Assembly (NCBI GenBank): GCA_016872775.1
Contig: VGZA01000001.1
Location: 248,001 to 312,000 of the forward strand
Source: Planctomycetota bacterium
GTDB lineage: Bacteria > Planctomycetota > Planctomycetia > Pirellulales > Pirellulaceae
Reading direction: 5' to 3'
DNA length: 64,000 nucleotides
Position 1 is the first letter of the stretch, and every line of letters starts with the position of its first letter. This document shows positions 1 to 64,000 of this stretch, piece by piece. Under the pieces are notes generated by a model. That model saw only the letters and a program-made list of their open reading frames with translations. It ran no database searches and was not told the origin of the DNA. The position numbers were made by a program, and so were the translations under genes.

Positions 1-47
1 AACCGGCGGGCTCGCCGCAACAACCCAACGCAGGAAAGCAACCGGAC

Positions 48-944
48 GTGGATGAAGGCACGACGCGCATCGCCGAACGACTCGACCCGCGTATTCTGGC
101 GAGGTTGAAGGGACTGCGCGTGCGAGCTCATCGGATCGTAGAGGGTTATGTGGCGGGCCTGCACCGCAGCCCCTTTCGAGGATTCTCGATTGAGTTCGCC
201 GAGCATCGCGAGTACGTTCCCGGCGACGACTTGCGCTACGTCGATTGGAAAGTGTACGGCCGTACCGATAAGTATTACGTCAAGCAGTACGAGGACGAAA
301 CGAACCTGGTCTGTTACCTGCTGCTGGACGTCAGCGAGAGCATGCGCTACCAGGGCCCCGGGGCGCCACTGTCGAAATTCGAATACGCGCAATGCCTGGC
401 CGCCGCGCTCGGTTACCTGGTCGTGATGCAGCGGGACGCCGTGGGACTGGCCACATTCGATAACCAGTTACGGCAATGGCTGCGTCCGGCGGGAAATCCA
501 GCCCACCACCAGCAGCTGATGTCGATCATGGAATCGACACGCCCCGTCGCCAAGACCGCCATGGACCAGACGTTGCATGCCATCGCCGAGCGGCTTACCA
601 AGCGCAGTCTGGTGTATATTTTCAGCGACTGCCTGGACGATCCCGACGCACTGCTGCGGGGCTTAAAACATTTCCGGCACCGCCGGCATGAGGTTACGTT
701 GCTGCAGATACTCGACCCCTACGAGCTCGAATTTCCGTTTCGCGGTACGACGCTGTTCCGCGGATTGGAGCAGTTCCCCGACCTGGTCGCCGACCCATCA
801 TCTTTGCGCGCGGCGTATCTCGAGGAATTACAGCATTTCCTTCGCGTCGTCCGATCGGGAACCGTGGAACTGGGCATGGCGTATCGACTGCTGCGTACCG
901 ATCAGCCGTTCGATCGGGCATTGACGACGATTCTGCACCATTGA
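48..944 (+). CDS. DUF58 domain-containing protein
   Basis: Cytoplasmic DUF58 protein of the kind that sits with MoxR ATPases and VWA (Bat) proteins; the molecular role is not established in the family. The hallmark is visible around residues 47-85: EFAEHREYVPGDDLRYVDWK followed by GRTDKYYVKQYE. A VWA-like stretch with LLLDVSESM follows. The start is taken as GTG at 48, but the reading frame stays open to the left edge of the window, so the true start may be slightly upstream or outside. It is followed after 25 bases by a BatA/VWA protein and is the first visible gene of a seven- to eight-gene operon. A MoxR-type ATPase would be expected just left of the window (inference). Confidence 0.9.
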   Translation: MDEGTTRIAERLDPRILARLKGLRVRAHRIVEGYVAGLHRSPFRGFSIEFAEHREYVPGDDLRYVDWKVYGRTDKYYVKQYEDETNLVCYLLLDVSESMRYQGPGAPLSKFEYAQCLAAALGYLVVMQRDAVGLATFDNQLRQWLRPAGNPAHHQQLMSIMESTRPVAKTAMDQTLHAIAERLTKRSLVYIFSDCLDDPDALLRGLKHFRHRRHEVTLLQILDPYELEFPFRGTTLFRGLEQFPDLVADPSSLRAAYLEELQHFLRVVRSGTVELGMAYRLLRTDQPFDRALTTILHH

Positions 945-969
945 AGTCGGGAAAGGACAGAGCACCGTC

Positions 970-3153
970 GTGGTTTGGCCGTTTGCGAGCGGATCGCTGT
1001 TATGGTGGGGACTGGCCGCCGCCATTCCGGTCGCGCTGCATCTGTGGAATCGGCGACGTTACCAGGAGCACTCCTGGGCGGCGATGGCGTTCCTCTTGGC
1101 CGCAATGCGCAAGAATGCGCGGCGGCTCCGCTTGGAGCAATTGCTGCTGCTGTTGCTGCGGGTGGCGATCCTGCTGCTGCTGGCGACGGCGCTGGCGGAG
1201 CCGGTTCTGCGCGGTCCGACGGAGCCAGGAACGGGCGCGCAACCGTCGGGTGGCACCCAACATCTGATCGTGTTGGACGCATCCTATTCCATGGCGGCGC
1301 GACGCGGCGATCGCACGCTCTTCGAGTGGGCGCAACAGGAAGCGATCCAGCTGGTCCGCGACGCCCGAGCCGGCGACGGATTCCTGCTGATGCTGATGTC
1401 CGATCCGCCGCGATCGCTGATCGGCCGAGGCACCTTCGATACCTCCGCGGTCGTCGACGAGATTGTTCGCGCGGCGGTGATCGACGGCGGAGCCGATTGG
1501 GGCAGTTCCCTGGCGGAAATGGAGCGGTTACTGCGGGACGCCCGCGAGCAGATGCCTACCCTCACCAGGCAACGGATCACGTTGTATACCGATCTGGGCA
1601 AAACGACCTGGCGTGACGTCGGGCGCGATGATCTTCGCGCGCGCCTGGAACAACTCGATCGTCATGCCGAACTCCACCTGCGGCAACTCGCGCCCGATCG
1701 CAACGACAATCGCGCGATCACGCGCATGGAACTGCGCGACGCGCAACGGACCGTGGGAGACACCGCCACGATCGAAGTCGAGGCGCGAAATTTCGGCGCC
1801 AACGCTTCCGGCGAGTTGGCGATCGAACTGTGGATCGATGGCGAACCGCGCGGCCGGCAGGCGCTGGAGTTGCCGGCCGGCTCGGCCGGCACCGTGACGT
1901 TCCAGGCTCGCTTGGATGTCGCCGGCGAACATGCTCTGCGGGTGGTGATTCCGGACGACGTGCTGGCGACGGACAACCAGCGTTGGTTGAGTCTGCCGAT
2001 TCGCGAATCGCTGCGCCTGCTCTGCGTGGAGGGAACCCCCAATGAGGCTCGATTGCTGCGTTGGGCACTGGAGCCGCTGCGCGGCGACGGCGGGCGAGCG
2101 CGCGTCGATCGCGCCGGCCCCGAAATGCTCCTCGAGGCCGATCTCCGCGGATACGATGGCCTGTTTCTTTGCAACGTCTCTCAATTCACAAAGGAAGAGG
2201 GACAAGCCCTGGCACGCTATCTTCGTCACGGCGGGGGGATCGTGATCTTCGCCGGCGATCAGGCCCAACCATCCAACTACAACCGCGTGCTGGCGGAAGC
2301 CGGTGACGATCGCGTTTCGCCCGTGCGGTTTGGAACCGCGGAGTCTCTGACGGAACCAGGTCTCGACCCGGGCGATTACTCCCATCCCTTGACGATTGCG
2401 TTCCGCGGTCAGGAGCGGTCGGGCCTGTTGACGACACCGGTCTGGCGATTCATGCCGCTGGAACTCGTCGATCCGCAAACGGGCCGCGTCGCGCTGCGGA
2501 CGGTGAACGGTGGCGTTATCGCCGCCGACGAACAGATCGGCGACGGCCACTGTCTGGTATTCGGCACGGCGGTGTCGACGTCGTCGATCGATCGGACGAC
2601 CGATCCTGCGACGCCCTGGACCGCCTTGCCGACCTGGCCCAGCTTTGTTCCGCTCGTGCAGGAATCGCTGGCGCTGATCGTTCGACCCGACGGTCGCAGC
2701 CGCAACTGGGAAGTCGGAGCCGCACTGTATGGCATGCTTGGGTCGCCGGACGAGCAGGAGATCTATTTCCGCGGTCCGATCGATGACGACGGCGCGTGGC
2801 CCGGGGGCGAGCGACTGCGTGTCGAACTGGAGCGTGATCGCTGGACCTGGAGACGGCAGGGCGTCGATCGGCGAGGGCTGTACCGTGTGGAGGGCGGCAC
2901 CGATCGCGCCTGGTGGCAGTGGCATGCCGTGAATATCGATGCTGTGGAAAGTGATCTCGCGGCGCTCGCGTACGACGAGTTGCCGGAGAGTCTGCGGCGA
3001 GGCGGACCATCCGATCTCGATACGAAAAGTGGGGGCGAACCGCGTCCGGGCCGGCCGCTGTTCCAGGCGTTGCTGTTGGCCGTCGCCAGCTTGATGCTCG
3101 TGGAATCGCATCTCGCCGCCCACTGGGGGAGTCGGGGGAGGACGCAACGATGA
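970..3153 (+). CDS. BatA/VWA domain membrane protein
   Basis: 727-residue membrane protein with an N-terminal BatA-type double transmembrane module: a first helix at about residues 7-24 ending in PVALHLWNRRRY, then a Leu-rich helix at about 57-76. A von Willebrand A-like domain follows with an intact MIDAS start DASYS near residue 99, and a last hydrophobic segment lies near residues 694-710. The start is GTG at 970, chosen because the hydrophobic BatA N-terminus begins immediately after it. It overlaps the next VWA gene by four bases (ATGA), so the two are translationally coupled. Family knowledge: such proteins work with MoxR/DUF58 partners in envelope or stress functions; the substrate here is unknown. 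Confidence 0.88.
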   Translation: MVWPFASGSLLWWGLAAAIPVALHLWNRRRYQEHSWAAMAFLLAAMRKNARRLRLEQLLLLLLRVAILLLLATALAEPVLRGPTEPGTGAQPSGGTQHLIVLDASYSMAARRGDRTLFEWAQQEAIQLVRDARAGDGFLLMLMSDPPRSLIGRGTFDTSAVVDEIVRAAVIDGGADWGSSLAEMERLLRDAREQMPTLTRQRITLYTDLGKTTWRDVGRDDLRARLEQLDRHAELHLRQLAPDRNDNRAITRMELRDAQRTVGDTATIEVEARNFGANASGELAIELWIDGEPRGRQALELPAGSAGTVTFQARLDVAGEHALRVVIPDDVLATDNQRWLSLPIRESLRLLCVEGTPNEARLLRWALEPLRGDGGRARVDRAGPEMLLEADLRGYDGLFLCNVSQFTKEEGQALARYLRHGGGIVIFAGDQAQPSNYNRVLAEAGDDRVSPVRFGTAESLTEPGLDPGDYSHPLTIAFRGQERSGLLTTPVWRFMPLELVDPQTGRVALRTVNGGVIAADEQIGDGHCLVFGTAVSTSSIDRTTDPATPWTALPTWPSFVPLVQESLALIVRPDGRSRNWEVGAALYGMLGSPDEQEIYFRGPIDDDGAWPGGERLRVELERDRWTWRRQGVDRRGLYRVEGGTDRAWWQWHAVNIDAVESDLAALAYDELPESLRRGGPSDLDTKSGGEPRPGRPLFQALLLAVASLMLVESHLAAHWGSRGRTQR

Positions 3154-5558
3154 TCCGTGCGTTCGTGCTCTGGATCAGCGAACTGTTCTCCGGCGATCCT
3201 CCCGCGCCGGCAGGGCAGGGGAGCGAGTCCAACCTGACACATCAATGGCCGTTAACCGCTTCCGCCACACTGCTGGGATTGGGGATTGTCGTCGCCTTGG
3301 TCGGGCTGGCGTACCGACGAGAAATTCTTGACAACGGTCGCTTCCGCTGGCTGTTAGGCACGCTGCGCATCGCCGCACTGGCCGTCATCCTGGGAATGAT
3401 GGCCGGCTGGGCGCGCGACCGCCATCGTACCGATTTGGCCGATCTCTGCCTGGTGTTCGATGCGTCGGCAAGCATGGCGTTCGCGGATCGCTGGGAAAAT
3501 GAGCCGTGGGTGCGAAGCCTGCAATCGCGGGCCGAGGCTGCCGGACTGACGGAACTCTCCCGAATCAACATTGCCAAGAGCCTGCTGCTGGATCCCGCGT
3601 CGAACTGGAATCGAGAGTTGGCCGCCCGCTACCACCCGCGTCTGTTCACGGTTGGATCGACCACCGACGTGCTTCCGGATAATGCCGCGGCGCGGGATTC
3701 GGCATTGCGGGCGCTCCTCGCCGATCAGCCGACGACTCGACTGGGCGTCGGTCTGCGAGAGGTGCTGGAGTTGCAGCGAGGTCGACCAACCGCCGCGATT
3801 ATCCTGTTCAGCGACGGCATCACGACGGAGGGGGTTGGGATGAGTGACGCCGCGGAAATCGCCAGGACCCGTCAGATTCCGCTGTACACCGTGGCGACCG
3901 GCAGCGAGTCGGCGCAATGCGATGTCTGGATTCAGGATCTGGTGGTCGACGATGTTGCATTTGTCAACGACCAGCTCACCTTCGACGTGCAGCTGGGCGC
4001 CAGTGGCTGCGCGGGAAAGCCGATCCGATTGCGGTTGTTCGAACAGGGCAACGATCTTCCATTAGACGAACAACGGGTCCCCGCGCCGGCCCGCCGCGAA
4101 ACGGCACGCGCACGGTTGACCCACCGTCCACGCAGCGCAGGCGATATCCGGTACCGTGTCGAGGCCGAGCCGTTGGATGAGGAACAGAACAGAGACAACA
4201 ATCAGCGAGAGCGTTCGGTACGCATCAGCGACGAATCGATCAAGGTCTTGTTCGTGCAAGGGTATCCAAGCTACGAGTTTCGCGCGCTGAAGACCCTGCT
4301 GGGGCGACAGCTCAAGTCGGACCGTCGCGGTGAACATGCGGTCGCGTTGCACACGTTGCTGCAGTCGGGCGATCCCGAGTACGTGCGCAGCGACAGCGCG
4401 GCGATTGCGGCGTTTCCGGCAACGCGCGACGAACTGTTCGAATACGACGTGGTGCTGTGGGGCGACTGCGATCCGTCGCTGCTGCCTGCCCATGCCGCCG
4501 ATAACCTGGCGGAGTTTGTGCGCGTTCGCAGCGGCGGCCTAGTTCTGCTCTGTGGACCCCGTTTTACACCGTTCGGATTCCGCGACGAAATGTTCCTCGA
4601 CCTGCTACCCGCGCGGCGGGATGCCGTGGCGGCTCCTCCTGCCTTTGGCGACATTGAAATCGGTTTTCAGACGCAGCCCAGTCTCGAGGGACAATCCAGT
4701 CCGTTGATCCAACTGGCCGACAGCCCCGCGGAGAGTGGGGAACAATGGCGATCACTGCCGCCACTCTTCTGGATGCTGGAGGTCAACGAACTCAAACCGG
4801 GTGTGAAGGTGCTGCTGGAACATCCGCAACGCACCGGGCGTGGCGGAACGCGGATGCCGCTGGTCACGATGCAGTATGTCGCGGCGGGTACGGTCGTGAC
4901 GCAATTCACGGACGAGACGTGGCGCTGGTCGCGGGCCGAGGCCGGCCCCCAGGCCTACGAACGTTATTGGGAACAGATGATCCGATATCTCGGCCGTTCG
5001 CGACTGCTCGGTTCCGATCGGATTGAATTATCGACGTACCGCCAGGGCGACTACACGTTGGGGGAGCCGGTACGGTTTCGAGCGCGGTTCCATGACCCGC
5101 GCAACGCGCCGTCGGCCGATCAGGGGGTGGTCCTGGCGCTGCAACATGCGTCGGGCACCCGCCGCACGCTCCAGCTGGCCCGCGAGCCTGCGTCCCGGGG
5201 CGTTTTTGAAGGATCGGCGAGCCTGCTTGCGGAAGGCGAATACCGCGCGTGGCTGATTGAGCCAACGTTGAAGGGAGCCCCGTCCAGCGTTGACTTCCGC
5301 ATTCTGCCGGCGCGGACGGAGACGGCGCGGCTCGAGGTCGACCTCGCGGAACTGAGCGCGGCGGCGGAAAGGTCCGCGGGTCAAATGTTCCGCGTCTCGG
5401 AAATCGACCGTTTGTTGACGGAACTTCCGTTGGGACGTCGCGTGCGGGTGGAGCCGATGCCGGCCCAGCCGCTCTGGAATCTGTGGCCGTGGCCCACGCT
5501 GTTCGTGGCGCTGCTCACGGCCGAATGGCTCATCCGTAAGCGAGCGGGACTGTTATAA
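3150..5558 (+). CDS. VWA and glutamine amidotransferase-like membrane protein
   Basis: 802-residue membrane protein. Two transmembrane segments lie at about residues 36-56 and 69-86, then a VWA-like domain with DASAS (residues ~104-108, MIDAS-like) and a LFSDG strand end. In the middle is a class-I glutamine-amidotransferase-like fold (VLFVQGYPSYEFRALKTLL), usually catalytically dead in this family. A final transmembrane helix sits at the C-terminus (LFVALLTAEWLIRKRAG). It overlaps the preceding BatA-like gene by four bases. Its stop codon is embedded in an extended -10 promoter element for the next gene. The arrangement matches planctomycete operons pairing two VWA membrane proteins with DUF58; the function is inferred only at the level of a membrane-complex partner. 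Confidence 0.86.
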   Translation: MIRAFVLWISELFSGDPPAPAGQGSESNLTHQWPLTASATLLGLGIVVALVGLAYRREILDNGRFRWLLGTLRIAALAVILGMMAGWARDRHRTDLADLCLVFDASASMAFADRWENEPWVRSLQSRAEAAGLTELSRINIAKSLLLDPASNWNRELAARYHPRLFTVGSTTDVLPDNAAARDSALRALLADQPTTRLGVGLREVLELQRGRPTAAIILFSDGITTEGVGMSDAAEIARTRQIPLYTVATGSESAQCDVWIQDLVVDDVAFVNDQLTFDVQLGASGCAGKPIRLRLFEQGNDLPLDEQRVPAPARRETARARLTHRPRSAGDIRYRVEAEPLDEEQNRDNNQRERSVRISDESIKVLFVQGYPSYEFRALKTLLGRQLKSDRRGEHAVALHTLLQSGDPEYVRSDSAAIAAFPATRDELFEYDVVLWGDCDPSLLPAHAADNLAEFVRVRSGGLVLLCGPRFTPFGFRDEMFLDLLPARRDAVAAPPAFGDIEIGFQTQPSLEGQSSPLIQLADSPAESGEQWRSLPPLFWMLEVNELKPGVKVLLEHPQRTGRGGTRMPLVTMQYVAAGTVVTQFTDETWRWSRAEAGPQAYERYWEQMIRYLGRSRLLGSDRIELSTYRQGDYTLGEPVRFRARFHDPRNAPSADQGVVLALQHASGTRRTLQLAREPASRGVFEGSASLLAEGEYRAWLIEPTLKGAPSSVDFRILPARTETARLEVDLAELSAAAERSAGQMFRVSEIDRLLTELPLGRRVRVEPMPAQPLWNLWPWPTLFVALLTAEWLIRKRAGLL

Positions 5559-5559
5559 T
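5551..5559 (+). promoter_or_regulatory. Extended -10 promoter element overlapping a stop codon
   Basis: TGTTATAAT fits the extended -10 consensus TGnTATAAT exactly. No convincing -35 box lies 16-18 bases upstream, as expected for extended -10 promoters. The TAA stop of the preceding VWA gene (5556-5558) lies inside the hexamer. A start near 5566 would give a leader of about 44 nt for the gene at 5610, providing an internal promoter in the operon. Confidence 0.5.
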
Positions 5560-5609
5560 TGGAAACAAAGCGTCGTGTGTGCTCCATTTTGGCGTGGCGG
5601 TAACCACCG

Positions 5610-8600
5610 ATGTCCCAGGTTTTGGAAAGTCAAGTTTCACAAGTGGCGCGGTCCCGACGCCGCGTGCGCTGGCAGGCAGGCGGCGCGGCCTGCCTGGCGG
5701 GACTGCTGGGCGCCGCCGCCTGCGTGGGACTGCTCGACTACCTGATCCATTTCCGCGATCCTGGCCTGCGCCTGCTCGGTTCGGCACTGGTGCTGGCAAC
5801 CGTCGGCCAGATCGCGCGACGCGCAATCTGGCCGCTGTTGACGGAGTCGGTCAGTCTGTTGGCGACGGCGAGGAGCATCGAACGGCAGTTCCCGGAACTG
5901 GGCGACGCTTTGGCCAGTTCGATCGAATTTCTCTCCCAGCCCATAGACGATCCCCGCGCCGGCTCGTCGAGCCTGCGACGATCGGTTGTCGTCCGCACTG
6001 CCTCCCTCATGGAATCGTTGGACTGGAAGGCGGCCGTCGATCACGGTCCCGCTCGCAAGGCACTTCGCCTGGCAGCCATACTTCTGCTCTCGGTCCTGTT
6101 GCTGGCGATGCTGGATATCGACGGGGCCTGGCGGGCGGCGCAGCGACTCGCCCAGCCCTGGGAGCCCTTGCCCTGGCCGCAGTCATGCCTGCTGCGATTT
6201 GTCGAACTGCCCGAGCGCGTCGCGATCGGCAGTGAAGTCGAACTGACGGTCGGCAACCCGCAGGGACCACTGCCCGACCGCGTCCAGCTCCAGATTCGCT
6301 GGCAGGGAAAAGAGAGCGATCGCGAGCGGATCGAGTCGATCGAAATGAGCCGGCAAGGATCGCTGGCGATGCACCGGCTGGCCAAAGTCACCGTCCCGTT
6401 CGCCGTTCGCGTCCGTGGCGGCGACGACGAGTCCGACGACTGGCACTCCGTCCAGGTCATCCCGCCGCCTCGACTTGAATTCGCGGAGCTTTCCATCATT
6501 CCGCCGCAGTACACCGGTTGGACGCCCACGACATCCCAGGGTCCCTACGTTCGAATGCTGGTCGGTTCCCGTCTGGCCGCGCGCGGGGCGTCGAACGAAC
6601 CGCTCCAGACGGCTCGATTGCGCACCACGCTCGCCGCGCCGAACCGCGACCCCGACGTTGCGGAGAAGCGCGCGGCCGACGAGTGGTGGCCTTTGGATCT
6701 CGACGCCGAACAACGCCGATTTGCCTCCCCGGAAAACGGCGACCGACTCTGGAAGGCTCACGCATCGTTCCTGTTGCATTGGGAGCTGCTAAGCCAGCAA
6801 GGAGTGCTCGGTCAGTCGGAGCCCGAGTGGTCGATTCGCGTGGTGGCCGATCAGCCGCCCGCCGTCGCGATCGTCTCGTCCACGATTCCTTCCGAACTGA
6901 CCGCTGCCGCCCGAATCCCGCTCCGCATCGCCGTGAAAGACGACCTGGCAATTCGCGAAGTGCGCGTCGAGCTTTACGCCGGCGACGCTTCGCCCAACCT
7001 GCTGAACTCGCCCCCGGGGGAGGCGGAGCCAAATTCCACGGGTTCGGAACAAACGGACGCGGTAGCCGCCGCTGATTCCGGCAGGCTCTGGAGTGAACCG
7101 GTCTTTGAGTCCGCGCCGATCGCCACGGAATCGCGAGAGGCTTGGGGAGAGAGCGACAGCCGACAGTTCGAGTTTGAACTGGACTTGAGCCGCGTTGCTG
7201 GCCTGCAGCCCGGGATGGCGATCGATCTGGTCGTAACCGCCAGCGATTTCCTGCCCCAGACGGGCCGCACATCCCGGCGGCGACTTACCCTTGTCGGGCA
7301 AGACCAGTTGCGCGAACGGCTGAGCGGAGAATACGCGAGGATTTTGGCGCAGTTGGCGGAAACAGTTCAGGCTCAGTCGGAATGCAGGACGCGAACCCGC
7401 GCGATCGAACTTGGGTTGGGATCGTCCAGCGAGACATGGCGCGATCGATTGGACCGGCTGGAAGTTGCCGAGTTGAATCAGCGCCAGGTGGCTCGTGCTT
7501 TGGGAACGGAGTTGCCCGGCGCGACAGCGCAACTCGATCGCGCGTTGGAAGAATTGCGTCTGAATCGGCTGGACAGCGGTGATGAATTGCAACGGCTGAT
7601 GGACGTCCGCGACGAAGTCGTGCGGATACGGAGGGAACCGGTTGCGACGGCGGAATCGGAACTAGGCACGGCGCTTCGCGTGATCAAAGCGTCCGCGGGC
7701 AGGGAACTACCGGCCCGTGAGCCGACCGATGCCGCACGCGAGGAAGTTGCCTCGCGCGTGGCCGGCGCGCTAACCGGCCAGGACCGTGCCATCGAGTCGC
7801 TGGAGAGCCTGCTGAAGCGATTTCAAGACTGGGACAGCTTCCAGCGGCTCGCGCGCGATCTGGAGAAAATGCGTCGAGAACAATCCGAACTTCGCGATCG
7901 GGCAGGCAGGCAGCTCGCGGAACTCCTGGCGGCGAACGGGCCCAACACCGAGGAGAATGAGGCGCTGGAACGGCGGCGAATTGCCGAGCGTCAAAACGAG
8001 CTCGCGCGTTCCCTGCAAAACATCCAGAACCGGATGTCCGAGATGTCGCGGCAATTGCACGACCTCGATCCACGGTCCTCGGAGCTGCTGGAAACCGCAC
8101 ACGCGGAGGCATTGCGCAGCGGGCTGGCCGGCCAGATGCGGGTTGCCGCGGAGAGCATCGATCAGGGGCGTTGGGGAACGGCCCAGGAGGAGCAATCAGC
8201 AATACTTTCCGGACTGGACGATCTGCTGCAGCAGCTGTCTGGTCGCCCGGTCACAAGGGAATCAGGCCGCGCGCGGGAACTGGCGAATGCGTCGAGTGAG
8301 TTAGACGATCTGGCGCAGCACCAACGCGACCTGCTGGCGGAGATCAGCCGCCTGCCCTCGGATACCGGTTCCGCCGCGATCACCTCGCGGCGCGAAATAG
8401 AAAGACTGGCGCGCGAGGAGCAGGGACTGGCGGCCCGCATCGAGGCACTGGGGGAGGAACTGAGCCGATTGGGTGAGGACACCGCGGCCGACATGCTGGA
8501 GCAGGCCGTCGCGGGCGCCCGCGACGCGGCGAACGCCGCACGACGCGGCGATAGCGCCGGCGCGCGGACCGGCGCAAACGAATCGGCCAGCCAACTCGAT

Positions 8601-9317
8601 GCGGCTCGTCAGCAACTTGCCGGCAAGCTGGTCGAAGCTCGCAAGGAACTGGCGGACAGTCTGTTGACGCGCGTCGAACGCATCGTGCGGGACGCGGCCC
8701 GGCGCGAACGAACGCTGTTGGCCCAGTTATCGGAAATCATCAAGGAATCGCCGTCCGCCACCGACCATCGGCACGCGGAGACGGTCGATGCGCGGCGGCA
8801 ACAGATCCGTACCGGACAGCTCGCGATCGCAGCGGAATTCGAACGGCTGCTCACTGACAGCGACGTACCACCGGCTTTCTCGCTGGTTTTCGAGAGCCTC
8901 GCGAACGTGTCCTCCCGACTGGCGGAGTCTGTCACCCATCCCCCGCTTGATCCGCAGTCGCTGACCGCGGCCAACCGAATCGTTCGCCAATTGGAGGCGC
9001 TCCTCGAGGCTTTAACCGCCTCCCGCGCCGCGGGTACTCGCGAGGATGCCTCCGGATCAAGCCCCGGCGAACCGCCCAATGACAAGGGTGACTCCGAACC
9101 GTCGGCCGACGGCCTTGACGTCGCCCAGTTGAAACTGGTCCACTGGCTGCAACAGACTTTGCGCGATCGCACCGCCGAACTGGAATCGTGGCGGCTGAAA
9201 CACGGGGATTGGACTGCCGATCAGCGCGACGAGATTGCACGCATGGCCGCCGAGCAATTGCGGATTGCGGAGTTGCTTGAGCGGTTGCGCGAAGTATCGT
9301 GGAGGAACCAGGAATGA
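5610..9317 (+). CDS. DUF4175-like large coiled-coil membrane protein
   Basis: 1235-residue protein. Hydrophobic segments at about residues 25-43 and 46-66, and a strong one near 150-168, place the N-terminus in the membrane. Residues ~200-520 look like beta-rich extracytoplasmic domains (ending VIPPPRLEFAELSIIPPQYTGW and later a QPPAVAIV repeat start). From about 560 to the end the protein is dominated by Glu/Arg/Leu/Ala-rich heptads, i.e. long coiled coils (RLARDLEKMRREQSELRDRA). This layout resembles DUF4175 proteins found beside Bat/VWA genes. It overlaps the next gene by four bases (ATGA). The role is unknown; a structural or signalling scaffold for the VWA proteins is an inference. Confidence 0.8.
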   Translation: MSQVLESQVSQVARSRRRVRWQAGGAACLAGLLGAAACVGLLDYLIHFRDPGLRLLGSALVLATVGQIARRAIWPLLTESVSLLATARSIERQFPELGDALASSIEFLSQPIDDPRAGSSSLRRSVVVRTASLMESLDWKAAVDHGPARKALRLAAILLLSVLLLAMLDIDGAWRAAQRLAQPWEPLPWPQSCLLRFVELPERVAIGSEVELTVGNPQGPLPDRVQLQIRWQGKESDRERIESIEMSRQGSLAMHRLAKVTVPFAVRVRGGDDESDDWHSVQVIPPPRLEFAELSIIPPQYTGWTPTTSQGPYVRMLVGSRLAARGASNEPLQTARLRTTLAAPNRDPDVAEKRAADEWWPLDLDAEQRRFASPENGDRLWKAHASFLLHWELLSQQGVLGQSEPEWSIRVVADQPPAVAIVSSTIPSELTAAARIPLRIAVKDDLAIREVRVELYAGDASPNLLNSPPGEAEPNSTGSEQTDAVAAADSGRLWSEPVFESAPIATESREAWGESDSRQFEFELDLSRVAGLQPGMAIDLVVTASDFLPQTGRTSRRRLTLVGQDQLRERLSGEYARILAQLAETVQAQSECRTRTRAIELGLGSSSETWRDRLDRLEVAELNQRQVARALGTELPGATAQLDRALEELRLNRLDSGDELQRLMDVRDEVVRIRREPVATAESELGTALRVIKASAGRELPAREPTDAAREEVASRVAGALTGQDRAIESLESLLKRFQDWDSFQRLARDLEKMRREQSELRDRAGRQLAELLAANGPNTEENEALERRRIAERQNELARSLQNIQNRMSEMSRQLHDLDPRSSELLETAHAEALRSGLAGQMRVAAESIDQGRWGTAQEEQSAILSGLDDLLQQLSGRPVTRESGRARELANASSELDDLAQHQRDLLAEISRLPSDTGSAAITSRREIERLAREEQGLAARIEALGEELSRLGEDTAADMLEQAVAGARDAANAARRGDSAGARTGANESASQLDAARQQLAGKLVEARKELADSLLTRVERIVRDAARRERTLLAQLSEIIKESPSATDHRHAETVDARRQQIRTGQLAIAAEFERLLTDSDVPPAFSLVFESLANVSSRLAESVTHPPLDPQSLTAANRIVRQLEALLEALTASRAAGTREDASGSSPGEPPNDKGDSEPSADGLDVAQLKLVHWLQQTLRDRTAELESWRLKHGDWTADQRDEIARMAAEQLRIAELLERLREVSWRNQE

Positions 9318-10291
9318 TGGTGACTCGATTGCACAACGCTTCCCCGCGCAACCACGACGGGCCGCCATGCGGCCAGCCGCCAACGTTTCCCGTGCCGCCG
9401 AATTTCCGATTGGCCGCAGCCGCGTTCGCGGTCCTCTCCGCCGTTCTGCTTCCGGTTCTTTCGCCCATGTTTGCGGTCGCGAACGAAGCGGCACCACCCG
9501 ACCGTCTGGCTCAGCGCCCGCCAGAACGCCCGAGTCGGCGCGCGACCGGTGAGGCGACGGGCAAAGCCGGCGCGCGCGCCACGGACGATCTGCTGAACGA
9601 TATTCCGGAGATCGATGCGCGGAAACGCACCGAGCGATCCTCGGACGCCGAGGACCAAAAGCGCGGGCGAGCCGCCGCCAAGGACGGCTCAACAGCGCCG
9701 CCGGGGCCGGGAAGGGACGAGGGCGAGGACATTGGACGTGGCAGGGCCGCTGGCGGGAGTGAGCCGCGCCGCGGCGGCCCGTCGTTGCGCGAATTGACCG
9801 ACAAGATGCGGCAAGTCCAGGCACGCATCGATCGGCACGACCTCTCCTCGGCAACCCAAACCCGGCAGCGGGAGATCGTTGAAGAACTGGATCGATTGAT
9901 CAGCGCGTTGGAGTCCCAGCAAGGGCAAGCTGGAGGTCGCGGCAGTCGCGCGGGCGGGAGCCCGCAACGCGACCCCGCCTCGAACGCCGACCGATCGTCG
10001 GCCGCTACCGCCGATTCGCCCGGCGATGGTGAGCAGCAGGGCGAGCCGGAACCCGGCAGCCAGAAAGGCACTCCCCGGCCGTCGGACCGCGGCGTTGCGA
10101 ATGCGGAACGAAAGCAAGACGCTGATGGCGGGCCGCCGTCGAACGCGGCGCGCCAACGGATGAAGTCGGTATGGGGGCAACTCCCAGAACGGGTACGGCA
10201 ACAGATGCTGAATCTGGCTCCCGATCTGTTTCTGCCAAAATACGAACGGATGATCGAGGAATATTACCAGCGACTTTCGGAATCGGAGTAG
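9314..10291 (+). CDS. Secreted or membrane-anchored low-complexity hypothetical protein
   Basis: 325 residues. The start ATG at 9314 overlaps the previous stop (ATGA) and is preceded by GAGGAACCAGGA; an in-frame GTG at 9299 lies inside the upstream gene and is less likely. A hydrophobic signal or anchor segment lies at about residues 30-52, followed by a long Ala/Gly/Arg/Ser/Pro-rich disordered region. A short coiled coil (ELTDKMRQVQARIDRHD) and a compact C-terminal block (VWGQLPERVRQQML...PKYERMIEEYYQRL) are probably the only folded parts. It precedes the prenyltransferase-repeat gene by 8 bases and shares its operon. No family function is known to me; the C-terminal block is the best handle for homology. 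Confidence 0.75.
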   Translation: MMVTRLHNASPRNHDGPPCGQPPTFPVPPNFRLAAAAFAVLSAVLLPVLSPMFAVANEAAPPDRLAQRPPERPSRRATGEATGKAGARATDDLLNDIPEIDARKRTERSSDAEDQKRGRAAAKDGSTAPPGPGRDEGEDIGRGRAAGGSEPRRGGPSLRELTDKMRQVQARIDRHDLSSATQTRQREIVEELDRLISALESQQGQAGGRGSRAGGSPQRDPASNADRSSAATADSPGDGEQQGEPEPGSQKGTPRPSDRGVANAERKQDADGGPPSNAARQRMKSVWGQLPERVRQQMLNLAPDLFLPKYERMIEEYYQRLSESE

Positions 10292-10299
10292 GCGCGAGC

Positions 10300-11385
10300 A
10301 TGGGCCGGGAGACTGAACAGCGCAGGGCCTGGATGGCCCGGTCGGTGGCCATGTTGGCTGTGGGTGCGGCGGGCACGTCAAGCGATTTCTGGTCGGCGCT
10401 GCTGCGGGCTGGCGCGGGCGGAATTGGCGGCACGGTTGCCGCCGGGACGCGCATGCGCGTGGAAACGCGCGACGCGATCAAACGGGGTCTGTCTTATCTG
10501 GCGCGCATGCAAAACGACGACGGTTCATTCGCCGGCGGCTCGATGAGTCGCAATGTGGCCGTGTGCAGCCTGTCGGGCCTGGCGATGCTCTCGTCGGGCA
10601 GCGTACCGGGGCGAGGCCCGTACAGTTCCGTCCTGAAGCGAGCGCTGGCGTTCGTCCTGGATTGCGCCCAACCGAGCGGATTCATCCATCTGCCTGCCGC
10701 CGCGAGCCACGGCCCGATGTACGAGCACGGATTTGCGGCGCTGTTCCTGGCCGAAGTCTACGGCATGTCGGATCGGCCTGACCTGCGCGAACGCCTGGAA
10801 ATGGCCGTCAAGCTGATCGTCGATAAGCAGAACCAGGAGGGTGGCTGGCGTTACCAGCCCGAACGCCGCGACGCCGATCTCTCCATAACGATCTGCCAGA
10901 TCATGGCCCTCCGTGCCGCGCGAAACGCCGGGTTGCATGTGCCGGCGGAAACGATCGATCGCTGCGTCGAATACGTGAAACGCTGCCAGAACCCGGACGG
11001 TGGATTCAACTACATGCTGAGCGTGCCAGGCCAAAGTCGCTTTCCACGCTCGGCGGCGGGCGTCGTGGCACTGCAAAGCGCCGGGATCTACGACTCCGAG
11101 GAGATTCGCAGCGGCCTGAATTACCTGCAGCAGCATCTGCCGGGCAAGAACCGGGGCGAAGGGGACGAGTATTTTTTCTACGGGCATTATTACGCCGTTC
11201 AGGCGATGTGGCACGCTGGAGAAAACGACTGGAACGAATGGTATGCGGCGATTCAAGACCAACTGCTGCCGCGCCAACGCCCCGACGGCCAGTGGTTCGA
11301 TGTCGTATCACCGGCCTACGGGACCGCAATGGCTTGCTTGATCCTGCAGACACCGATCAGCGCCTTACCGATTTTCCAAAGGTGA
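10300..11385 (+). CDS. Prenyltransferase/squalene oxidase repeat-containing protein
   Basis: 361 residues from ATG 10300, 8 bases after the previous gene; an upstream in-frame ATG at 10171 would overlap that gene by 120 bases and is rejected. The N-terminus holds an Ala-rich hydrophobic stretch after RRAWMARS that could act as a signal or anchor. The body is an alpha/alpha toroid of QW-like repeats: QNDDGSFAGG, QNQEGGWRYQP, QNPDGGFNYML. It lacks an obvious DxDD protonation motif of squalene-hopene cyclases, so it is probably not a cyclase. Such proteins are regular members of planctomycete DUF58/VWA operons; the substrate is unknown. Confidence 0.83.
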   Translation: MGRETEQRRAWMARSVAMLAVGAAGTSSDFWSALLRAGAGGIGGTVAAGTRMRVETRDAIKRGLSYLARMQNDDGSFAGGSMSRNVAVCSLSGLAMLSSGSVPGRGPYSSVLKRALAFVLDCAQPSGFIHLPAAASHGPMYEHGFAALFLAEVYGMSDRPDLRERLEMAVKLIVDKQNQEGGWRYQPERRDADLSITICQIMALRAARNAGLHVPAETIDRCVEYVKRCQNPDGGFNYMLSVPGQSRFPRSAAGVVALQSAGIYDSEEIRSGLNYLQQHLPGKNRGEGDEYFFYGHYYAVQAMWHAGENDWNEWYAAIQDQLLPRQRPDGQWFDVVSPAYGTAMACLILQTPISALPIFQR

Positions 11386-11389
11386 ACCG

Positions 11390-12907
11390 ATGGGGCGATG
11401 CGCGGAGGGGCACGGGATATTGCGGATTTGCCTGTTCATCGCCTGCCTGCTGGTCGATCGCGCAGCGATGGCCGAAGAGGGCACCCGAACGCAGTCGATC
11501 ATTCTCGCCCACGATGCGACCGGCTCCTGCCGGATCGTGCGGCTGGCCGATGGCAATCAACTTGATGTCGAGATCGACGGCGTACCGCGTCGTCTGGCAC
11601 TGTCGCAACTGGTGGCGTGGGGAACACGGATTCCACTGCAGTCGCGGGGGACCTTGGAACTGCGCGACGGCAGCCTGATCGCGATCGATCAGATTCCCAA
11701 GCTCGTCCGCATCGCATCGACGGAAAAGGGGTCGGGGGCGGGAGCGAGCGAAGCCGCGATGGAACTGGTCGACGGCGCGCTGTCGCCGTTGAGAATTCCG
11801 CTGCGCTGCGTTGCGGCGATTCATATGGTACTTCCGACACGCCTGGGCAGCCTCGGACAACTCGCCGACGGTGCGGCATCGGGAGGTTCGACCCGGCTCG
11901 CCTCACCCGCATCGAGTCGGGGCCATTACGAATCGGCGACCGCCAGCCCGACCACGATTGCGGGATCGCTGGAATTCCGCAATGCGGACGTTTTGTCGGG
12001 ACGCTGGCTCGATCCGGAGCTGCTGCACGGCGAGGGCGGAGGCAAGGGCGGCGGAGGGGAGAGCGGCGGTGGCGAGGGTGGCGGCGCAACGGCGGTGCGC
12101 TGGCGAACGTCGTCAACGACGCTGACGGTTCCCTGGGAACGCATCGCGGCGATCCGGCTGCGGGTTCGCGGTGCCGCGGCGCGGCGCGGTAACGCATTGT
12201 TCGGCTTCCAGGACGGAACCTTGCTGGCTGTCAATCGCTGGGAGAACGACGGCGGCCCGGTGCGGCTGACACTGGCCTGCGGTGTTGAATTGTCGCTGCC
12301 TCCCGAAACATTGTGGGGCGAATGGAATTCGCTCGAGTCGCTGGACGACGAACTGCTGTATCTTTCCGACATCGAACCGCTCGCCTATCGTTGCGTGCCG
12401 TTCTTATCCCTGGAGTGGCCGCTGGGCCGCGACAGGTCGACGATCGGCGAGAACCTCACACTTCGCGGTCGCGTGATTTCCAAAGGACTGGGAATGCATG
12501 CCACGTCGCGGGTCGCTTACGATGTTTCGCAAGGCTATGCACGGTTTTCCGCCGAGCTAGCGCTTGACGGTTCCACGGACGGTTCCCTCGATGGTTCGGT
12601 CGCTGGTTCCACACGGGAGCAGGGTTCGGTGGTTTGCCGGGTTGCGATCGATGCCGGCGACGGTGAATGGACCACGCCTTATACGAGCGCCGTACTGCGC
12701 GGCGGAGGTCGGAGTGAAGCGGTTTCTATCGACATTTCCGGCGCAAGCCGACTCGCACTCATCGTGGAATCGGCCGACCGAGGTGATGTGGCGGATCGGC
12801 TCAACTGGCTGCGGGCAAGGCTGACGCGGTTGCCGAACGGTCCAGCGACCGGGCCCGCCGCGGCGCGATCCGCAGCGGCGCCGGGCGGAGAGGAGAAAAC
12901 GCCATGA
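11390..12907 (+). CDS. Secreted NPCBM/NEW2-like domain protein
   Basis: 505 residues starting four bases after the prenyltransferase-repeat gene. It has an N-terminal signal peptide (LRICLFIACLLVDRAAMA). The central part contains beta-rich strands separated by a Gly-rich linker (residues ~215-230). The C-terminal ~150 residues (ENLTLRGRVISKGLGMHATS, then VVCRVAIDAGDGEW) match the NPCBM/NEW2 galactose-binding-like carbohydrate module, whose typical motif is a G.G.H..S stretch. It is therefore probably extracytoplasmic and binds a glycan (inference from family). Its TGA overlaps an ATG (ATGA at 12904) that should have been the start of the methyltransferase-like gene but runs into a stop after three codons. 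Confidence 0.78.
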   Translation: MGRCAEGHGILRICLFIACLLVDRAAMAEEGTRTQSIILAHDATGSCRIVRLADGNQLDVEIDGVPRRLALSQLVAWGTRIPLQSRGTLELRDGSLIAIDQIPKLVRIASTEKGSGAGASEAAMELVDGALSPLRIPLRCVAAIHMVLPTRLGSLGQLADGAASGGSTRLASPASSRGHYESATASPTTIAGSLEFRNADVLSGRWLDPELLHGEGGGKGGGGESGGGEGGGATAVRWRTSSTTLTVPWERIAAIRLRVRGAAARRGNALFGFQDGTLLAVNRWENDGGPVRLTLACGVELSLPPETLWGEWNSLESLDDELLYLSDIEPLAYRCVPFLSLEWPLGRDRSTIGENLTLRGRVISKGLGMHATSRVAYDVSQGYARFSAELALDGSTDGSLDGSVAGSTREQGSVVCRVAIDAGDGEWTTPYTSAVLRGGGRSEAVSIDISGASRLALIVESADRGDVADRLNWLRARLTRLPNGPATGPAAARSAAAPGGEEKTP

Positions 12908-12992
12908 GCATCTGAACGTCCTGTTTCTGATCGGTTTCCTCTGCTACCTGGCGATCCGTGGCTGGTTCGAGCGGCGCACGCGCGGCAAAACC

Positions 12993-13493
12993 GTGGTCTG
13001 GTCCCGTGGAGGGCTGGGGAATCGATCCGTACTTTTCGTTGTCTTCCTGGGTTGCCTGCTGCTTCCTGTTGTTTACTTGATCACGCCGCTCCTGTCGTTT
13101 GCGGACTATGCGATTCCACTCTGGGTCCGTTGCTCGGGCGTGGCGGTCATGATCGCCGCGCTCGGCCTTTTCTGGCGAGCACACCGGGACCTCGACCGTA
13201 ACTGGTCGGTAACTCTGGAAATTCGCGACGGGCACGAATTGGTGACGACCGGGATCTACCGCCGCATCCGACATCCGATGTACGCTGCCATCTGGTTGTT
13301 CAGCCTCGCGCAGGCGATGCTGCTCGAAAACTGGGTGGCAGGCCCCGCCGCGGTCGCGTCATTTGCGGTGCTCTATGCCCGGCGCGTGCCGCACGAGGAG
13401 CGGATGATGCGCGACTACTTCGGCGCGGCCTACGACGCTTACGCGGCCAACACCGGCAGGCTGTTTCCCAAACTGCGCATGCGGCGCTCTTGA
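12993..13493 (+). CDS. Isoprenylcysteine carboxylmethyltransferase (ICMT)-like membrane protein, 5' end probably frameshifted
   Basis: At least 166 residues with membrane segments near residues 12-31 and 42-58 and the ICMT/NNMT-family signature GIYRRIRHPMYAAIW, then PHEERMMRDYFGAAYDAYA. In this family the RHP and the E..M...G..Y.Y residues bind S-adenosylmethionine. The listed GTG start is the first ordinary in-frame start, but the same frame is open upstream from about 12909 and encodes another convincing membrane segment (LNVLFLIGFLCYLAIRGWFE). The natural start is probably the ATG at 12904, whose frame is lost after three codons: one missing base near 12908-12911 would restore it. The last gene of the operon. 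Confidence 0.75.
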   Translation: MVWSRGGLGNRSVLFVVFLGCLLLPVVYLITPLLSFADYAIPLWVRCSGVAVMIAALGLFWRAHRDLDRNWSVTLEIRDGHELVTTGIYRRIRHPMYAAIWLFSLAQAMLLENWVAGPAAVASFAVLYARRVPHEERMMRDYFGAAYDAYAANTGRLFPKLRMRRS

Positions 13494-13532
13494 ACCCCGC
13501 AGCCCTCTTGAACCCCGAGCGCTCTTGAACCC
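13487..13532 (+). repeat. Triple direct repeat CTCTTGAACCC(C)
   Basis: Three copies of CTCTTGAACCC at 13487, 13505 and 13522, spaced 18 and 17 bases. The first copy contains the TGA stop codon of the methyltransferase-like gene, so the array was probably produced by local duplication of the end of the gene. Confidence 0.7.
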
Positions 13533-13612
13533 GCGGCAGTCGCCGAACTCCGAGTGCCCGACAGAATCCCGGCCTGCCCAATCCCCCCTGACCGGGTTGC
13601 TGCCGTTGGGCC

Positions 13613-13641
13613 TTGTTGCGCCGGAAGTCCGGCGTTATACT
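13613..13641 (+). promoter_or_regulatory. Sigma70-type promoter of rpmE with palindromic spacer
   Basis: TTGTTG (13613-13618), a 17-base spacer and TATACT (13636-13641) form a good housekeeping promoter. The spacer is occupied at 13619-13634 by a perfect inverted repeat, CGCCGGA-AG-TCCGGCG. A repressor bound there would cover both boxes, so it is a candidate operator. The predicted start is about 47 nt upstream of the rpmE ATG. Confidence 0.6.
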
Positions 13642-13694
13642 TTTCCCCTTGTCGGCGTGCGGTTAATGAGCGTTTACGCGAAGGGTGTCAGGCC

Positions 13695-13955
13695 ATGCAG
13701 GACGGAATTCATCCTCCCTATTTTGAAACGACGGTTACCTGCGGGTGTGGTAACACGTTCAAAACTCGAAGCACGAAGAAAGAACTTCGCGTCGACATCT
13801 GCCAGGCTTGCCATCCTTTTTTCACCGGCAAGTTGAAATACATCGACACGGCGGGGCGGATTGAGAAGTTTCAGAACAAATTCGCCGCCGGCAGTTATTC
13901 GAGTATCCAGCCGCCCAAAAAGAAAAAGCCGGCGAAGACACCCGCGGAATCGTAG
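13695..13955 (+). CDS. rpmE: 50S ribosomal protein L31
   Basis: 86 residues from ATG 13695, chosen because bacterial L31 begins with M-x-x-x-I-H-P and is about 70-90 residues; upstream in-frame starts only add non-family sequence. The zinc-binding cysteines of the C+ form are present: CGCGN near residue 17 and CQACH near residue 35, followed by the conserved HPFFTGK. The tail is extended and Lys-rich ([11 protein letters not shown]). L31 bridges the ribosomal subunits. It stands alone with its own promoter and is followed by prfA, as in many bacteria where rpmE, prfA and prmC are linked. Confidence 0.96.
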
Positions 13956-14129
13956 CGGCAGCGCCCGTGGCTTCAGGAACGCCATCCCAGTCTCTGTATG
14001 AGGAGCCGGCGAGGCGTTTATGGAGCCGGGGAGAAGTGGCGCCGCGCTCGCAATGCCGCAGGAATCTCGGTTGGCTTCTCGCCGCGCGTCGCCCGCAGTA
14101 ACGCGATTACGAGCGGGGGTCCGAGAAGG

Positions 14130-15212
14130 ATGACAACGATGCGCAAGATGCTAGAGGAGAAACTGGCGCGATTCGAGGAGCTGGAACGGCAGATGACCGA
14201 TCCAGCCGTGCTGGGTGATTCTTCTCGGATCGCAGCCGTAGCGCGCGAACATGGTTCGCTCTCCAAGTTGGCCTCCCGATACCGCCGGTTCAAGCAACTG
14301 GTCAATGAGATCGTCGAGACTTCGGCGATGGCGGAGGGCGACGATGTTGAGTTCCGCCAGCTGGCGGCCGAATCGCTGCCGGCGCTGAAGGCCGAACGCG
14401 AACAGCTCTGGAACGAACTGCTCGACATGACGGTCGGCGGTGAGGACGCCAACCGGACCCGCTGTGTGATGGAGATTCGCGCCGGTACGGGCGGCGAAGA
14501 AGCGGGCCTGTTCGCCGGTGATCTGTTCCGAATGTATAAGAAACACGCCGAGTCCAGAGGATGGAAGGTCGAGGTACTCGAAGCCAGCCCGACGGAACTG
14601 GGCGGGTTCAAGAACTGCGTGCTGGCATTCGAAGGTGAAGGCGTCTACCGTGAACTGCAGTACGAGAGCGGGGGGCATCGCGTACAGCGCGTGCCGGAAA
14701 CCGAAGCGAAAGGGCGCGTGCACACGTCCGCCGCGACCGTAGCCGTGCTTCCGGAGCCGGAGGACGTGGAAGTCGATCTCAAACCCGACGATTACCGCAA
14801 AGACCTGTACTGCGCCAGTGGCCCAGGCGGACAGCATGTCAACAAGACCGAGTCGGCGGTGCGACTGACGCATTACGCGACGAACATCGTTGTGGAGATG
14901 CAGGACGAGCGTAGTCAGCATAAAAACTTCGCCAAAGCGTTGCGGATCCTTAAGTCGCGACTCTACGAACATTTTCGGCAGCAGGAGCATGAAAAGCGCG
15001 CTCAGGAAAGGAAGAGCCTGATCGGGTCGGGCGATCGCAGCCAGCGGATCCGCACCTACAACTTTCCGGAGAACCGGCTCACCGATCATCGGATCGGACT
15101 GACCCTGTACAAGCTGGACCAGATTATCAACGGTAACGTGCAGCCGGTCACCGATGCCTTGGTCGAATACGACCGTGCCCAGCAGCGCGATGCGATGGGA
15201 GGAATGGACTGA
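14130..15212 (+). CDS. prfA: Peptide chain release factor 1
   Basis: 360 residues from ATG 14130, the usual RF1 length; in-frame starts upstream at 13998 add 44 residues that do not look like RF1. It recognises UAA/UAG stop codons and triggers peptidyl-tRNA hydrolysis. The codon-recognition tripeptide is PET at residues 189-191 (RF1-type P-x-T rather than the SPF of RF2), within [14 protein letters not shown]. The catalytic GGQ is at 233-235 ([12 protein letters not shown]). AAGGA precedes the start by only a few bases. The adjacent prmC product methylates the GGQ glutamine. Confidence 0.97.
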
Positions 15213-15221
15213 AACCTTGCC

Positions 15222-16106
15222 ATGTCGCAAACCGAAACCTGGACGATAGGACGCCTGTTGACCTGGACGGCCGATTTTCTCAAACGAAACGGTTCGGAGA
15301 GCCCGCGTCTGGAGGCCGAAGTACTGCTGGCTCATGTGCGCGGCTGCCCGCGCATCGCGCTGTACACGGCGTTTGACGAGTTGGCCGGTGAGGAACTGCG
15401 ATCTGCGTTCCGGGAACTGGTCAAGCGGCGCGCAACGGGGATGCCAGTGGCCTATCTGGTCGGCTATCGCGAGTTCTATTCTCTGAGTTTCCAGGTCAGT
15501 CCGGCGGTGCTGATTCCGCGTCCGGAGACGGAATTCGTGGTGATTCAGTCCCTCGATTTGCTGAAGAAGACCCATGCCGGACGGTCGCCGCTCGAAATCG
15601 CCGATGTCGGAACCGGGAGCGGCGTGATCGCGGTCTGCTTGGCGCGATCGTTGCCAAACAGCCGGGTGACGGCGATCGATCGGAGCGCGGCGGCGCTCGA
15701 AATGGCGAACGCCAACGTCCAGAAGCATGGGATGGCGACCCAGATTGTCACGCTGCATTCGGATCTGTTCGATGCCCTGCCGGCCGAGCGCCGTTTCGAC
15801 CTGATCGCCAGCAACCCGCCCTATGTGAAGCAGGATGAGCTGGCGACGTTGGCGCGGGATGTGCGCGACTTCGAACCGCAGGCGGCGCTGGTCGCCGGAC
15901 CGCGCGGCCTGGAGGTTCTGGAGGCGCTGGTTCGGCAAGCCACGACACGCCTCGAACCTGGCGGCTGGCTGGTCGTCGAGATTCACCCCTGCCTGGAAAC
16001 CGAGGTCCGCCAACTGTTCGGCGAATCATGCAACTGGAGTTCGCTCGCGACAACCCGCGATCTGGCGGGGCATCCGCGGGTCATGTCGGCGCGTTGGCGA
16101 GCGTAA
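15222..16106 (+). CDS. prmC: Peptide chain release factor N5-glutamine methyltransferase
   Basis: 294 residues, 9 bases after prfA. S-adenosylmethionine-dependent enzyme that methylates the GGQ glutamine of release factors. Visible features are the N-terminal helical domain, the PETE segment (LIPRPETEFVV), the SAM-binding loop IADVGTGSGVIAV and the catalytic NPPY motif (IASNPPYVKQDE), which binds the substrate glutamine side chain. Its 3' end overlaps the end of the convergent, broken GGDEF-like gene by about 26 bases. Confidence 0.95.
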   Translation: MSQTETWTIGRLLTWTADFLKRNGSESPRLEAEVLLAHVRGCPRIALYTAFDELAGEELRSAFRELVKRRATGMPVAYLVGYREFYSLSFQVSPAVLIPRPETEFVVIQSLDLLKKTHAGRSPLEIADVGTGSGVIAVCLARSLPNSRVTAIDRSAAALEMANANVQKHGMATQIVTLHSDLFDALPAERRFDLIASNPPYVKQDELATLARDVRDFEPQAALVAGPRGLEVLEALVRQATTRLEPGGWLVVEIHPCLETEVRQLFGESCNWSSLATTRDLAGHPRVMSARWRA

Positions 16107-16984
16107 CCGGTAACTGCCGGGCCTGGATTTTGGCGTGCAGAGGTTCCACCAGCCGATACGCGGTACCGTCGTGCATGCTCGTGCGATTGCGACCATGCCG
16201 CTTGGCGGTCAACAGCGCTTTGCGCAACTCCGCCAGCAGTACCGTCGCCTGGTGCTCCTTGGCCGGCGCAACCGCGCAGCTGACCGAGAGGACACATTCT
16301 TCGGCCGGCAGTGCCGGTGGACTTCGCTCAACAGGTGCCATGCTTCATTGCGGCTGGTGAACATCTCATCGGTCGGGTTTTCGGCGGCGGCGCCGACTTC
16401 CAAGGCGACGTCAAGTAACACATCGGCCAGTTCGCGCGCGATCGACTGTTCCGCTTCGGTCGCCTCGGTACGCCGCATCATCGCCTGAGCCACACGCAGC
16501 TGGTGCGTCGACCAATGGGCATTGCAGCTTCGGATCCGCTCGATCATCTCCGTAAACTGGTCGGAGGACGCACTTTCGCCGCGGGATCGCAGGTCGCATT
16601 CGATCCGACCCAGGCTGTGCCGGAACGCCGCCAGATCCTTTGACAAATTCCGCATCACCTCGGACAACGGTAACGCGGCGATCGACCGGCATGCGTCGTC
16701 GTCGACGGGGCTCAGAAAGAATTACTCTTGCGGAAGCGAAGGTTCCACCGAGGCGGTCTCGAATTCGGCCAGTTCGGCCGCGTTCATTTCCGCCATCGCG
16801 GCGTCGGTAATTGGGAGGCGAAATCGAAAATCGGGCAACGGCAATCGCCCGTGGCGTCGCGGCGTCAACTGGCACGGCATCTGAAACGCGGTCGGATCCA
16901 GCGCGGCGCCCAGTGCAGATAGGCTGCCAACGCAAACCCCAATCCGAAGTTAAACAATGCGACCAGTGTTAACCAGAAATTCAC
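16081..16984 (-). pseudogene. Broken GGDEF-family (diguanylate cyclase-like) gene
   Basis: On the minus strand a coherent protein is spread over three frames. The N-terminus from a GTG at 16984 reads VNFWLTLVALFNFGLGFALA, a membrane anchor. The sequence then continues in a second frame (about 16930 to 16345), interrupted by an in-frame TAA before the segment SPVDDDACRSIAALPLSEVM, and ends in a third frame with ECVLSVSCAVAPA and LTAKRHGRNRT. That last block is the C-terminal part of a GGDEF domain, but the GGDEF active-site core itself is missing or degenerate. Two frameshifts plus a stop indicate a pseudogene. An assembly problem is possible but would need at least three separate errors. Confidence 0.7.
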
Positions 16985-17124
16985 AACGCGAGCCTTTGTT
17001 CCCTTTTGCCAGCCAACAAGGCGTGCCCGGGTACGCCACGCAAGATTACGTCACCGTCTGCTCATCGCCAGGCGCGGGGCGAGCGAGAGTCGCGGGGCAG
17101 GGGAGATCAGGTGGGCGAGAACGG

Positions 17125-18342
17125 TTATTCCGATTGTGCCGTCGATTCGGCCGCCTGCCGAATCAACATCGCTCGCAATCGAGCGTCGATCGCCTGCATC
17201 AACGGATCCGATCGACAGTCTCGATCTCGTTCGGGTGAGACCACAAGCGACTCGTCGACCTCCAGGATGACGTGCAAATTGCCCAGGACCGACGCGCGCT
17301 GATTGAAGTCCTCGTCGAAACGCTCCAGGACTTCAACGACACGCTCGGCCGATGGCTGACCGCGTAGATATTGGGGCGGATAACTGGCGACCGACTGGGC
17401 CAGCTGCAGATCGGACAGAACGCGCCAGCGTCGCGCATGTTCCGCGGGAGCCAGGGTTCCTTGAACCATTTCCGGCATGATCATCATTCGCAGATTCTTC
17501 ACGCGTCCATTGACCGAACCTGTCTGCGGTTTTCCCAGCCATTCCACTTCGCCCGGCAGCAATAACCGGTCGATCAGCTTCTGCATCCGTTCGCGCAACG
17601 AACCGGATTGGGGTTCGCCGAAATACTCGACTTCCTTCAACACCAGCAGCGCGGTGCCGATTTTCGCGACCCGTTCGACCAGTGGAAGCCGACGTTGTGA
17701 CTGCCAGGACAAGCGCGACTCCAGTTCGTCCAGCAGTGCTTCGGCGGCCGGCAGATAGTCGCCGCGCAGCACGTAGCGGATACCGACCGGATGAACGACC
17801 ACTTTGCCGCTCGAAGCGGCCTTGGCCCGTCGCTTGGCGGCGACACGGGCGACAAAAGCCACGCCGTCCAACAATGCATGCAGGTAATCGTTGGTGTGCG
17901 ACGTTGTTCCCTCGGGAAATATAATCAGCGGCCTTTTGGCCGAAACCAGAATCTCGATGGCCGTATCGATCGCCTGACGGTCGATTCCCTCGCGGTAGAC
18001 GCTGAATCCACCCATCATGCGAATCGCCCAGCCTGACCAGCGATTCTGGTTGAACAGATGCCAACTGGCCATGGCGAATACATTGGTGCGGGCCGCTCGG
18101 GCCAGGAACCCCATGACGAGCGGATCGGCGGTCCGGCAATGGTTGGGCGTCAACAATACGCCATGCCCCGCATCGATCGATGCACGCAACCGCTCCACAT
18201 GGCGGCATTCATGGCTTACCACTTTTTCCGCGCGGCGCAGATAGATGCCGTACAGGTTCAGACGTTGAAAGACCGACGGCCACCACGTTCCGGCGTGCGG
18301 CGGGACAAACCGGTACGGCTTTTCAATGATGATCTTCTGCAT
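17125..18342 (-). CDS. 1-acyl-sn-glycerol-3-phosphate acyltransferase-family protein (PlsC-like)
   Basis: 405 residues. Family role: transfer of an acyl chain to a lysophosphatidate-type acceptor at the membrane. The acyltransferase block I is NHCRTADPL (about residues 67-75, the HX4D catalytic motif) and block III is IIFPEGTTSH (about 139-148). The C-terminal half (from ~200) is not typical PlsC and carries repeated GSLRERMQKLIDRLL/GSVNGRVKNLRMMI-like segments, so the exact acceptor is uncertain. It stands alone, preceded on the same strand by nothing and followed by the GGDEF remnant. Start at ATG 18342. Confidence 0.85.
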   Translation of the reverse strand: MQKIIIEKPYRFVPPHAGTWWPSVFQRLNLYGIYLRRAEKVVSHECRHVERLRASIDAGHGVLLTPNHCRTADPLVMGFLARAARTNVFAMASWHLFNQNRWSGWAIRMMGGFSVYREGIDRQAIDTAIEILVSAKRPLIIFPEGTTSHTNDYLHALLDGVAFVARVAAKRRAKAASSGKVVVHPVGIRYVLRGDYLPAAEALLDELESRLSWQSQRRLPLVERVAKIGTALLVLKEVEYFGEPQSGSLRERMQKLIDRLLLPGEVEWLGKPQTGSVNGRVKNLRMMIMPEMVQGTLAPAEHARRWRVLSDLQLAQSVASYPPQYLRGQPSAERVVEVLERFDEDFNQRASVLGNLHVILEVDESLVVSPERDRDCRSDPLMQAIDARLRAMLIRQAAESTAQSE

Positions 18343-18369
18343 CGACGCCTGCGATCCAGATCGACGCGA

Positions 18370-19155
18370 TCAGGGCAGTTCGCGAATGCGCAAATCTTTG
18401 AATTCGACCGGCGAGCCCTCCGATTCCAAGGAAAGGTAGCCGCTGCGGGGCTCGCAGTTGGTGCCTCCGGAAACTTCTTCGCCGTTCACCCACAACCGCA
18501 CTTCACCGTTGATGGCCCGGACATAGTAATGATTCCACTGCCCGACACCTTTGGTGAGGTTCTTGCGAGGAAAACTGCGGCTGCCGTCGGGAGAGACCGG
18601 AGCGAACGGTTTCATTTTCATCTTTCCGACGGGAAAGACATCGCCGTGGGTTGTAAACCAATCCGCTTTCTTACCCGACGACTTTTCATACGATTCGGTA
18701 TACCCCAGATCGAGAACCTGCACCTCGACACCGTGCGGCAAACCGCCCGGTTTTAATCCCTGCAGGGAATCCTCCATCGTCCAGACAAAAACACCCGAAT
18801 TTCCCGCGGCACGCATATGGCGCCATTGCACGACCAATTCAAAATTGATCAGCGAAAATTTGGTCCGCATCACTCCGACCGGTTGGCCGGTGCAATAAAT
18901 CACGCCGTCCTTCCAGGACCAGGTGCCAGGATCGCAATTGACGTTCACGAAATCCGATTCCGCCAGGGCCCGCCAGCCGGGCCCGGTGCCGTCGACAAAT
19001 GCGCGAGGCAACATCGGCTCGTCCGCCACCACGGTGCAGGCCGTCTGCAGCAGCACCACGACCGCCGTTAACCGCAGCATCGCGAGGAACTGGGGCGAGA
19101 AGGAGGAGTCGAGTGGTAACAGACCGCGCGGAGATGGTAGGTTTGTGGTTTTCAT
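18370..19155 (-). CDS. DUF1080 (3-keto-disaccharide hydrolase-like) secreted protein
   Basis: 261 residues from ATG 19155 (MKTTNLPS); an upstream ATG at 19191 is possible. A signal peptide (AMLRLTAVVVLLQTACTVVA) precedes a concanavalin-like jelly roll with the DUF1080 hallmarks: DPGTWSWKDGVIYCTGQPVGVMRT, GNSGVFVW, HGVEVQVLD and the closing RSGYLSLESEGSPVEFKDLRIREL. DUF1080 proteins are abundant in planctomycetes and some are 3-ketoglucoside hydrolases; substrate unknown here. It is divergent from the DUF1593 gene, with about 95 bases between the two starts. Confidence 0.9.
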   Translation of the reverse strand: MKTTNLPSPRGLLPLDSSFSPQFLAMLRLTAVVVLLQTACTVVADEPMLPRAFVDGTGPGWRALAESDFVNVNCDPGTWSWKDGVIYCTGQPVGVMRTKFSLINFELVVQWRHMRAAGNSGVFVWTMEDSLQGLKPGGLPHGVEVQVLDLGYTESYEKSSGKKADWFTTHGDVFPVGKMKMKPFAPVSPDGSRSFPRKNLTKGVGQWNHYYVRAINGEVRLWVNGEEVSGGTNCEPRSGYLSLESEGSPVEFKDLRIRELP

Positions 19156-19250
19156 AACCGCAAAGTTTAGCAGCGCAAAACGTCGACGCAACCGTCGCGG
19201 CGACAGTTTTGAAGGACAGCCGTCCGAAGCGATACCTGGGAGTCTCGAAT

Positions 19251-20702
19251 ATGAGCGATTCTCGTCCCAAACCGACCAGAACCAATCTCATCGAACCACC
19301 GCGCGGATGGGTGATCTGCGGATTCGCGTTCCTGTTCACGACGTTGGCGATCGGTAACGCACGTCTGACCGCCGCCGCGCCGCCAAGCATCGCCGCATTT
19401 CGTGCGAAGCCAGCCGGGGACACGGGGGCGGCGGCAGACGAGGCCCGCCGTCTGCGCGTGATCGTGGAAACCGATGCCGGTGGTGACCCGGACGATGAAC
19501 AATCGCTGGTGCGATTTCTGGTCTATGCCAACGAGTTTGACGTCGAGGGAATTATCGTCAACCGCCACGCAGCGCGCGACGGGGAAAATCTGAACAGGGA
19601 ACGCACTGGGCTCGGAATCGTTCAGCGCATGGTGCGAGCCTACGGAACCTGCGCGGATCGACTGCGGCAACACGATACGCGGTACCCAACCGGTGACGCA
19701 ATGTTGGGCAAGGTCGTCAGCGGCACCCAGGACAGCGAACAGGGAATGCGTCTGGTGATCTCCGCCGTCGACCGAGCTGATCCGCGCCCGATCTGGTACC
19801 TGAATTGGGGAACGATCGACGGCACCGACCCCAGCGCGTTGCTCCGCGCGCTGGATTGGGTGCGCGCCAATCGAACCAGCGAGGACTACGCGCGCTTCAA
19901 GTCGCGCGTCTTTCTCAGCAGCGATGATCAGTTTGGCGGCCACACCTATGCAATCGACCCGCCATTTCCACTTTGGGTCGATACGTTTCGACCGGAACTC
20001 GATCGGCGGCGCTGGTACCATCGATTTTCGGCGATTACCGCCGACGCAGGTGGCTTCGATCTGGAACGCGATGTGCGTACCAATCACGGCCCCCTGGGCG
20101 AACTCTATCCCACCAACACCACGCATCGCCAGAAAGAAGGCGACTCCATGACGTTTCTCTACCTGGTGCCGACCGGAATGAACGATCCGTTGCAGCCGAC
20201 CTGGGGCAGTTGGGCGGGTCGTTACGGCAGGCGGCCCGAAGCCGGCTCCCGTCCCTACTACTTTGCGAACCAGGCCGACGCCTGGCGCGGCAGAATGCAC
20301 CGCGAAAACAGCCTGGCTCGCTGGGCGGCCGACCTGCAGAACGACTTTCGCGCGCGAATGGACTGGTGCGTGAACGACCGTTCGCAAGCCAACCACCCTC
20401 CGCGCGTCGTCGTGCTCGGACCCCCGCTTCGCGACGTGCGGCCGGGACAGCGGGTGGAACTGGACGCCCGCCAGTCCACCGATCCTGACGGGGATGTTTG
20501 CCATTGGAGTTGGGAGTATTATCCCGAGCCGGGAACGCTCCAAGCCGATCTTGGGATCGAAGGGGCGGATCGGCCGACCGCCAGCGTGACCGTTCCGAGC
20601 GTGCAACACGCCGCCGACGCGCATCTGATCTGCACCGTGCGCGATACCGGTTCGCCTCCGTTAGCGCGTTACGCCCGAGTGATCCTGCGGATTCGTCCTT
20701 GA
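19251..20702 (+). CDS. DUF1593 nucleoside hydrolase-like secreted protein
   Basis: 483 residues from ATG 19251 (MSDSRPKPTR). A hydrophobic leader lies at residues ~20-40. The catalytic-looking motif is VIVETDAGGDPDDEQSLVRF, the DxDxxxDD calcium-binding type seen in inosine-uridine nucleoside hydrolases and in DUF1593. LNWGTIDG and a C-terminal Ig-like/cellulose-binding Sde182-type domain (VVVLGPPLRDVRPGQRVELD...DPDGD) follow. Probably an extracytoplasmic sugar- or nucleoside-releasing hydrolase; the substrate is inferred only from family. It converges on the Cys-rich gene across a strong hairpin at 20704-20751. Confidence 0.88.
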   Translation: MSDSRPKPTRTNLIEPPRGWVICGFAFLFTTLAIGNARLTAAAPPSIAAFRAKPAGDTGAAADEARRLRVIVETDAGGDPDDEQSLVRFLVYANEFDVEGIIVNRHAARDGENLNRERTGLGIVQRMVRAYGTCADRLRQHDTRYPTGDAMLGKVVSGTQDSEQGMRLVISAVDRADPRPIWYLNWGTIDGTDPSALLRALDWVRANRTSEDYARFKSRVFLSSDDQFGGHTYAIDPPFPLWVDTFRPELDRRRWYHRFSAITADAGGFDLERDVRTNHGPLGELYPTNTTHRQKEGDSMTFLYLVPTGMNDPLQPTWGSWAGRYGRRPEAGSRPYYFANQADAWRGRMHRENSLARWAADLQNDFRARMDWCVNDRSQANHPPRVVVLGPPLRDVRPGQRVELDARQSTDPDGDVCHWSWEYYPEPGTLQADLGIEGADRPTASVTVPSVQHAADAHLICTVRDTGSPPLARYARVILRIRP

Positions 20703-20703
20703 A

Positions 20704-20751
20704 GCGGACGATCCGGCGGCGGTACTGACCGCCGCCGGTACCGCCGTCCGC
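20704..20751. terminator. Long hairpin between convergent genes (bidirectional terminator candidate)
   Basis: An 11-bp perfect stem, CCGGCGGCGGT (20713-20723) with ACCGCCGCCGG (20728-20738), closes a 4-base loop ACTG. An outer 7-bp stem GCGGACG/CGTCCGC (20704-20710 with 20745-20751) extends it. There is no T-tract on either side, so it is not a classical intrinsic terminator. Its position between the stops of the DUF1593 gene and the convergent Cys-rich gene suggests it limits readthrough from both. Confidence 0.5.
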
Positions 20752-20779
20752 GCCGATCGAATCGTGGACGGGCGTCCGC

Positions 20780-21262
20780 CTACCGGACCGGCTCCGAAGT
20801 AATCACCGGCGGAATGAAAGCCGCGGAGGCGTCGACGACTTCGTCGCGAGGAAGTTCCGTTACACATTCCTGGCAGCGATTGCAACAGGGAACTTTGTGC
20901 ACGACCTGTTCGACGACACACTTCCAGCGCGACGTTTCACCACAAACGATCTCTTTCTTGTACAGCACCTTCTTGTACTTCACGCAGTCTTTGCATTCCG
21001 GGCAGCCCTCGCAGGCCAGGAATCGCGGCAATTTCTGCTCGCAATACGGCACTTCGCGGCACTCGTAGACCGTCTTCTTGATCGGCTTTTTCTCCTCGAC
21101 CAGCCGGCAACGGTGTGTGACGACCTCGCGATAGCAGACACCGTCGCGGGCCGAACAGTGAGGGCAGGGGATCGAAACCACCTCATCCGCCGACTGAATA
21201 GCGGGTACCGGCAGTGTTGTTGCGCACAGGAACAGCATAAAGAGGCGGTAGGGGAATTTCAT
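20780..21262 (-). CDS. Secreted cysteine-rich hypothetical protein
   Basis: 160 residues from ATG 21262 (MKFPYRLFMLFLCATTLPVPA), which gives a clean signal peptide; a longer upstream ORF would run into the porin gene. The mature part has many Cys pairs: CPHC, CEGCPECKDC, CCNRCQEC, with Lys-rich spacers (KKPIKKTVYECREVPYC). The spacing suggests disulfides or metal binding, but no known domain is recognised. It lies 62 bases downstream of the porin gene on the same strand, so the two may be co-transcribed. Confidence 0.7.
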   Translation of the reverse strand: MKFPYRLFMLFLCATTLPVPAIQSADEVVSIPCPHCSARDGVCYREVVTHRCRLVEEKKPIKKTVYECREVPYCEQKLPRFLACEGCPECKDCVKYKKVLYKKEIVCGETSRWKCVVEQVVHKVPCCNRCQECVTELPRDEVVDASAAFIPPVITSEPVR

Positions 21263-21324
21263 GATGGTGTATCCAGCAAGAGTCTCAGGAAGTTCGAGTT
21301 TCAATCGGGTAATCCACAAACAGC

Positions 21325-22959
21325 TTAGAAGTCGTGGGCGAATCGCATGCCCCAACCTTGGATCCAGCCATCGCCCGCCGCGGGAGCATCCCGGTACGTA
21401 GCGATGTAATTGAATTGCATTCTCATGTTCGGATTCAGGAACCAGTTCAACCCCAACGTGGCGTTATGCAGGATACCGCCGTTCAATCCCAGATCGTTGA
21501 GGTCGAGATAGTCATAGCGGGCTCCAACCTGCCAGGCGCCCGTGCCAAAGCAGCGGCAATTCGCGTCATCCCGCACCAGGAAGAAATTCTCCGTCGGTTT
21601 GACCCGTTCGAAGACTCCCGTTTTCTTGTTGTAGTGGTCGTGATCTGCCGTCAGGAATTTCAGGATCTGGACATATCCACCGTGGTAAACGGCCGTCCCC
21701 ACCGGGGCCCCCGCGAACGTCGTACGCGCATCCTGGTAGCCGCTGACGAGATATTCCGCCTGCAGAGTCCACGGTCCGTAGACCGCCGCGATTTCCGAGT
21801 TCACCTGCTGCAGATCGTCACCGAAGAGCGTGATCGAGGCGGGAATCGACCAGTTGACGGAAAGGCCGGTACGAATCGCGTCACGCGTACGGAATGGCAA
21901 GATCCTGCCGTCGACACCCGCTTGCGAAACTCCGGTCGCCTGTTTGCCCGAAACACCGACGTGCAACAGCCCTTCCCCTTCATTCACATACCATAACAGC
22001 CGGGTCACACGACCAACCACCGAATAGTCGCCATCGCCCGTATTGAACGCGAAGACGCTGTTGCAAGGCTTATACAGCCCCAGCTGCCAGACTCCCAGTT
22101 CGTCCGGTCCGTACGTGTTGAATACCGAGATGCCCGGGGCAAACCCGTTGAATGCCCCTCCGTAAAACGTGTCTTGATTATACGAACGTTCCATGAAGGG
22201 CAGGAAACGGCTGCTGACAAGGTGCTCAAAACCGATCGCTTCTTTTTGATTACCGATCCGCAGATTGCCGACGATCGGCAGTTCCTTGAAAGTCCACCAG
22301 AGGTCGGTCGGCGCAGTGACAGCCTCATCGAAAAATCCCGGATTGGTCGGCGAGCCGGGTTGGTTGCGGACCCTCACGGAGTTCACGAAATCGTATTCGG
22401 CAGCCCAGTCGATCAGTTCGTACATCGTGCCGTCAACTCGTAAGCGGGCGCGCCGAAAATCGGCGCCGTCTCCATAGGGCGTGTTGATATTGCTGTTGAC
22501 GCTCCGATCCACGCTGAACCAGCCAACGTCGAGCTGGGTCCGTCCACCGACATGCACGCGAAAATCTCTGTTTTTGCTGCTCAATTCCAGGCCGTTGTTC
22601 CATTGGGCCGACATCGACAGTTCGCTGCCGACGGCATATCCCTCCTGCTTCCGCAATTCCTCCTCCGCCTGCTTGCGGGCCTCCTGGTCCTTGAAATACT
22701 TTTCGATCGCAGCCTGGATGCGAGGGTCGGATGGTTCGTCGAGCATCGCCGTGAACTCCTGTCGGTCGAGGTCCCCCTCGGTGGCGGGCAGTCGGCTGAT
22801 GACTCCCGAACGCAGTTCAGCGTTCTGCCGTTCCAGGCTTTCGATTCGCTGACGAATCTGCCATGGTTCCTCTTTGTGGGACGGATGCTGCGCCGGCGCA
22901 CGTCCTGCGGTTGTCAACGTGATCAGCAATGCGAGACAAACAATGGGGCGGGTACGCAT
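21325..22959 (-). CDS. OprO/OprP-family (phosphate-selective) porin
   Basis: 544 residues with an N-terminal signal peptide (CLALLITLTTAGRAPA) and then a short coiled coil (RQRIESLERQNAELR) characteristic of planctomycete OprP-like porins. The body is a beta-barrel with alternating aromatic strands, e.g. FRVHVGGRTQLDVGWF, GADFRRARLRVDGTMYE and the C-terminal MRMQFNYIATYRDAP followed by a terminal Phe. Predicted role: diffusion of anions across the outer membrane; the selectivity cannot be read from sequence. A MarR gene lies upstream on the same strand, 335 bases away. Confidence 0.88.
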   Translation of the reverse strand: MRTRPIVCLALLITLTTAGRAPAQHPSHKEEPWQIRQRIESLERQNAELRSGVISRLPATEGDLDRQEFTAMLDEPSDPRIQAAIEKYFKDQEARKQAEEELRKQEGYAVGSELSMSAQWNNGLELSSKNRDFRVHVGGRTQLDVGWFSVDRSVNSNINTPYGDGADFRRARLRVDGTMYELIDWAAEYDFVNSVRVRNQPGSPTNPGFFDEAVTAPTDLWWTFKELPIVGNLRIGNQKEAIGFEHLVSSRFLPFMERSYNQDTFYGGAFNGFAPGISVFNTYGPDELGVWQLGLYKPCNSVFAFNTGDGDYSVVGRVTRLLWYVNEGEGLLHVGVSGKQATGVSQAGVDGRILPFRTRDAIRTGLSVNWSIPASITLFGDDLQQVNSEIAAVYGPWTLQAEYLVSGYQDARTTFAGAPVGTAVYHGGYVQILKFLTADHDHYNKKTGVFERVKPTENFFLVRDDANCRCFGTGAWQVGARYDYLDLNDLGLNGGILHNATLGLNWFLNPNMRMQFNYIATYRDAPAAGDGWIQGWGMRFAHDF

Positions 22960-23294
22960 GGTGGCACCTGGAGTCGAAAAGAAATCAAGGAGCGAACCGA
23001 CGTGGGATTCGTTCCGACTGCCGGATAACGAGGATGGGCCGGATTATTGCATCGTATCGGTGCTCACCGTTCCACAGATTAATACGGTTTTATTATGTTT
23101 AGGAATCGTCGCAGTCGTCGCGTAACTGCTGGAAAGAACCACCGTCTGTACCAGTCGTGCGGCCGTCGCGCGCGGTGTAACCGTCAAAGTCTGCCTTGCC
23201 GGCAGGAACCCGCGATCCGGTAAACGGCGGCTCGTCCGGAGGTCGATCGAAAAAAATTCGTGGCTGGTAACACCCTGCTCGAAACCGCTTCGCG
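22960..23294. other. Gap between MarR and porin genes
   Basis: 335 bases without a convincing gene. An AT-rich stretch at about 23080-23105 (on the minus strand ACATAATAAAACCG...ATTAATC) is the likely porin promoter region, but no clear -35/-10 pair could be fixed. A short inverted repeat CTGCC/GGCAG lies near 23193-23207. ORFs here are shadows. Confidence 0.4.
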
Positions 23295-23789
23295 TCAGCT
23301 CCAGTGCCCCTGCGAACTCTCGTGGGGGCGGCGTGCTTCGCGGAGTAGCTGGCAGAGTTCCTCCAGCTTCGCGGAGGAAAGATGCCCCAGTTGCCGGCGG
23401 TGGCACTCCTGGAGCGAACCGGCGATTTCATCCAGTAATCGAATGCCCGCCGCGGTAATGCGCACCTCGACGACGCGTCGATTGCTAGCCGGCCGATCGC
23501 GCTGAATCCACTGCCGGGCCTCCAGTTTGTCGAGCAGGCGGGTGATGTCGGGAGCGCGTGAAACCAGCCGGTCCGCAAGCCGCAAGGTCGGTATCGATTC
23601 CGGGTGCGCGGCACGCAGCAACCGCAGCGCGTTGTACTGCTGCGGCGTAAGCTCGAACTTCGCGAACAGTTCGTCCTCCAGCACCCGCAGCCGATCGTAA
23701 GTCCTCCAGACGTTCAGGAAAACCTCCTGTTCCAGGGAGTCAAAACGCGCTGCGGAATCGTCGGGTCGGCGGCGGCGGCGGGACGGCAT
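23295..23789 (-). CDS. MarR family transcriptional regulator
   Basis: 164 residues from ATG 23789 (MPSRRRRRPDD); a longer in-frame start at 23837 adds unlikely sequence. Winged helix-turn-helix typical of MarR: FELTPQQYNALRLLRAA, then the recognition helix LADRLVSRAPDITRLLDKLE, and the wing WIQRDRPASNRRVVEVRITAAG. It should act as a dimeric DNA-binding repressor. Candidate targets are itself, the downstream porin and the divergent asparaginase gene (162 bases between starts), but no palindromic operator was found. Confidence 0.9.
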   Translation of the reverse strand: MPSRRRRRPDDSAARFDSLEQEVFLNVWRTYDRLRVLEDELFAKFELTPQQYNALRLLRAAHPESIPTLRLADRLVSRAPDITRLLDKLEARQWIQRDRPASNRRVVEVRITAAGIRLLDEIAGSLQECHRRQLGHLSSAKLEELCQLLREARRPHESSQGHWS

Positions 23790-23857
23790 GCCTCGTAAGA
23801 TATTCCCGCAGCGAATGGTTGTCCACATAACCATCAAGCCACGCGGTCACAATCCCC

Positions 23858-23876
23858 AAATAAATAAATAAATAAA
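23858..23876. repeat. AAAT tetranucleotide microsatellite
   Basis: Four to five tandem AAAT units in an otherwise GC-rich intergenic region between the MarR gene and the asparaginase gene. Repeat number could vary by slippage. Confidence 0.7.
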
Positions 23877-23923
23877 CGATGACCTCCGCTTGCACCAAAT
23901 CGCGCCATCAACCTACGATCTAT

Positions 23924-23951
23924 CCCTGTTCCCTGTTCCCCGTTCCCCGCC
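23924..23951. repeat. GTTCCC(C/T) heptad array directly upstream of the asparaginase start
   Basis: CCC and GTTCCC(T/C) units repeat right up to the ATG at 23952, replacing any Shine-Dalgarno site. The minus strand has four G-runs of 3-4 bases separated by AAC/AACA, fitting a G-quadruplex pattern. Related arrays occur at 25016-25041 and 50724-50740. Confidence 0.65.
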
Positions 23952-24920
23952 ATGACACTCGATCGACGCCAATTCACCGGACTCACTGCCGCAGCGGCGA
24001 TGGTCGTTCCGCAAACCGGCGATGCCGCCGAGCTACGCGCGGATCCTGGGCCGCTGCTGATCGCAACCTGGCCTTTTGGGCTGGCCGCCTGCAAGCAGTC
24101 GCTGGCGACGCTGCGGAAGGGAGAGGGAATACTTGACGCCGTCGAGCAGGGGATTCGGGTCACGGAAGCCGACCCGGCAGTCGATTCGGTGGGCGTTGGG
24201 GGAGCACCGAACGCCGCGGGGGTGGTGCAGCTCGACGCATGTATCATGGATGGTCCGTCGCGCCGCGCAGGAAGTGTGGCGGGGCTGGAAGGCTACCCGC
24301 ACCCGATTTCCGTGGCGCGGCGCGTGATGCAGCGTACAAAACATGTGATGCTGGTCGGCGCGGGGGCCGCTCAATTCGCCGCCGAGCAGGGATTTGCCAC
24401 GCAACAGCTGCTGACCGACGCGCAGCGGCAACGTTGGCTGGAGTGGAAAGCCAGGCAACCACTGCCCAAGCCGGCGGCAATTCCGAATCACGATACGATC
24501 GCGTTGTTGGGGGTCGATGCCGAAGGGCGAATGGCGGGCGGTTGTTCGACAAGCGGGTTGGCGTACAAGCTGCCGGGACGCGTCGGCGACAGTCCTTTGA
24601 TTGGCGGCGGGCTTTACGTCGACGGCGACGTGGGAGCCGCCGGCGCGACCGGGATCGGCGAGAATATCCTGCGATACTGTGGCAGCTTCCTGATCGTGGA
24701 ATTCATGCGATCGGGACTGGATCCCACGGCGGCGTGCCGCAAGGCTGTCGAACGGATCGTTCAAGGCGAACGCCGCCCGGCAGCCGACCTGAGCGTGAAT
24801 TTCGTGGCGCTCGATCGCCGCGGCCGATTCGGCGCGGCGGGAACCGATCAAGGTTTCCGCTACGCCGTCGTCACCAAGGACCGGGCCGAGATCATGCAGC
24901 CGGTCCTGGTCGAAACTTGA
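23952..24920 (+). CDS. Isoaspartyl peptidase/L-asparaginase family (N4-(beta-GlcNAc)-asparaginase-like)
   Basis: 322 residues. Ntn hydrolase that matures by autocleavage before a catalytic Thr; the expected HDT motif is present (IPNHDTIALLGVD, Thr about residue 180), with the downstream GGCSTSGLAYKLPGRVGDSPLIGGGLYVD segment that lines the active site of glycosylasparaginases. The N-terminus DRRQFTGLTAAAAM looks Tat-like, suggesting export. No Shine-Dalgarno is visible: the start abuts a GTTCCCC repeat. It may cleave GlcNAc-Asn linkages or isoaspartyl bonds; the two cannot be separated by eye. It is followed by a hairpin repeat and addB-like gene. Confidence 0.9.
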   Translation: MTLDRRQFTGLTAAAAMVVPQTGDAAELRADPGPLLIATWPFGLAACKQSLATLRKGEGILDAVEQGIRVTEADPAVDSVGVGGAPNAAGVVQLDACIMDGPSRRAGSVAGLEGYPHPISVARRVMQRTKHVMLVGAGAAQFAAEQGFATQQLLTDAQRQRWLEWKARQPLPKPAAIPNHDTIALLGVDAEGRMAGGCSTSGLAYKLPGRVGDSPLIGGGLYVDGDVGAAGATGIGENILRYCGSFLIVEFMRSGLDPTAACRKAVERIVQGERRPAADLSVNFVALDRRGRFGAAGTDQGFRYAVVTKDRAEIMQPVLVET

Positions 24921-24924
24921 ACGA

Positions 24925-25025
24925 TGTGTGCAACGGGTGAGGGTAATCCCGAACCCCATCGTTCGAAGGTTTTCCCTTTCTCGGTCACTTGGGCACGGGC
25001 TCGGGACTACCCTCACCCGTTCCCC
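24925..25025. repeat. Pair of inverted copies of an interspersed hairpin repeat
   Basis: A copy at 24925-24957 (TGTGTGCAACGGGTGAGGG, then ...TCCCGAACCCC) and an inverted copy at 24991-25025 (GGCACGGGCTCGGGACTA, then CCCTCACCCGTT). They resemble the better-preserved copies at 57012-57056 and 58407-58436. A GTTCCC array (25016-25041) overlaps the second copy. Confidence 0.6.
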
Positions 25026-25041
25026 GTTCCCTCCGTTCCCT
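25016..25041. repeat. GTTCCC array upstream of addB-like gene
   Basis: CCCGTTCCCCGTTCCCTCCG then TTCCCT. On the minus strand four G-runs (GGG, GGG, GGGG, GGG) with 3-6 base loops fit a G-quadruplex pattern. It lies 40-65 bases upstream of the addB-like start and overlaps the inverted hairpin-repeat copy at 24991-25025. Confidence 0.6.
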
Positions 25042-25079
25042 CTAAGCTGTAGCTGTTCCAAACTCGAAGAGGGCGACGG

Positions 25080-27908
25080 ATGCCGATAGCCAGAGAGTTT
25101 CTCGCGTGGGATCGACCGGCGTTGGCGGGTGCCGTTGATTACCTACTCAACCGTTATCGGGTCGGCTCGATCTGGGATCTGCGTCAGGTGGTCGTGGCAT
25201 TGCCCGGTGCGCGAGCGGGACGGCGGCTGCTGGAGTTACTGGTGGACCGGGCCGACGAGTCGGGGTGCAGGCTCGTACCGCCCATCATCACGACGGCGGG
25301 CAAGGTACCGGAACTGCTGTATCACCCACAGCGGCCGTTTGCATCCGAGGTGGTGCAGCAGCTTGCCTGGCTACAGGCGATCCGGGGATTACCGATCGAG
25401 CGGCTGGAGCCGGTCGTACCGTACCCTCCACCGCCGACCGATTTTGAAAAATGGGCGGCGCTGGCGAGTCTCCTGTCGCGGCAGCACAGGGAGCTTGCCG
25501 GGGATCGGCTCGACTTTCAAAAGCTCGCGGAACTTGACTGGGACGTCGGCGCGGTCTGGGAACGGCGGCGTTGGCAGGTATTGTCCGAAATACAATCGGC
25601 CTATTTGCGATTGTTGGACAGCATCGGTTGCTGGGACTTGCAGACGGCGCGCCTTGTGGCGATTGAGCGTGGCGAATGCCGGACGGATTGCGACATCGTG
25701 CTGATCGGCACCAGCGACCTGAATCGCACGATTCGCCAGATGTTGGACGATGTGGCGGACCGCGTCACGACACTGATCCATGCTCCACGGGAATGGGCCG
25801 ACCGATTCGACGCGCATGGTTGCGTGGAGCCAGCGGCTTGGAGCACTGCCGAGATCGATCTGCGATCGTCGCAGGTGGAAGTCGTGGACGGGCCTGCTGA
25901 CCAGGCGGCGGTGGTGGTCGAGTATCTCGCGGGCTTGGGTCCGCGGCATGGCCGCGACGAAGTCACGATCGGCATCTTGGACGACACCTTGGTGCCGCAA
26001 TTGCAGCGGCAGTTGGGGGCGGCGGGATTGCCGACGCGATGGGTTGTTGGCCGGACGATGGCGATGATGGCGCCATTCCAGCTTCTGGCGGTGGCCGCGG
26101 ATTTCCTGAGCGACGATCGTTTTGCGGCGTTTGCCTCGCTGGTTCGACATCCGGACGTGGGAGATTTTCTGGGCCGAAGCGGGGTACCGGGCGATTGGTT
26201 GACACGGGTCGACATGTATTATGCCGAGCGACTTCCGCAGCGGCTGGGGAGTTGGGGGCGAGGCAATCACGGCGAGGACGTGGTGCAGCAGGTTTATGAC
26301 CGGATGAAGCAGTGGCTGGCACCGTTGCAGGGACCGGCGCGCTCGCTGCGCGATTGGTCGCAGCCATTACAGACGGTACTCGAGACAATCTATAGCGGGG
26401 TCGATGCGTCGCGCTCGACGGAAGCAGGCCATTACCTGCTGGCGGCATGCGGCGCGGTGCGAACGATGCTGTTGCAGTTTTCCACAATGCCGCCCGTCCT
26501 TGCGGCGGTCCTGAGTGCGCCGGAGGCAATTGCGTACCTGTTACGCAATCTGGAGTCGCAGGAAATTCCGCCACTTCCAGCGCCGGATTCGGTCGAAATG
26601 CTTGGCTGGCTGGAGCTGCCGTTGGACGATGCGCCGGTGACGATCATCACTTCGTTGAACGAGGGGGCAGTGCCTGAATCACTGAACAGCGACCTGTTTC
26701 TCCCCAACCAGTTGCGTGTCCGACTCGGGTTACTCGACAATGCGCGCCGCTACGCGCGCGACGCCTATGCGCTCAGCGCCATCCTGAGTCCCGGTCGAGT
26801 GGCGAAGGTGGTCACGGGGCGCCGCGATGCGGACGGCAACCCGCGTATTCCCGGTCGGTTGTTGTTCGCAACGCGACCGGAAGAAGCGGTGGAGCGAGCG
26901 CGGCGATGGTTCGCTCCGCCGGTTGCGCGCCCGCCGCTGGCCGCCCCGACCGTTCGCAATCGTTCCACGTTCGTGGTGCCTCGTCCCGCCCAGGACTCCG
27001 CGACTGTCTCGCGTTTGAGCGTCACTGCGTTCCGCAATTATCTCGCTTGTCCGTTCCGTTTCTATTTGCGCAACATTTTGCGGTTGCGAGCACTGGATGA
27101 TTCGGCGGAGGAACTCGACGGGGCAATGTTCGGGACGATGGTGCACGAGGTGCTGCGAATTTTCGGAACGAGCGAGCATCGCAATGCGACCGACGTCGAG
27201 CGGATTCGCGCCGTGCTGCATGACAGCCTGGACGATGTCTGCCGGCGGTACCTCGCCGATCAGCAGTTGGCGCCGATCCAGCTGCAGATTACCCAGATGC
27301 GGCTTCGACTGGATGCATTCGCCCAATGGCAAGCAGAATGGGCGCGCAGCGGTTGGACAATCCAGCACGTGGAAATGTGGGGCGAAGGCAATCCGCTGAA
27401 GATCGAAGTCGGCGGAGAATCGGTCATCGTCGACGGCCGCATCGATCGCGTCGATTGGCATGAGCACGATCGACGCTGGATGCTGCTTGACTACAAGACC
27501 AGCGACACGGCGATGACCCCGGAAAAGGTCCATCGACAGGGCGACGATTGGGTTGACCTGCAGCTGCCGCTCTATCACCAACTGACGCGTGCTTTATCCT
27601 GGACCGAACCTGTCGATCTGGGCTATCTGGTGCTGCCGAAGGACCTGCAGTCGGTTGGCTTGCTAAAGGCAAAGTGGAATTCAGAGGAACTCAAGGCGGC
27701 CCAGGAAGTTGCCAGGAACGTGGTGCAGCGAATTCTCAACCGCGAGTTCTGGCCGCCGACATCCCCCGCCCCGTTGCTGCTTCCGGAATTTGACCGCATC
27801 TGTCAGGAACGCACGCTCGATCGGAATCTCGGCGAGGAGCCATCCCCGGCCTGCGCGGCGGTCGATGCGCGGCCGCCCGCCAAGGATGGGGAAGGGAGGG
27901 CCGGCTGA
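25080..27908 (+). CDS. AddB-like PD-(D/E)XK nuclease family protein
   Basis: 942 residues, resembling the AddB subunit of AddAB helicase-nucleases, which process double-strand DNA ends for recombination. The N-terminus has PGARAGRRLLELL where AddB normally shows a Walker A motif; the Lys is lacking, so it probably does not bind ATP there. An inactive SF1-like middle region leads to the C-terminal nuclease: YLACPFRFYLRNILRL, then DGRIDRVDW and LLDYKTSD (residues ~783-812), giving the PD-(D/E)XK D...DYK signature. Only one of the usual iron-sulfur cysteines is clearly placed; the canonical C-terminal CxxC cluster is absent. It overlaps the addA-like gene by one base (TGATG). RBS GAAGAGGGCGA. 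Confidence 0.82.
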   Translation: MPIAREFLAWDRPALAGAVDYLLNRYRVGSIWDLRQVVVALPGARAGRRLLELLVDRADESGCRLVPPIITTAGKVPELLYHPQRPFASEVVQQLAWLQAIRGLPIERLEPVVPYPPPPTDFEKWAALASLLSRQHRELAGDRLDFQKLAELDWDVGAVWERRRWQVLSEIQSAYLRLLDSIGCWDLQTARLVAIERGECRTDCDIVLIGTSDLNRTIRQMLDDVADRVTTLIHAPREWADRFDAHGCVEPAAWSTAEIDLRSSQVEVVDGPADQAAVVVEYLAGLGPRHGRDEVTIGILDDTLVPQLQRQLGAAGLPTRWVVGRTMAMMAPFQLLAVAADFLSDDRFAAFASLVRHPDVGDFLGRSGVPGDWLTRVDMYYAERLPQRLGSWGRGNHGEDVVQQVYDRMKQWLAPLQGPARSLRDWSQPLQTVLETIYSGVDASRSTEAGHYLLAACGAVRTMLLQFSTMPPVLAAVLSAPEAIAYLLRNLESQEIPPLPAPDSVEMLGWLELPLDDAPVTIITSLNEGAVPESLNSDLFLPNQLRVRLGLLDNARRYARDAYALSAILSPGRVAKVVTGRRDADGNPRIPGRLLFATRPEEAVERARRWFAPPVARPPLAAPTVRNRSTFVVPRPAQDSATVSRLSVTAFRNYLACPFRFYLRNILRLRALDDSAEELDGAMFGTMVHEVLRIFGTSEHRNATDVERIRAVLHDSLDDVCRRYLADQQLAPIQLQITQMRLRLDAFAQWQAEWARSGWTIQHVEMWGEGNPLKIEVGGESVIVDGRIDRVDWHEHDRRWMLLDYKTSDTAMTPEKVHRQGDDWVDLQLPLYHQLTRALSWTEPVDLGYLVLPKDLQSVGLLKAKWNSEELKAAQEVARNVVQRILNREFWPPTSPAPLLLPEFDRICQERTLDRNLGEEPSPACAAVDARPPAKDGEGRAG

Positions 27909-30900
27909 TGTCTGCGTTTCGTCCCTTGATCATTCGAGCGTCCGCGGGAACGGGCAAGACATTTCAGTTGTCCAACCGCTATTTGTACCTGCTGTTCCGT
28001 GGCGTGGGTCCCGAGACGATCCTGGCGACCACTTTCACGCGCAAAGCCGCCGGGGAAATCCTCGACCGGGTTGTCGAGCGGTTGGCCCAAGCGGCCGCGA
28101 CGGACGAATCGGCTGCGGCTCTGGCGGAGCAACTCAAAGACGCGTCGGTAACTCGCGCGCGGTGTGTCGAAATGTTGATCGCAATGTTGCGCAACCTGCA
28201 TCGGCTGCGCATCAGCACGATGGACAGTCTGTTCGCGCATCTGGCCACCAGCCACTCGCTCGAACTCGGATTGCCGCCCGGTTGGGAAATCCTGGACGAC
28301 ATCCCCAACGCTCAACTGCGTCGCCGGGCGGTGGAGCAACTGCTGCGGGACGATCCCGACCGCGACATCGCCCGGCTATTGCACTTGATGGCGCAGGGCG
28401 ATGTGAACCGCTCGGTCAGTCAGTTATTGCAGGACACGGTCCGCGAGCTGTACGCGGTCTTCCTGGAAACCGAAGCGGAGGCATGGAATCAGTTCCCGGC
28501 CTGGTCCGCGCTCTCCGCGGAGGAACTCGATCGAGTCGTCGAGTCATTGCAGGCGGAATCGTACGACCGGGACAGCCGCATGACGAAGGCGCGGAACGAG
28601 GATCTGGTCCGATTCCGTGAGGAGGATTGGGAAGCGTTCATCGGCAAGGGGCTGGCGGCCAAGGTCATCGACGGCGATCCGCGGTACCACAAAAAGCCGA
28701 TCCCAGAGTCGTCGGTCGAACTTTACGGATTACTAATCCGGCATGCGCGGGGCTTGGTCGTCGGCCGGCTGTCGGCGCAGACGAAGGCAACGTATGACAT
28801 GCTGGCCCGGTTCCACAAAATATTTGTGGCGTTGAAATTGGACGAGGGGCGACTGCGGTTCGAGGACGTGACGCGGATTCTGGCGCAGGGTTTGAGTGAC
28901 TCGAATGCCCTCGCGGGCTTCGATTTCCGCCTGGACGCGAGCGTCGCTCATGTGCTGCTCGACGAATTCCAGGACACTTCGCTGCCTCAATGGCAGGCGA
29001 TTCGACCGTTCGCCGCGCGCGCCGTAATCAACTCGGACGATTCACCGCGCTCGGCGACGGCCGCTGGCGGAGCGGGACCAGCCGAGGCAACATCCGAGCC
29101 GCCGCGTGGTTCCTTTTTCTGCGTCGGCGATGAGAAGCAGGCGATCTATGCCTGGCGGGGTGGCCGGGCGGAGATCTTCGCGGCCTTGGAAAGCGAGATC
29201 CCCGGGGTCGATCGAGCGACCTTGGCGGAGAGTTTCCGTTCGGCTCCGGCGGTCATCGAGACGGTAAATCGCGTTTTTGAACGGCTCCCGCGGCACAACC
29301 ACCTGGAGCGATTCGAGTCGCACGTGCGGACCTGGTGCGAAGCGGTACCGCGACACACGACCGCGCATCGGGATCGCGCCGGCTACGTGACCCTGGAGTC
29401 GGCCCCGCGCGCCGACGAGTCCACGTTCCAGGTCGCACGGACTCTAGCCCATGCCGCGGATCGTATCGCTTCCCTGGTGGCGGCGTCGCCCGGACGATCG
29501 GTCGGCGTCCTGGCGCGCAAGAACGAAGCCGTGGCGCGCTTAATTTACGAATTGCGACAACGGGGCGTCGCCGCCAGCGAGGAGGGCGGCAATCCGCTCA
29601 CCGACTCCGTCGCCGTTCAGACAATCCTGTCGTTGCTGCATCTCGCAGACCACCCGGGAGACACGGTGTCGCGGTTTCATCTGGCGCATTCGCCGCTGGG
29701 GCCGATCCTGAAGTTCACCGATCATCAGGACAACGCAGGAGCCGCGCGGCTCGCAATCCATGTTCGCCGCTCGCTGCTCGAGCAGGGATACGGTCCGACG
29801 ATCGCGCGATGGACGAGCGAACTGCGGCCCCAGTTAGGTCCACGTGACTACCAGCGCATGGAGCAACTTGTCGAACTGGCGTACGGCTACCAGTCCGCGG
29901 CAACACTGCGAACGACAGAATTCGTTCGCCACATTGAAAGCGAACGGGTCGCCGATCCCCTGGTCGCCCCGGTTCGCGTGATGACCGTGCATCAGTCCAA
30001 GGGGCTGCAGTTCGACATCGTCGTACTCCCCGACCTCGACAGTTCGGCGACCGGACAACCAGCGACCTTCGTGACGCATCAGTCACACCCCACGAAGCCG
30101 GTCGATCGGGTTTGCCTCTACCGCAACGCCTCCGTCCAAAAACTGCTGCCGCATGACATCCGTGAGATGTTCGAGGAAGAGGACCGCAAGCAGATCAGCG
30201 AATCGCTGTGCGTGCTGTATGTCGCCATTACGCGCGCGATCCACGCGTTACATATGGTGATCGCTCCCTCCAAAAACTCGGAAACGAACCTGCCACGTTC
30301 CCATGCGGGCTTTCTTCGCGCTGCGCTCATCGAATCGGGGCTGGCGCCACCCGGTGAATTGCTGTACCAGGAGGGGGATCCGGACTGGCACAAGCGCACG
30401 GTGGTTCCGCCACAAACGATCCTCGTGCCGCAGGCGCGCCCGGAGATCACTCTCCGGCCGCTCCCCGACCATCGTCGGCGCGGGAGAGAGCGAACCGCGC
30501 CCTCCGGACTGGAATCGGGCGACCAGCAGGCGGTCGTCGATGCGCTGCGGACCGGCAACGCTTCCGGACGCCAATTCGGAACTCTTATCCACGCATGGTT
30601 CGAACAAATCGGCTGGTTGCCCAATGACCTTCCGACCGATGGCCAACTGCGCCGTATTGCGGAAGAACAAGAAGCGAGCGAGTTGAATGTCGAGGATTGC
30701 CTGCGGCGTTTTCAGCAGTTTCTGGGAAGCCCGTCCACGACAAAACTGCTGACGAAAAGCGACTACCTCACGGGGTTCGCCCAACGCGCATTGGATTCAG
30801 CGATCCAAGCGGCGGAGTTACGCGTCGATGTCGAACGCGAATATCCGTTCGCGGTGCAACAGGAAAATCAACTGCTGACCGGATTCGTGGATCGCTTGTT

Positions 30901-31126
30901 GTTAATCTATCAGGGCAATCGCCTGCTGGCGGCCGACATCGTCGACTACAAGACCGACACGATCGACCCGTCCGACCCGCGTGCCTTGCAGGCGGCAAAG
31001 GAGAGATACCGGCCCCAGCAGCAAGCATATCGCAGCGCGATCGCGCAAGTTTTCCAGTTGCCCACGACCCAGGTCCACGCAAGCCTGTTGTTCGTCACCG
31101 CCGGCGTCGAGGTGCCGATCGCCTGA
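27908..31126 (+). CDS. AddA-like UvrD-type helicase/exonuclease
   Basis: 1072 residues. SF1 DNA helicase with motif I RASAGTGKTFQL (Walker A Lys17, Thr18), motif II LLDEFQDTSLPQW, motif III SFFCVGDEKQAIYAWRGG, motif V VMTVHQSKGLQFDIVVLPD and motif VI LYVAITRA. A C-terminal RecB-type nuclease follows: LLTGFVDRLLLI then ADIVDYKTDT. It should form the active motor-nuclease of an AddAB-type recombination complex with the overlapping upstream gene. Start ATG 27908 is fixed by the one-base TGATG overlap. The end is 37 bases from the convergent hydroxyproline cluster. Confidence 0.88.
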   Translation: MSAFRPLIIRASAGTGKTFQLSNRYLYLLFRGVGPETILATTFTRKAAGEILDRVVERLAQAAATDESAAALAEQLKDASVTRARCVEMLIAMLRNLHRLRISTMDSLFAHLATSHSLELGLPPGWEILDDIPNAQLRRRAVEQLLRDDPDRDIARLLHLMAQGDVNRSVSQLLQDTVRELYAVFLETEAEAWNQFPAWSALSAEELDRVVESLQAESYDRDSRMTKARNEDLVRFREEDWEAFIGKGLAAKVIDGDPRYHKKPIPESSVELYGLLIRHARGLVVGRLSAQTKATYDMLARFHKIFVALKLDEGRLRFEDVTRILAQGLSDSNALAGFDFRLDASVAHVLLDEFQDTSLPQWQAIRPFAARAVINSDDSPRSATAAGGAGPAEATSEPPRGSFFCVGDEKQAIYAWRGGRAEIFAALESEIPGVDRATLAESFRSAPAVIETVNRVFERLPRHNHLERFESHVRTWCEAVPRHTTAHRDRAGYVTLESAPRADESTFQVARTLAHAADRIASLVAASPGRSVGVLARKNEAVARLIYELRQRGVAASEEGGNPLTDSVAVQTILSLLHLADHPGDTVSRFHLAHSPLGPILKFTDHQDNAGAARLAIHVRRSLLEQGYGPTIARWTSELRPQLGPRDYQRMEQLVELAYGYQSAATLRTTEFVRHIESERVADPLVAPVRVMTVHQSKGLQFDIVVLPDLDSSATGQPATFVTHQSHPTKPVDRVCLYRNASVQKLLPHDIREMFEEEDRKQISESLCVLYVAITRAIHALHMVIAPSKNSETNLPRSHAGFLRAALIESGLAPPGELLYQEGDPDWHKRTVVPPQTILVPQARPEITLRPLPDHRRRGRERTAPSGLESGDQQAVVDALRTGNASGRQFGTLIHAWFEQIGWLPNDLPTDGQLRRIAEEQEASELNVEDCLRRFQQFLGSPSTTKLLTKSDYLTGFAQRALDSAIQAAELRVDVEREYPFAVQQENQLLTGFVDRLLLIYQGNRLLAADIVDYKTDTIDPSDPRALQAAKERYRPQQQAYRSAIAQVFQLPTTQVHASLLFVTAGVEVPIA

Positions 31127-31163
31127 GGTAGGCTGGGTCGGTCGACGCTTCCGGAGGCCCCAA

Positions 31164-32423
31164 CTACAGAAATCGCTGCGGCGAGAATGGGCCAGCGTCG
31201 ATGTGCGTCGATTGGCCGGCCATCAGTTCCGCGATGAGCTTGCCGGTCGCTGTTGCCAGGCTCATTCCGAGCATGTTGTGCCCCGTCGCGAGATAGGCGT
31301 TCGCCAGCCTTGGCGTTCGCCCGATGATCGGTAAACTGTCCCAGGTCATCGGACGCCAGCCGTACCAGGTTTGAAGTTCGCCGGTCGGCGAAGACGCCGT
31401 GAGATAGTGCGAGGCCGAATCGCGCAGCTGCTGGATCCGATGAGCGGGGATGCTGCTGTCGAATCCGGCGAATTCCATCATCGACCCCAGGCGGTAACCC
31501 TGTTCGAAAGGCGAGACTCCGACACGGTGCTCGGGGAATAACATCGGATAGAGCGGGCATGGCGTGGGACGCGACATTGTTACCGAATAGCCTTTGCCCT
31601 GTTCGATCGGGATCGGACATTCCAGTTCCGTCGACAGCCGCGAACTCCAGGCACCTGTGGCGATCACGAAGCGGTCCGCTGTCATGGCCCCCTGCGAAGT
31701 GACGATGCGCGCGATACGGCCGTTCGACTTTTCCAGACGCTGTAATTCACATCGCTCCAGGAATGTCACTCCCCGTTCTTTGAGCCGCTTTGACCAGCTT
31801 GCGTTAAGCAGATCGGGGCGGAGCGACGTGTCGTTCGCGTAGTGAAAGGCTCCGGCCAATCCGGCCTTTAACGCCGGATCGAATTGAATCAGATCGCGCC
31901 CTTCGATACGCCGGGCAATCACGCCGAAATGGTCCGTCAACAGCCGATCCGTTTTTGCGAATTCCTCCATCCCATGCTCCGTCCGCAGGACATAAAGCAG
32001 GCCGGTCTCTTTCCACTCGCACTGGAAACGTTCCTCGGCGATCAACCGTTTGTATTCCCGCATCGAGGCGTCGAGAATCGCTTGAAGATGCCGGCCGGCG
32101 GCGAGCATTTGACGTTGATTGCAACGGCTGGCAAATTGCCACATCCATTTCAGTAACGCCGGGCTGAAGCGTGGCTTCACGCGAAAAGCGGCGTGGGGAT
32201 TGAACAGTGATTTCAGAGCGGTGCCAATCGCTCCCGGTTCCGTCAGCGGCATGACATGGCTGGGGCAAATGTAGCCACAATTACCGTACGAGCATGCGCC
32301 GCCGATCGTACCTTGATCGATCACCGTCACTTGCAGACCGGCCGCATTCAGGTAATGGGCACAGGCGATCCCGATGATACCCGATCCAACGACGATCACG
32401 TCAGGCTGTCTGGAGGAGGTCAC
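31164..32423 (-). CDS. FAD-dependent oxidoreductase, probable D-hydroxyproline dehydrogenase
   Basis: 419 residues from GTG 32423, which overlaps the racemase stop by four bases (GTGA); the longer ORF to 32693 lies inside the racemase gene. DadA/glycine-oxidase fold: FAD-binding VIVVGSGIIGIACAHYL at the N-terminus, RFVIATGAWSSRL, and a C-terminal YGWRPMTWDSLPIIGRTP with ATGHNMLGMSLATATGKLIAELM. Family knowledge: such enzymes next to hydroxyproline 2-epimerase oxidise cis-4-hydroxy-D-proline to 1-pyrroline-4-hydroxy-2-carboxylate. The gene context (racemase and DapA-like lyase) supports that role; a general D-amino-acid dehydrogenase cannot be excluded. Last gene of the cluster. Confidence 0.87.
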   Translation of the reverse strand: MTSSRQPDVIVVGSGIIGIACAHYLNAAGLQVTVIDQGTIGGACSYGNCGYICPSHVMPLTEPGAIGTALKSLFNPHAAFRVKPRFSPALLKWMWQFASRCNQRQMLAAGRHLQAILDASMREYKRLIAEERFQCEWKETGLLYVLRTEHGMEEFAKTDRLLTDHFGVIARRIEGRDLIQFDPALKAGLAGAFHYANDTSLRPDLLNASWSKRLKERGVTFLERCELQRLEKSNGRIARIVTSQGAMTADRFVIATGAWSSRLSTELECPIPIEQGKGYSVTMSRPTPCPLYPMLFPEHRVGVSPFEQGYRLGSMMEFAGFDSSIPAHRIQQLRDSASHYLTASSPTGELQTWYGWRPMTWDSLPIIGRTPRLANAYLATGHNMLGMSLATATGKLIAELMAGQSTHIDAGPFSPQRFL

Positions 32424-33412
32424 GAGCCGCTCCCAAAAGCGATGCCATTGCGAAAGGGATCGTCCGGTTGCTGAATCAAGTTCGCCTCGGCGCACACGTA
32501 AGCACGCCCCGACACCGTGGGGATAATCCGGCCGTTTTCGTCGTGGCGATACGAGGCGGAAAAGCGACTGCCGATAATGCTCTCCTGGACCCAGGACGCG
32601 CCCGGTTCGAGTTTGCCATCGGCGGCAAGGCAGGCGAGTTTCGCGCTGGTACCGGTTCCGCAAGGCGAGCGATCGAAAGCGCCGCCGGGACAATAGACAA
32701 AGTTGCGGCTGTTCGCTGCCGCCGACTGCGCCGGGCCGAAGAATTCGACGTGGTCGATTTCCGCGTCATCGATTCCCGTAATCCGCTGCTGTCGCAAGGC
32801 GATCCGAATTTGATGGGCCGCATCGTTCAAAGCACGGATGTTGTCGGCGGTCAGTGGAAACGGTGATTCCTCAACAAGAAAGAACCAATTCCCTCCCCAG
32901 GCAATGTCGCCGAAAACGGTGCCAAAGGGCGCAACCTGGACAGCCACGCGCGAGCGATAGCGGAAACTGGGCACATTTTCGATGGCGACTTCGTTCGGGG
33001 AGAGCAACCTCACCTCGACGATGCCCACCGGTGTCTCCAGACGATGCGTTCCGATGCCGATCCGGCCGAGGTAGGCGAGCGTCACCGCCACTCCGATCGT
33101 GCCATGTCCACACATTCCCAGAAATCCGGCATTGTTGAAGTAAATCACTCCCGCCGCGCAGGATCGATCGTGCGGTTCGCAAATCAGCGCGCCGACCAAT
33201 GCCTCGGATCCGCGAGGCTCGAGAATCACGGCTCGGCGAAAGTCATCCGCCGTCGCGCGAAATCGCCGCAAGCGTTCGGCGAGCGGCCCAGGCCCCAGGT
33301 CGGGACCACCGCTCAGAACTACCCGCGTCGGTTCGCCCTCCGTGTGCGAATCGACCACGCGGATTCCGGAGCAGGCCTCGTTCAATTGTCCGCTCCCGGC
33401 CATCGGCTCCAC
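32420..33412 (-). CDS. Proline racemase family, probable 4-hydroxyproline 2-epimerase
   Basis: 330 residues. Both catalytic cysteines of the proline racemase/hydroxyproline epimerase fold are present: Cys101 in MCGHGTIGVA and Cys251 in DRSPCGTGTSAK; trans-3-hydroxyproline dehydratases would have Thr in the second position or Ser in the first. It should interconvert trans-4-hydroxy-L-proline and cis-4-hydroxy-D-proline in the cytoplasm. The start ATG 33412 overlaps the DapA-like gene by 31 bases; a second ATG at 33403 is also possible. It overlaps the FAD oxidoreductase by four bases, so the two are probably translated as a unit. Confidence 0.9.
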   Translation of the reverse strand: MEPMAGSGQLNEACSGIRVVDSHTEGEPTRVVLSGGPDLGPGPLAERLRRFRATADDFRRAVILEPRGSEALVGALICEPHDRSCAAGVIYFNNAGFLGMCGHGTIGVAVTLAYLGRIGIGTHRLETPVGIVEVRLLSPNEVAIENVPSFRYRSRVAVQVAPFGTVFGDIAWGGNWFFLVEESPFPLTADNIRALNDAAHQIRIALRQQRITGIDDAEIDHVEFFGPAQSAAANSRNFVYCPGGAFDRSPCGTGTSAKLACLAADGKLEPGASWVQESIIGSRFSASYRHDENGRIIPTVSGRAYVCAEANLIQQPDDPFRNGIAFGSGS

Positions 33413-34326
33413 CAGTTTTTAAAAAGTTGCCATTGTTGCCGCGCGAATTCACGCTGCGTCGGGCTGAGTACGTCCGTCTCGTTGAAGTTCAGCTCGAACG
33501 CAGGATTACCCTCCAACACCAACAGGTACTTATAGTACAGCACCAGATCCGGGCCCTCGTCAAACTTCGAGAGCACGTGCAGTGCCTCGTCGAGTTCCAG
33601 GGCGCGCTGTCTTGCGACCGCGTCGCCGGCGGCGGCCTGTTCACACAGGGCGATCAGGCGCAGTACCTGCCTGGGCAGCGCGTTGCCGATCCCGGTGATC
33701 GCGCCCACCGCGCCGCAACGCACGAAACCATGAAAGACCTGCGTGTCGACGCCGACCATCAACGCGAGTTCGGGATCACCACTGGTGATAAATTCGGCGG
33801 CATAGCTCAGGGATTCCGCCCCGCCAAACTCTTTGAATCCGACCAGGTTTCGATGTTCGCTGCGCAGCTGCTTGAATAGTTCGGCCCGGGTCTGAAAACC
33901 ATAGTAAGGGCTGTTATAGATGACCGCCGGCAGGTCGCCGCCCGCCTGCAGAACCGCGGAAAAGTGCGCGTATTGAGCCGACGGAGCGGTGCCACGCGAA
34001 AGCAACCGCGGGATCAGCATCAGACCGGCCGCTCCCACCTTCTTCGCGTGCGCGGCATGTTCCGCCGCGCGTCTCGGATTCTGAGCTCCCGTGCCGACGA
34101 CGACCGGTATTCCCGCCTCGACCAGCCGCCGCACACCTTCCTGCCGCTGCTCGTCGGTGAGCAGCGGCCAGTCCCCCATCGATCCGCAGTAGACGACCGC
34201 GCGCATTCCGGCGTCGATCAGTTCCCGCGCTTTGCGCACAAGCCCCTCGTAGTTCGCCGAACGGTCCGCGAAGCATGGCGTCATCAGCGCCGGCATGCAG
34301 CCATGAAAAACATCCGAAGACGACAT
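33382..34326 (-). CDS. DapA/NAL family lyase, probable 1-pyrroline-4-hydroxy-2-carboxylate deaminase
   Basis: 314 residues, TIM barrel of the dihydrodipicolinate synthase family. The Schiff-base lysine is Lys165 in LVGFKEFGG and the proton-relay tyrosine is Tyr137 in VIYNSPYYG. Family knowledge: in hydroxyproline operons the DapA-like member (LhpC type) converts 1-pyrroline-4-hydroxy-2-carboxylate to 2-oxoglutarate semialdehyde and ammonia. The overlap with the racemase gene supports that assignment, though sequence alone cannot rule out another aldolase. A semialdehyde dehydrogenase to finish the pathway is not seen in this window. Confidence 0.86.
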   Translation of the reverse strand: MSSSDVFHGCMPALMTPCFADRSANYEGLVRKARELIDAGMRAVVYCGSMGDWPLLTDEQRQEGVRRLVEAGIPVVVGTGAQNPRRAAEHAAHAKKVGAAGLMLIPRLLSRGTAPSAQYAHFSAVLQAGGDLPAVIYNSPYYGFQTRAELFKQLRSEHRNLVGFKEFGGAESLSYAAEFITSGDPELALMVGVDTQVFHGFVRCGAVGAITGIGNALPRQVLRLIALCEQAAAGDAVARQRALELDEALHVLSKFDEGPDLVLYYKYLLVLEGNPAFELNFNETDVLSPTQREFARQQWQLFKNWWSRWPGADN

Positions 34327-34472
34327 CAGGCAGGCCCTTTCAAGCTAAGTAAAGAATCCGAGCGGCGGTCATCGTCCCACGGATGGCGATCGAATGGAAC
34401 CAGGGCCGCCGATAGCAATATCCCCATTATTTCCTGGTACATCCAGGGGGCTGGATCGGCAAGCGAATGAGC

Positions 34473-35981
34473 TCACTGGCGCGCGGGAATCTCATTCACC
34501 GTGTAATACGCATTGCGATGCAGCAGCTCTTCCTCGTCGCGCGATCGCAGACCGCCCAGGTCGAACTCGTAGACGAAACCTCGGTCGAGTTTTTCCAAGG
34601 TGAGTCTTGCCGAAAGTCCATCTTCCGCAAGCGCAACCGCTTGGACGGCCGCCTTGTGCCGCTCGATCTCCGGGCCGCCGTAACCGGCGTGGTAAGGGTG
34701 CGTAAACGCCGAAATCCGATAGGAGTCGGTGCTGCATCCGGTGGCTCGATCCACCGCTTTGGTAAACGTGACATGGAACCCGTCCGGCGTAATCGTGACA
34801 CGGTTGATCTCAAACGGCATCTTGCCGCTCCATTCGACCCGCTCCAGGGCAAATGGCTTGATACCTCGAACCGGCCAGCCTCGGTTCGTCCCACCGCACA
34901 GCAGTTTGCCGCCGGGAGTGAATTCCACGTTGAGAATGCCGGTCGAAAGCCCTTCGCGAAACGGATAGCAGGCGCCTTGCCAGACGTCGTTGATCTTCTC
35001 CGTCGTGGCGCGCATCAGGATCGAGAGTGTGTAGTCGCCCAGGAACAGTTGATCCTCGAAGGGGCCAAATTTGCCTTGCGTTCGATTGACGCTGAATGCG
35101 GTGATTGACCGCCCCATGCGAATGTAGGGAAACACCACGGCATAAGGAACCAATTGTCGCACACGGTTCCGTTCCGCCGCGATGCGGCCGCCCGAGTTTG
35201 GCATCTCCGGCTCCGGACCCAACTCGGGCGAGTAGGGGTACCAATGAAAACTCGCGGGGTGACCGTGAAAACTACTCGCAGAAACCGCTTTCAAACTGCA
35301 CGAACAGTTCCACGGTCCCTGACTCTCCACATAGAACAGCGCGCCGTGCTCGTCGAAGCCGATCCCGCCCGGACTACGCAAACCGGTGGCGAATGCCGTG
35401 CTCGTTCCAGCGGATGTGACTTTCATGATGAAACCGCGGTTCAAGGCGTGCGAATAATAGGACTCCGATAGACCAAGTGCCACGTACTGGTTTCCATCAG
35501 CATCGGGCTTCGAGCCGAACGCATATTCGTGGTAATTCGCGTATCCCCATGCATCCGAGATCGTCTCAAAGCGATCGGCCAGGCCGTCGCCATCCGAGTC
35601 GCTGACGCGTGTCAACTCGCAGCTCTGCGTGACCCGGAAAGCGTTGTCCTTCCATGCCAGCCCGAAAATTTCGTCCAGCCCCGAGGCGAAACGATGGAAT
35701 GACGGGAGCGGCTTGGACGCATCGATACCATCGATCAAGAAGATCTCGCCATGCCGCGTTCCTACGGCGATACGTCCGTCCGGCAATACGGCAAAAGCAC
35801 CCGCTTCAATGATCGTGTCCTTCGGCATCGGAGTGTTGACGATCGGGTAATACTCCCTTTCGCGTTCCTCCGTTCCCCAACGATCGCCAACCTCCTCGCC
35901 GCGCAGCACACCGACCGCGCCGATCGTGGACAGTATCAGCAGACAGAGGAGTTGCAGGCGATTACTTCGAAACTGCTTCAT
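34473..35981 (-). CDS. Secreted beta-propeller glucose/sorbosone dehydrogenase-like protein
   Basis: 502 residues with a signal peptide (LQLLCLLILSTIGAVGVLRG). The body shows propeller-blade repeats such as FAVLPDGRIAVGTRHGEIFLID and SPGGIGFDEHGALFYVESQG, plus a calcium-binding-like DSDGDGLADRFE. This resembles PVC-group sorbosone dehydrogenase/L-sorbosone-type propellers that occur beside c-type cytochromes. It overlaps the multi-haem cytochrome gene by 20 bases, so the two are coupled. Substrate unknown; a periplasmic dehydrogenase donating electrons to the cytochrome is an inference. Confidence 0.8.
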   Translation of the reverse strand: MKQFRSNRLQLLCLLILSTIGAVGVLRGEEVGDRWGTEEREREYYPIVNTPMPKDTIIEAGAFAVLPDGRIAVGTRHGEIFLIDGIDASKPLPSFHRFASGLDEIFGLAWKDNAFRVTQSCELTRVSDSDGDGLADRFETISDAWGYANYHEYAFGSKPDADGNQYVALGLSESYYSHALNRGFIMKVTSAGTSTAFATGLRSPGGIGFDEHGALFYVESQGPWNCSCSLKAVSASSFHGHPASFHWYPYSPELGPEPEMPNSGGRIAAERNRVRQLVPYAVVFPYIRMGRSITAFSVNRTQGKFGPFEDQLFLGDYTLSILMRATTEKINDVWQGACYPFREGLSTGILNVEFTPGGKLLCGGTNRGWPVRGIKPFALERVEWSGKMPFEINRVTITPDGFHVTFTKAVDRATGCSTDSYRISAFTHPYHAGYGGPEIERHKAAVQAVALAEDGLSARLTLEKLDRGFVYEFDLGGLRSRDEEELLHRNAYYTVNEIPARQ

Positions 35982-38367
35982 AAAGGAGCTCCAGCGTCGA
36001 TTTGCCTTCCGGAATGGGCAGTCGCAACAGCAGTTCGAACTGCGCGGCTTCCTCGGAAATCGGTTTCCGTTTCAATTCCGCGCGCGGAACCGTTAACCGC
36101 AGGCGACCGCTGCGGAAGACCTGTTCCGACTCCTGCCGGACATCTCCGGTGAGCGCCCGAAACCAGACCGTCTGCGGCTCGGGAGAGTCGAACTGAAAAA
36201 TGCGTTGCAGACGTAGCTGCTCCTCCGTCCCAACCGCCACCGACCGATCCGTGATCTCGATCGTTCCGCAGCGGTACATGAACGAAGGAATTGATGATCC
36301 GTCGAGGAAGTAGCCGCGGAACTGATAGCCGACATTTTTTGGGTAGAGCGGATTAGGGTTGGTACGAGCCTGTTTGGTCATCACCGGCATGCGAGGCCAC
36401 GATGCTTCTTCATCCGCGAGTTGCACGAACGAAACATCCTGCGCAAGGGTGATCGGATCACTTGCGGGCTGGAAGTCACCCGAACCCTGGCCACTCCAAT
36501 TGACGCCGATGAAGTCCCCGCGCCAGATCGCCGACAGCGTTCCCGTTTCGGCGTTGAAAGCATAGTTCAACTTTTCCGGCAGGCCGACGGCGATGCCTCG
36601 ATAACCCGCCACGCGGCTGCGTCCGCGATAGGTCTTGGCGCGGTCTTCGACCACCAGCTTTGTGCTCTCCGCCCGCAGGCCAGGCGGATCGGCGGCGGAT
36701 GTGCCAAGCGAAAGGTAGTACCAGATCGCTTCAATCTGCTTGTCGGTGTCGCCCTCCAGAATGGTCTTATGCGTGGCAACTCCGTTCGGCCATGCTGTCG
36801 GCATGATGGTCCTGGGACGAAACGCCCCAGGATTGCGCAGGTAGGCATCGAACCACACCGGTTGGAGACGCTGATAGCTGGTAAGCAACTCAATGCCCTG
36901 GTTGACCAGCGAGTTCTTCCCGTTGAAGTCATGGCAGGCGATGCAGTTCAGCCCTTTGTCGCCGAGCAATTCCCGGCCCGCCGCGCGATGCTGCTTTTCC
37001 CGTTCACGCTCGATTTCGGAGCGACTTTCGGGGCTGGGAATTTTCATTTCTCTGCCGGGCATTCGATCGATGCGAGCGAAGATGGCCGGCAAATGCTGCA
37101 GGTTGGTGCTGCCGTACTGAGGCATCCGCGTTTCCATGTAATGGCGGACGCTCTCGCCATCGAATAGTACCTTCTTGAGCCAGGCCGGCTGCAGTTTGGC
37201 CCCAACCAGCGTCAGGGGTGGCGGGATGCGTCCGTCGTCACCCAGTTTCTGATCGCTCGAAACAAAAAACACATTATGCGAGGGGTGAACACCTCCAGCA
37301 TCGTCGCGAACGTGACAGGCAAGGCAATTAAATGCGGTCAGAGTTTTCGCCGCCGCAACTTGATCCGTGTCGTCGAGGGGAGTTTCCTCCAGCGCGGCGG
37401 CAATCGCATTCCGCTGCGCGTCTTCGAGTTGAAAACGGGGGCTACGGCGGTCGGCAGGGGAGAGGCAGCCGCGCGTTACATTCCCTTTTTTCAACGCGCC
37501 GATCGATGGCGCCGCTGGGATGCCAGGCAAGCCATGACACGCCGCACAGTTCAAGTCCTGAAAGTACTTTCTTCCCAGCGACACAAGGGAATCGTTGGCG
37601 CTAAGCGACTTTACCTGTTGCGCAGAATTTCCGACGAGATAACCTGCGATGGCCAACGACTCGGCTCGCGTCAACTTCAGATCGGGCATCCGACCCGATT
37701 TTCGGACTCGCAGCGGTTGAAACAGGAAGTCGCCGAGAGATCGCACACTGTATTTGGCGGGGACCTGTCCAAGCGGTATCGCAGTCGGTCGGAAGTGTCT
37801 GTTCGCCGCCCGCGGTTGTTTCACGTCGTCGTGCCCCTCCTCGTCCTCATCCCCATGCTCGTCGTTCGCAACCTTAGCCGTAGCTCCATCGGAAATCGCT
37901 TCCTGCGGACCATGACATACAACGCAACCGATCGAGTGAAATAGAGTTTTTCCCCAAGCAAGATCGAGTTGCTCGGTGTTCTCGCTGGAAAACGAGGCAT
38001 TCGATTGGGCGATCAAAAAGTGAGTGAGCGCCTCGGCGATTCGATCGCGTTCCGCTTCAGGTTTCGCCATCAACAGGTCGGGCATCGTTGTGCCCGGGTG
38101 CGCCGCTGACGGCGATGCCAGAAATCGCTGCAGATACTCGGGGGCAATTCTCGCTCCGACTTCGCTCAGATCGGGAGCGGTCTTTTCCGTCAACGAGTCA
38201 CGCGGGACGCCTTGATGGCACGCGGCGCAGCGCAGTTCCGAGATCAGCACCTGCCCCGCTTGAACCTGCGTGAGCGGATGGTTCCCCGGCAGCGCCGGAT
38301 CGGCGGCCGCGACCGATGAATTGACGATCGCGATCCAGGAAGTCAGAAGTGCGGTGAATGTTCTCAT
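35962..38367 (-). CDS. Multi-haem cytochrome c domain protein
   Basis: 801 residues from ATG 38367 (MRTFTALLTSWIAIVNSSVAAA, signal peptide); an upstream ATG at 38433 is less likely. Five CXXCH haem-attachment motifs: CAACH, CVVCH, CAACH, CLACH and CIACH, spread over roughly residues 45-500. The C-terminal ~250 residues form a beta-rich domain without haem motifs (YFLDGSSIPSFMYRCGTIEITD). Predicted periplasmic electron-transfer protein with cytochrome c domains. The neighbouring propeller gene overlaps it by 20 bases and the enolase-superfamily gene is 62 bases upstream, so it is embedded in the hydroxyproline cluster. Confidence 0.86.
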   Translation of the reverse strand: MRTFTALLTSWIAIVNSSVAAADPALPGNHPLTQVQAGQVLISELRCAACHQGVPRDSLTEKTAPDLSEVGARIAPEYLQRFLASPSAAHPGTTMPDLLMAKPEAERDRIAEALTHFLIAQSNASFSSENTEQLDLAWGKTLFHSIGCVVCHGPQEAISDGATAKVANDEHGDEDEEGHDDVKQPRAANRHFRPTAIPLGQVPAKYSVRSLGDFLFQPLRVRKSGRMPDLKLTRAESLAIAGYLVGNSAQQVKSLSANDSLVSLGRKYFQDLNCAACHGLPGIPAAPSIGALKKGNVTRGCLSPADRRSPRFQLEDAQRNAIAAALEETPLDDTDQVAAAKTLTAFNCLACHVRDDAGGVHPSHNVFFVSSDQKLGDDGRIPPPLTLVGAKLQPAWLKKVLFDGESVRHYMETRMPQYGSTNLQHLPAIFARIDRMPGREMKIPSPESRSEIEREREKQHRAAGRELLGDKGLNCIACHDFNGKNSLVNQGIELLTSYQRLQPVWFDAYLRNPGAFRPRTIMPTAWPNGVATHKTILEGDTDKQIEAIWYYLSLGTSAADPPGLRAESTKLVVEDRAKTYRGRSRVAGYRGIAVGLPEKLNYAFNAETGTLSAIWRGDFIGVNWSGQGSGDFQPASDPITLAQDVSFVQLADEEASWPRMPVMTKQARTNPNPLYPKNVGYQFRGYFLDGSSIPSFMYRCGTIEITDRSVAVGTEEQLRLQRIFQFDSPEPQTVWFRALTGDVRQESEQVFRSGRLRLTVPRAELKRKPISEEAAQFELLLRLPIPEGKSTLELLYEAVSK

Positions 38368-38429
38368 GGTCCCTTCCACCAACATCGCCGGCAGGGTGGC
38401 GATAAGCTGCTTTCGAGCTGGTTGGGAGA

Positions 38430-39533
38430 TCACGAAACTTCCACGACCCGTTGGCCAAGCACGTCCATGCGAGGACGCACACCCAGTCCTGGCTCGCTGC
38501 TGGCAGACATGAATCCTTGCCGGCGCTGGGGAGCGCCGTGCGCGGTGCTGACCGTGACGTAACTATTGAAATCGGTACTGGTGAAGCGATATTCCTCGGG
38601 GGTACTATGCGCGAGGTGTGCAATCGCCGCCGTAGTAATGTCGCCTCCCCAGCTATCTTCGAGCGTCATGGCGATTCCGATCGCGACGCACAAGTCGCGC
38701 GCCTGGCGGGTCTTCGTCAGCCCCCCAAGCTTGCTGATTTTCAGATTGACAACGTCCATCGCCAGGTCGGCCTTGCCGCGCAGCAGCATGTCGAGCGAGT
38801 CGATATTCTCGTCGAGCACAAACGGGTGACGGGTATTGCGGCGTACCGCGAGGCACTCTTCGTAGGTCAGGCAGGGCTGTTCGATGTAGACGTCGACGTC
38901 CTGGACGGCCCGGACGACGCGCATCGCTTCGTGCTGCGTCCAGCCGGTGTTCGCGTCCGCCACGAGTCGATCGGTCGGCTGCAACATGGCGCGCACGGCG
39001 CGAATCCGTTCAATGTCGGTATCGGGATCGCCTCCGACTTTCAGTTGAAATCGAGTATAACCCTGCTCGCGGTACCCTTGGACGTTCTTCGCCATTTCCT
39101 CGGGTGCCTGTTGCGAAATGGCGCGATAGAGACGCACGCTCTCGCCAAACCGGCCACCCAGCAATGTGCAGACCGGCAGTTGCGTCGCTTTGCCGAGCAG
39201 GTCCCAGCAGGCGATGTCGATTCCCGATTTGACGTACGGATGCCCCTTGAGCGCCGCGTCCATGCGATGATTGAGTTTCAGTATTTCGCGCGGATCGAAG
39301 CCAAGCAGGTGCGGACCCAGCTCGCGCAGTCCCGCGCGCACCCCCTCGGCATACGCCGGCAGATAAAACGGACCCAGCGGACATACCTCGCCGTAGCCGA
39401 CGAGTCCGCCGTCGGTTTCGACGCCGACGATCGTACTGTCGAATACCGAAACCGACTTTCCACCAGACCACTTGTACGAGCCTTCCACCAACGGCAGCTC
39501 GACGCGATGGGCAAAAATGCGAGCAATTTTCAT
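38430..39533 (-). CDS. Enolase superfamily (MR/MLE) enzyme, probable cis-3-hydroxy-L-proline dehydratase
   Basis: 367 residues from ATG 39533. Mandelate racemase/muconate lactonizing fold. Metal ligands are Asp193 (VADANTGW), Glu218 (YIEQPC) and Asp241 (LDENID); candidate acid/base lysines are Lys165 (FQLKVGG) and Lys265 ([10 protein letters not shown]). The block [21 protein letters not shown] and the sequence TSTDFNSY are what I associate with cis-3-hydroxyproline dehydratases and hydroxyproline-betaine epimerases of this superfamily. The adjacent 4-hydroxyproline genes favour a hydroxyproline role. A muconate- or dipeptide-epimerase activity cannot be excluded by eye. First gene of the cluster; three palindromes lie 32-103 bases upstream. 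Confidence 0.78.
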
Positions 39534-40045
39534 GGCGAACTCTGGATTCTTGCTGACACGACGACTCGAAACAAGTTTCGAGCTACGCAGGTCGAAACTT
39601 GCTTCGACAAGCCCGTAACTCGAAACTTGTTTCGAGACCCGTTCCGCAACGGCTAAGCGATTAGAGATCGGAATCGCGATAGCAGCAAGGGCCACCCCAA
39701 CAGAACTTCCTCGCCGAGTCGCACCGCAACCCAACCGCGGAATCGCAACGCCCCTGCATGCCGGGCAATCCCTGCCTGTCGCGGGCATAAACCACAATCC
39801 TTCCAGCACCATATTGCTTTTTCACAGAGTTTCGCTCTATGTCGGCGATCGTTCGTTGTTGCGTCTGGTCGCAATCGAGACGAATCCCGGGAGAGTCGTT
39901 CATGAGAATCGGCCTGATTGCCATCAGCATTCCCAGCCATACCGCCTGCCGGCATTCAGCCGTTGCGACAATGGCTCGCTCGTTGCCGAACAGAAACTGC
40001 AGCAAGGTGAGAATTCGCATGAAGGTCCTTACTTCCGACCTCGCG
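39534..40045. other. Gap with palindromes and a possible gene remnant
   Basis: About 510 bases without a convincing intact gene. The part near the enolase-family gene holds the palindrome array. On the minus strand from 40020 an ORF reads MRILTLLQFLFGNERAIVAT, continuing QAVWLGMLMAI, and then loses any recognisable character; it may be the 5' remnant of a membrane protein. No promoter was identified with confidence. Confidence 0.35.
39565..39636. repeat. Three 18-bp palindromes upstream of the hydroxyproline cluster
   Basis: CTCGAAACAAGTTTCGAG (39565-39582) and CTCGAAACTTGTTTCGAG (39619-39636) are perfect palindromes. Between them, 39591-39608 is a near-perfect relative, GTCGAAACTTGCTTCGAC. 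Start-to-start spacing is 26 and 28 bases. They lie 32-103 bases upstream of the enolase-family start, on the correct side for operators, but dispersed repetitive palindromes are an alternative. No other copy was noticed in the window. Confidence 0.75.
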
Positions 40046-41305
40046 TCAGCGGCCCGGTCCTGTCCCATCGGAATGCGGCGGATTCAGCATGGCGAGATTC
40101 GCTTCCGCGAACGCCTTGCCCATCAGCGCGAATGTCTTCGCACAGCCGAGGTAGTGGTAACCGGCGTTTGAGGCTCCTCGTTTCCACAACGCAACATCGG
40201 CGTTTGAGATCAGCTCCGCCTCGAACGATTTAAGATACGCGCGCTTCTGTTCGGCGGTCATCGAGCCGTCCGCATTGGCGTAATCTTTGTGCTTGGAGTC
40301 GAGGTAGTAGCTCATCTGCCGGACCTTGCCGTACTTGTCGTCGATCGCTCCGAGTTCCTCGGACCAGAACGGCGCGGTCGGCACGGCGGTCACATTGCCC
40401 TGGAACTCCGGCAGCCGCGCTGGGGCGGTCATCGCTTCGCGGAACTCCAGGACTTCGCGACCAGCTTTCGCGCCGCTCACGCCCATCACGCCAATCACAA
40501 AGGGCATCTTCGGCGCGGAGAGGTCGTGCCGCACATCACGGATGAATTGCGACAGGCACTCGCTGTATGTTTCGTAGCGGCCGGGCTTGCCGCGATCGGG
40601 ATAGACATGGCCGTCAACCATGTCGTTCCAGCCTTGCAACCAGACAAAGCCCGCGATCTGGTAACCGACCGCGGGGTCGTAAGCCGGACAAACGCGCTTC
40701 GGATCCGCCAGCACGTGTTTCAGATGCTCGATCATGAGACGATAATAGACTCCGGTCTCCTTGATCTTGTCGGCCTTCCACTTTTCAAAATCTTTCGGGA
40801 TGCCGTGCCCTTCCTGTTTGGGATAGTTCGCCTTCTGCCAGTCGCTCAGCACATACGGCCCGGCACTCGGCGGGCGGAAATCGGTGTGCAATGACTTCCC
40901 GCCCCACGCGGTCTTGATGATCAGCACCGGATCCTGGAACTGCTCATCCAGAATCAATCCAAACGTGAATTCCGGACCGATCTTGCCGCCATCTTCGTTC
41001 GGTATCTGCCGCGAGCCGTACCCTGCGGTGAGCTTCCCGAATCCCTCACCATTCGACTCACCCGCCCCCGTGAAATACGAAATCCAGACATGATCGCAAA
41101 CGGTCGGCCTGCCGTCCGCGCCACGCATCTTTTTCAGAAGCGGCGCGCTCGCCGGGTCATCGCCAAGGTAATCGAAGGTTTCGATCCCTGCATGTCCCTC
41201 CATGTTCGATTGGCCCGCGAGAATAAAGACCTTCAGAGGCCGCTCCGCCGCCGCCAGCGACTGTCCCCCAATCAGCAGCAGTATCAGGACCAAAAAATGC
41301 CTCAT
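40046..41305 (-). CDS. Sialate O-acetylesterase-like SGNH hydrolase
   Basis: 419 residues with a signal peptide (MRHFLVLILLLIGGQSLAAA). The SASA/DUF303 carbohydrate esterase motif FILAGQSNMEG places the catalytic Ser at about residue 33; a later FVWLQGWNDM contributes the conserved Gln-Gly of the family. Predicted secreted deacetylase acting on O-acetylated sugars. It is not clearly linked to its neighbours: the palindrome gap lies downstream and the glycoside hydrolase remnant is divergent. Confidence 0.9.
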   Translation of the reverse strand: MRHFLVLILLLIGGQSLAAAERPLKVFILAGQSNMEGHAGIETFDYLGDDPASAPLLKKMRGADGRPTVCDHVWISYFTGAGESNGEGFGKLTAGYGSRQIPNEDGGKIGPEFTFGLILDEQFQDPVLIIKTAWGGKSLHTDFRPPSAGPYVLSDWQKANYPKQEGHGIPKDFEKWKADKIKETGVYYRLMIEHLKHVLADPKRVCPAYDPAVGYQIAGFVWLQGWNDMVDGHVYPDRGKPGRYETYSECLSQFIRDVRHDLSAPKMPFVIGVMGVSGAKAGREVLEFREAMTAPARLPEFQGNVTAVPTAPFWSEELGAIDDKYGKVRQMSYYLDSKHKDYANADGSMTAEQKRAYLKSFEAELISNADVALWKRGASNAGYHYLGCAKTFALMGKAFAEANLAMLNPPHSDGTGPGR

Positions 41306-41615
41306 TGAGTTGCCTCATTTCAAAGTTGTTTTTTCATCATCCTGCACACTTGGCGGCAATCACCGAACGGTGCCATTGTAGCGGGCTCGTCAGGAATTCT
41401 CCAGGAAAGCATCCGAGGGACTTCATCCCGCCGGGCAATACACCTTTCGGGCAGTGGCACGCGACCGCATGCAGCAGGCCCACGAACTCCGGACCTGGCG
41501 GAAAGACGCGGGGCGTAGGGTCCGTGGTATCGTGTCCGAGATGTCGACGGGACTGACAGAAGACTGCTCACGAGTCGTTTCAGCAACTGGCATTCGCCTC
41601 CGAGGATGATCACCC

Positions 41616-42234
41616 ATGAACCGCATCGATCTGTCACCGCGTCGAACGACCCAGCCGCTCCTGGGACTGGTCGTGACACTCGTCGCACACTTGCTGGCCG
41701 CTCATTCGCTTCGCGCTCAGGACGAGCCGGACGACTTCCGCTGGATGCGGGCGCGAATTACGTCGCCTCGTACGCCGCAACCAGTGTGGAGATGTGGCAT
41801 CGCTACGACCATGCGATCATCGACCAGGAGCTGGGCTATGCCCGGAAGATGGGACTGAATTGCGTGCGTGTGTTTCTCCAGTCGCTGGTCTACCATCACG
41901 ATCCGCAGACGTTCCTGGCGAACTTCGAGGACTTCTTGGCCACGGCAGACAAGCACGGGCTGAAGGTCATGCCGATCCTGTTCGACTCGTGCTTCGGTGT
42001 GTCGCCCAGTCTCGAGAGCCGACACATCTGGGTCGCCAATCCCGATCCGGATCGAATGGCATCAAATTGGTGGCCTGAGTCGGATGCGTACGCGACGGCT
42101 GTGGTGTCGGCCCACGCTCGTGACAAGCGGATCGCGCTCTGGGACGTGATGAACGAGCCGACCGCTACGCACCTGGCCGCCACGCCCGAGGGCAAGGCCT
42201 TGATCGACGCGTTTAACATCGACGAAAAGCGGAG
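41616..42234 (+). pseudogene. Truncated, frameshifted glycoside hydrolase (endo-mannanase/cellulase-like)
   Basis: The signal peptide is encoded from ATG 41616 (TTQPLLGLVVTLVAHLLAAHSLRA), then the frame shifts near 41745 to a second frame with the catalytic-domain start GANYVASYAATSVEMWHRYD, YARKMGLNCVRVFLQS and IALWDVMNEP. The last is the clan GH-A motif with the acid/base Glu after Asn. The coding sequence ends abruptly at the 3' end of a tRNA-Arg gene on the opposite strand; the remaining barrel and the nucleophile Glu are lost. The gene is therefore both shifted and truncated. Confidence 0.75.
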
Positions 42235-42308
<74 letters not shown>

Positions 42309-42479
42309 GTTGCAATTGTAAAAATGCCTGGGCCGTCGTTACCTGCCCAAACGCGTCGAGACTGACCCTTAACACACGCGTCCCGACGAATGAGCAAGTC
42401 TACTCTTTCCGCCCCTTCACGCAAGCCGCGATTTCCTCTCTGGAGGCACAGCGCCACCGGCACGCCCGTGTTCGCCGAT

Positions 42480-43073
42480 CTACCACCGCAGGACCACGCG
42501 ATGGACAGTCAGCTCCTGGTGCTTTGAACTAATGCCAACACGATCCGCGATGTCTGTTCCGACCGGCGTCCCGTCGGGGCACGCTGCGATCCTCCCAAGC
42601 ATGAAGGACGCGACGCGGCGATCGAAGTCTCTCAACTCGGGAATCGTTGCGTTGGCGATCATGTGAGCAAATCGGGCAATCGAGATCGGTTCCACATCCC
42701 GAACGACACCGACCTCACTGGGCAGTCCCGTTTCCACGCCGACGAAAAAGTGCACGAGTCTTCTGACTCGCTTGCGAGGTTTGGCATTCGCGGGCGCGGG
42801 AATCAACCATTCTCCATCTTTGGTGTGCGTATTCCGTCCGACATCCGTCCGCAAAACAATCACCTTGGTGGTCGTCGTTTCCGGCCCCGCAGTGAAACCA
42901 GGCGGCAGCAGCCACAGATTGCCGCGATCAACCGACGGGGATTCATCGCTCCAGGTCAGAGGGCCGTCTTCGATGTTGAGAACAACTTCGCAATCACAAA
43001 ACGCCCCATTGCCTTCGAGAGCGTCCAGCAGATCGTCCCAATTGACGGCGCGTTCGGCGGGCCCATGCAGCAC
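42480..43073 (-). CDS. Hypothetical protein with DUF2695-like N-terminus
   Basis: 197 residues. The N-terminal NWDDLLDALEGNGAFCDCEVVLNIE resembles the DUF2695 CDCEV motif; the rest is unassigned. Start taken as GTG 43073, which overlaps an alternative TAG stop of the upstream membrane protein frame (TAGTG), suggesting coupling. The function is unknown. The mature protein has no signal peptide and is probably cytoplasmic. Confidence 0.6.
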   Translation of the reverse strand: MLHGPAERAVNWDDLLDALEGNGAFCDCEVVLNIEDGPLTWSDESPSVDRGNLWLLPPGFTAGPETTTTKVIVLRTDVGRNTHTKDGEWLIPAPANAKPRKRVRRLVHFFVGVETGLPSEVGVVRDVEPISIARFAHMIANATIPELRDFDRRVASFMLGRIAACPDGTPVGTDIADRVGISSKHQELTVHRVVLRW

Positions 43074-43749
43074 TAAACCGGTGCGAATGGTCGCAGCCGC
43101 TTATGCGCACATTGCGATCGACGTACGCGACGAGATCCGAAACGCATTGACGATCGAGTGTGGAGGCCAGCCAGCCGAAGAGCAGGGCCCAGGCGCAATG
43201 GCCGCAACGGAAGAAGGGAACGCTGCGGTCGGTGACCATAATCGGATTGGCGATTTTCTCGCTGAGCGTCGTTGGGAGATCGGGAGTCATGTCGCTGGCG
43301 GCGAGCAGCACAGGCGGCGAGTCCTTGCCTTCATCGCCAACACGAAACAGCCCTCCCCCCCCGCCGCGTCCGAAATAATAGTTCTGGAATTCATCGGGGT
43401 GCAGTTTCCAGAGCGCGAACCGCAGCAGTTGCGTCGTCAGTTCCGGGCCGTTGTGCCGCGGGGAAGGCGCGGCTGAACCGATAATCGACAGCATGCGTTT
43501 CGAGTTGGTCGAACTTTCCTCGGGATAGTGGGACAGGCAGAGGTAGCAGGCTCCGATCAAAACAAACGTGAAATGGAATAGGCGGCGCTCCTGCACACAG
43601 CCGATCGCAATGACGGTCGAAGCGAGCAGCACAAGCAGTGTGAATGACAGGAGAAGACATTCGAACAGTGCATCGGCTCGGACGAGTGCAGCAATGACAA
43701 AGCAGGTCACGGTGAGTACGGTCCACAGTTCACGCAGGGGGAATCGCAT
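42994..43749 (-). CDS. Hypothetical membrane protein
   Basis: 251 residues as read, with transmembrane segments near residues 9-25, 27-50 and 56-75 (VLTVTCFVIAALVRA, LLLSFTLLVLLASTVIAIG, FTFVLIGACYLCLS), then a soluble segment with a Gly run (GRGGGGGLF) encoded by a C9 tract, and a C-terminal hydrophobic FFRCGHCAWALLFGWLAS. Start ATG 43749. It overlaps the DUF2695-like gene by about 80 bases in a different frame; another frame would end at TAG 43073-43075, one base before the next GTG, so the last ~25 residues may be frameshifted. No known family is recognised. Confidence 0.6.
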   Translation of the reverse strand: MRFPLRELWTVLTVTCFVIAALVRADALFECLLLSFTLLVLLASTVIAIGCVQERRLFHFTFVLIGACYLCLSHYPEESSTNSKRMLSIIGSAAPSPRHNGPELTTQLLRFALWKLHPDEFQNYYFGRGGGGGLFRVGDEGKDSPPVLLAASDMTPDLPTTLSEKIANPIMVTDRSVPFFRCGHCAWALLFGWLASTLDRQCVSDLVAYVDRNVRISGCDHSHRFSAAWARRTRRQLGRSAGRSRRQWGVL

Positions 43750-43845
43750 CGATACTCCTGACACGACAATCTCAGGCGGCGCCACGGGCAACGCGGAGAA
43801 TGCTCGGGATTGATTGGCGCTCGACCAGCAATCCATTATAAGTGC

Positions 43846-45273
<1,428 letters not shown>

Positions 45274-45302
45274 CGCGCCATGGCTCGAGGCGCGGTTGGC
45301 GC

Positions 45303-45341
45303 AAAAAAAAGGCCCGTCCGAGCTCTACGAGTGGACGGGCC
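45303..45341 (-). terminator. Intrinsic terminator on the minus strand
   Basis: Reading the minus strand, a 9-bp perfect stem GGCCCGTCC/GGACGGGCC (45311-45319 with 45333-45341) is followed at once by eight T residues (45303-45310). This is a textbook rho-independent terminator, but for the minus strand, where no protein gene lies upstream for more than 10 kb. It closes the small RNA unit proposed here. Confidence 0.8.
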
Positions 45342-45562
45342 GTCAAATTGTCAAGCTACCAATCTAGTGAGAACCCTCGCTGCACAGTGACAAACCCGAA
45401 TCAGAACCTGTCGCCGCTAGCATGAGGACTTGGGCCCGGCCGGTTTCCCGGTGTTGCCCGTCCTCCATAATTGTGGAACGGTGGATCTTGCATGGCTGCG
45501 CCCCCTTTCCGAACTAAAGTTCCCGTTCGCGGGCCTCGCCCAACCAAAACTCAGTAATCACG
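45303..45562 (-). ncRNA. Candidate structured small RNA (minus strand)
   Basis: A self-contained minus-strand unit of about 260 nt in a gap without plus-strand genes. It starts near 45562 from the promoter at 45569-45597 and ends at the T8 terminator at 45303-45310. Inside it, 45424-45465 folds as GAGGAC/GTCCTC, GGGC/GCCC and CCGG-GAAA-CCGG, a stem capped by a GNRA tetraloop with a symmetric internal loop. Two overlapping short ORFs exist: one of 30 codons begins MQDPPFHNYGG behind AAAGGGGG, another of 33 codons begins MEDGQHRETG. A leader-peptide or small-protein function is therefore an alternative to a pure RNA role. It does not match SRP RNA, tmRNA or RNase P as far as I can see. Confidence 0.5.
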
Positions 45563-45568
45563 GGCTTC

Positions 45569-45597
45569 ATCTAAGCGGATCGGCGGTGGTCAATCAA
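45569..45597 (-). promoter_or_regulatory. Minus-strand sigma70-type promoter for the small RNA unit
   Basis: On the minus strand TTGATT (45597-45592), a 17-base spacer and TTAGAT (45574-45569). The predicted start, near 45562, leads into the structured region and the T8 terminator. Confidence 0.45.
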
Positions 45598-45781
45598 CGC
45601 AATCTGGATTTTCCCCGCGTTTTTTTTCGTGTCCGGGGAACGGTGGTAGCTGTCGGGCAAACTTTGCCATCGCGTCGATTGCAAGAATCCATTATGGTGC
45701 TCTTCGGGCAACGTTGTTTTTGGGCCGCTTGTCGTCAGCTTTTGCGGTTTTCGTGGCTTGTAAATGCAAAGGAACTTCGAG

Positions 45782-46840
45782 ATGCGATATTTCGTAACTG
45801 CCATAGTGGTTTCGGCATTGTGGGTCGGGACGGCCTGGTGCCAGGAAAGCCTGCCCTCCAAAAAGGGGAATCCAGCAACGGGTAAAGCCAATACGCAAGG
45901 GAAATCGACCAGCGGTTCCGCCACAGGCAAATCGGCGGATGGAAGCGACAAGTCGGCGTCGAACAGCGGGAATCCCGCGTCTAAAACGGGGAAAGCAGCA
46001 CCCTCCGGAGTGTCCGACAAGACGACGGGCAAAACTACCAGCGATCCGGCGGGCAATTCCGGTAAATCGGCGGCGGGTGGCAACCCGGCCGACGGCCGGA
46101 ACAAGGAATCGTTGAATCCCCCCGCCGGCAATGCCGCTCGCGGCGGCACTTCCAACAAAGGCAAAACGGAAACGCCCACGCTGACCGCCGAGCAAAAAGA
46201 ACAGGTGAGCTACGCCATCGGGTTGGACCTGGCGGAACGGTTCAAGTCGGAAGGGGAAGACGTTGATTTCGAGATGATTCTGCGTGGGATGACCGATGGC
46301 TACGAGGGCAAGGATCCGGCCTTTACGCCGGAGCAGATGCAGACGGCCATGAACGTCTTCCAACAATACATGCAGGTCAAGGCTCAGGAGCAATTGCGGA
46401 GTTTCGCGGCCGAAAACGTGGCGTTCCTCGATGGCAACAAGAAAAAAGCCGGAGTCAAGGTCACCAAGAGCGGCCTGCAGTATCAGGTGCTCAAGAGCGG
46501 CAGCGGCAAGAGTCCTAAATCGACCGATTGGATCAAGGCCCATTATCACGGCACGCTGATCAACGGAAACGTGTTCGAAAGCACCGTGGAGCAAGGTGGC
46601 GAACCGGTCGAGATCGCCGTGGAGGACACGATTCCCGGCTGGGCCGAGGCGCTGGCAATGATGAAGGTCGGTGACAAGTGGCGATTGTTCATCCCGCCCA
46701 GCCTGGCCTACGGCGATATGGGGCAGGGGCCTGTACCGCCGCATGCGACTCTGATTTTCGAATTGGAACTTCTGGACATCGTCAAGCCGCCAAAGAGTGA
46801 GGGCGAGCAGGAAGCGAAGGCTCGCCAGAACCTGAAATAG
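45782..46840 (+). CDS. Mip-like FKBP-type peptidyl-prolyl cis-trans isomerase
   Basis: 352 residues from ATG 45782 (MRYFVTAIVVSALWVGTAWC), a signal peptide ending with a Cys that could be a lipobox. A long Ser/Gly/Lys-rich, disordered linker (residues ~22-125) precedes the Mip-type dimerisation helices (QKEQVSYAIGLDLAERF) and a C-terminal FKBP domain (VKAHYHGTLINGNVFES, GWAEALAMMKVGDKWRLFIPPSLAYG, HATLIFELELLDI). Catalyses proline isomerisation of exported proteins. The Shine-Dalgarno is GGAAC-like. It ends about 120 bases before the giant surface protein gene. Confidence 0.93.
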   Translation: MRYFVTAIVVSALWVGTAWCQESLPSKKGNPATGKANTQGKSTSGSATGKSADGSDKSASNSGNPASKTGKAAPSGVSDKTTGKTTSDPAGNSGKSAAGGNPADGRNKESLNPPAGNAARGGTSNKGKTETPTLTAEQKEQVSYAIGLDLAERFKSEGEDVDFEMILRGMTDGYEGKDPAFTPEQMQTAMNVFQQYMQVKAQEQLRSFAAENVAFLDGNKKKAGVKVTKSGLQYQVLKSGSGKSPKSTDWIKAHYHGTLINGNVFESTVEQGGEPVEIAVEDTIPGWAEALAMMKVGDKWRLFIPPSLAYGDMGQGPVPPHATLIFELELLDIVKPPKSEGEQEAKARQNLK

Positions 46841-46853
46841 TCGCCCCAAATTC

Positions 46854-46882
46854 TTGACGTCGCGCCCATTCCCCGGTAGCTT
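46854..46882 (+). promoter_or_regulatory. Sigma70-type promoter of the giant surface protein gene
   Basis: TTGACG (46854-46859), a 17-base spacer and TAGCTT (46877-46882), about 80 bases upstream of the ATG at 46963 and just past the FKBP stop. Confidence 0.5.
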
Positions 46883-46962
46883 CGTATTCGGCTTTTTCGG
46901 CCAAGAAACGAAGCACTGACTCGCCAGGGGAGTGCTGGCTCATGCGTCATTAGGACCGGGGT

Positions 46963-49900
46963 ATGCGTTTACGCGGTGGTGCGGCTCTCACGAGGCAAAG
47001 CCAGGTACGCAGGCGAATTGCGCGCGGTCGGGTTGCGCAAAGGGCGCTGTATTTCGAGGGGCTGGAATCGCGGCAGCTGCTTGCCGGCGACGTCGCCGCG
47101 GAACCATTATTCAGTTTCCGGCTGGAAATCGAAGACGCTGCCGGCGGAGTTGTGCATGCGGCCGCCGTCGGCGCGCCGCTCTGGCTGAATCTCTACGTGC
47201 GCGATCTGGCCGCCGACGGCGTTTTCGCGGCGTACGTGGATATTGAGTTCCCCTCGGCGTTGCTCGCGACTTCGGGCGGCATCCAATTCAGCGACGATTT
47301 TACGAATTTCCGCAGCGGTCAACTGAGTGCCGGGCTGATCGACGAGGTCGGCGCGGCGGCAAGCCTGGCGCCGACTGGATCCGCGGAACTGCATCTGCTG
47401 CGCGTGCCGTTTACCGCCACGCATGCCGGTGTTGCCCGCTTTCAAACCAGTCCGGCCGATATCCTGCCGGCCCACGATACGCTCGTCTACGGCAATAACC
47501 ATCCGATCCCGCAAACGGCGATTGTCTATGATTCGATCGAACTGGTGATCGGCGACGGAGGCGGTATCATCGTCGATCCGCCCGAACCGGTGCGATCCGT
47601 GAGCCTGTCGACGCAAATCAAGAACGAACAAGGAGCGCCGATTCGTGAGGTGAGAACCGGAGAATCGTTCGCAGTGGAAGTCCATGCCGACGACACGCGC
47701 AGCGACGAACAGGGTGTGTTCGCCTATCACGTTGACCTCCCGTTCGACGCGCGGCTGGTTCGGTTGGATCGGCTGGAGTATTCCGACGACTTCAGTAACG
47801 GCAAGCTGGCCAATTCAGAAATGCCGGGGCACCTGTTTGTCAGCGCGTTTGGCGGACTCAAAAGCAATTCGGCGGACGATCAATTGCTGTTCCGGGCTCA
47901 TTTCACGGCGATGCGGCCCGGGGACACGGCAATTCTGGTCCGGCCGTTGGAGACTCCTCCGGCGAAGCAGTGGCTGCTGTACGGACTGGATGAACCGTTG
48001 CCCGTCGACCATGTCCAGGCGACCGGCGCGGCGCTGGGAATTCGCGGCCCGGGCAGTAATACGCTCTCCGTCGAAGTTACGCTGCGCGCGACCAACCTGT
48101 TGGGGAACGATATCAGCGAGACAGCGCAAGGCAGCGACTTCCGAATCGAGGCCTGGGTGCGCGACCTTCGACCTCAGCCCCAAGGGATTTTCGCCGCCTA
48201 CGTTGACATGGCATTCGACGAAAACAAGGTGGCGGTCGTCGGGCCGATCCATCACGGCGATGATTTCTCCTTGGTCACCAGCGGCCGCGTCGGGCTAGAT
48301 GGAATCCTGGACGAAGTGGGAGGAATCGGAGGTCTTTCCAGCCCGGCGCCCGCAGCAAGTCGCTTGCTGTTCCGCGTGCCGATGCGTGCCGACGCAAACG
48401 GATCGGTGACCTTTCAAACCAATCCGACCGACCTCTCACCACGCAACGACCTGTTGATCTACGGCCTGGATACCCCCGTGTCGCTGGACCGCGTTCGCTT
48501 CGGCGCGGTCTCGTTGCAGATCCTGCCCGCCGTGCAAGTCCTCACCGCAAACCCCGACAGCTACGCGTTGCAGGAGGATTCGGCGCTGCGAGTTGATGTC
48601 GGCTCCGGCGTCCTCGCCAACGACCCGCCAATGGCCGACCGCACCGCAATCCTCGTCGTGCCTCCGCGTCTGGGACGTATCGCCTTCAACGCCGACGGGT
48701 CGTTTGGGTATCAACCGTTCCCGAATGTGAACGGTGTCGACCATTTTCAGTATGTGATGCTGGGGGACCAGCAGTCGTCGGAACGGACCGAAGTCCGGTT
48801 GGAGATCGCTGCCAAAGCGGACGGACCTTTGACCAAGCCAGAACGCTACGCGCTGTCCGCAACAGGTCTGTTGGACGTGCCGGCGGAGCGCGGTGTGCTT
48901 GTGAACGACCTGGACCCCGACGGCGATCCCCTGCAGGCCCGTCTCGAATCCCTGCCGCGATATGGTTCGATCGAACTGGACGCCGACGGTTCGTTTGTTT
49001 ACCGGCCCAACTCCGCCGGGATCGTCGAGGATCGCTTTACCTACCGGGCCTACGATGGCACCTATATGTCGGCGCCGACTCCGGTGGTGCTTAGTCCCTC
49101 CGGAACCGGATCGGTGATGAACTTCCAATTGGACGTTGTGAACATGCAAGGTCAAACGCTGCATGTCGTGCCCGTGGGAAGCCAGTTCCAGATTGTGGTC
49201 AGCGCCCAGGATCTGAGGCCTGACGGGCTCGGGATCTTGAGCGCGGGAGTCGTATTGCCGCTCGATTTGTCCGCCTTGGAAGCCACCGAAGTTCAGCTCA
49301 ATCCGCTGTTCAGCCTCTTCGGATTCGCCTCCGTCGAGGATGGTCGCGTCGAATTGGGAGGCAGCACCGGATTCAATCCGCTCACCCATAACCAGCTTGT
49401 GGAATTCGGCCGAATCACCCTGCGCGCACTCGCCGAACGAGACGATCTGGAATTCGGCGCCGTGCTGGCGCCCGAAAGCCAGAACTATCTGACAGGTTTT
49501 GCGATGAACCAGGAGGTGCTTTCGCTGATCCCGCACGAAATGGTGACACTCAACGTCGCCAGGATCGATATCGTCGCCGCGGACGATCCCGCCCGGCCGC
49601 TGCGCAGCCGCTGGCAAAATCAGAATCCGTACGACGTCAACGGCGATCAACGCGTCGAACCACTCGACGCCGCGAAGTTGATTTCGATGATTAATTTCCT
49701 GGCGACAAACGCGGCGTCCGAAGGCCCGGATCGTCTGGAACGGTATGCGGTGCCGAATCTGTTTTCCGATATCAATGGCGACTACGACACGACTCCCCAG
49801 GACGGCATCCTGTTGATCAACTACCTGAATGATCGCCTGCGGCAGGCGCAGGCCGCGTCCGGGGAAATGGCGGCAATGGTTTCAGACGGCGAGGGAGAAT

Positions 49901-50157
49901 CGACGATCAACAGGGCGTTCAACGCCGATGCTTCCGGCCGCTCAGGAACGAATCGACGCGAATCGAGCGAAATTCCTCGATTGTCCTTGGCGCGCGATAG
50001 TGCGCACGCGACTGTGCGGAATGCTCACAGATTCGGTGAGGCTCACGATCGGGCCTTGGCCGAACTTGATTGGTCGGCAATCGATCGGGAGGTCGTGAAA
50101 CTACGCGGTTTCCGTTCGGAACTGGCTGCCGGGCGGCAGGGCGTAATACGACGGTAA
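46963..50157 (+). CDS. Large secreted cohesin/cadherin-like protein with dockerin repeats
   Basis: 1064 residues. The N-terminus is Arg-rich and carries FEGLESRQLLAGD, the planctomycete LExRxLLA-type export motif, not a classical signal peptide. Domains in order: three cohesin-like modules (about residues 50-190, 210-355 and 362-515, each with a GVFAAYVDIEF or GIFAAYVDMAF strand and a FSDDF/YSDDF turn), two cadherin/VCBS-like modules (526-620, 626-710; VLANDPPMADRT, VLVNDLDPDGDPL), a fourth cohesin-like module (718-870), and a C-terminal dockerin type I pair (NPYDVNGDQRVEPLDA and DINGDYDTTPQDG, calcium-binding). Predicted surface or extracellular adhesin. No other cohesin or dockerin gene is in the window. 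Confidence 0.88.
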   Translation: MRLRGGAALTRQSQVRRRIARGRVAQRALYFEGLESRQLLAGDVAAEPLFSFRLEIEDAAGGVVHAAAVGAPLWLNLYVRDLAADGVFAAYVDIEFPSALLATSGGIQFSDDFTNFRSGQLSAGLIDEVGAAASLAPTGSAELHLLRVPFTATHAGVARFQTSPADILPAHDTLVYGNNHPIPQTAIVYDSIELVIGDGGGIIVDPPEPVRSVSLSTQIKNEQGAPIREVRTGESFAVEVHADDTRSDEQGVFAYHVDLPFDARLVRLDRLEYSDDFSNGKLANSEMPGHLFVSAFGGLKSNSADDQLLFRAHFTAMRPGDTAILVRPLETPPAKQWLLYGLDEPLPVDHVQATGAALGIRGPGSNTLSVEVTLRATNLLGNDISETAQGSDFRIEAWVRDLRPQPQGIFAAYVDMAFDENKVAVVGPIHHGDDFSLVTSGRVGLDGILDEVGGIGGLSSPAPAASRLLFRVPMRADANGSVTFQTNPTDLSPRNDLLIYGLDTPVSLDRVRFGAVSLQILPAVQVLTANPDSYALQEDSALRVDVGSGVLANDPPMADRTAILVVPPRLGRIAFNADGSFGYQPFPNVNGVDHFQYVMLGDQQSSERTEVRLEIAAKADGPLTKPERYALSATGLLDVPAERGVLVNDLDPDGDPLQARLESLPRYGSIELDADGSFVYRPNSAGIVEDRFTYRAYDGTYMSAPTPVVLSPSGTGSVMNFQLDVVNMQGQTLHVVPVGSQFQIVVSAQDLRPDGLGILSAGVVLPLDLSALEATEVQLNPLFSLFGFASVEDGRVELGGSTGFNPLTHNQLVEFGRITLRALAERDDLEFGAVLAPESQNYLTGFAMNQEVLSLIPHEMVTLNVARIDIVAADDPARPLRSRWQNQNPYDVNGDQRVEPLDAAKLISMINFLATNAASEGPDRLERYAVPNLFSDINGDYDTTPQDGILLINYLNDRLRQAQAASGEMAAMVSDGEGESTINRAFNADASGRSGTNRRESSEIPRLSLARDSAHATVRNAHRFGEAHDRALAELDWSAIDREVVKLRGFRSELAAGRQGVIRR

Positions 50158-50232
50158 GAAGCTGGCATGTGACTTGCGACTAACAGAACTGACGTTGCAG
50201 CCTGACAACGTAACCTGGCGGGAGATGAAACC

Positions 50233-50448
50233 GTGACAAGCAGTCAAGGTACTGGTGAAGATTGGGTCGAAACGCGGTTTCGCGAAGACGACCACCCCGA
50301 GTGGAAACGGACCTTTGATGCGGCGGTTCGCCGTTCGCTGGTCGACGAGGATCTGGCGGCCAGCCACACGATCTCGACGGTGCTGATGGCGATTGTCACA
50401 GTCGGCTTGTTATTGACGATTTTTGCGATCATGATGATGAGGAGATGA
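50233..50448 (+). CDS. Small single-pass membrane protein
   Basis: 71 residues from GTG 50233, preceded by GGGAGATGAAACC. A charged N-terminal half (ETRFREDDHPEWKRTFDAA) leads to one C-terminal transmembrane helix (STVLMAIVTVGLLLTIFAIMMMRR). No family recognised. It is followed 64 bases later by another tiny membrane protein. Confidence 0.65.
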   Translation: MTSSQGTGEDWVETRFREDDHPEWKRTFDAAVRRSLVDEDLAASHTISTVLMAIVTVGLLLTIFAIMMMRR

Positions 50449-50512
50449 GCGGCGGCACGCGCTGCTGCGCCATTTTTTCGCGAGTTGTTTTCGTCTGTAT
50501 TGGAGGTGCGCC

Positions 50513-50629
50513 ATGAACTGGACACGTCCTTACCTGCTTCGCGCGGATATGGTTCATTGGTTGCTGATCGGCATGATGGCGCTAGCCTTGCTGCTGGCAC
50601 TGGTCAGCCGACTGGCCGGCTGGTTCTGA
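50513..50629 (+). CDS. Tiny (38-residue) membrane protein
   Basis: MNWTRPYLLRADMVHWLLI then GMMALALLLALVSRLAGWF: one transmembrane helix with a basic N-terminus. ATG 50513 follows an excellent TGGAGGTGCGCC Shine-Dalgarno at optimal spacing, and the frame closes at TGA 50627-50629. It is too short for a typical ORF caller. It may be co-transcribed with the 71-residue protein 64 bases upstream and with ispE downstream. Confidence 0.6.
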   Translation: MNWTRPYLLRADMVHWLLIGMMALALLLALVSRLAGWF

Positions 50630-50723
50630 ACCGGCTCCGTACGCGACAAATCGGATTGAACGCGCCGCGGTTTCGACGCGACGTGGCGCTCGGTCAGCGA
50701 GCGTCTGGGTTTCACCTCCGCAG

Positions 50724-50740
50724 CCCCGTTCCCCGTTCCC
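50724..50740. repeat. GTTCCCC repeat upstream of ispE
   Basis: CCCCGTTCCCCGTTCCC, three C-runs separated by GTT; related arrays lie at 23924-23951 and 25016-25041. The minus strand carries three G-runs, not enough alone for a full G-quadruplex. Confidence 0.6.
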
Positions 50741-50755
50741 TACCAGGCGGTCGTC

Positions 50756-51724
50756 ATGATTGTTTGCCGCACAGGCAGCCAGATTGCGATTGAGACTCCA
50801 GCGAAGCTGAATCTCTTCCTGGAGGTGCTCGCCAGACGTCCGGATGGGTTCCATGAGATCGAGACGCTCATGGTTGCTGTCGATCGCTACGATTCGCTGA
50901 CAGCCACGCTGCTTGTGCGAGGAGAGTTCGACGAATCGGTGTCGGGCGGCATCGAGTTGTCCTGCGATTGGGCCACGGGCCTGCGCAGCGGTTCGCCCCG
51001 GTGCGGCGGATGCTGGGAGCCGCTCCCCGACGTTCGCGGTAACCTGGTTTTTCGGGCCTTGACGCAATTTCGAGCGTGGACGCGGGTTGCCCACGGAATC
51101 CGCGTCGCACTCACGAAGCGAATCCCCGCGGCGGCCGGACTCGGCGGAGCCTCCAGCGACGCGGCAGCCGCGCTTGTTGCCGCCAACCTGCTCTGGAACA
51201 CGCAGCTTTCTCCGACCGCCCTGCAGGCGTTCGCGGCGACACTTGGCAGCGACGTTCCATTCTTTCTGCAAGATGCTCCCGTCGCGGTGGCGCGGGGCCG
51301 TGGTGAGAGACTCGAACCAGTCCAGGCCATACCCCGGTTGCATTTCGTCATCGTTCGGCCGCCGATCGGGCTCGCGACGCCGCAGGTCTATCGGGCCTGC
51401 CAACCCGCGGAGTCGCCCCGCGACGTCGGACCACTGATCGCGGCACTGACCCATGGTTCCACCTCCGAATTGGCTCGTCATCTGCATAATCAACTCGCGC
51501 CCGCCGCACGCGGCGTCACGCCGTGGATCGCCCGTCTGGCCGACGCATTCGAACGCGCCGGCACGCTCGGCCACCAGATGAGCGGCAGCGGCTCGAGTTA
51601 TTTCGGCGTCGCTGCCAGCGCGAATCATGCCCGGCAAATCGCCGCTCGCTTGCGGCAACGTGACGTTGGAACCGTGTTCTGCGCTTCTCCCGTGCCCTGC
51701 TGGAGGTTTCCCGACGGAAACTGA
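50756..51724 (+). CDS. ispE: 4-diphosphocytidyl-2-C-methyl-D-erythritol kinase
   Basis: 322 residues. GHMP kinase of the non-mevalonate isoprenoid pathway that phosphorylates CDP-methylerythritol at the 2-hydroxyl. PAKLNLFLEVLARRPDGFHEI carries the N-terminal substrate lysine, and the ATP-binding glycine loop is PAAAGLGGASSDAAAAL. The C-terminal MSGSGSSYFGV motif is the GHMP motif 3. Start ATG 50756. GGCGG precedes it, and a GTTCCCC array lies at 50724-50740. The preceding two tiny membrane proteins may share its transcript. Confidence 0.94.
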   Translation: MIVCRTGSQIAIETPAKLNLFLEVLARRPDGFHEIETLMVAVDRYDSLTATLLVRGEFDESVSGGIELSCDWATGLRSGSPRCGGCWEPLPDVRGNLVFRALTQFRAWTRVAHGIRVALTKRIPAAAGLGGASSDAAAALVAANLLWNTQLSPTALQAFAATLGSDVPFFLQDAPVAVARGRGERLEPVQAIPRLHFVIVRPPIGLATPQVYRACQPAESPRDVGPLIAALTHGSTSELARHLHNQLAPAARGVTPWIARLADAFERAGTLGHQMSGSGSSYFGVAASANHARQIAARLRQRDVGTVFCASPVPCWRFPDGN

Positions 51725-52079
51725 CAGCCGAAGGATTCCAATGCGGATCACCAATGTTCGCATCCTGGCCTACTCATATCTCCTGCTCGCGACCGGTCCG
51801 CTCAATCGGCCGAGTAACCGGCAGGCATGCGGTTCACAGCCCACCATCATCGACTGTCTCGTGATCGACAACTAACTCACCTTGATACGCCATTCGAGTA
51901 CGAGTACCGGCTGGCGCCTGAGTACGAGGCCCGGGCAAACCGATCGGCCTACGGGGCAACGACGAGTTCCGGCAAGGGATTGTCCAGTAGCGAAGCTGGT
52001 CGAGAGGCGAGACCGAATGGGACGGAGCGAGCATTCCCAGGGCATTCCAGGATTTGTGTACTGCGATTAATATCAGGCT
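51725..52079. other. Gap between ispE and asnB
   Basis: 355 bases without a convincing gene. A short ORF from 51741 (MRITNVRILAYSYLLLATG, 44 codons) has no recognisable features. GAGTACGAG occurs twice, at 51896-51904 and 51920-51928, a short direct repeat. A TAATAT box about 10 bases before asnB might be part of its promoter, but no -35 was fixed. Confidence 0.4.
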
Positions 52080-54002
52080 ATGTGCGGTATCACCGGAGCG
52101 GCGTGGGCGAATCCAGCGCAGGGCCTGAACGAGGCTGACCTTGGACGGATGACCGACGTGCTTAGGCACCGCGGGCCCGACGACGTCGGCCAATATCGCT
52201 CGGAACTGCGATTGCATTCGGCGTCTGGTTCCGTGCCCGGAGTCGCACTCGGATTCCGAAGACTTTCGATTATCGATCTGTCGACCGGCCATCAGCCGAT
52301 GAGCAACGAGGATAGCTCGGTATGGGTCGTCTTCAACGGCGAGATCTACAACTTCGCGGCGCTCCGCAAACGGCTGGAAGGCGCCGGCCACGTCTTTCGT
52401 ACTCGGAGCGACACCGAGACCATCGTCCATTTGTACGAGGACGAAGGCCCGGACTGTTTCCGGCACTTGAATGGCATGTTTGCCGTTGCGATCTGGGACG
52501 CGGCCCGGCGGCGACTGGTCCTGGGACGGGACCGGTCGGGCGAAAAGCCGCTCGTTTATTTCCCCGAGCCGGGTCGAATCGTGTTCGCCAGCGAACTGAA
52601 ATCGCTGCTTGAAGCACCAGGGATCCCGCGCGAAGTGGACCCCAACGCGATCGACGAGTACCTGACATACCAGTACGTTCCCCACCCGAATACGATTTTC
52701 CGAGGCATTCGCAAACTGCCGCCTGGGCATTATGCCATCTGGTCCGGCGGCGACGAGCCGTGCCAGGTTCACCCGTATTGGTCGCCCGATCTCAGCGTCG
52801 AAGCTGCCATTTCGGAATCGGATGCGATCGAACAGTTGCGCGCGTTGCTCGAGTCCGCGGTAACGATGAGGATGCAAAGCGAAGTGCCGCTGGGCGCGTT
52901 TCTTTCCGGAGGCGTCGATTCGTCGCTGGTCACGGCGCTGATGCAGAAGAACTCGACCGACCGCATCAAGACGTTCTCCATCGGGTTCAACGTCAAGGCG
53001 TACGACGAGACGCCGTTCGCGCGGCGCGTTTCGGACCACCTTGGGACCGAACACCAGGAGTTCCAGGTTACCCCCGACGCGCTCGAAGTGCTGCCGAAAC
53101 TGGCGTGGCATTATGACGAGCCTTTCGGTGACAGTTCGGCGGTGCCGACCTGGTACCTGTCGCAACTGACGCGACAGAAGGTGACGGTCGCGTTGACCGG
53201 TGACGGGGGCGACGAGTTATTCGCCGGCTACCCTCGCTACAAAGCGGCGATCTGGGGGGCGCGCCTGGACCGGATGCCATGGCTGCGAGCGATGCTGGCG
53301 GCAAGAGCCTGGCAAGTGCTGCCGGGCGCCGGACGGCAGAAGTCGCTGGCGCGCAAGTTTCGGCGGTTCAGCGAGGCGCTGGGATACGCGCCTCAGCGCC
53401 GTTATCTCGAGTGGATCGCGATTTTCAACGAATGCCGCCGCGCCGCGATTTACACGAACGAGTTTGTCGGCAAATTGGGCGACTCCGATCCCGCGACGTT
53501 TGTCGCCGACGCCTGGAAACGGGTAGGGAAACGCGACGCACTAACGGCCGTTTCGCTGGCCGATCTGGTCACCTACCTGCCGTGTGACCTGATGGCGAAG
53601 GTCGATATCGCATCGATGGCGCATGGACTGGAGAGCCGCCAACCGTTCCTCGACCATCGGCTGATCGAGTTTAGTATCGGGTTACCGTCGCGATTCAAGA
53701 TGCGAGGCGGACGAGGCAAATATCTGCTGCGTCGCGCGTTCCGGGATCTGCTGCCGCCGGAGATCTGGTCGCGCAAGAAAATGGGGTTCGGCGTGCCGCT
53801 GGATCGCTGGTTCCGCAAGGAGCTGAGGCCGATGGCGCACGACCTGCTCTTGGACCAGACCGCCCGGCAGCGTGGCTATGTTCGTCCCGAGGCGATCGAG
53901 GCCCTGTTGCGCGAGCACGATTCGTGTGCGTTTGATCACAGTTATCGGCTCTGGGCGCTGCTGATGCTGGAGCTGTGGCACCGGCGCTGGGCGGATCCTT
54001 GA
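52080..54002 (+). CDS. asnB: Asparagine synthase (glutamine-hydrolysing)
   Basis: 640 residues. The N-terminal Ntn glutamine amidotransferase domain begins with the catalytic Cys2 (MCGITGAAW) and holds RGPDDVGQY and GFRRLSIIDL. The C-terminal ATP pyrophosphatase domain has the P-loop PLGAFLSGGVDSSLVTALM. It makes asparagine or, in many planctomycetes, an amide on a cell-envelope or exopolysaccharide precursor; context gives no hint. Start ATG 52080 is fixed by the required Cys at position 2. It stands alone and ends 164 bases before a TIM-barrel operon. Confidence 0.95.
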   Translation: MCGITGAAWANPAQGLNEADLGRMTDVLRHRGPDDVGQYRSELRLHSASGSVPGVALGFRRLSIIDLSTGHQPMSNEDSSVWVVFNGEIYNFAALRKRLEGAGHVFRTRSDTETIVHLYEDEGPDCFRHLNGMFAVAIWDAARRRLVLGRDRSGEKPLVYFPEPGRIVFASELKSLLEAPGIPREVDPNAIDEYLTYQYVPHPNTIFRGIRKLPPGHYAIWSGGDEPCQVHPYWSPDLSVEAAISESDAIEQLRALLESAVTMRMQSEVPLGAFLSGGVDSSLVTALMQKNSTDRIKTFSIGFNVKAYDETPFARRVSDHLGTEHQEFQVTPDALEVLPKLAWHYDEPFGDSSAVPTWYLSQLTRQKVTVALTGDGGDELFAGYPRYKAAIWGARLDRMPWLRAMLAARAWQVLPGAGRQKSLARKFRRFSEALGYAPQRRYLEWIAIFNECRRAAIYTNEFVGKLGDSDPATFVADAWKRVGKRDALTAVSLADLVTYLPCDLMAKVDIASMAHGLESRQPFLDHRLIEFSIGLPSRFKMRGGRGKYLLRRAFRDLLPPEIWSRKKMGFGVPLDRWFRKELRPMAHDLLLDQTARQRGYVRPEAIEALLREHDSCAFDHSYRLWALLMLELWHRRWADP

Positions 54003-54063
54003 TTCCAACTTGAAAGGTCGAAAGACAATACTACTGAGCTGATCGAAACGCCCCTTCAGGTCG

Positions 54064-54109
54064 AAACAGAGTCTCGGCGCTTCTGTTTGACGTTGGGGTT
54101 GGCTAGAAT
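54064..54109 (+). promoter_or_regulatory. Putative promoter/operator of the TIM-barrel operon
   Basis: A 7-bp inverted repeat AAACAGA/TCTGTTT (54064-54070 with 54082-54088) is followed by TAGAAT at 54104-54109, a possible -10. A -35 at ordinary spacing (TTCTGT) is poor. The inverted repeat might be an operator. Weak evidence. Confidence 0.3.
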
Positions 54110-54166
54110 CGTCGACTTTCCTGTCGTTGTCACTCCCTAACTGTCTCGGCCTGGAAAGTCACCGTC

Positions 54167-55246
54167 ATGTTCGAAGATACCACGAGCGGCCCGACGCGCC
54201 GCGGGTTTTTACAGTCGGCGTCGGTTGCGGCCTTGGCCGTAACGTTGCCACCGGCCGGCGCGGCCCGCGTCAAGCTCGGTTACGACAACTTCGCGGTCCG
54301 GGCGATGGGCTGGAAGGCCGAACAGTTGATCGAATACGGAAAGACGTTGAAGATCGACTCGCTATTTATCTCGGATCTCGACGCTCTGGGGGAACTCGAT
54401 ACGAAACGCCTGCAAACGCTGCGTGCGCAAGCGGCCGACGCGGGCCAGCAGATTCATGTCGGCACCTGGAGCATCTGCCCCAGTTCGGGACGCTTCCGCA
54501 ACAAGTGGGGAACGGCCGAGGAGCACTTGCGGTTGGGGATCCGTATCGCCAAGGACCTCGGTTCGCCCGTGCTGCGCGTGGTGCTGGGCGACAGCGGCGA
54601 TCGGGTTTCCGTCGGCGGAATTCAAGCCCGCATCGACGATACGGTCAAAGTCTGCAAGGCGTGCCGCGCACTGGCGATCGACTCGGGCGTCAAAATCGCG
54701 GTTGAAAATCATGCCGGCGATCTGCAGGCGCACGAGTTGGTTCGGTTGATCGAGCAGGCGGGCAAAGACTATGTCGGCGCGAATCTCGATTCGGGCAACG
54801 CCACCTGGACGCTCGAAGACCCGCTGAGCAATCTCGAAGTGCTCGGCCCTTACGCGCTGACGACCAGCCTGCGCGACTCGGCGGTCTGGGAGAGCGAAAG
54901 CGGGGCTACCGTGCAATGGACGGCGATGGGCGACGGCAATGTCGATCTGCGGACCTACTTTCGGCGTTTTGTGGAACTCTGCCCAGGCGTGCCGATCCAT
55001 ATCGAAACGATTTCCGGGTTCAATCGCGAGTTTCCCTACCTGAAGCCTGAATTCTGGCGCGGATACGCCGACGTGCGAGCCGAAATTTTCGCGCGGTTCG
55101 TGGCCCTGGCGAAGTCCGGAAAACCACGCCCCGCCTGGTCCCCGCCGTCGGGGAAAGATGCGAAAATCGCCGAGCAGGAATACCAGAAGCAGGAGCTGGA
55201 ACGGAGCCTGCAATTTTGCAGAGAGTTGCTCGCCGAATTGTCGTGA
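54167..55246 (+). CDS. Tat-exported sugar phosphate isomerase/epimerase-like TIM-barrel protein
   Basis: 359 residues with a twin-arginine leader (TRRGFLQSASVAALAVTLPP). The body is an AP-endonuclease-2-type TIM barrel: LGIRIAKDLGSPVLRVVLGD, KIAVENHAGDLQAHELVRLIE and GANLDSGN; ENHAGD and the later HIETISGF are the usual metal-binding strands. Family: xylose-isomerase-like enzymes acting on sugars or cyclitols. Substrate unknown. First of three genes, with DUF1805 and a dicarboxylate symporter following at 35 and 4 bases. Confidence 0.88.
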   Translation: MFEDTTSGPTRRGFLQSASVAALAVTLPPAGAARVKLGYDNFAVRAMGWKAEQLIEYGKTLKIDSLFISDLDALGELDTKRLQTLRAQAADAGQQIHVGTWSICPSSGRFRNKWGTAEEHLRLGIRIAKDLGSPVLRVVLGDSGDRVSVGGIQARIDDTVKVCKACRALAIDSGVKIAVENHAGDLQAHELVRLIEQAGKDYVGANLDSGNATWTLEDPLSNLEVLGPYALTTSLRDSAVWESESGATVQWTAMGDGNVDLRTYFRRFVELCPGVPIHIETISGFNREFPYLKPEFWRGYADVRAEIFARFVALAKSGKPRPAWSPPSGKDAKIAEQEYQKQELERSLQFCRELLAELS

Positions 55247-55281
55247 ACTTGCCACCCAACTTGCAACCAGGAGCCCGCATC

Positions 55282-55617
55282 ATGACCGACGCGTTGCCGC
55301 GAAGCACGATCCGCCCCTTGCAGTTCCGCAACGGATCGGCGATCGGGATCAGCAACCGCTGGAACAAGGGCCAGTACTGCTCCATTCTCACGGCGACGGG
55401 AATCGTCGGCTGCGGTATCTACGACGTGCATACCGCTGGCGAATTCGGGCAGGCAATCGCGATCGCGAAAGGAACTCCCGCCTGCCCATTGGTCGAGCCC
55501 GAGGATCTGTTCGAGGCCAAGATCGTCGACATGACGCCTCGCGCGAAAGAACTTGGCATCGAACTGGGAATGACCGGCCGCGAAGCGGTCGAAAAAATGC
55601 TGGCAGCCGGAGGCTGA
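55282..55617 (+). CDS. DUF1805 domain protein
   Basis: 111 residues from ATG 55282 (MTDALPRSTIRPL); a longer frame from 55216 begins inside the preceding gene. The family core is visible: NGSAIGISNRWNKGQYCSIL, then VGCGIYDVHTAGEFGQAIAI and MTPRAKELGIELGMTGREAV. DUF1805 has no settled function. The gene lies 35 bases after the TIM-barrel gene and 4 bases before the symporter, suggesting that its product serves the uptake or processing of the same compound (inference). Confidence 0.8.
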   Translation: MTDALPRSTIRPLQFRNGSAIGISNRWNKGQYCSILTATGIVGCGIYDVHTAGEFGQAIAIAKGTPACPLVEPEDLFEAKIVDMTPRAKELGIELGMTGREAVEKMLAAGG

Positions 55618-55621
55618 ATAG

Positions 55622-56938
55622 ATGAATTCTCCTGGGCATCGATCTGGCCGATTGGCGCTGCATTGGCAGATCCTGATCGGTCTGCTGGCGGGCGCCGTGG
55701 CGGGACTGACCGCCCGTGGATTGCTCGACCCGGAAGCCACACAACGATTCGCCAAGACGTGGATCGAACCGATCGGGCAAGTTTTCCTGCGTCTGATCCT
55801 GATGGTGGTGATACCACTCGTCTTCTCCGCCCTGGTTCTGGGAGTCGCCGGGATTGGTGACGTTCGCAAGCTGGGGTGGCTGGGGTTGAAGACATTTCTA
55901 TTTACGCTGGTATTTTCGTCAGCGTCGGTTGTGATCGGACTGGTCCTGGTGAACGTCGTCCAGCCCGGCATGCGGCTTTCCGAAGAGAGTCGCTTGAAGT
56001 TGACGGAACGCTACACCAAAGATGTCGACAAAACCAAGGATCAGGCGAAAAAGGCCAAAACGCCGCGCGATACACTGCTCGACATTATCCCGAAGAACCC
56101 GCTGCAGGAGATGGTCGGCGCTTTGGACGGCAGTTCGCCGGGCGGTGGTATGCTGGCGGTGATGTTCTTCGCGTTGGCCATCGGTACCGCCATTACGGTG
56201 GCCGGCGATCGTACGCAGCCGCTGATCGCGGTGCTCGAGGGCGTCTACGACGTGGTGATGGTCGTGATTCAGTTCGCGATGCGATTGGCCCCGTTCGGCG
56301 TCGCGGCGATGGTGTTCACGTTGACCGCCGAACTGGGATTGGAAATCTTGAGGACCTTGGCCTGGTACGTCGGCACGGTGATTGTGGGACTTGCGATCCA
56401 TATGTTTGTGGTCTACTCGGCCGTTGTCTGGTCATTCGCCCGCATGTCGCCTCGTCGGTTCTTCGGCCGGATTACCGAGGTGATGTTGACGGCATTCGCG
56501 ACGTCGTCATCCAACGCGACGCTGCCGACATCGCTCCGCGTCACCGAAGAAAATTTGAAGGTGCCACGCGATATCACAAGCTTTGTGTTGACCGTCGGCT
56601 CCACCGCCAACCAGAACGGCACGGCGCTCTATGAGGGAATCACGGTGCTGTTCCTGGCGCAGGTCTTCGGCAAACAGCTCGGAATCGAGCAGCAGCTGAC
56701 GGTGGTGCTGATGGCGATCCTGGCCGGGATCGGGACGGCCGGCGTGCCGGGCGGAAGTTTGCCGCTGGTCGTCCTGGTATTGCAGACAATCGATGTCTCC
56801 CCCGACGGGATCGGAATTATCCTCGGCGTCGATCGGCTGCTCGACATGTGCCGCACCACCGTCAATGTGACGGGCGATATCGCAGTCGCGGCGTGCGTGC
56901 AGGGGAAGGGTGGCCAGGGCGGAGTTGCGTCGGGTTAG
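55622..56938 (+). CDS. Dicarboxylate/amino acid:cation symporter (SDF family)
   Basis: 438 residues with about eight membrane segments and the SDF signature: the re-entrant loop SSSNATLPTSL (after TAFAT), and the NQNGTALYEGI sodium-site helix. The other marker is GVPGGSLPLVVLVLQ. An extended hydrophilic insert (residues ~120-155, KLTERYTKDVDKTKDQ) lies between membrane segments. It should import dicarboxylates or acidic or neutral amino acids with Na+ or H+. Start ATG 55622, four bases after DUF1805. It ends 164 bases before the convergent second oxidoreductase gene, across the hairpin repeat. Confidence 0.93.
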   Translation: MNSPGHRSGRLALHWQILIGLLAGAVAGLTARGLLDPEATQRFAKTWIEPIGQVFLRLILMVVIPLVFSALVLGVAGIGDVRKLGWLGLKTFLFTLVFSSASVVIGLVLVNVVQPGMRLSEESRLKLTERYTKDVDKTKDQAKKAKTPRDTLLDIIPKNPLQEMVGALDGSSPGGGMLAVMFFALAIGTAITVAGDRTQPLIAVLEGVYDVVMVVIQFAMRLAPFGVAAMVFTLTAELGLEILRTLAWYVGTVIVGLAIHMFVVYSAVVWSFARMSPRRFFGRITEVMLTAFATSSSNATLPTSLRVTEENLKVPRDITSFVLTVGSTANQNGTALYEGITVLFLAQVFGKQLGIEQQLTVVLMAILAGIGTAGVPGGSLPLVVLVLQTIDVSPDGIGIILGVDRLLDMCRTTVNVTGDIAVAACVQGKGGQGGVASG

Positions 56939-56980
56939 CAGGGGGTCGGCTGCCACGGCTACCTATGGTGTGCAGGCTCT

Positions 56981-57056
56981 TGTGTGCCACGGGTGCCTTT
57001 CGTGTGCCCATCGTGTGCCACGGGCTCGGGACGGCCCTCACCCGTGGCACACAATT
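56981..57056. repeat. Interspersed hairpin repeat, copy downstream of the symporter
   Basis: TGTGCCACGGG (57014-57024) and its inverse CCCGTGGCACA close a hairpin with a 16-base loop. TGTGTGCCACGGGTGCC at 56981-56997 is a partial copy. 57026-57057 is a perfect inverted match, 32 bases, to 58406-58437 on the far side of the oxidoreductase gene. Confidence 0.75.
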
Positions 57057-57102
57057 CCCCCCGGTCTCCGCTTTTCCCTTCTCTCTTCTCACTTCTTGCA
57101 TG

Positions 57103-58296
57103 CTAGGTTGCTCGACGCTCGATGACCTGCCCGGTCGTTTTGTTGCGCAGGATCAGCTTGGCGACACCGTCGGGCATCTTCTCTTCTTTGATCAGGTAAT
57201 GGTCCTGATCGTAATCGCGGAGTGCCGCGACGTTGGGGACTCCCACCCGACCGCGCCAAAGGTCCAGCTGCACCGGTTCCCATCGCCGGGATTTCGCCGC
57301 TCGATACGCGGCGTCGATGATCGCATTCACCACATAGCCATCGTAAAACGTCTCCATCGGGGTTCGACCGGTATCAAGTGCATCGAGGACGTCGGCGAAC
57401 ATGTCGGTGTAGCCGAGTGCGCTCGGTTCGTCGCCTACCGGGAACAGCCAGCCTGTCGAGCCCTCGGCCTTCTCCGCGACGTATCCTCCCTGACCGACGG
57501 CAGTGAACATCTCCATGCCGGTGCGGAGCCAGTGATTCAGCCAGATCGTGCCTTCGGTGCCGGCCACTTCATCGCGCAGATCCATGCCTCCGCGAAAGGC
57601 CCAGCTGACTTCGAATTGCCCGACGGCGCCGTTCTCGTATTTGACGAGCCCGACCGCGTGGTCCTCGGCTTCGATCGGGTGGACCTGCGTATCGGCCCAG
57701 CAACTGACTTCGACGGGTCGAATATCTTTGCCGATGAAATTCCTGGCGATTTCGATACAGTGGCAGCCCATATCGATGATCGCTCCGCCGCCCGACAGCT
57801 CCTGGTTCCAGAACCAGTCGCTGTGCGGGCCCGGGTGGGTCTCGCGCGACCGCACCCAGAGCACCTTGCCCAGCGCGCCGGCACGCACCGCCTGCAGCGC
57901 CTTGAGTGTCTTGGGCGTATAGACGAGATCCTCGAGGTAAGCGTGGAAGACGCCCGCTTTTTCCACGACATCGAGCATCCGCCGTGCTTCTTCGGCGTTC
58001 CGGCCCAGTGGCTTGGTGCAGAGGACCGCTTTCCCGGTTCGAGCGGCTGCGGTGACGGCCGCCTCGTGCAAGTAGTTCGGCAGCCCGACCATCACGACGT
58101 CGGAATCGGACCCGGCGACGGCCTCTTCCAGGTTGTCGGTTGCCCGGGGAATCGCCCACTCGCCGGCGAACTTTCTCGCTCGTTCGATCGATCGCGAATA
58201 AGCGACGGTCACCTTGTCGCGCCCGCGATGCTCCTGCAGTGCCTTGGTGTAAAACATGCCGATCAAGCCGGTACCGAGCATGCAGATTCGACGCAT
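57103..58296 (-). CDS. Gfo/Idh/MocA family oxidoreductase
   Basis: 397 residues from ATG 58296. NAD(P)-dependent Rossmann fold with [17 protein letters not shown] and the substrate-domain segment [17 protein letters not shown]. The family Lys motif EKP reads TKP here ([11 protein letters not shown]), keeping the Lys. No signal peptide, so cytoplasmic. Substrate unknown; sugars, inositol or their derivatives are usual. It lies alone between inverted copies of the hairpin repeat, converging on the symporter. Confidence 0.9.
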
Positions 58297-58393
58297 CGTT
58301 GGTCCCTTGAAACGTTAAAGTGGCGGCAATGACCCGCGAGCTGCGCAGCGTAACAGAGGCGCGCCGTGAATTCGAGCCCCAGAGACAGTCGTC

Positions 58394-58465
58394 CATATGT
58401 GCCACGAATTGTGTGCCACGGGTGAGGGCCGTCCCGATCCCGTGCCGATTGTGTGCCACGGGGCG
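58394..58465. repeat. Interspersed hairpin repeat, copy upstream of DUF1501
   Basis: TGTGCCACGGGTGAGGG followed by CCGTCCCGA and CCCGTG, then a second TGTGTGCCACGGGG at about 58450-58463. 58406-58437 matches 57026-57057 in inverted orientation over 32 bases with no mismatch. It forms the outer flank, with the symporter-side copy, of the oxidoreductase gene. Confidence 0.75.
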
Positions 58466-58541
58466 CCCAGTTTTGCTGACCCAATGGAGTCCTCATAAAC
58501 GGCACAGTTTGCACCCCTGCACCGTTCGACCTTCAATTCTG

Positions 58542-58571
58542 TTGACTTTCGAGTCGAAGTCGGTCTAAGAT
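58542..58571 (+). promoter_or_regulatory. Sigma70-type promoter of the DUF1501 gene
   Basis: TTGACT (58542-58547), an 18-base spacer and TAAGAT (58566-58571), about 45 bases upstream of the ATG at 58616. A GGGAGGC Shine-Dalgarno lies just before the start. Confidence 0.55.
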
Positions 58572-58615
58572 CGTGGCCGGTAAGTCGATGAATCCCATGC
58601 TCAGGGAGGCCTGCC

Positions 58616-59941
58616 ATGCTGGACCTGTTGCTGCACGGTTCAAACTCTGGTGATCGCAACAAATCTTGCCGAACCGGAGCCGCGACGCGGCGCGATTTCA
58701 TGCGCGTCGGTTCGCTCGCTGCAGGCGCTTTGACCCTGCCGATGTTGCTGCGCAGTCGGGCGGCGGCGGTCGAGTCGGGCAAGCCCGCGAACAGCAAATC
58801 CGTGGTATGGCTCTGGCTGGGTGGTGGACCGACGCATGTCGAGACATTTGATCCAAAAATGTCGGCGCCGTCCGAATACCGCAGCGTGACGGGAGAGGAA
58901 TCGACGTCGATCCCGGGCGTCACGATCGGCGGCACGTTCCCGCAGATCGCCAAGGTCGCGCACCAGATGGCGTTCGTGCGGTCGTTCGCCCACACGAACA
59001 GCGGACATGCCGGCGGTACGCATTTCATCATGACCGGTTACGACAACCGTCAGGCCGATAACGGTGGACTACCCGGTCGTCCGTCGATCGGATCGATTTT
59101 GTCGCGGTGCCGAGGCGCCAGTCATCCGGAAAGCGGTATCCCGACCTACGTGCGGATGGGCAACATCTTTGCCGACGGCCCATCGTTCCTCGGCGCCGGT
59201 TACGGCCCCTTCGATCAGAACGGGCAAGCGCGTCGCAACATGAATCTCAGTCTCGATCAGACGCGAATTAACGACCGCCGCAAACTGCTCTCGGATCTGG
59301 ATCGGCTCGATCGCGAACTTGACCGCACGGGGACCATGCAGGGGCTCGACAAGTTCGAACAGCAGGCGTTTAGCCTCGTTTTTGGCAGTGCTCCGCAGGC
59401 GTTTGACTTGAAGCGCGAAGATGCCAATACCGTCCAGCGGTACGGCAAAGGTCTTGGCGAGCAACTCTTGACGGCGCGGCGCTTGTGCGAGGCGGGTTGC
59501 GGATTTGTGACGATCCAGTACGGCGGCTGGGATATGCACGGCAATATCGCGCAGGCCATGAAACAACGTTCGCCGCAAATGGATCAGGCCGTCTCCGCGT
59601 TTGTCGACGACCTGTATAAGCGCGGGCAATCCGACAACATTCTGCTGGTGATCACGGGTGAGTTCGGCCGCACACCGCGCGTGAATCGGGGCGCGGGCCG
59701 CGATCACTGGGCCCCTTTGAGCGCGCTGGCGCTGGCCGGCGGCAGCCTGAAGATGGGGCAGGTGATTGGCGAATCGGCGTCGAAAGTCGACGTCCCAAAA
59801 TCCAAGCCGATCACCCCGCAGGACCTGCTGGCCACGATCTTCGAGGTGCTCGACATCCCTCAGAAAATTCAGTTCCCCAGCAACGCCGGACGCCCGACGT
59901 TCATGAACGAGCGAGGCGCACCGATCCCGGAATTAGTGTAA
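58616..59941 (+). CDS. DUF1501 domain protein
   Basis: 441 residues, a widespread planctomycete secreted family related to sulfatase/alkaline phosphatase-type folds. The Tat leader is TRRDFMRVGSLAAGALTLPMLL. The core holds WLWLGGGPTHVETFDPK, GEFGRTPRVNRGAGRDHWAP and AGRPTFMNERGAPIPEL. The GGGPTH and GEFGRTPR blocks are the usual conserved positions; a hydrolase role has not been proven. Start ATG 58616 with GGGAGGC. It is the only DUF1501 gene here and has no DUF1553/DUF1549 cytochrome partner beside it. Confidence 0.92.
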   Translation: MLDLLLHGSNSGDRNKSCRTGAATRRDFMRVGSLAAGALTLPMLLRSRAAAVESGKPANSKSVVWLWLGGGPTHVETFDPKMSAPSEYRSVTGEESTSIPGVTIGGTFPQIAKVAHQMAFVRSFAHTNSGHAGGTHFIMTGYDNRQADNGGLPGRPSIGSILSRCRGASHPESGIPTYVRMGNIFADGPSFLGAGYGPFDQNGQARRNMNLSLDQTRINDRRKLLSDLDRLDRELDRTGTMQGLDKFEQQAFSLVFGSAPQAFDLKREDANTVQRYGKGLGEQLLTARRLCEAGCGFVTIQYGGWDMHGNIAQAMKQRSPQMDQAVSAFVDDLYKRGQSDNILLVITGEFGRTPRVNRGAGRDHWAPLSALALAGGSLKMGQVIGESASKVDVPKSKPITPQDLLATIFEVLDIPQKIQFPSNAGRPTFMNERGAPIPELV

Positions 59942-60016
59942 ACTGTCCGCACCGGTCGCGCCGTTCGCCCCGCGGCGGCATTACTCGATCTTCGAATTCA
60001 CTTGCTGAAGCTACGA

Positions 60017-60499
60017 ATGGACGCGAAAGAGGCCTTGCGCATTTCCATGAATATGGGCAACTACGTCGCCACCGCCTATCTTGAAGATCTGTCCGACGCG
60101 GACTTGCTGCATCGGCCCGCACCCGGTTGCAACCATATCAATTGGCAGCTGGGGCATCTGATTGCGTCCAGTGGCCACCACATGTCGAAGATCTCGCCGG
60201 CGGCTGTCATGCCATTGCCTGCCGGATTTGCGGAAAAATACTCGGCGGCAACCAGCGGGGTCGATGATCCGGCAAGGCTCTGCAGCAAGGCGGAACTGGC
60301 GGATCTGTTTCGACGCCAGCATGAACATGCTCTCAAGGTCCTTGCCGAACTCCCCGATAGTGAACTCGACCGAAATTCCGGTCTGGAATATGCCCCGACC
60401 GTGGCCTCCTTGTTATCCATGGAAGGCAGCCACGTCCTGATGCACGCAGGACAATGGGCGGTGATCCGCCGTCAATTAGGCCGCAAGCCGCTGTTCTAG
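60017..60499 (+). CDS. DinB family protein
   Basis: 160 residues from ATG 60017 (MDAKEALRISMNMGNYV); a start at 60002 is possible. Four-helix bundle with the DinB metal-binding His pattern: NHINWQLGHL and the C-terminal SHVLMHAGQWAVIRRQLG. Some DinB-type proteins are thiol-dependent transferases; most are uncharacterised. It ends 9 bases from the convergent subtilisin-like gene. Confidence 0.85.
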   Translation: MDAKEALRISMNMGNYVATAYLEDLSDADLLHRPAPGCNHINWQLGHLIASSGHHMSKISPAAVMPLPAGFAEKYSAATSGVDDPARLCSKAELADLFRRQHEHALKVLAELPDSELDRNSGLEYAPTVASLLSMEGSHVLMHAGQWAVIRRQLGRKPLF

Positions 60500-60508
60500 C
60501 TTGCAGTC

Positions 60509-61480
60509 TTACTTCGTGTCAAACACCGCGTCGAGTGCCGCCTTCAGGTCGAGGCGCCGGAACGTCCGCCCACTGGCGGTGTCGGTCACGGGCACTCCCG
60601 TGCGCTGCAGGATGGCGAGCATCGCTTCGGGAAAATTCGGCCCGTCGGCATGCCAATTGTATTTCGCGGCGTCGATCGCTTCACGCAGCAGCATGACCGA
60701 ACCGCAGCAGATCGCATTGGACGACGACGTGGCGGCGGCCGGAACCAGGAGGTCGACCTTGGCGTGCCGGTCGAGATAGACTTCGTCCTTGCCTTGCCGC
60801 ACGGCGCCGATCGCGAAGCAATTCGGTTGGCAGGCAGGCCAGGAAATACCGTTGCGAAAATCGTGATTGCCCGTCGGCGCACTGACCCAGATCCCCAGCA
60901 GACGCAGCCGCCGGAGCTTCTCGTCGATGACGGTCGGCACCGGTTCCGCGTGTTCCAGGTCATCCACGGGGGCCAGATTAACGGTCGTGATCTGGTACCG
61001 TTCGTGGTTGTCGATGATCCACTGCAGGCCCTTGGCCAGCGTCTCGTGATCGGCGATCTTGCAATGGCAGCATTCCAGCGCCCGGATCACAGCAACCTGA
61101 TTGTTAAACGCGACGCCCCGTTTCCCTTGATGGTTCAGCGACGATGGGATCCCGATCGTCGATCCGTGATAGCCTTTGCCCTCGTGGCGCGGGTCATCGT
61201 CGCCGTCGACGCTGTCGTAGCTGACCCGTACTTTGGGCACACCGTCGACGCTCGCCTTCCATTCCGCCATCGACAAGTCACAACCATCGTCGACCAGGGC
61301 GAGCGTCTGCCCTTTTCCGAAGCGGAGTCGATCGCGGTAGGCGTCCCAGGCAACGACGATCCGCGCGTGAATGAACGAGGGTGGATCCGCGGGTTCCGCG
61401 GCGACAACGGATCCGGCCAACAAGCTTCGAACGGCGATCGCGGTAATGGTTAGAACGTGAAGAGACGGGCAAGCACACAT
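60509..61480 (-). CDS. Secreted subtilisin-like (S8) serine protease
   Basis: 323 residues from ATG 61480 (MCACPSLHVLTITAIAVRSLLAGSVVAA), a signal peptide. The triad is Asp65 (ALVDDGCDLS), His105 (GKGYHGSTIG) and a serine in ATSSSNAICCGSVML at about 252-254. The oxyanion Asn205 lies in APTGNHD. The serine loop is not the standard GTSMAAP; it lacks the Gly and Pro of that motif, so activity may be altered. Otherwise the order and spacing of the residues fit S8. It is convergent with the DinB gene and divergent from the beta-helix gene. Confidence 0.8.
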   Translation of the reverse strand: MCACPSLHVLTITAIAVRSLLAGSVVAAEPADPPSFIHARIVVAWDAYRDRLRFGKGQTLALVDDGCDLSMAEWKASVDGVPKVRVSYDSVDGDDDPRHEGKGYHGSTIGIPSSLNHQGKRGVAFNNQVAVIRALECCHCKIADHETLAKGLQWIIDNHERYQITTVNLAPVDDLEHAEPVPTVIDEKLRRLRLLGIWVSAPTGNHDFRNGISWPACQPNCFAIGAVRQGKDEVYLDRHAKVDLLVPAAATSSSNAICCGSVMLLREAIDAAKYNWHADGPNFPEAMLAILQRTGVPVTDTASGRTFRRLDLKAALDAVFDTK

Positions 61481-61642
61481 CGGTTGCTCCTGAGGGAATC
61501 TCGTCGAGAATACATTGCCGAGTCTGCGGTCGAGTTGCCCTGTGGTCGAGTTGCTCGGCAACTGCGATCGAGGGGCCGTTTCAGGGTAGCCGCTGTCTGC
61601 GTTAGAATCAAACCGATTTACGGGCCCCAGGAGGGACGGACC

Positions 61643-63091
61643 ATGGCCAATGTCTACGATTTCGGTGCCGCGGGCGACGGTGAAACCGACGAGACCGATG
61701 CGCTGCAACATGCACTCGACGCGGGCGACGGCATCCTGCGGCTGAACAAAGGCACCTACCGCATCTCCCGGCCGCTGGTGCTCGACCTGACGCGCCAAGG
61801 ATTCAGCGCGGTGCGCGGTGAATCGGGAACGTCGAGAATCATCATGACCGGCCCGGGCCCGGCGATGCGGATCATCGGTGATCATCAAGGTACGGCGCAG
61901 CCCGCGACCGTCCGCCCAGCCACCTGGGACCGCGAGCGGTTCCCTCAGGTAAGCGGGCTGGAAATTGTCGGTGAGCATCCGGAAGCGGTCGGGATCGAAC
62001 TCCGCAAGACGATGAAGTGCGTCGTTTCGCAAGTTCTCGTCCGGCGTTGCCGCTACGGACTGCACCTGGTGGAGCGCAACCGCGATTTCCTGCTGGCCGA
62101 TTCCCACTTCTACGACAACCACGAAATCGGTGTCTTCCTCGACTGCTGCAACCTTCATCAGATCAACATTCACGGCTGCCACATCAGTTGGAATCGAGTC
62201 GCCGGGATCATGTCGCTGGCGGGCGACATCCACAACCTGCAGATCGTCGGCAACGACATCGAGTACAACAACGTGACGTCGTCACTTCCTGGCAAGCCGG
62301 CCGAAGGTGATTCCGCGTTGAGCGGACATGACGGTGGCTCCGAGATTTTCTTTGATGCTCGGGAAGGCATCGTCAGCGAGGTGACGATCAGCGGCAATAC
62401 GATCCAATCGACCGTGCAAAAAGGCGGCGCGAACCTTCGCATCTGGGGCGCCGAGATCGAAGCACAGCCTCGTGCCGACACGCCGGCGAGTGCGAAACCC
62501 GATACGGTGCACGTGATCAACGTGACCGGTAATGTGCTCGGCAGCCAGTGGCGCGGGGTCGAATTGCGAAACATGTCGCGGGCGACAATCACCGGAAATA
62601 CCATCTACGACAGCGCGGATCTTTCGATCGTCGGCTACCGCTGTTCGGGAATTGTGGTCAGTGGCAACTCGTTCTCCTGGCGCGGAATCGACTCCGAGCC
62701 AGTGAAAGACGGCATTCGATTTGAAGACAGTGACAATGTGCTGATCAGCTCGCTGGTCACGCAGCGGCTGTGCGCCGGATCGGCAGAGCAGGGGGCTGCC
62801 ATTACACTCGTCCGCTGCCGTGACTGTGGAATCTCTGACTGCCAGGTCCTCGACCCGTTGCACCGGGGCATCGAGCTGGCCGATTGCCAGCGCTGCCGAG
62901 TCGCCAACAACACCATCGTCGACCGCCGCGTCCAGCGCACGATGCGGAATGCTATTCGCATCACCGGCCAGGGGCGGGACAACCTGATCGCCGGAAACAT
63001 CCTGGGCAGTGCGGTCGATAAACTGATCGACGTTGATGATCCATCCACGGCGATGGAAAACAACATCCACGCTCTTGACGTGGCGCGATGA
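61643..63091 (+). CDS. Right-handed parallel beta-helix (pectate lyase-like) protein
   Basis: 482 residues from ATG 61643 (MANVYDFGAAGDGETDETDAL), which gives the classical pectate-lyase-superfamily N-terminus; an ORF extension upstream to 61457 lies in non-coding sequence. GAGGGAC precedes the ATG. Repeating coil turns are clear: VVSGNSF, VTISGNTI, INVTGNVL, IVGNDIEYNN, ISDCQVLDPLHRGIELADCQRCRVANNTI. There is no signal peptide, unusual for a polysaccharide-active protein. Substrate unknown. It lies 28 bases before the partial gene at the right edge, on the same strand. Confidence 0.85.
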   Translation: MANVYDFGAAGDGETDETDALQHALDAGDGILRLNKGTYRISRPLVLDLTRQGFSAVRGESGTSRIIMTGPGPAMRIIGDHQGTAQPATVRPATWDRERFPQVSGLEIVGEHPEAVGIELRKTMKCVVSQVLVRRCRYGLHLVERNRDFLLADSHFYDNHEIGVFLDCCNLHQINIHGCHISWNRVAGIMSLAGDIHNLQIVGNDIEYNNVTSSLPGKPAEGDSALSGHDGGSEIFFDAREGIVSEVTISGNTIQSTVQKGGANLRIWGAEIEAQPRADTPASAKPDTVHVINVTGNVLGSQWRGVELRNMSRATITGNTIYDSADLSIVGYRCSGIVVSGNSFSWRGIDSEPVKDGIRFEDSDNVLISSLVTQRLCAGSAEQGAAITLVRCRDCGISDCQVLDPLHRGIELADCQRCRVANNTIVDRRVQRTMRNAIRITGQGRDNLIAGNILGSAVDKLIDVDDPSTAMENNIHALDVAR

Positions 63092-63119
63092 TTCGTGGGG
63101 CTTTTTGGGAGTATTGGTC

Positions 63120-64000
63120 ATGCTTAAGCGATTTGTAGTCGTTGCTTGCATCGCAGTCGGCGCAGGCCTGTTTTCGCTGTGCATCGACGCCGTACGGGCA
63201 GTCGACGAGGTGGAGAACATCGGGCGGTGCGAATTTGACGCGCTGCCGCATCTCGTTGCGCCGTTCTGGAACATGGACAATCTTGAATTCCCGGCCGACG
63301 CGATCTCGATCGAGACGATCGAAGGCGGGAACCGAGGACTGCGGATCGGCGATCGCCGAGGCGGCCAGGCGGGACGGTATACGATTACGCTGCGCGACAG
63401 CTCGCACGGCTGGAGTCCGAGTCCGTCGCAGCAATGGCACTCGATCACGATCCGCATGGCGGCCGATTATCGTGGCACGGCGATGATCGCCGTGTCGGTC
63501 CCGGGCGCCGGTGCGCTGCTTGACATCGGGCATGGCAAATGCGTGCTCTGGCAGCGCGTTGGAGATGCGGACGTCAGGCTGGATGAAACCGCGGCAGTCC
63601 GGACCAAGATCGCCGACTGGCGAGCGGCCGATCTGCATCGGTACACCATCGAGTGGCAGCCCTCGGGCCGGCGGCATGAGATGCCGTGCCGATTGTCGAT
63701 TGATGGGCAACTGATCAAGGAGTTTCGCGGACACGATCGCGATCTTCCGTTCGATTCGACGCTCGAAATCAGCCTGGAAAACGGAGTCGGAACTGGATTG
63801 ATCGACTACCTCGAGTGGAACATCAACGGCGGCGCCAAGAAGCCGCTTCTGTCGTTCCAGGTGGAGCGAGGCGTACGGCAGTTGTTCCTGGACGATCTCG
63901 GGATCGCGGAACTCGCCGGCGTCACGCGTCGTGTGCACCAGCCAACTCGCCATCCTGAAAGTCCCGTTCTACGTGGTGAACATCCCTGGGAAAAGACGTC
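63120..64000 (+). CDS. Secreted glycoside-hydrolase-like protein (partial, runs off the right edge)
   Basis: At least 293 codons, open at the window end. The signal peptide is MLKRFVVVACIAVGAGLFSL. The N-terminal part resembles a concanavalin-like jelly roll (FRGHDRDLPFDSTLEISLEN). The visible end, QLFLDDLGIAELAGVTRRVHQPTRHPE, looks like the start of the GH32/GH43-type five-bladed propeller found in planctomycetes (QLFLDD...VTRxVH). That last assignment is uncertain because the rest is outside. It follows the beta-helix gene by 28 bases, so the two could be co-transcribed. Confidence 0.75.
   Translation, partial: MLKRFVVVACIAVGAGLFSLCIDAVRAVDEVENIGRCEFDALPHLVAPFWNMDNLEFPADAISIETIEGGNRGLRIGDRRGGQAGRYTITLRDSSHGWSPSPSQQWHSITIRMAADYRGTAMIAVSVPGAGALLDIGHGKCVLWQRVGDADVRLDETAAVRTKIADWRAADLHRYTIEWQPSGRRHEMPCRLSIDGQLIKEFRGHDRDLPFDSTLEISLENGVGTGLIDYLEWNINGGAKKPLLSFQVERGVRQLFLDDLGIAELAGVTRRVHQPTRHPESPVLRGEHPWEKT

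Follow-up and report, generated by a model that had tools for sequence, protein, structure and literature searches.

A candidate hydroxyproline catabolic operon in a planctomycete, and an unusual pairing of its enolase-type and DapA-like genes in relatives

Hydroxyprolines occur as amino acids in collagen and in the walls of algae. The closest described counterparts of the locus reported here are clusters on Ruegeria and Roseibium plasmids, in which genes for a DHDPS, a proline racemase, an FAD oxidoreductase and a cis-3-hydroxyproline dehydratase stand side by side, and because these four core genes adjoin there, the kind of cluster is already known. The Labrenzia aggregata LhpJ cluster, as given in the available part of PMC5144071, is like the plasmid clusters and our locus in bringing together a DHDPS, an epimerase, an FAD oxidoreductase and an enolase dehydratase. 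Two further points of reference are a Phaeobacter cis-3-hydroxyproline cluster (enolase, OCD, aconitase X) and the deaminase reaction and superfamily described in the accessible part of PMC4113996, with which we compare the DapA-like protein. No hydroxyproline cluster from the planctomycete phylum was found by title in the open-access literature, and the locus would extend hydroxyproline catabolism to that phylum with support from many genomes.

The window (the whole stretch of planctomycete DNA that was analyzed, 64,000 nucleotides) carries six genes that we judge, at a probability of about 0.8 and from sequence, to be a planctomycete hydroxyproline catabolic operon. As the preliminary description had it, they are co-directional: all six lie on the minus strand, from 39533 to 31164 by ORF positions in the window. 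Its list of genes was correct, and the two that it left unnamed are CYTC and NHL. The features of the locus are as follows.

40046..41305, minus strand: SASA-family carbohydrate esterase, upstream of ENO (PF03629, 61.5 bits)
39566..39635, no strand: 16-base palindrome TCGAARCNNGYTTCGA, three copies in the esterase-ENO interval, a genome-wide repeat
38430..39533, minus strand: ENO, predicted enolase-superfamily dehydratase, 367 aa, residues K165, D193, E218, D241 and K265
35962..38433, minus strand: CYTC, 823 aa, c-type cytochrome that bears five CxxCH motifs and ends in a beta region
34473..35981, minus strand: NHL, propeller protein like soluble quinoprotein sugar dehydrogenases, 502 aa, without CxxCH
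33382..34326, minus strand: DAPA, DapA-like (DHDPS) protein, 314 aa, YNSPYYG from 137 and K165 in GFKEFGG
32420..33412, minus strand: EPI, predicted 4-hydroxyproline 2-epimerase, 330 aa, C101 and C251
31164..32423, minus strand: DAO, candidate FAD-dependent D-hydroxyproline dehydrogenase/oxidase, about 419 aa from GTG 32423

The order of transcription is ENO, CYTC, NHL, DAPA, EPI, DAO, and the genes fall into a compact enolase-cytochrome-propeller block and a compact DapA-epimerase-FAD oxidoreductase block, separated by 146 bases. Within the blocks ENO overlaps CYTC, CYTC overlaps NHL and DAPA overlaps EPI, and EPI and DAO have the bases GTGA in common provided that DAO starts at GTG 32423. 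Scans for promoters (4 versus 2.9 in shuffles) and terminators (8 versus 11.3) gave no clear excess. The esterase is possibly part of the locus. The palindrome was rejected as an operon-specific operator, given its occurrence at 117 places across the genome.

Curated models, the nearest solved structures, catalytic residues and gene neighborhoods support the identities of ENO, EPI and DAPA. ENO scored 617.2 bits against the curated equivalog model NF043002 (cut-off 500) and its best solved chain was 4mgg (512 bits, the next 331), which supports the earlier prediction that the first gene encodes a cis-3-hydroxyproline dehydratase-type enzyme of the enolase superfamily. Its five listed residues were identical in all 115 aligned homologues, near-copies counted, and in kind they agree with those of the enzyme in the part of PMC5144071 available. 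Placement with muconate or dipeptide epimerases, which the preliminary description had raised as the adverse outcome, did not occur and was ruled out (muconate model 116.7 bits, cut-off 335). EPI scored 471.1 bits against the curated 4-hydroxyproline 2-epimerase model NF052296 (cut-off 450) and 371 bits against the solved LhpA-type epimerase 2azp (PA1268), and has, as had been noted previously, both catalytic cysteines (C101 in MCGHG and C251 in SPCGTG). Unlike the LhpA-type enzyme, EPI, whose activity is predicted, fell under the cut-off of the older model PRK13970 (388 versus 442), as well as that of PRK13971 (203 versus 376). A trans-3-hydroxyproline dehydratase was rejected for EPI, with both cysteines kept and scores of 135-169 against cut-offs of 540-550.

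DAPA matched PF00701 (95 bits) and grouped with three solved relatives, 2hmc, 4mpq and 5czj (433-447 bits, the next 81). True DapA was ruled out, the DapA model reaching 93.7 bits against a cut-off of 206, far below the 2hmc group, and among the profile matches there was no curated model named for the proposed activity of DAPA. The identification as a DapA-like protein, putatively a deaminase, was supported: DAPA resembles the deaminase system in its neighborhood, in its lysine and tyrosine motifs and in its closest structures, and differs from it in that in part of the planctomycete loci DAPA follows the enolase with no epimerase or oxidase nearby. DAO, in a version 11 residues longer than that starting at GTG 32423, matched PF01266 (227 bits) but was under the cut-off of the D-amino acid dehydrogenase model PRK00711 (259.3 versus 383). 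Of the earlier claim of an overlapping FAD D-amino-acid dehydrogenase, the overlap therefore stands if the GTG start is right, while the protein can be named only to the DAO superfamily, with D-hydroxyproline dehydrogenase/oxidase as a candidate role. DAO homologues adjoin EPI in relatives.

Family membership and gene order are established; we infer all of the reactions in the source organism. EPI would convert trans-4-hydroxy-L-proline to cis-4-hydroxy-D-proline, DAO would oxidize the latter to pyrroline-4-hydroxy-2-carboxylate, and DAPA would deaminate and dehydrate this to alpha-ketoglutarate semialdehyde, while ENO would dehydrate a 2,3-cis-3-hydroxyproline. With the identities of EPI and DAPA supported and DAO matched to its superfamily only, the three steps of the trans-4-hydroxy-L-proline pathway proposed earlier are plausible, with the FAD protein as the less specific part. 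Collagen or algal walls, which the preliminary description named, would be possible sources of the substrate. For the operon are the two equivalog assignments (ENO and EPI) and the EPI-DAO-DAPA adjacency seen again in other genomes; counted against it are the superfamily-level DAO, the score of EPI under PRK13970, the lack of a transporter among the six genes, CYTC and NHL, for which the pathway does not account, and the low scores of an unlinked aldehyde dehydrogenase. The preliminary description had found no semialdehyde dehydrogenase at the locus, and indeed none of the five genome-wide matches to an aldehyde dehydrogenase query (C32 twice, C15, C23, C74) was on C1, the contig of the window. 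The unlinked C32 enzyme (526 aa) may supply this step, oxidizing alpha-ketoglutarate semialdehyde to alpha-ketoglutarate: it is 66% identical to an aldehyde dehydrogenase between EPI and DAPA in the hydroxyproline cluster of a relative, genome G027. However, it is far below the cut-offs of two curated ketoglutarate-semialdehyde models (96 versus 750 and 94 versus 770), and because another DHDPS gene adjoins it, it may serve first of all to break down sugar acids.

The search of relatives that had been suggested recovered the cluster in part. EPI-DAO-DAPA adjacency recurred in G013 (L165; DAPA, EPI and DAO, preceded by an aldehyde dehydrogenase and, before it, a divergent regulator) and G041 (L166; order DAPA-EPI-DAO), and the order ENO-EPI-DAO in G002 (L173) and G005 (L174). 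Epimerase and oxidase genes adjoin DAPA in the window and its orthologues in L165-L168 and L181; in L164 only the epimerase is adjacent to the orthologue. Among 60 genomes, 27 had both ENO and EPI, eight ENO only, four EPI only and 21 neither (Fisher 2.7e-6, kinship ignored). Against proteins of the Roseibium/Ruegeria-type clusters, DAPA is 63-68%, EPI 53% (Ruegeria) and ENO 63% identical, whereas DAO is just 28.5% identical to the Ruegeria oxidoreductase. The window also differs in lacking the GntR regulator and the additional gene of the proline-racemase family that all three plasmid clusters have, the amino-acid transporter of both Ruegeria clusters and the neighboring aldehyde dehydrogenase of the THAF33 cluster, and in having CYTC and NHL between ENO and DAPA.

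The 3-hydroxyproline route of the literature depends on a pyrroline-2-carboxylate reductase, which the six genes do not include. Of the earlier proposal that 4- and 3-hydroxyproline routes are combined here, the identity of ENO thus stands whereas the 3-hydroxyproline route is the weaker part. One account, to which we give a little less than even odds, is that ENO acts on cis-3-hydroxy-L-proline, that an unlinked Ldh_2 protein reduces pyrroline-2-carboxylate to L-proline, and that DAPA is nearby through a common hydroxyproline regulon. Supporting it, besides the NF043002 score, are the presence elsewhere in the genome of three Ldh_2 genes with uncertain roles, a proline dehydrogenase match within a 1267-aa frame, and the dehydration of cis-3-hydroxyproline reported for LhpJ in the part of PMC5144071 available. 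The homologous Phaeobacter enolase (56% identical) adjoins an OCD reductase gene and, unlike ENO in the window, has neither a DHDPS nor a proline racemase annotated up to 10 kb away. It differs, as one sequence only, at 29 positions that show 97% or higher conservation among the remaining 114; with a single OCD-context sequence this residue comparison between contexts proves nothing, and a second search for records close to it gave no further one. Against this account, the genome has no OCD-family match anywhere, two of the three Ldh_2 proteins, those compared, resemble other dehydrogenases more closely than the piperideine-2-carboxylate reductase 1wtj, and four queries run on 80 ENO loci turned up no reductase. 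Those loci are the best 80 of 508 relatives, each with an identity of 82% or more; some come from the same genome, as L032 and L033 do, and their flanks are incomplete. Nor does this account explain why four ENO genomes with no racemase match above the cut-off keep DAPA.

CYTC and NHL make up about half of the operon length. CYTC matches PF00034 and PF13442 and has CxxCH motifs at 69, 170, 296, 370 and 497; its predicted structure was of low confidence (pLDDT 63.9). NHL matched DUF7133 (28 bits, cut-off 27) and, weakly, the PVC-type TIGR02604 (22 bits, cut-off 122). Its structural model (pLDDT 83.2) aligned with 1qbi as a propeller (VIA-align, Z 30.1, rmsd 3.3, 321 aligned), other propeller kinds in the match list reaching 22-25, and in fold NHL resembles soluble quinoprotein (PQQ) sugar dehydrogenases. 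The two are probably an exported redox pair acquired from sugar or glycoprotein breakdown. It is conceivable, though we lean against it, that the locus serves mainly for glycoprotein breakdown, with hydroxyproline as the last sugar-linked residue consumed. The gene set for this would be a sulfatase, an esterase, a prolyl peptidase, the cytochrome and the propeller, the last recalling sugar dehydrogenases. At distances of up to 10 kb from ENO, protein clusters labeled DPP IV-type prolyl peptidase, sulfatase and PAS-AraC regulator, each label resting on one annotated member, occurred in 24, 16 and 26 of the best 80 of 508 loci, respectively; CYTC homologues (15 loci, three just 36-37% identical) and esterase homologues of at least 150 bits (12 loci) recur there too. 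Such recurrence was counted near ENO only, however, and the genome-wide frequency of these genes may also be high. Sulfatases stand beside other planctomycete-type cytochromes in Verrucomicrobia (PMC5615132, in the part available), and CYTC-NHL pairs are also found away from ENO (G010, G018 and G051; CYTC 49-55% identical). Moreover, of this gene set the window holds just the esterase and CYTC-NHL, the DPP IV homologue of the source genome being on C81.

3,4-Dihydroxyproline is an amino acid of diatom shells and cell walls. It is called a general diatom feature in the portion of PMC5501833 available, and no catabolic route for it was found in the literature searched. We think it unlikely, but of consequence if true, since bacteria would then have a route for this diatom amino acid, that ENO and DAPA form a two-step 3,4-dihydroxy-L-proline route that meets the 4-hydroxyproline route at DAPA in the window. 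We infer that ENO could strip the 3-hydroxyl to give pyrroline-4-hydroxy-2-carboxylate, making the substrate of DAPA directly, with no pyrroline-2-carboxylate reductase required. The unrelated isofunctional enzyme PaLhpI converts 2,3-cis-3,4-cis-3,4-dihydroxy-L-proline to pyrroline-4S-hydroxy-2-carboxylate (the product inferred by the authors), but about 300 times more slowly than it acts on cis-3-hydroxyproline, and the part of PMC5144071 available makes no mention of an enolase-type enzyme tried on dihydroxyproline. The stereochemistry may not fit either.

The pairing of ENO and DAPA in relatives hints at such an undescribed route. In 18 of the best 80 of 508 ENO loci, ENO is paired with DAPA instead of a reductase, DAPA lying downstream on the same strand at 30-4055 bases, and within 189 bases in ten of the 18; five further loci have a DHDPS of a second type after ENO. 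EPI was found in one of these 80 loci (L096, which has this second type), and queries for DAO, OCD, Ldh_2 and aldehyde dehydrogenase found none, but 5 kb of downstream flank was available in 55 of the 80, and EPI and DAO may be elsewhere in many of the genomes, as EPI is in G032. The enzyme parts and the kind of cluster being known, this apparent pairing without epimerase or oxidase in the best 80 of 508 loci is the unusual feature. Among 29 genomes without EPI, DAPA was present in five of the eight with ENO and none of the 21 without; the DAPA cluster of G036, which is among those five, includes a divergent racemase. Genomes G001, G004, G048 and G050 have ENO and DAPA with no proline-racemase match above the cut-off, DAPA being inside the ENO cluster in G048 and G050, but on a different contig from ENO in G001 and G004. 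On a DAPA tree of 41 different rows (duplicates, second-DHDPS-type rows and L039, whose DAPA match is in pieces, excluded), DAPA rows from ENO contexts and from EPI contexts did not fall into two separate clades: the 19 ENO-context rows need at least two context changes, and a single clade for them was rejected (AU p 1.4e-5). The ENO-context rows nevertheless do cluster, and because of this a substrate shift in ENO-context DAPA is possible; the same ENO family also stands with EPI and DAO. That planctomycetes have an undescribed two-step 3,4-dihydroxy-L-proline pathway ending in alpha-ketoglutarate semialdehyde, joined in the window to the 4-hydroxyproline route, is accordingly a doubtful proposition.

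Three plasmid DHDPS regions had no annotated proline racemase in the stretches viewed; one was in a peptide-transport and proline-iminopeptidase setting, one in a mixed setting and one in a hydroxyproline-like setting.

The six co-directional genes claimed in the preliminary description were borne out; all lie on the minus strand, from 39533 to 31164, in two blocks of overlapping genes, ENO-CYTC-NHL and DAPA-EPI-DAO, separated by 146 bases. The six are as described there, although two of them, CYTC and NHL, had been left unnamed:

39533 to 31164, minus strand: the whole operon
First block: ENO, enolase-type cis-3-hydroxyproline dehydratase
First block: CYTC, cytochrome of 823 aa with five CxxCH motifs
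First block: NHL, propeller protein of 502 aa
Second block: DAPA, DapA-like (DHDPS-family) deaminase
Second block: EPI, 4-hydroxyproline 2-epimerase
Second block: DAO, FAD oxidoreductase, candidate D-hydroxyproline dehydrogenase/oxidase

Convergent with the operon end, with 37 bases between, are AddB-like and AddA-like genes (25080-31126, plus strand), both far under curated cut-offs. Upstream of ENO are three copies of a 16-base palindrome, TCGAARCNNGYTTCGA (39566-39635), which occurs at 117 places in the genome, with several groups of two to four among the places listed; its reversed control pattern gave 0 genome matches.

The best solved relative of ENO is 4mgg (512 bits; next 331), which we take to be the characterised Labrenzia enzyme, and four relatives at 93-94% identity are in planctomycete-titled records, in line with the phylum supposed in the preliminary description. 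ENO loci 84-92% identical to the window also occur in public MAG records (L068, L036, L100, L101 and others) under the names Klebsiella pneumoniae, Candidatus Kuenenia and Akkermansia muciniphila, titles that look doubtful, Klebsiella pneumoniae most. EPI has both of the Cys residues ascribed to it, scored 471 bits against NF052296 (cut-off 450) and 388 bits against the older model PRK13970 (cut-off 442), and has PA1268 as its best solved relative; the Pseudomonas aeruginosa hydroxyproline cluster is PA1252-1269 (PMC5144071). The nearest solved relatives of DAPA are 2hmc, 4mpq and 5czj (433-447 bits; next 81). DAO, previously called an FAD D-amino-acid dehydrogenase, is a member of the DAO superfamily; of 56 matches 25 were listed, and in none of these did it reach a curated subfamily cut-off. 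The operon is real and well supported as a catabolic one. The combined cluster is of a kind already known, since the same four core genes lie side by side on two plasmids of Ruegeria and one of Roseibium, and the Labrenzia cluster contains LhpJ (PMC5144071). The aldehyde dehydrogenase match in the Ruegeria AD91A cluster (L225:13206-14715) is in two pieces and unannotated, and the gene may be broken. Among the open-access titles listed, no planctomycete cluster for hydroxyproline (or with hydroxyproline epimerase) was found, and the operon belongs to a phylum for which no earlier description was found there.

Among 60 genomes including this one, with presence taken as E of 1e-50 or better, ENO was found in 35, EPI in 31 and DAPA in 22. 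ENO and EPI were both present in 27, ENO only in 8, EPI only in 4 and neither in 21 (Fisher 2.7e-6, n=60, uncorrected for kinship), and DAPA always occurred with ENO or EPI (22/22). Neighbour maps of other genomes contained the gene orders DAPA-EPI-DAO, ENO-EPI-DAO and ENO-DAPA. In the best 80 of 508 ENO relatives (some sharing a genome; downstream flank of 1.5 kb in 73/80 and 5 kb in 55/80), 18 loci had DAPA downstream of ENO on the same strand, at a distance of 30-4055 bases (no more than 189 in ten of these), and a second DHDPS type was downstream in 5 others. A single locus of the 80 contained EPI (L096, where it adjoins the second DHDPS type), and none matched the queries for DAO, aldehyde dehydrogenase, or OCD and Ldh_2, the families searched for the pyrroline-2-carboxylate reductase needed to convert cis-3-hydroxyproline to proline. 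Eight ENO genomes lack EPI, and six of these had no proline-racemase match above cut-off; four of the six have DAPA, inside the ENO cluster in G048 and G050 and on a different contig from ENO in G001 and G004. The remaining two of the eight have a racemase: G033, which lacks DAPA, and G036, whose DAPA is in the racemase's cluster. Two Schlesneria records (L065, L092) share a long conserved stretch around ENO that includes a prolyl-peptidase-like gene and a second DHDPS type. A protein cluster of regulators with PAS and AraC domains (one member annotated; e.g. L090:9113-9892) is upstream of ENO in relatives, mostly divergent; it is present in 26/80 loci and absent from window 24001-46000.

A tree built from 49 DAPA-related rows placed ENO-context and EPI-context DAPA in one family (100/100) and the second DHDPS type far outside. 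A second tree of 41 different rows, 19 of them ENO-context and the second DHDPS type left out, needed at least two context changes for ENO-context DAPA, and a single clade of the 19 was rejected (AU p 1.4e-5); the ENO-context rows were nonetheless clustered (2 changes versus 8.6 in shuffles). This suggests that a single DAPA family came into the ENO setting on more than one occasion.

We regard it as possible, with a probability of about 0.3, that ENO and DAPA form a route for 3,4-dihydroxyproline, joined at pyrroline-4-hydroxy-2-carboxylate. Loss of the 3-hydroxyl from 3,4-dihydroxyproline, the natural isomer of which is 2,3-cis-3,4-trans, would yield this compound, the expected substrate of DAPA. 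Such a route, if true, would account for the association of ENO with DAPA in the absence of an epimerase, oxidase or reductase, and the unusual pairing yields a specific testable prediction. PaLhpI, a dehydratase unrelated to ENO, accepts 2,3-cis-3,4-cis-3,4-dihydroxy-L-proline ~300-fold more slowly than cis-3-hydroxyproline, with pyrroline-4-hydroxy-2-carboxylate as the product deduced by its authors (PMC5144071). Diatom cell walls contain 3,4-dihydroxyproline (PMC4557024, PMC5501833). Searches of the open-access literature for dihydroxyproline with catabolism and dehydratase returned PMC5144071 only, and the matches listed for dihydroxyproline degradation with bacteria, diatoms or planctomycetes contained no mention of dihydroxyproline.

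For the remaining steps, the genome (5.85 Mb, 99.9% complete) had one proline-racemase match above cut-off, no match to an OCD-type reductase, three Ldh_2 genes unlinked to the operon and one proline dehydrogenase match, within a 1267-aa frame. An aldehyde dehydrogenase query from the hydroxyproline cluster of another genome (G013) gave five matches, the best on contig C32 (526 aa), with 66% identity to an aldehyde dehydrogenase located between EPI and DAPA in G027. The C32 protein may be the pathway's semialdehyde dehydrogenase, but it is far under the curated ketoglutarate-semialdehyde cut-offs and its gene adjoins another DHDPS gene.

CYTC matches over 250 bits were found at 21 loci, including the window (L078 and L169 denote one site); an NHL match starts within 200 bases on the same strand in 16, CYTC is at a contig end in two, and 1.2 kb lies between the aligned parts in the other three, which are divergent. 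CYTC is in 15/80 ENO loci, three of these at 36-37% identity, but the CYTC-NHL pair also occurs away from ENO (G010, G018, G051) and hence has no exclusive link to hydroxyproline. The top matches of the predicted NHL model are soluble glucose dehydrogenases (Z 30.1), and our guess is that CYTC and NHL oxidise sugars of hydroxyproline glycoproteins, which fits with the clusters near ENO in relatives of a DPP IV-type peptidase (24 loci) and a sulfatase (16 loci), one annotated member each, and with esterase homologues (12 loci).

Elsewhere in the window, an ORF at 41606-42532 (plus strand) overlaps a tRNA-Arg(TCT) gene (42234-42308, minus strand), as if a gene were truncated beside the tRNA; by eye its first 200 residues resemble a glycosidase start, and Pfam gave no match. 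An asparagine-synthase-like protein (52080-54002, plus strand) scored 499 bits (cut-off 267), and 642 bits against the XrtA/PEP-CTERM amidotransferase model, under the cut-off of 817.
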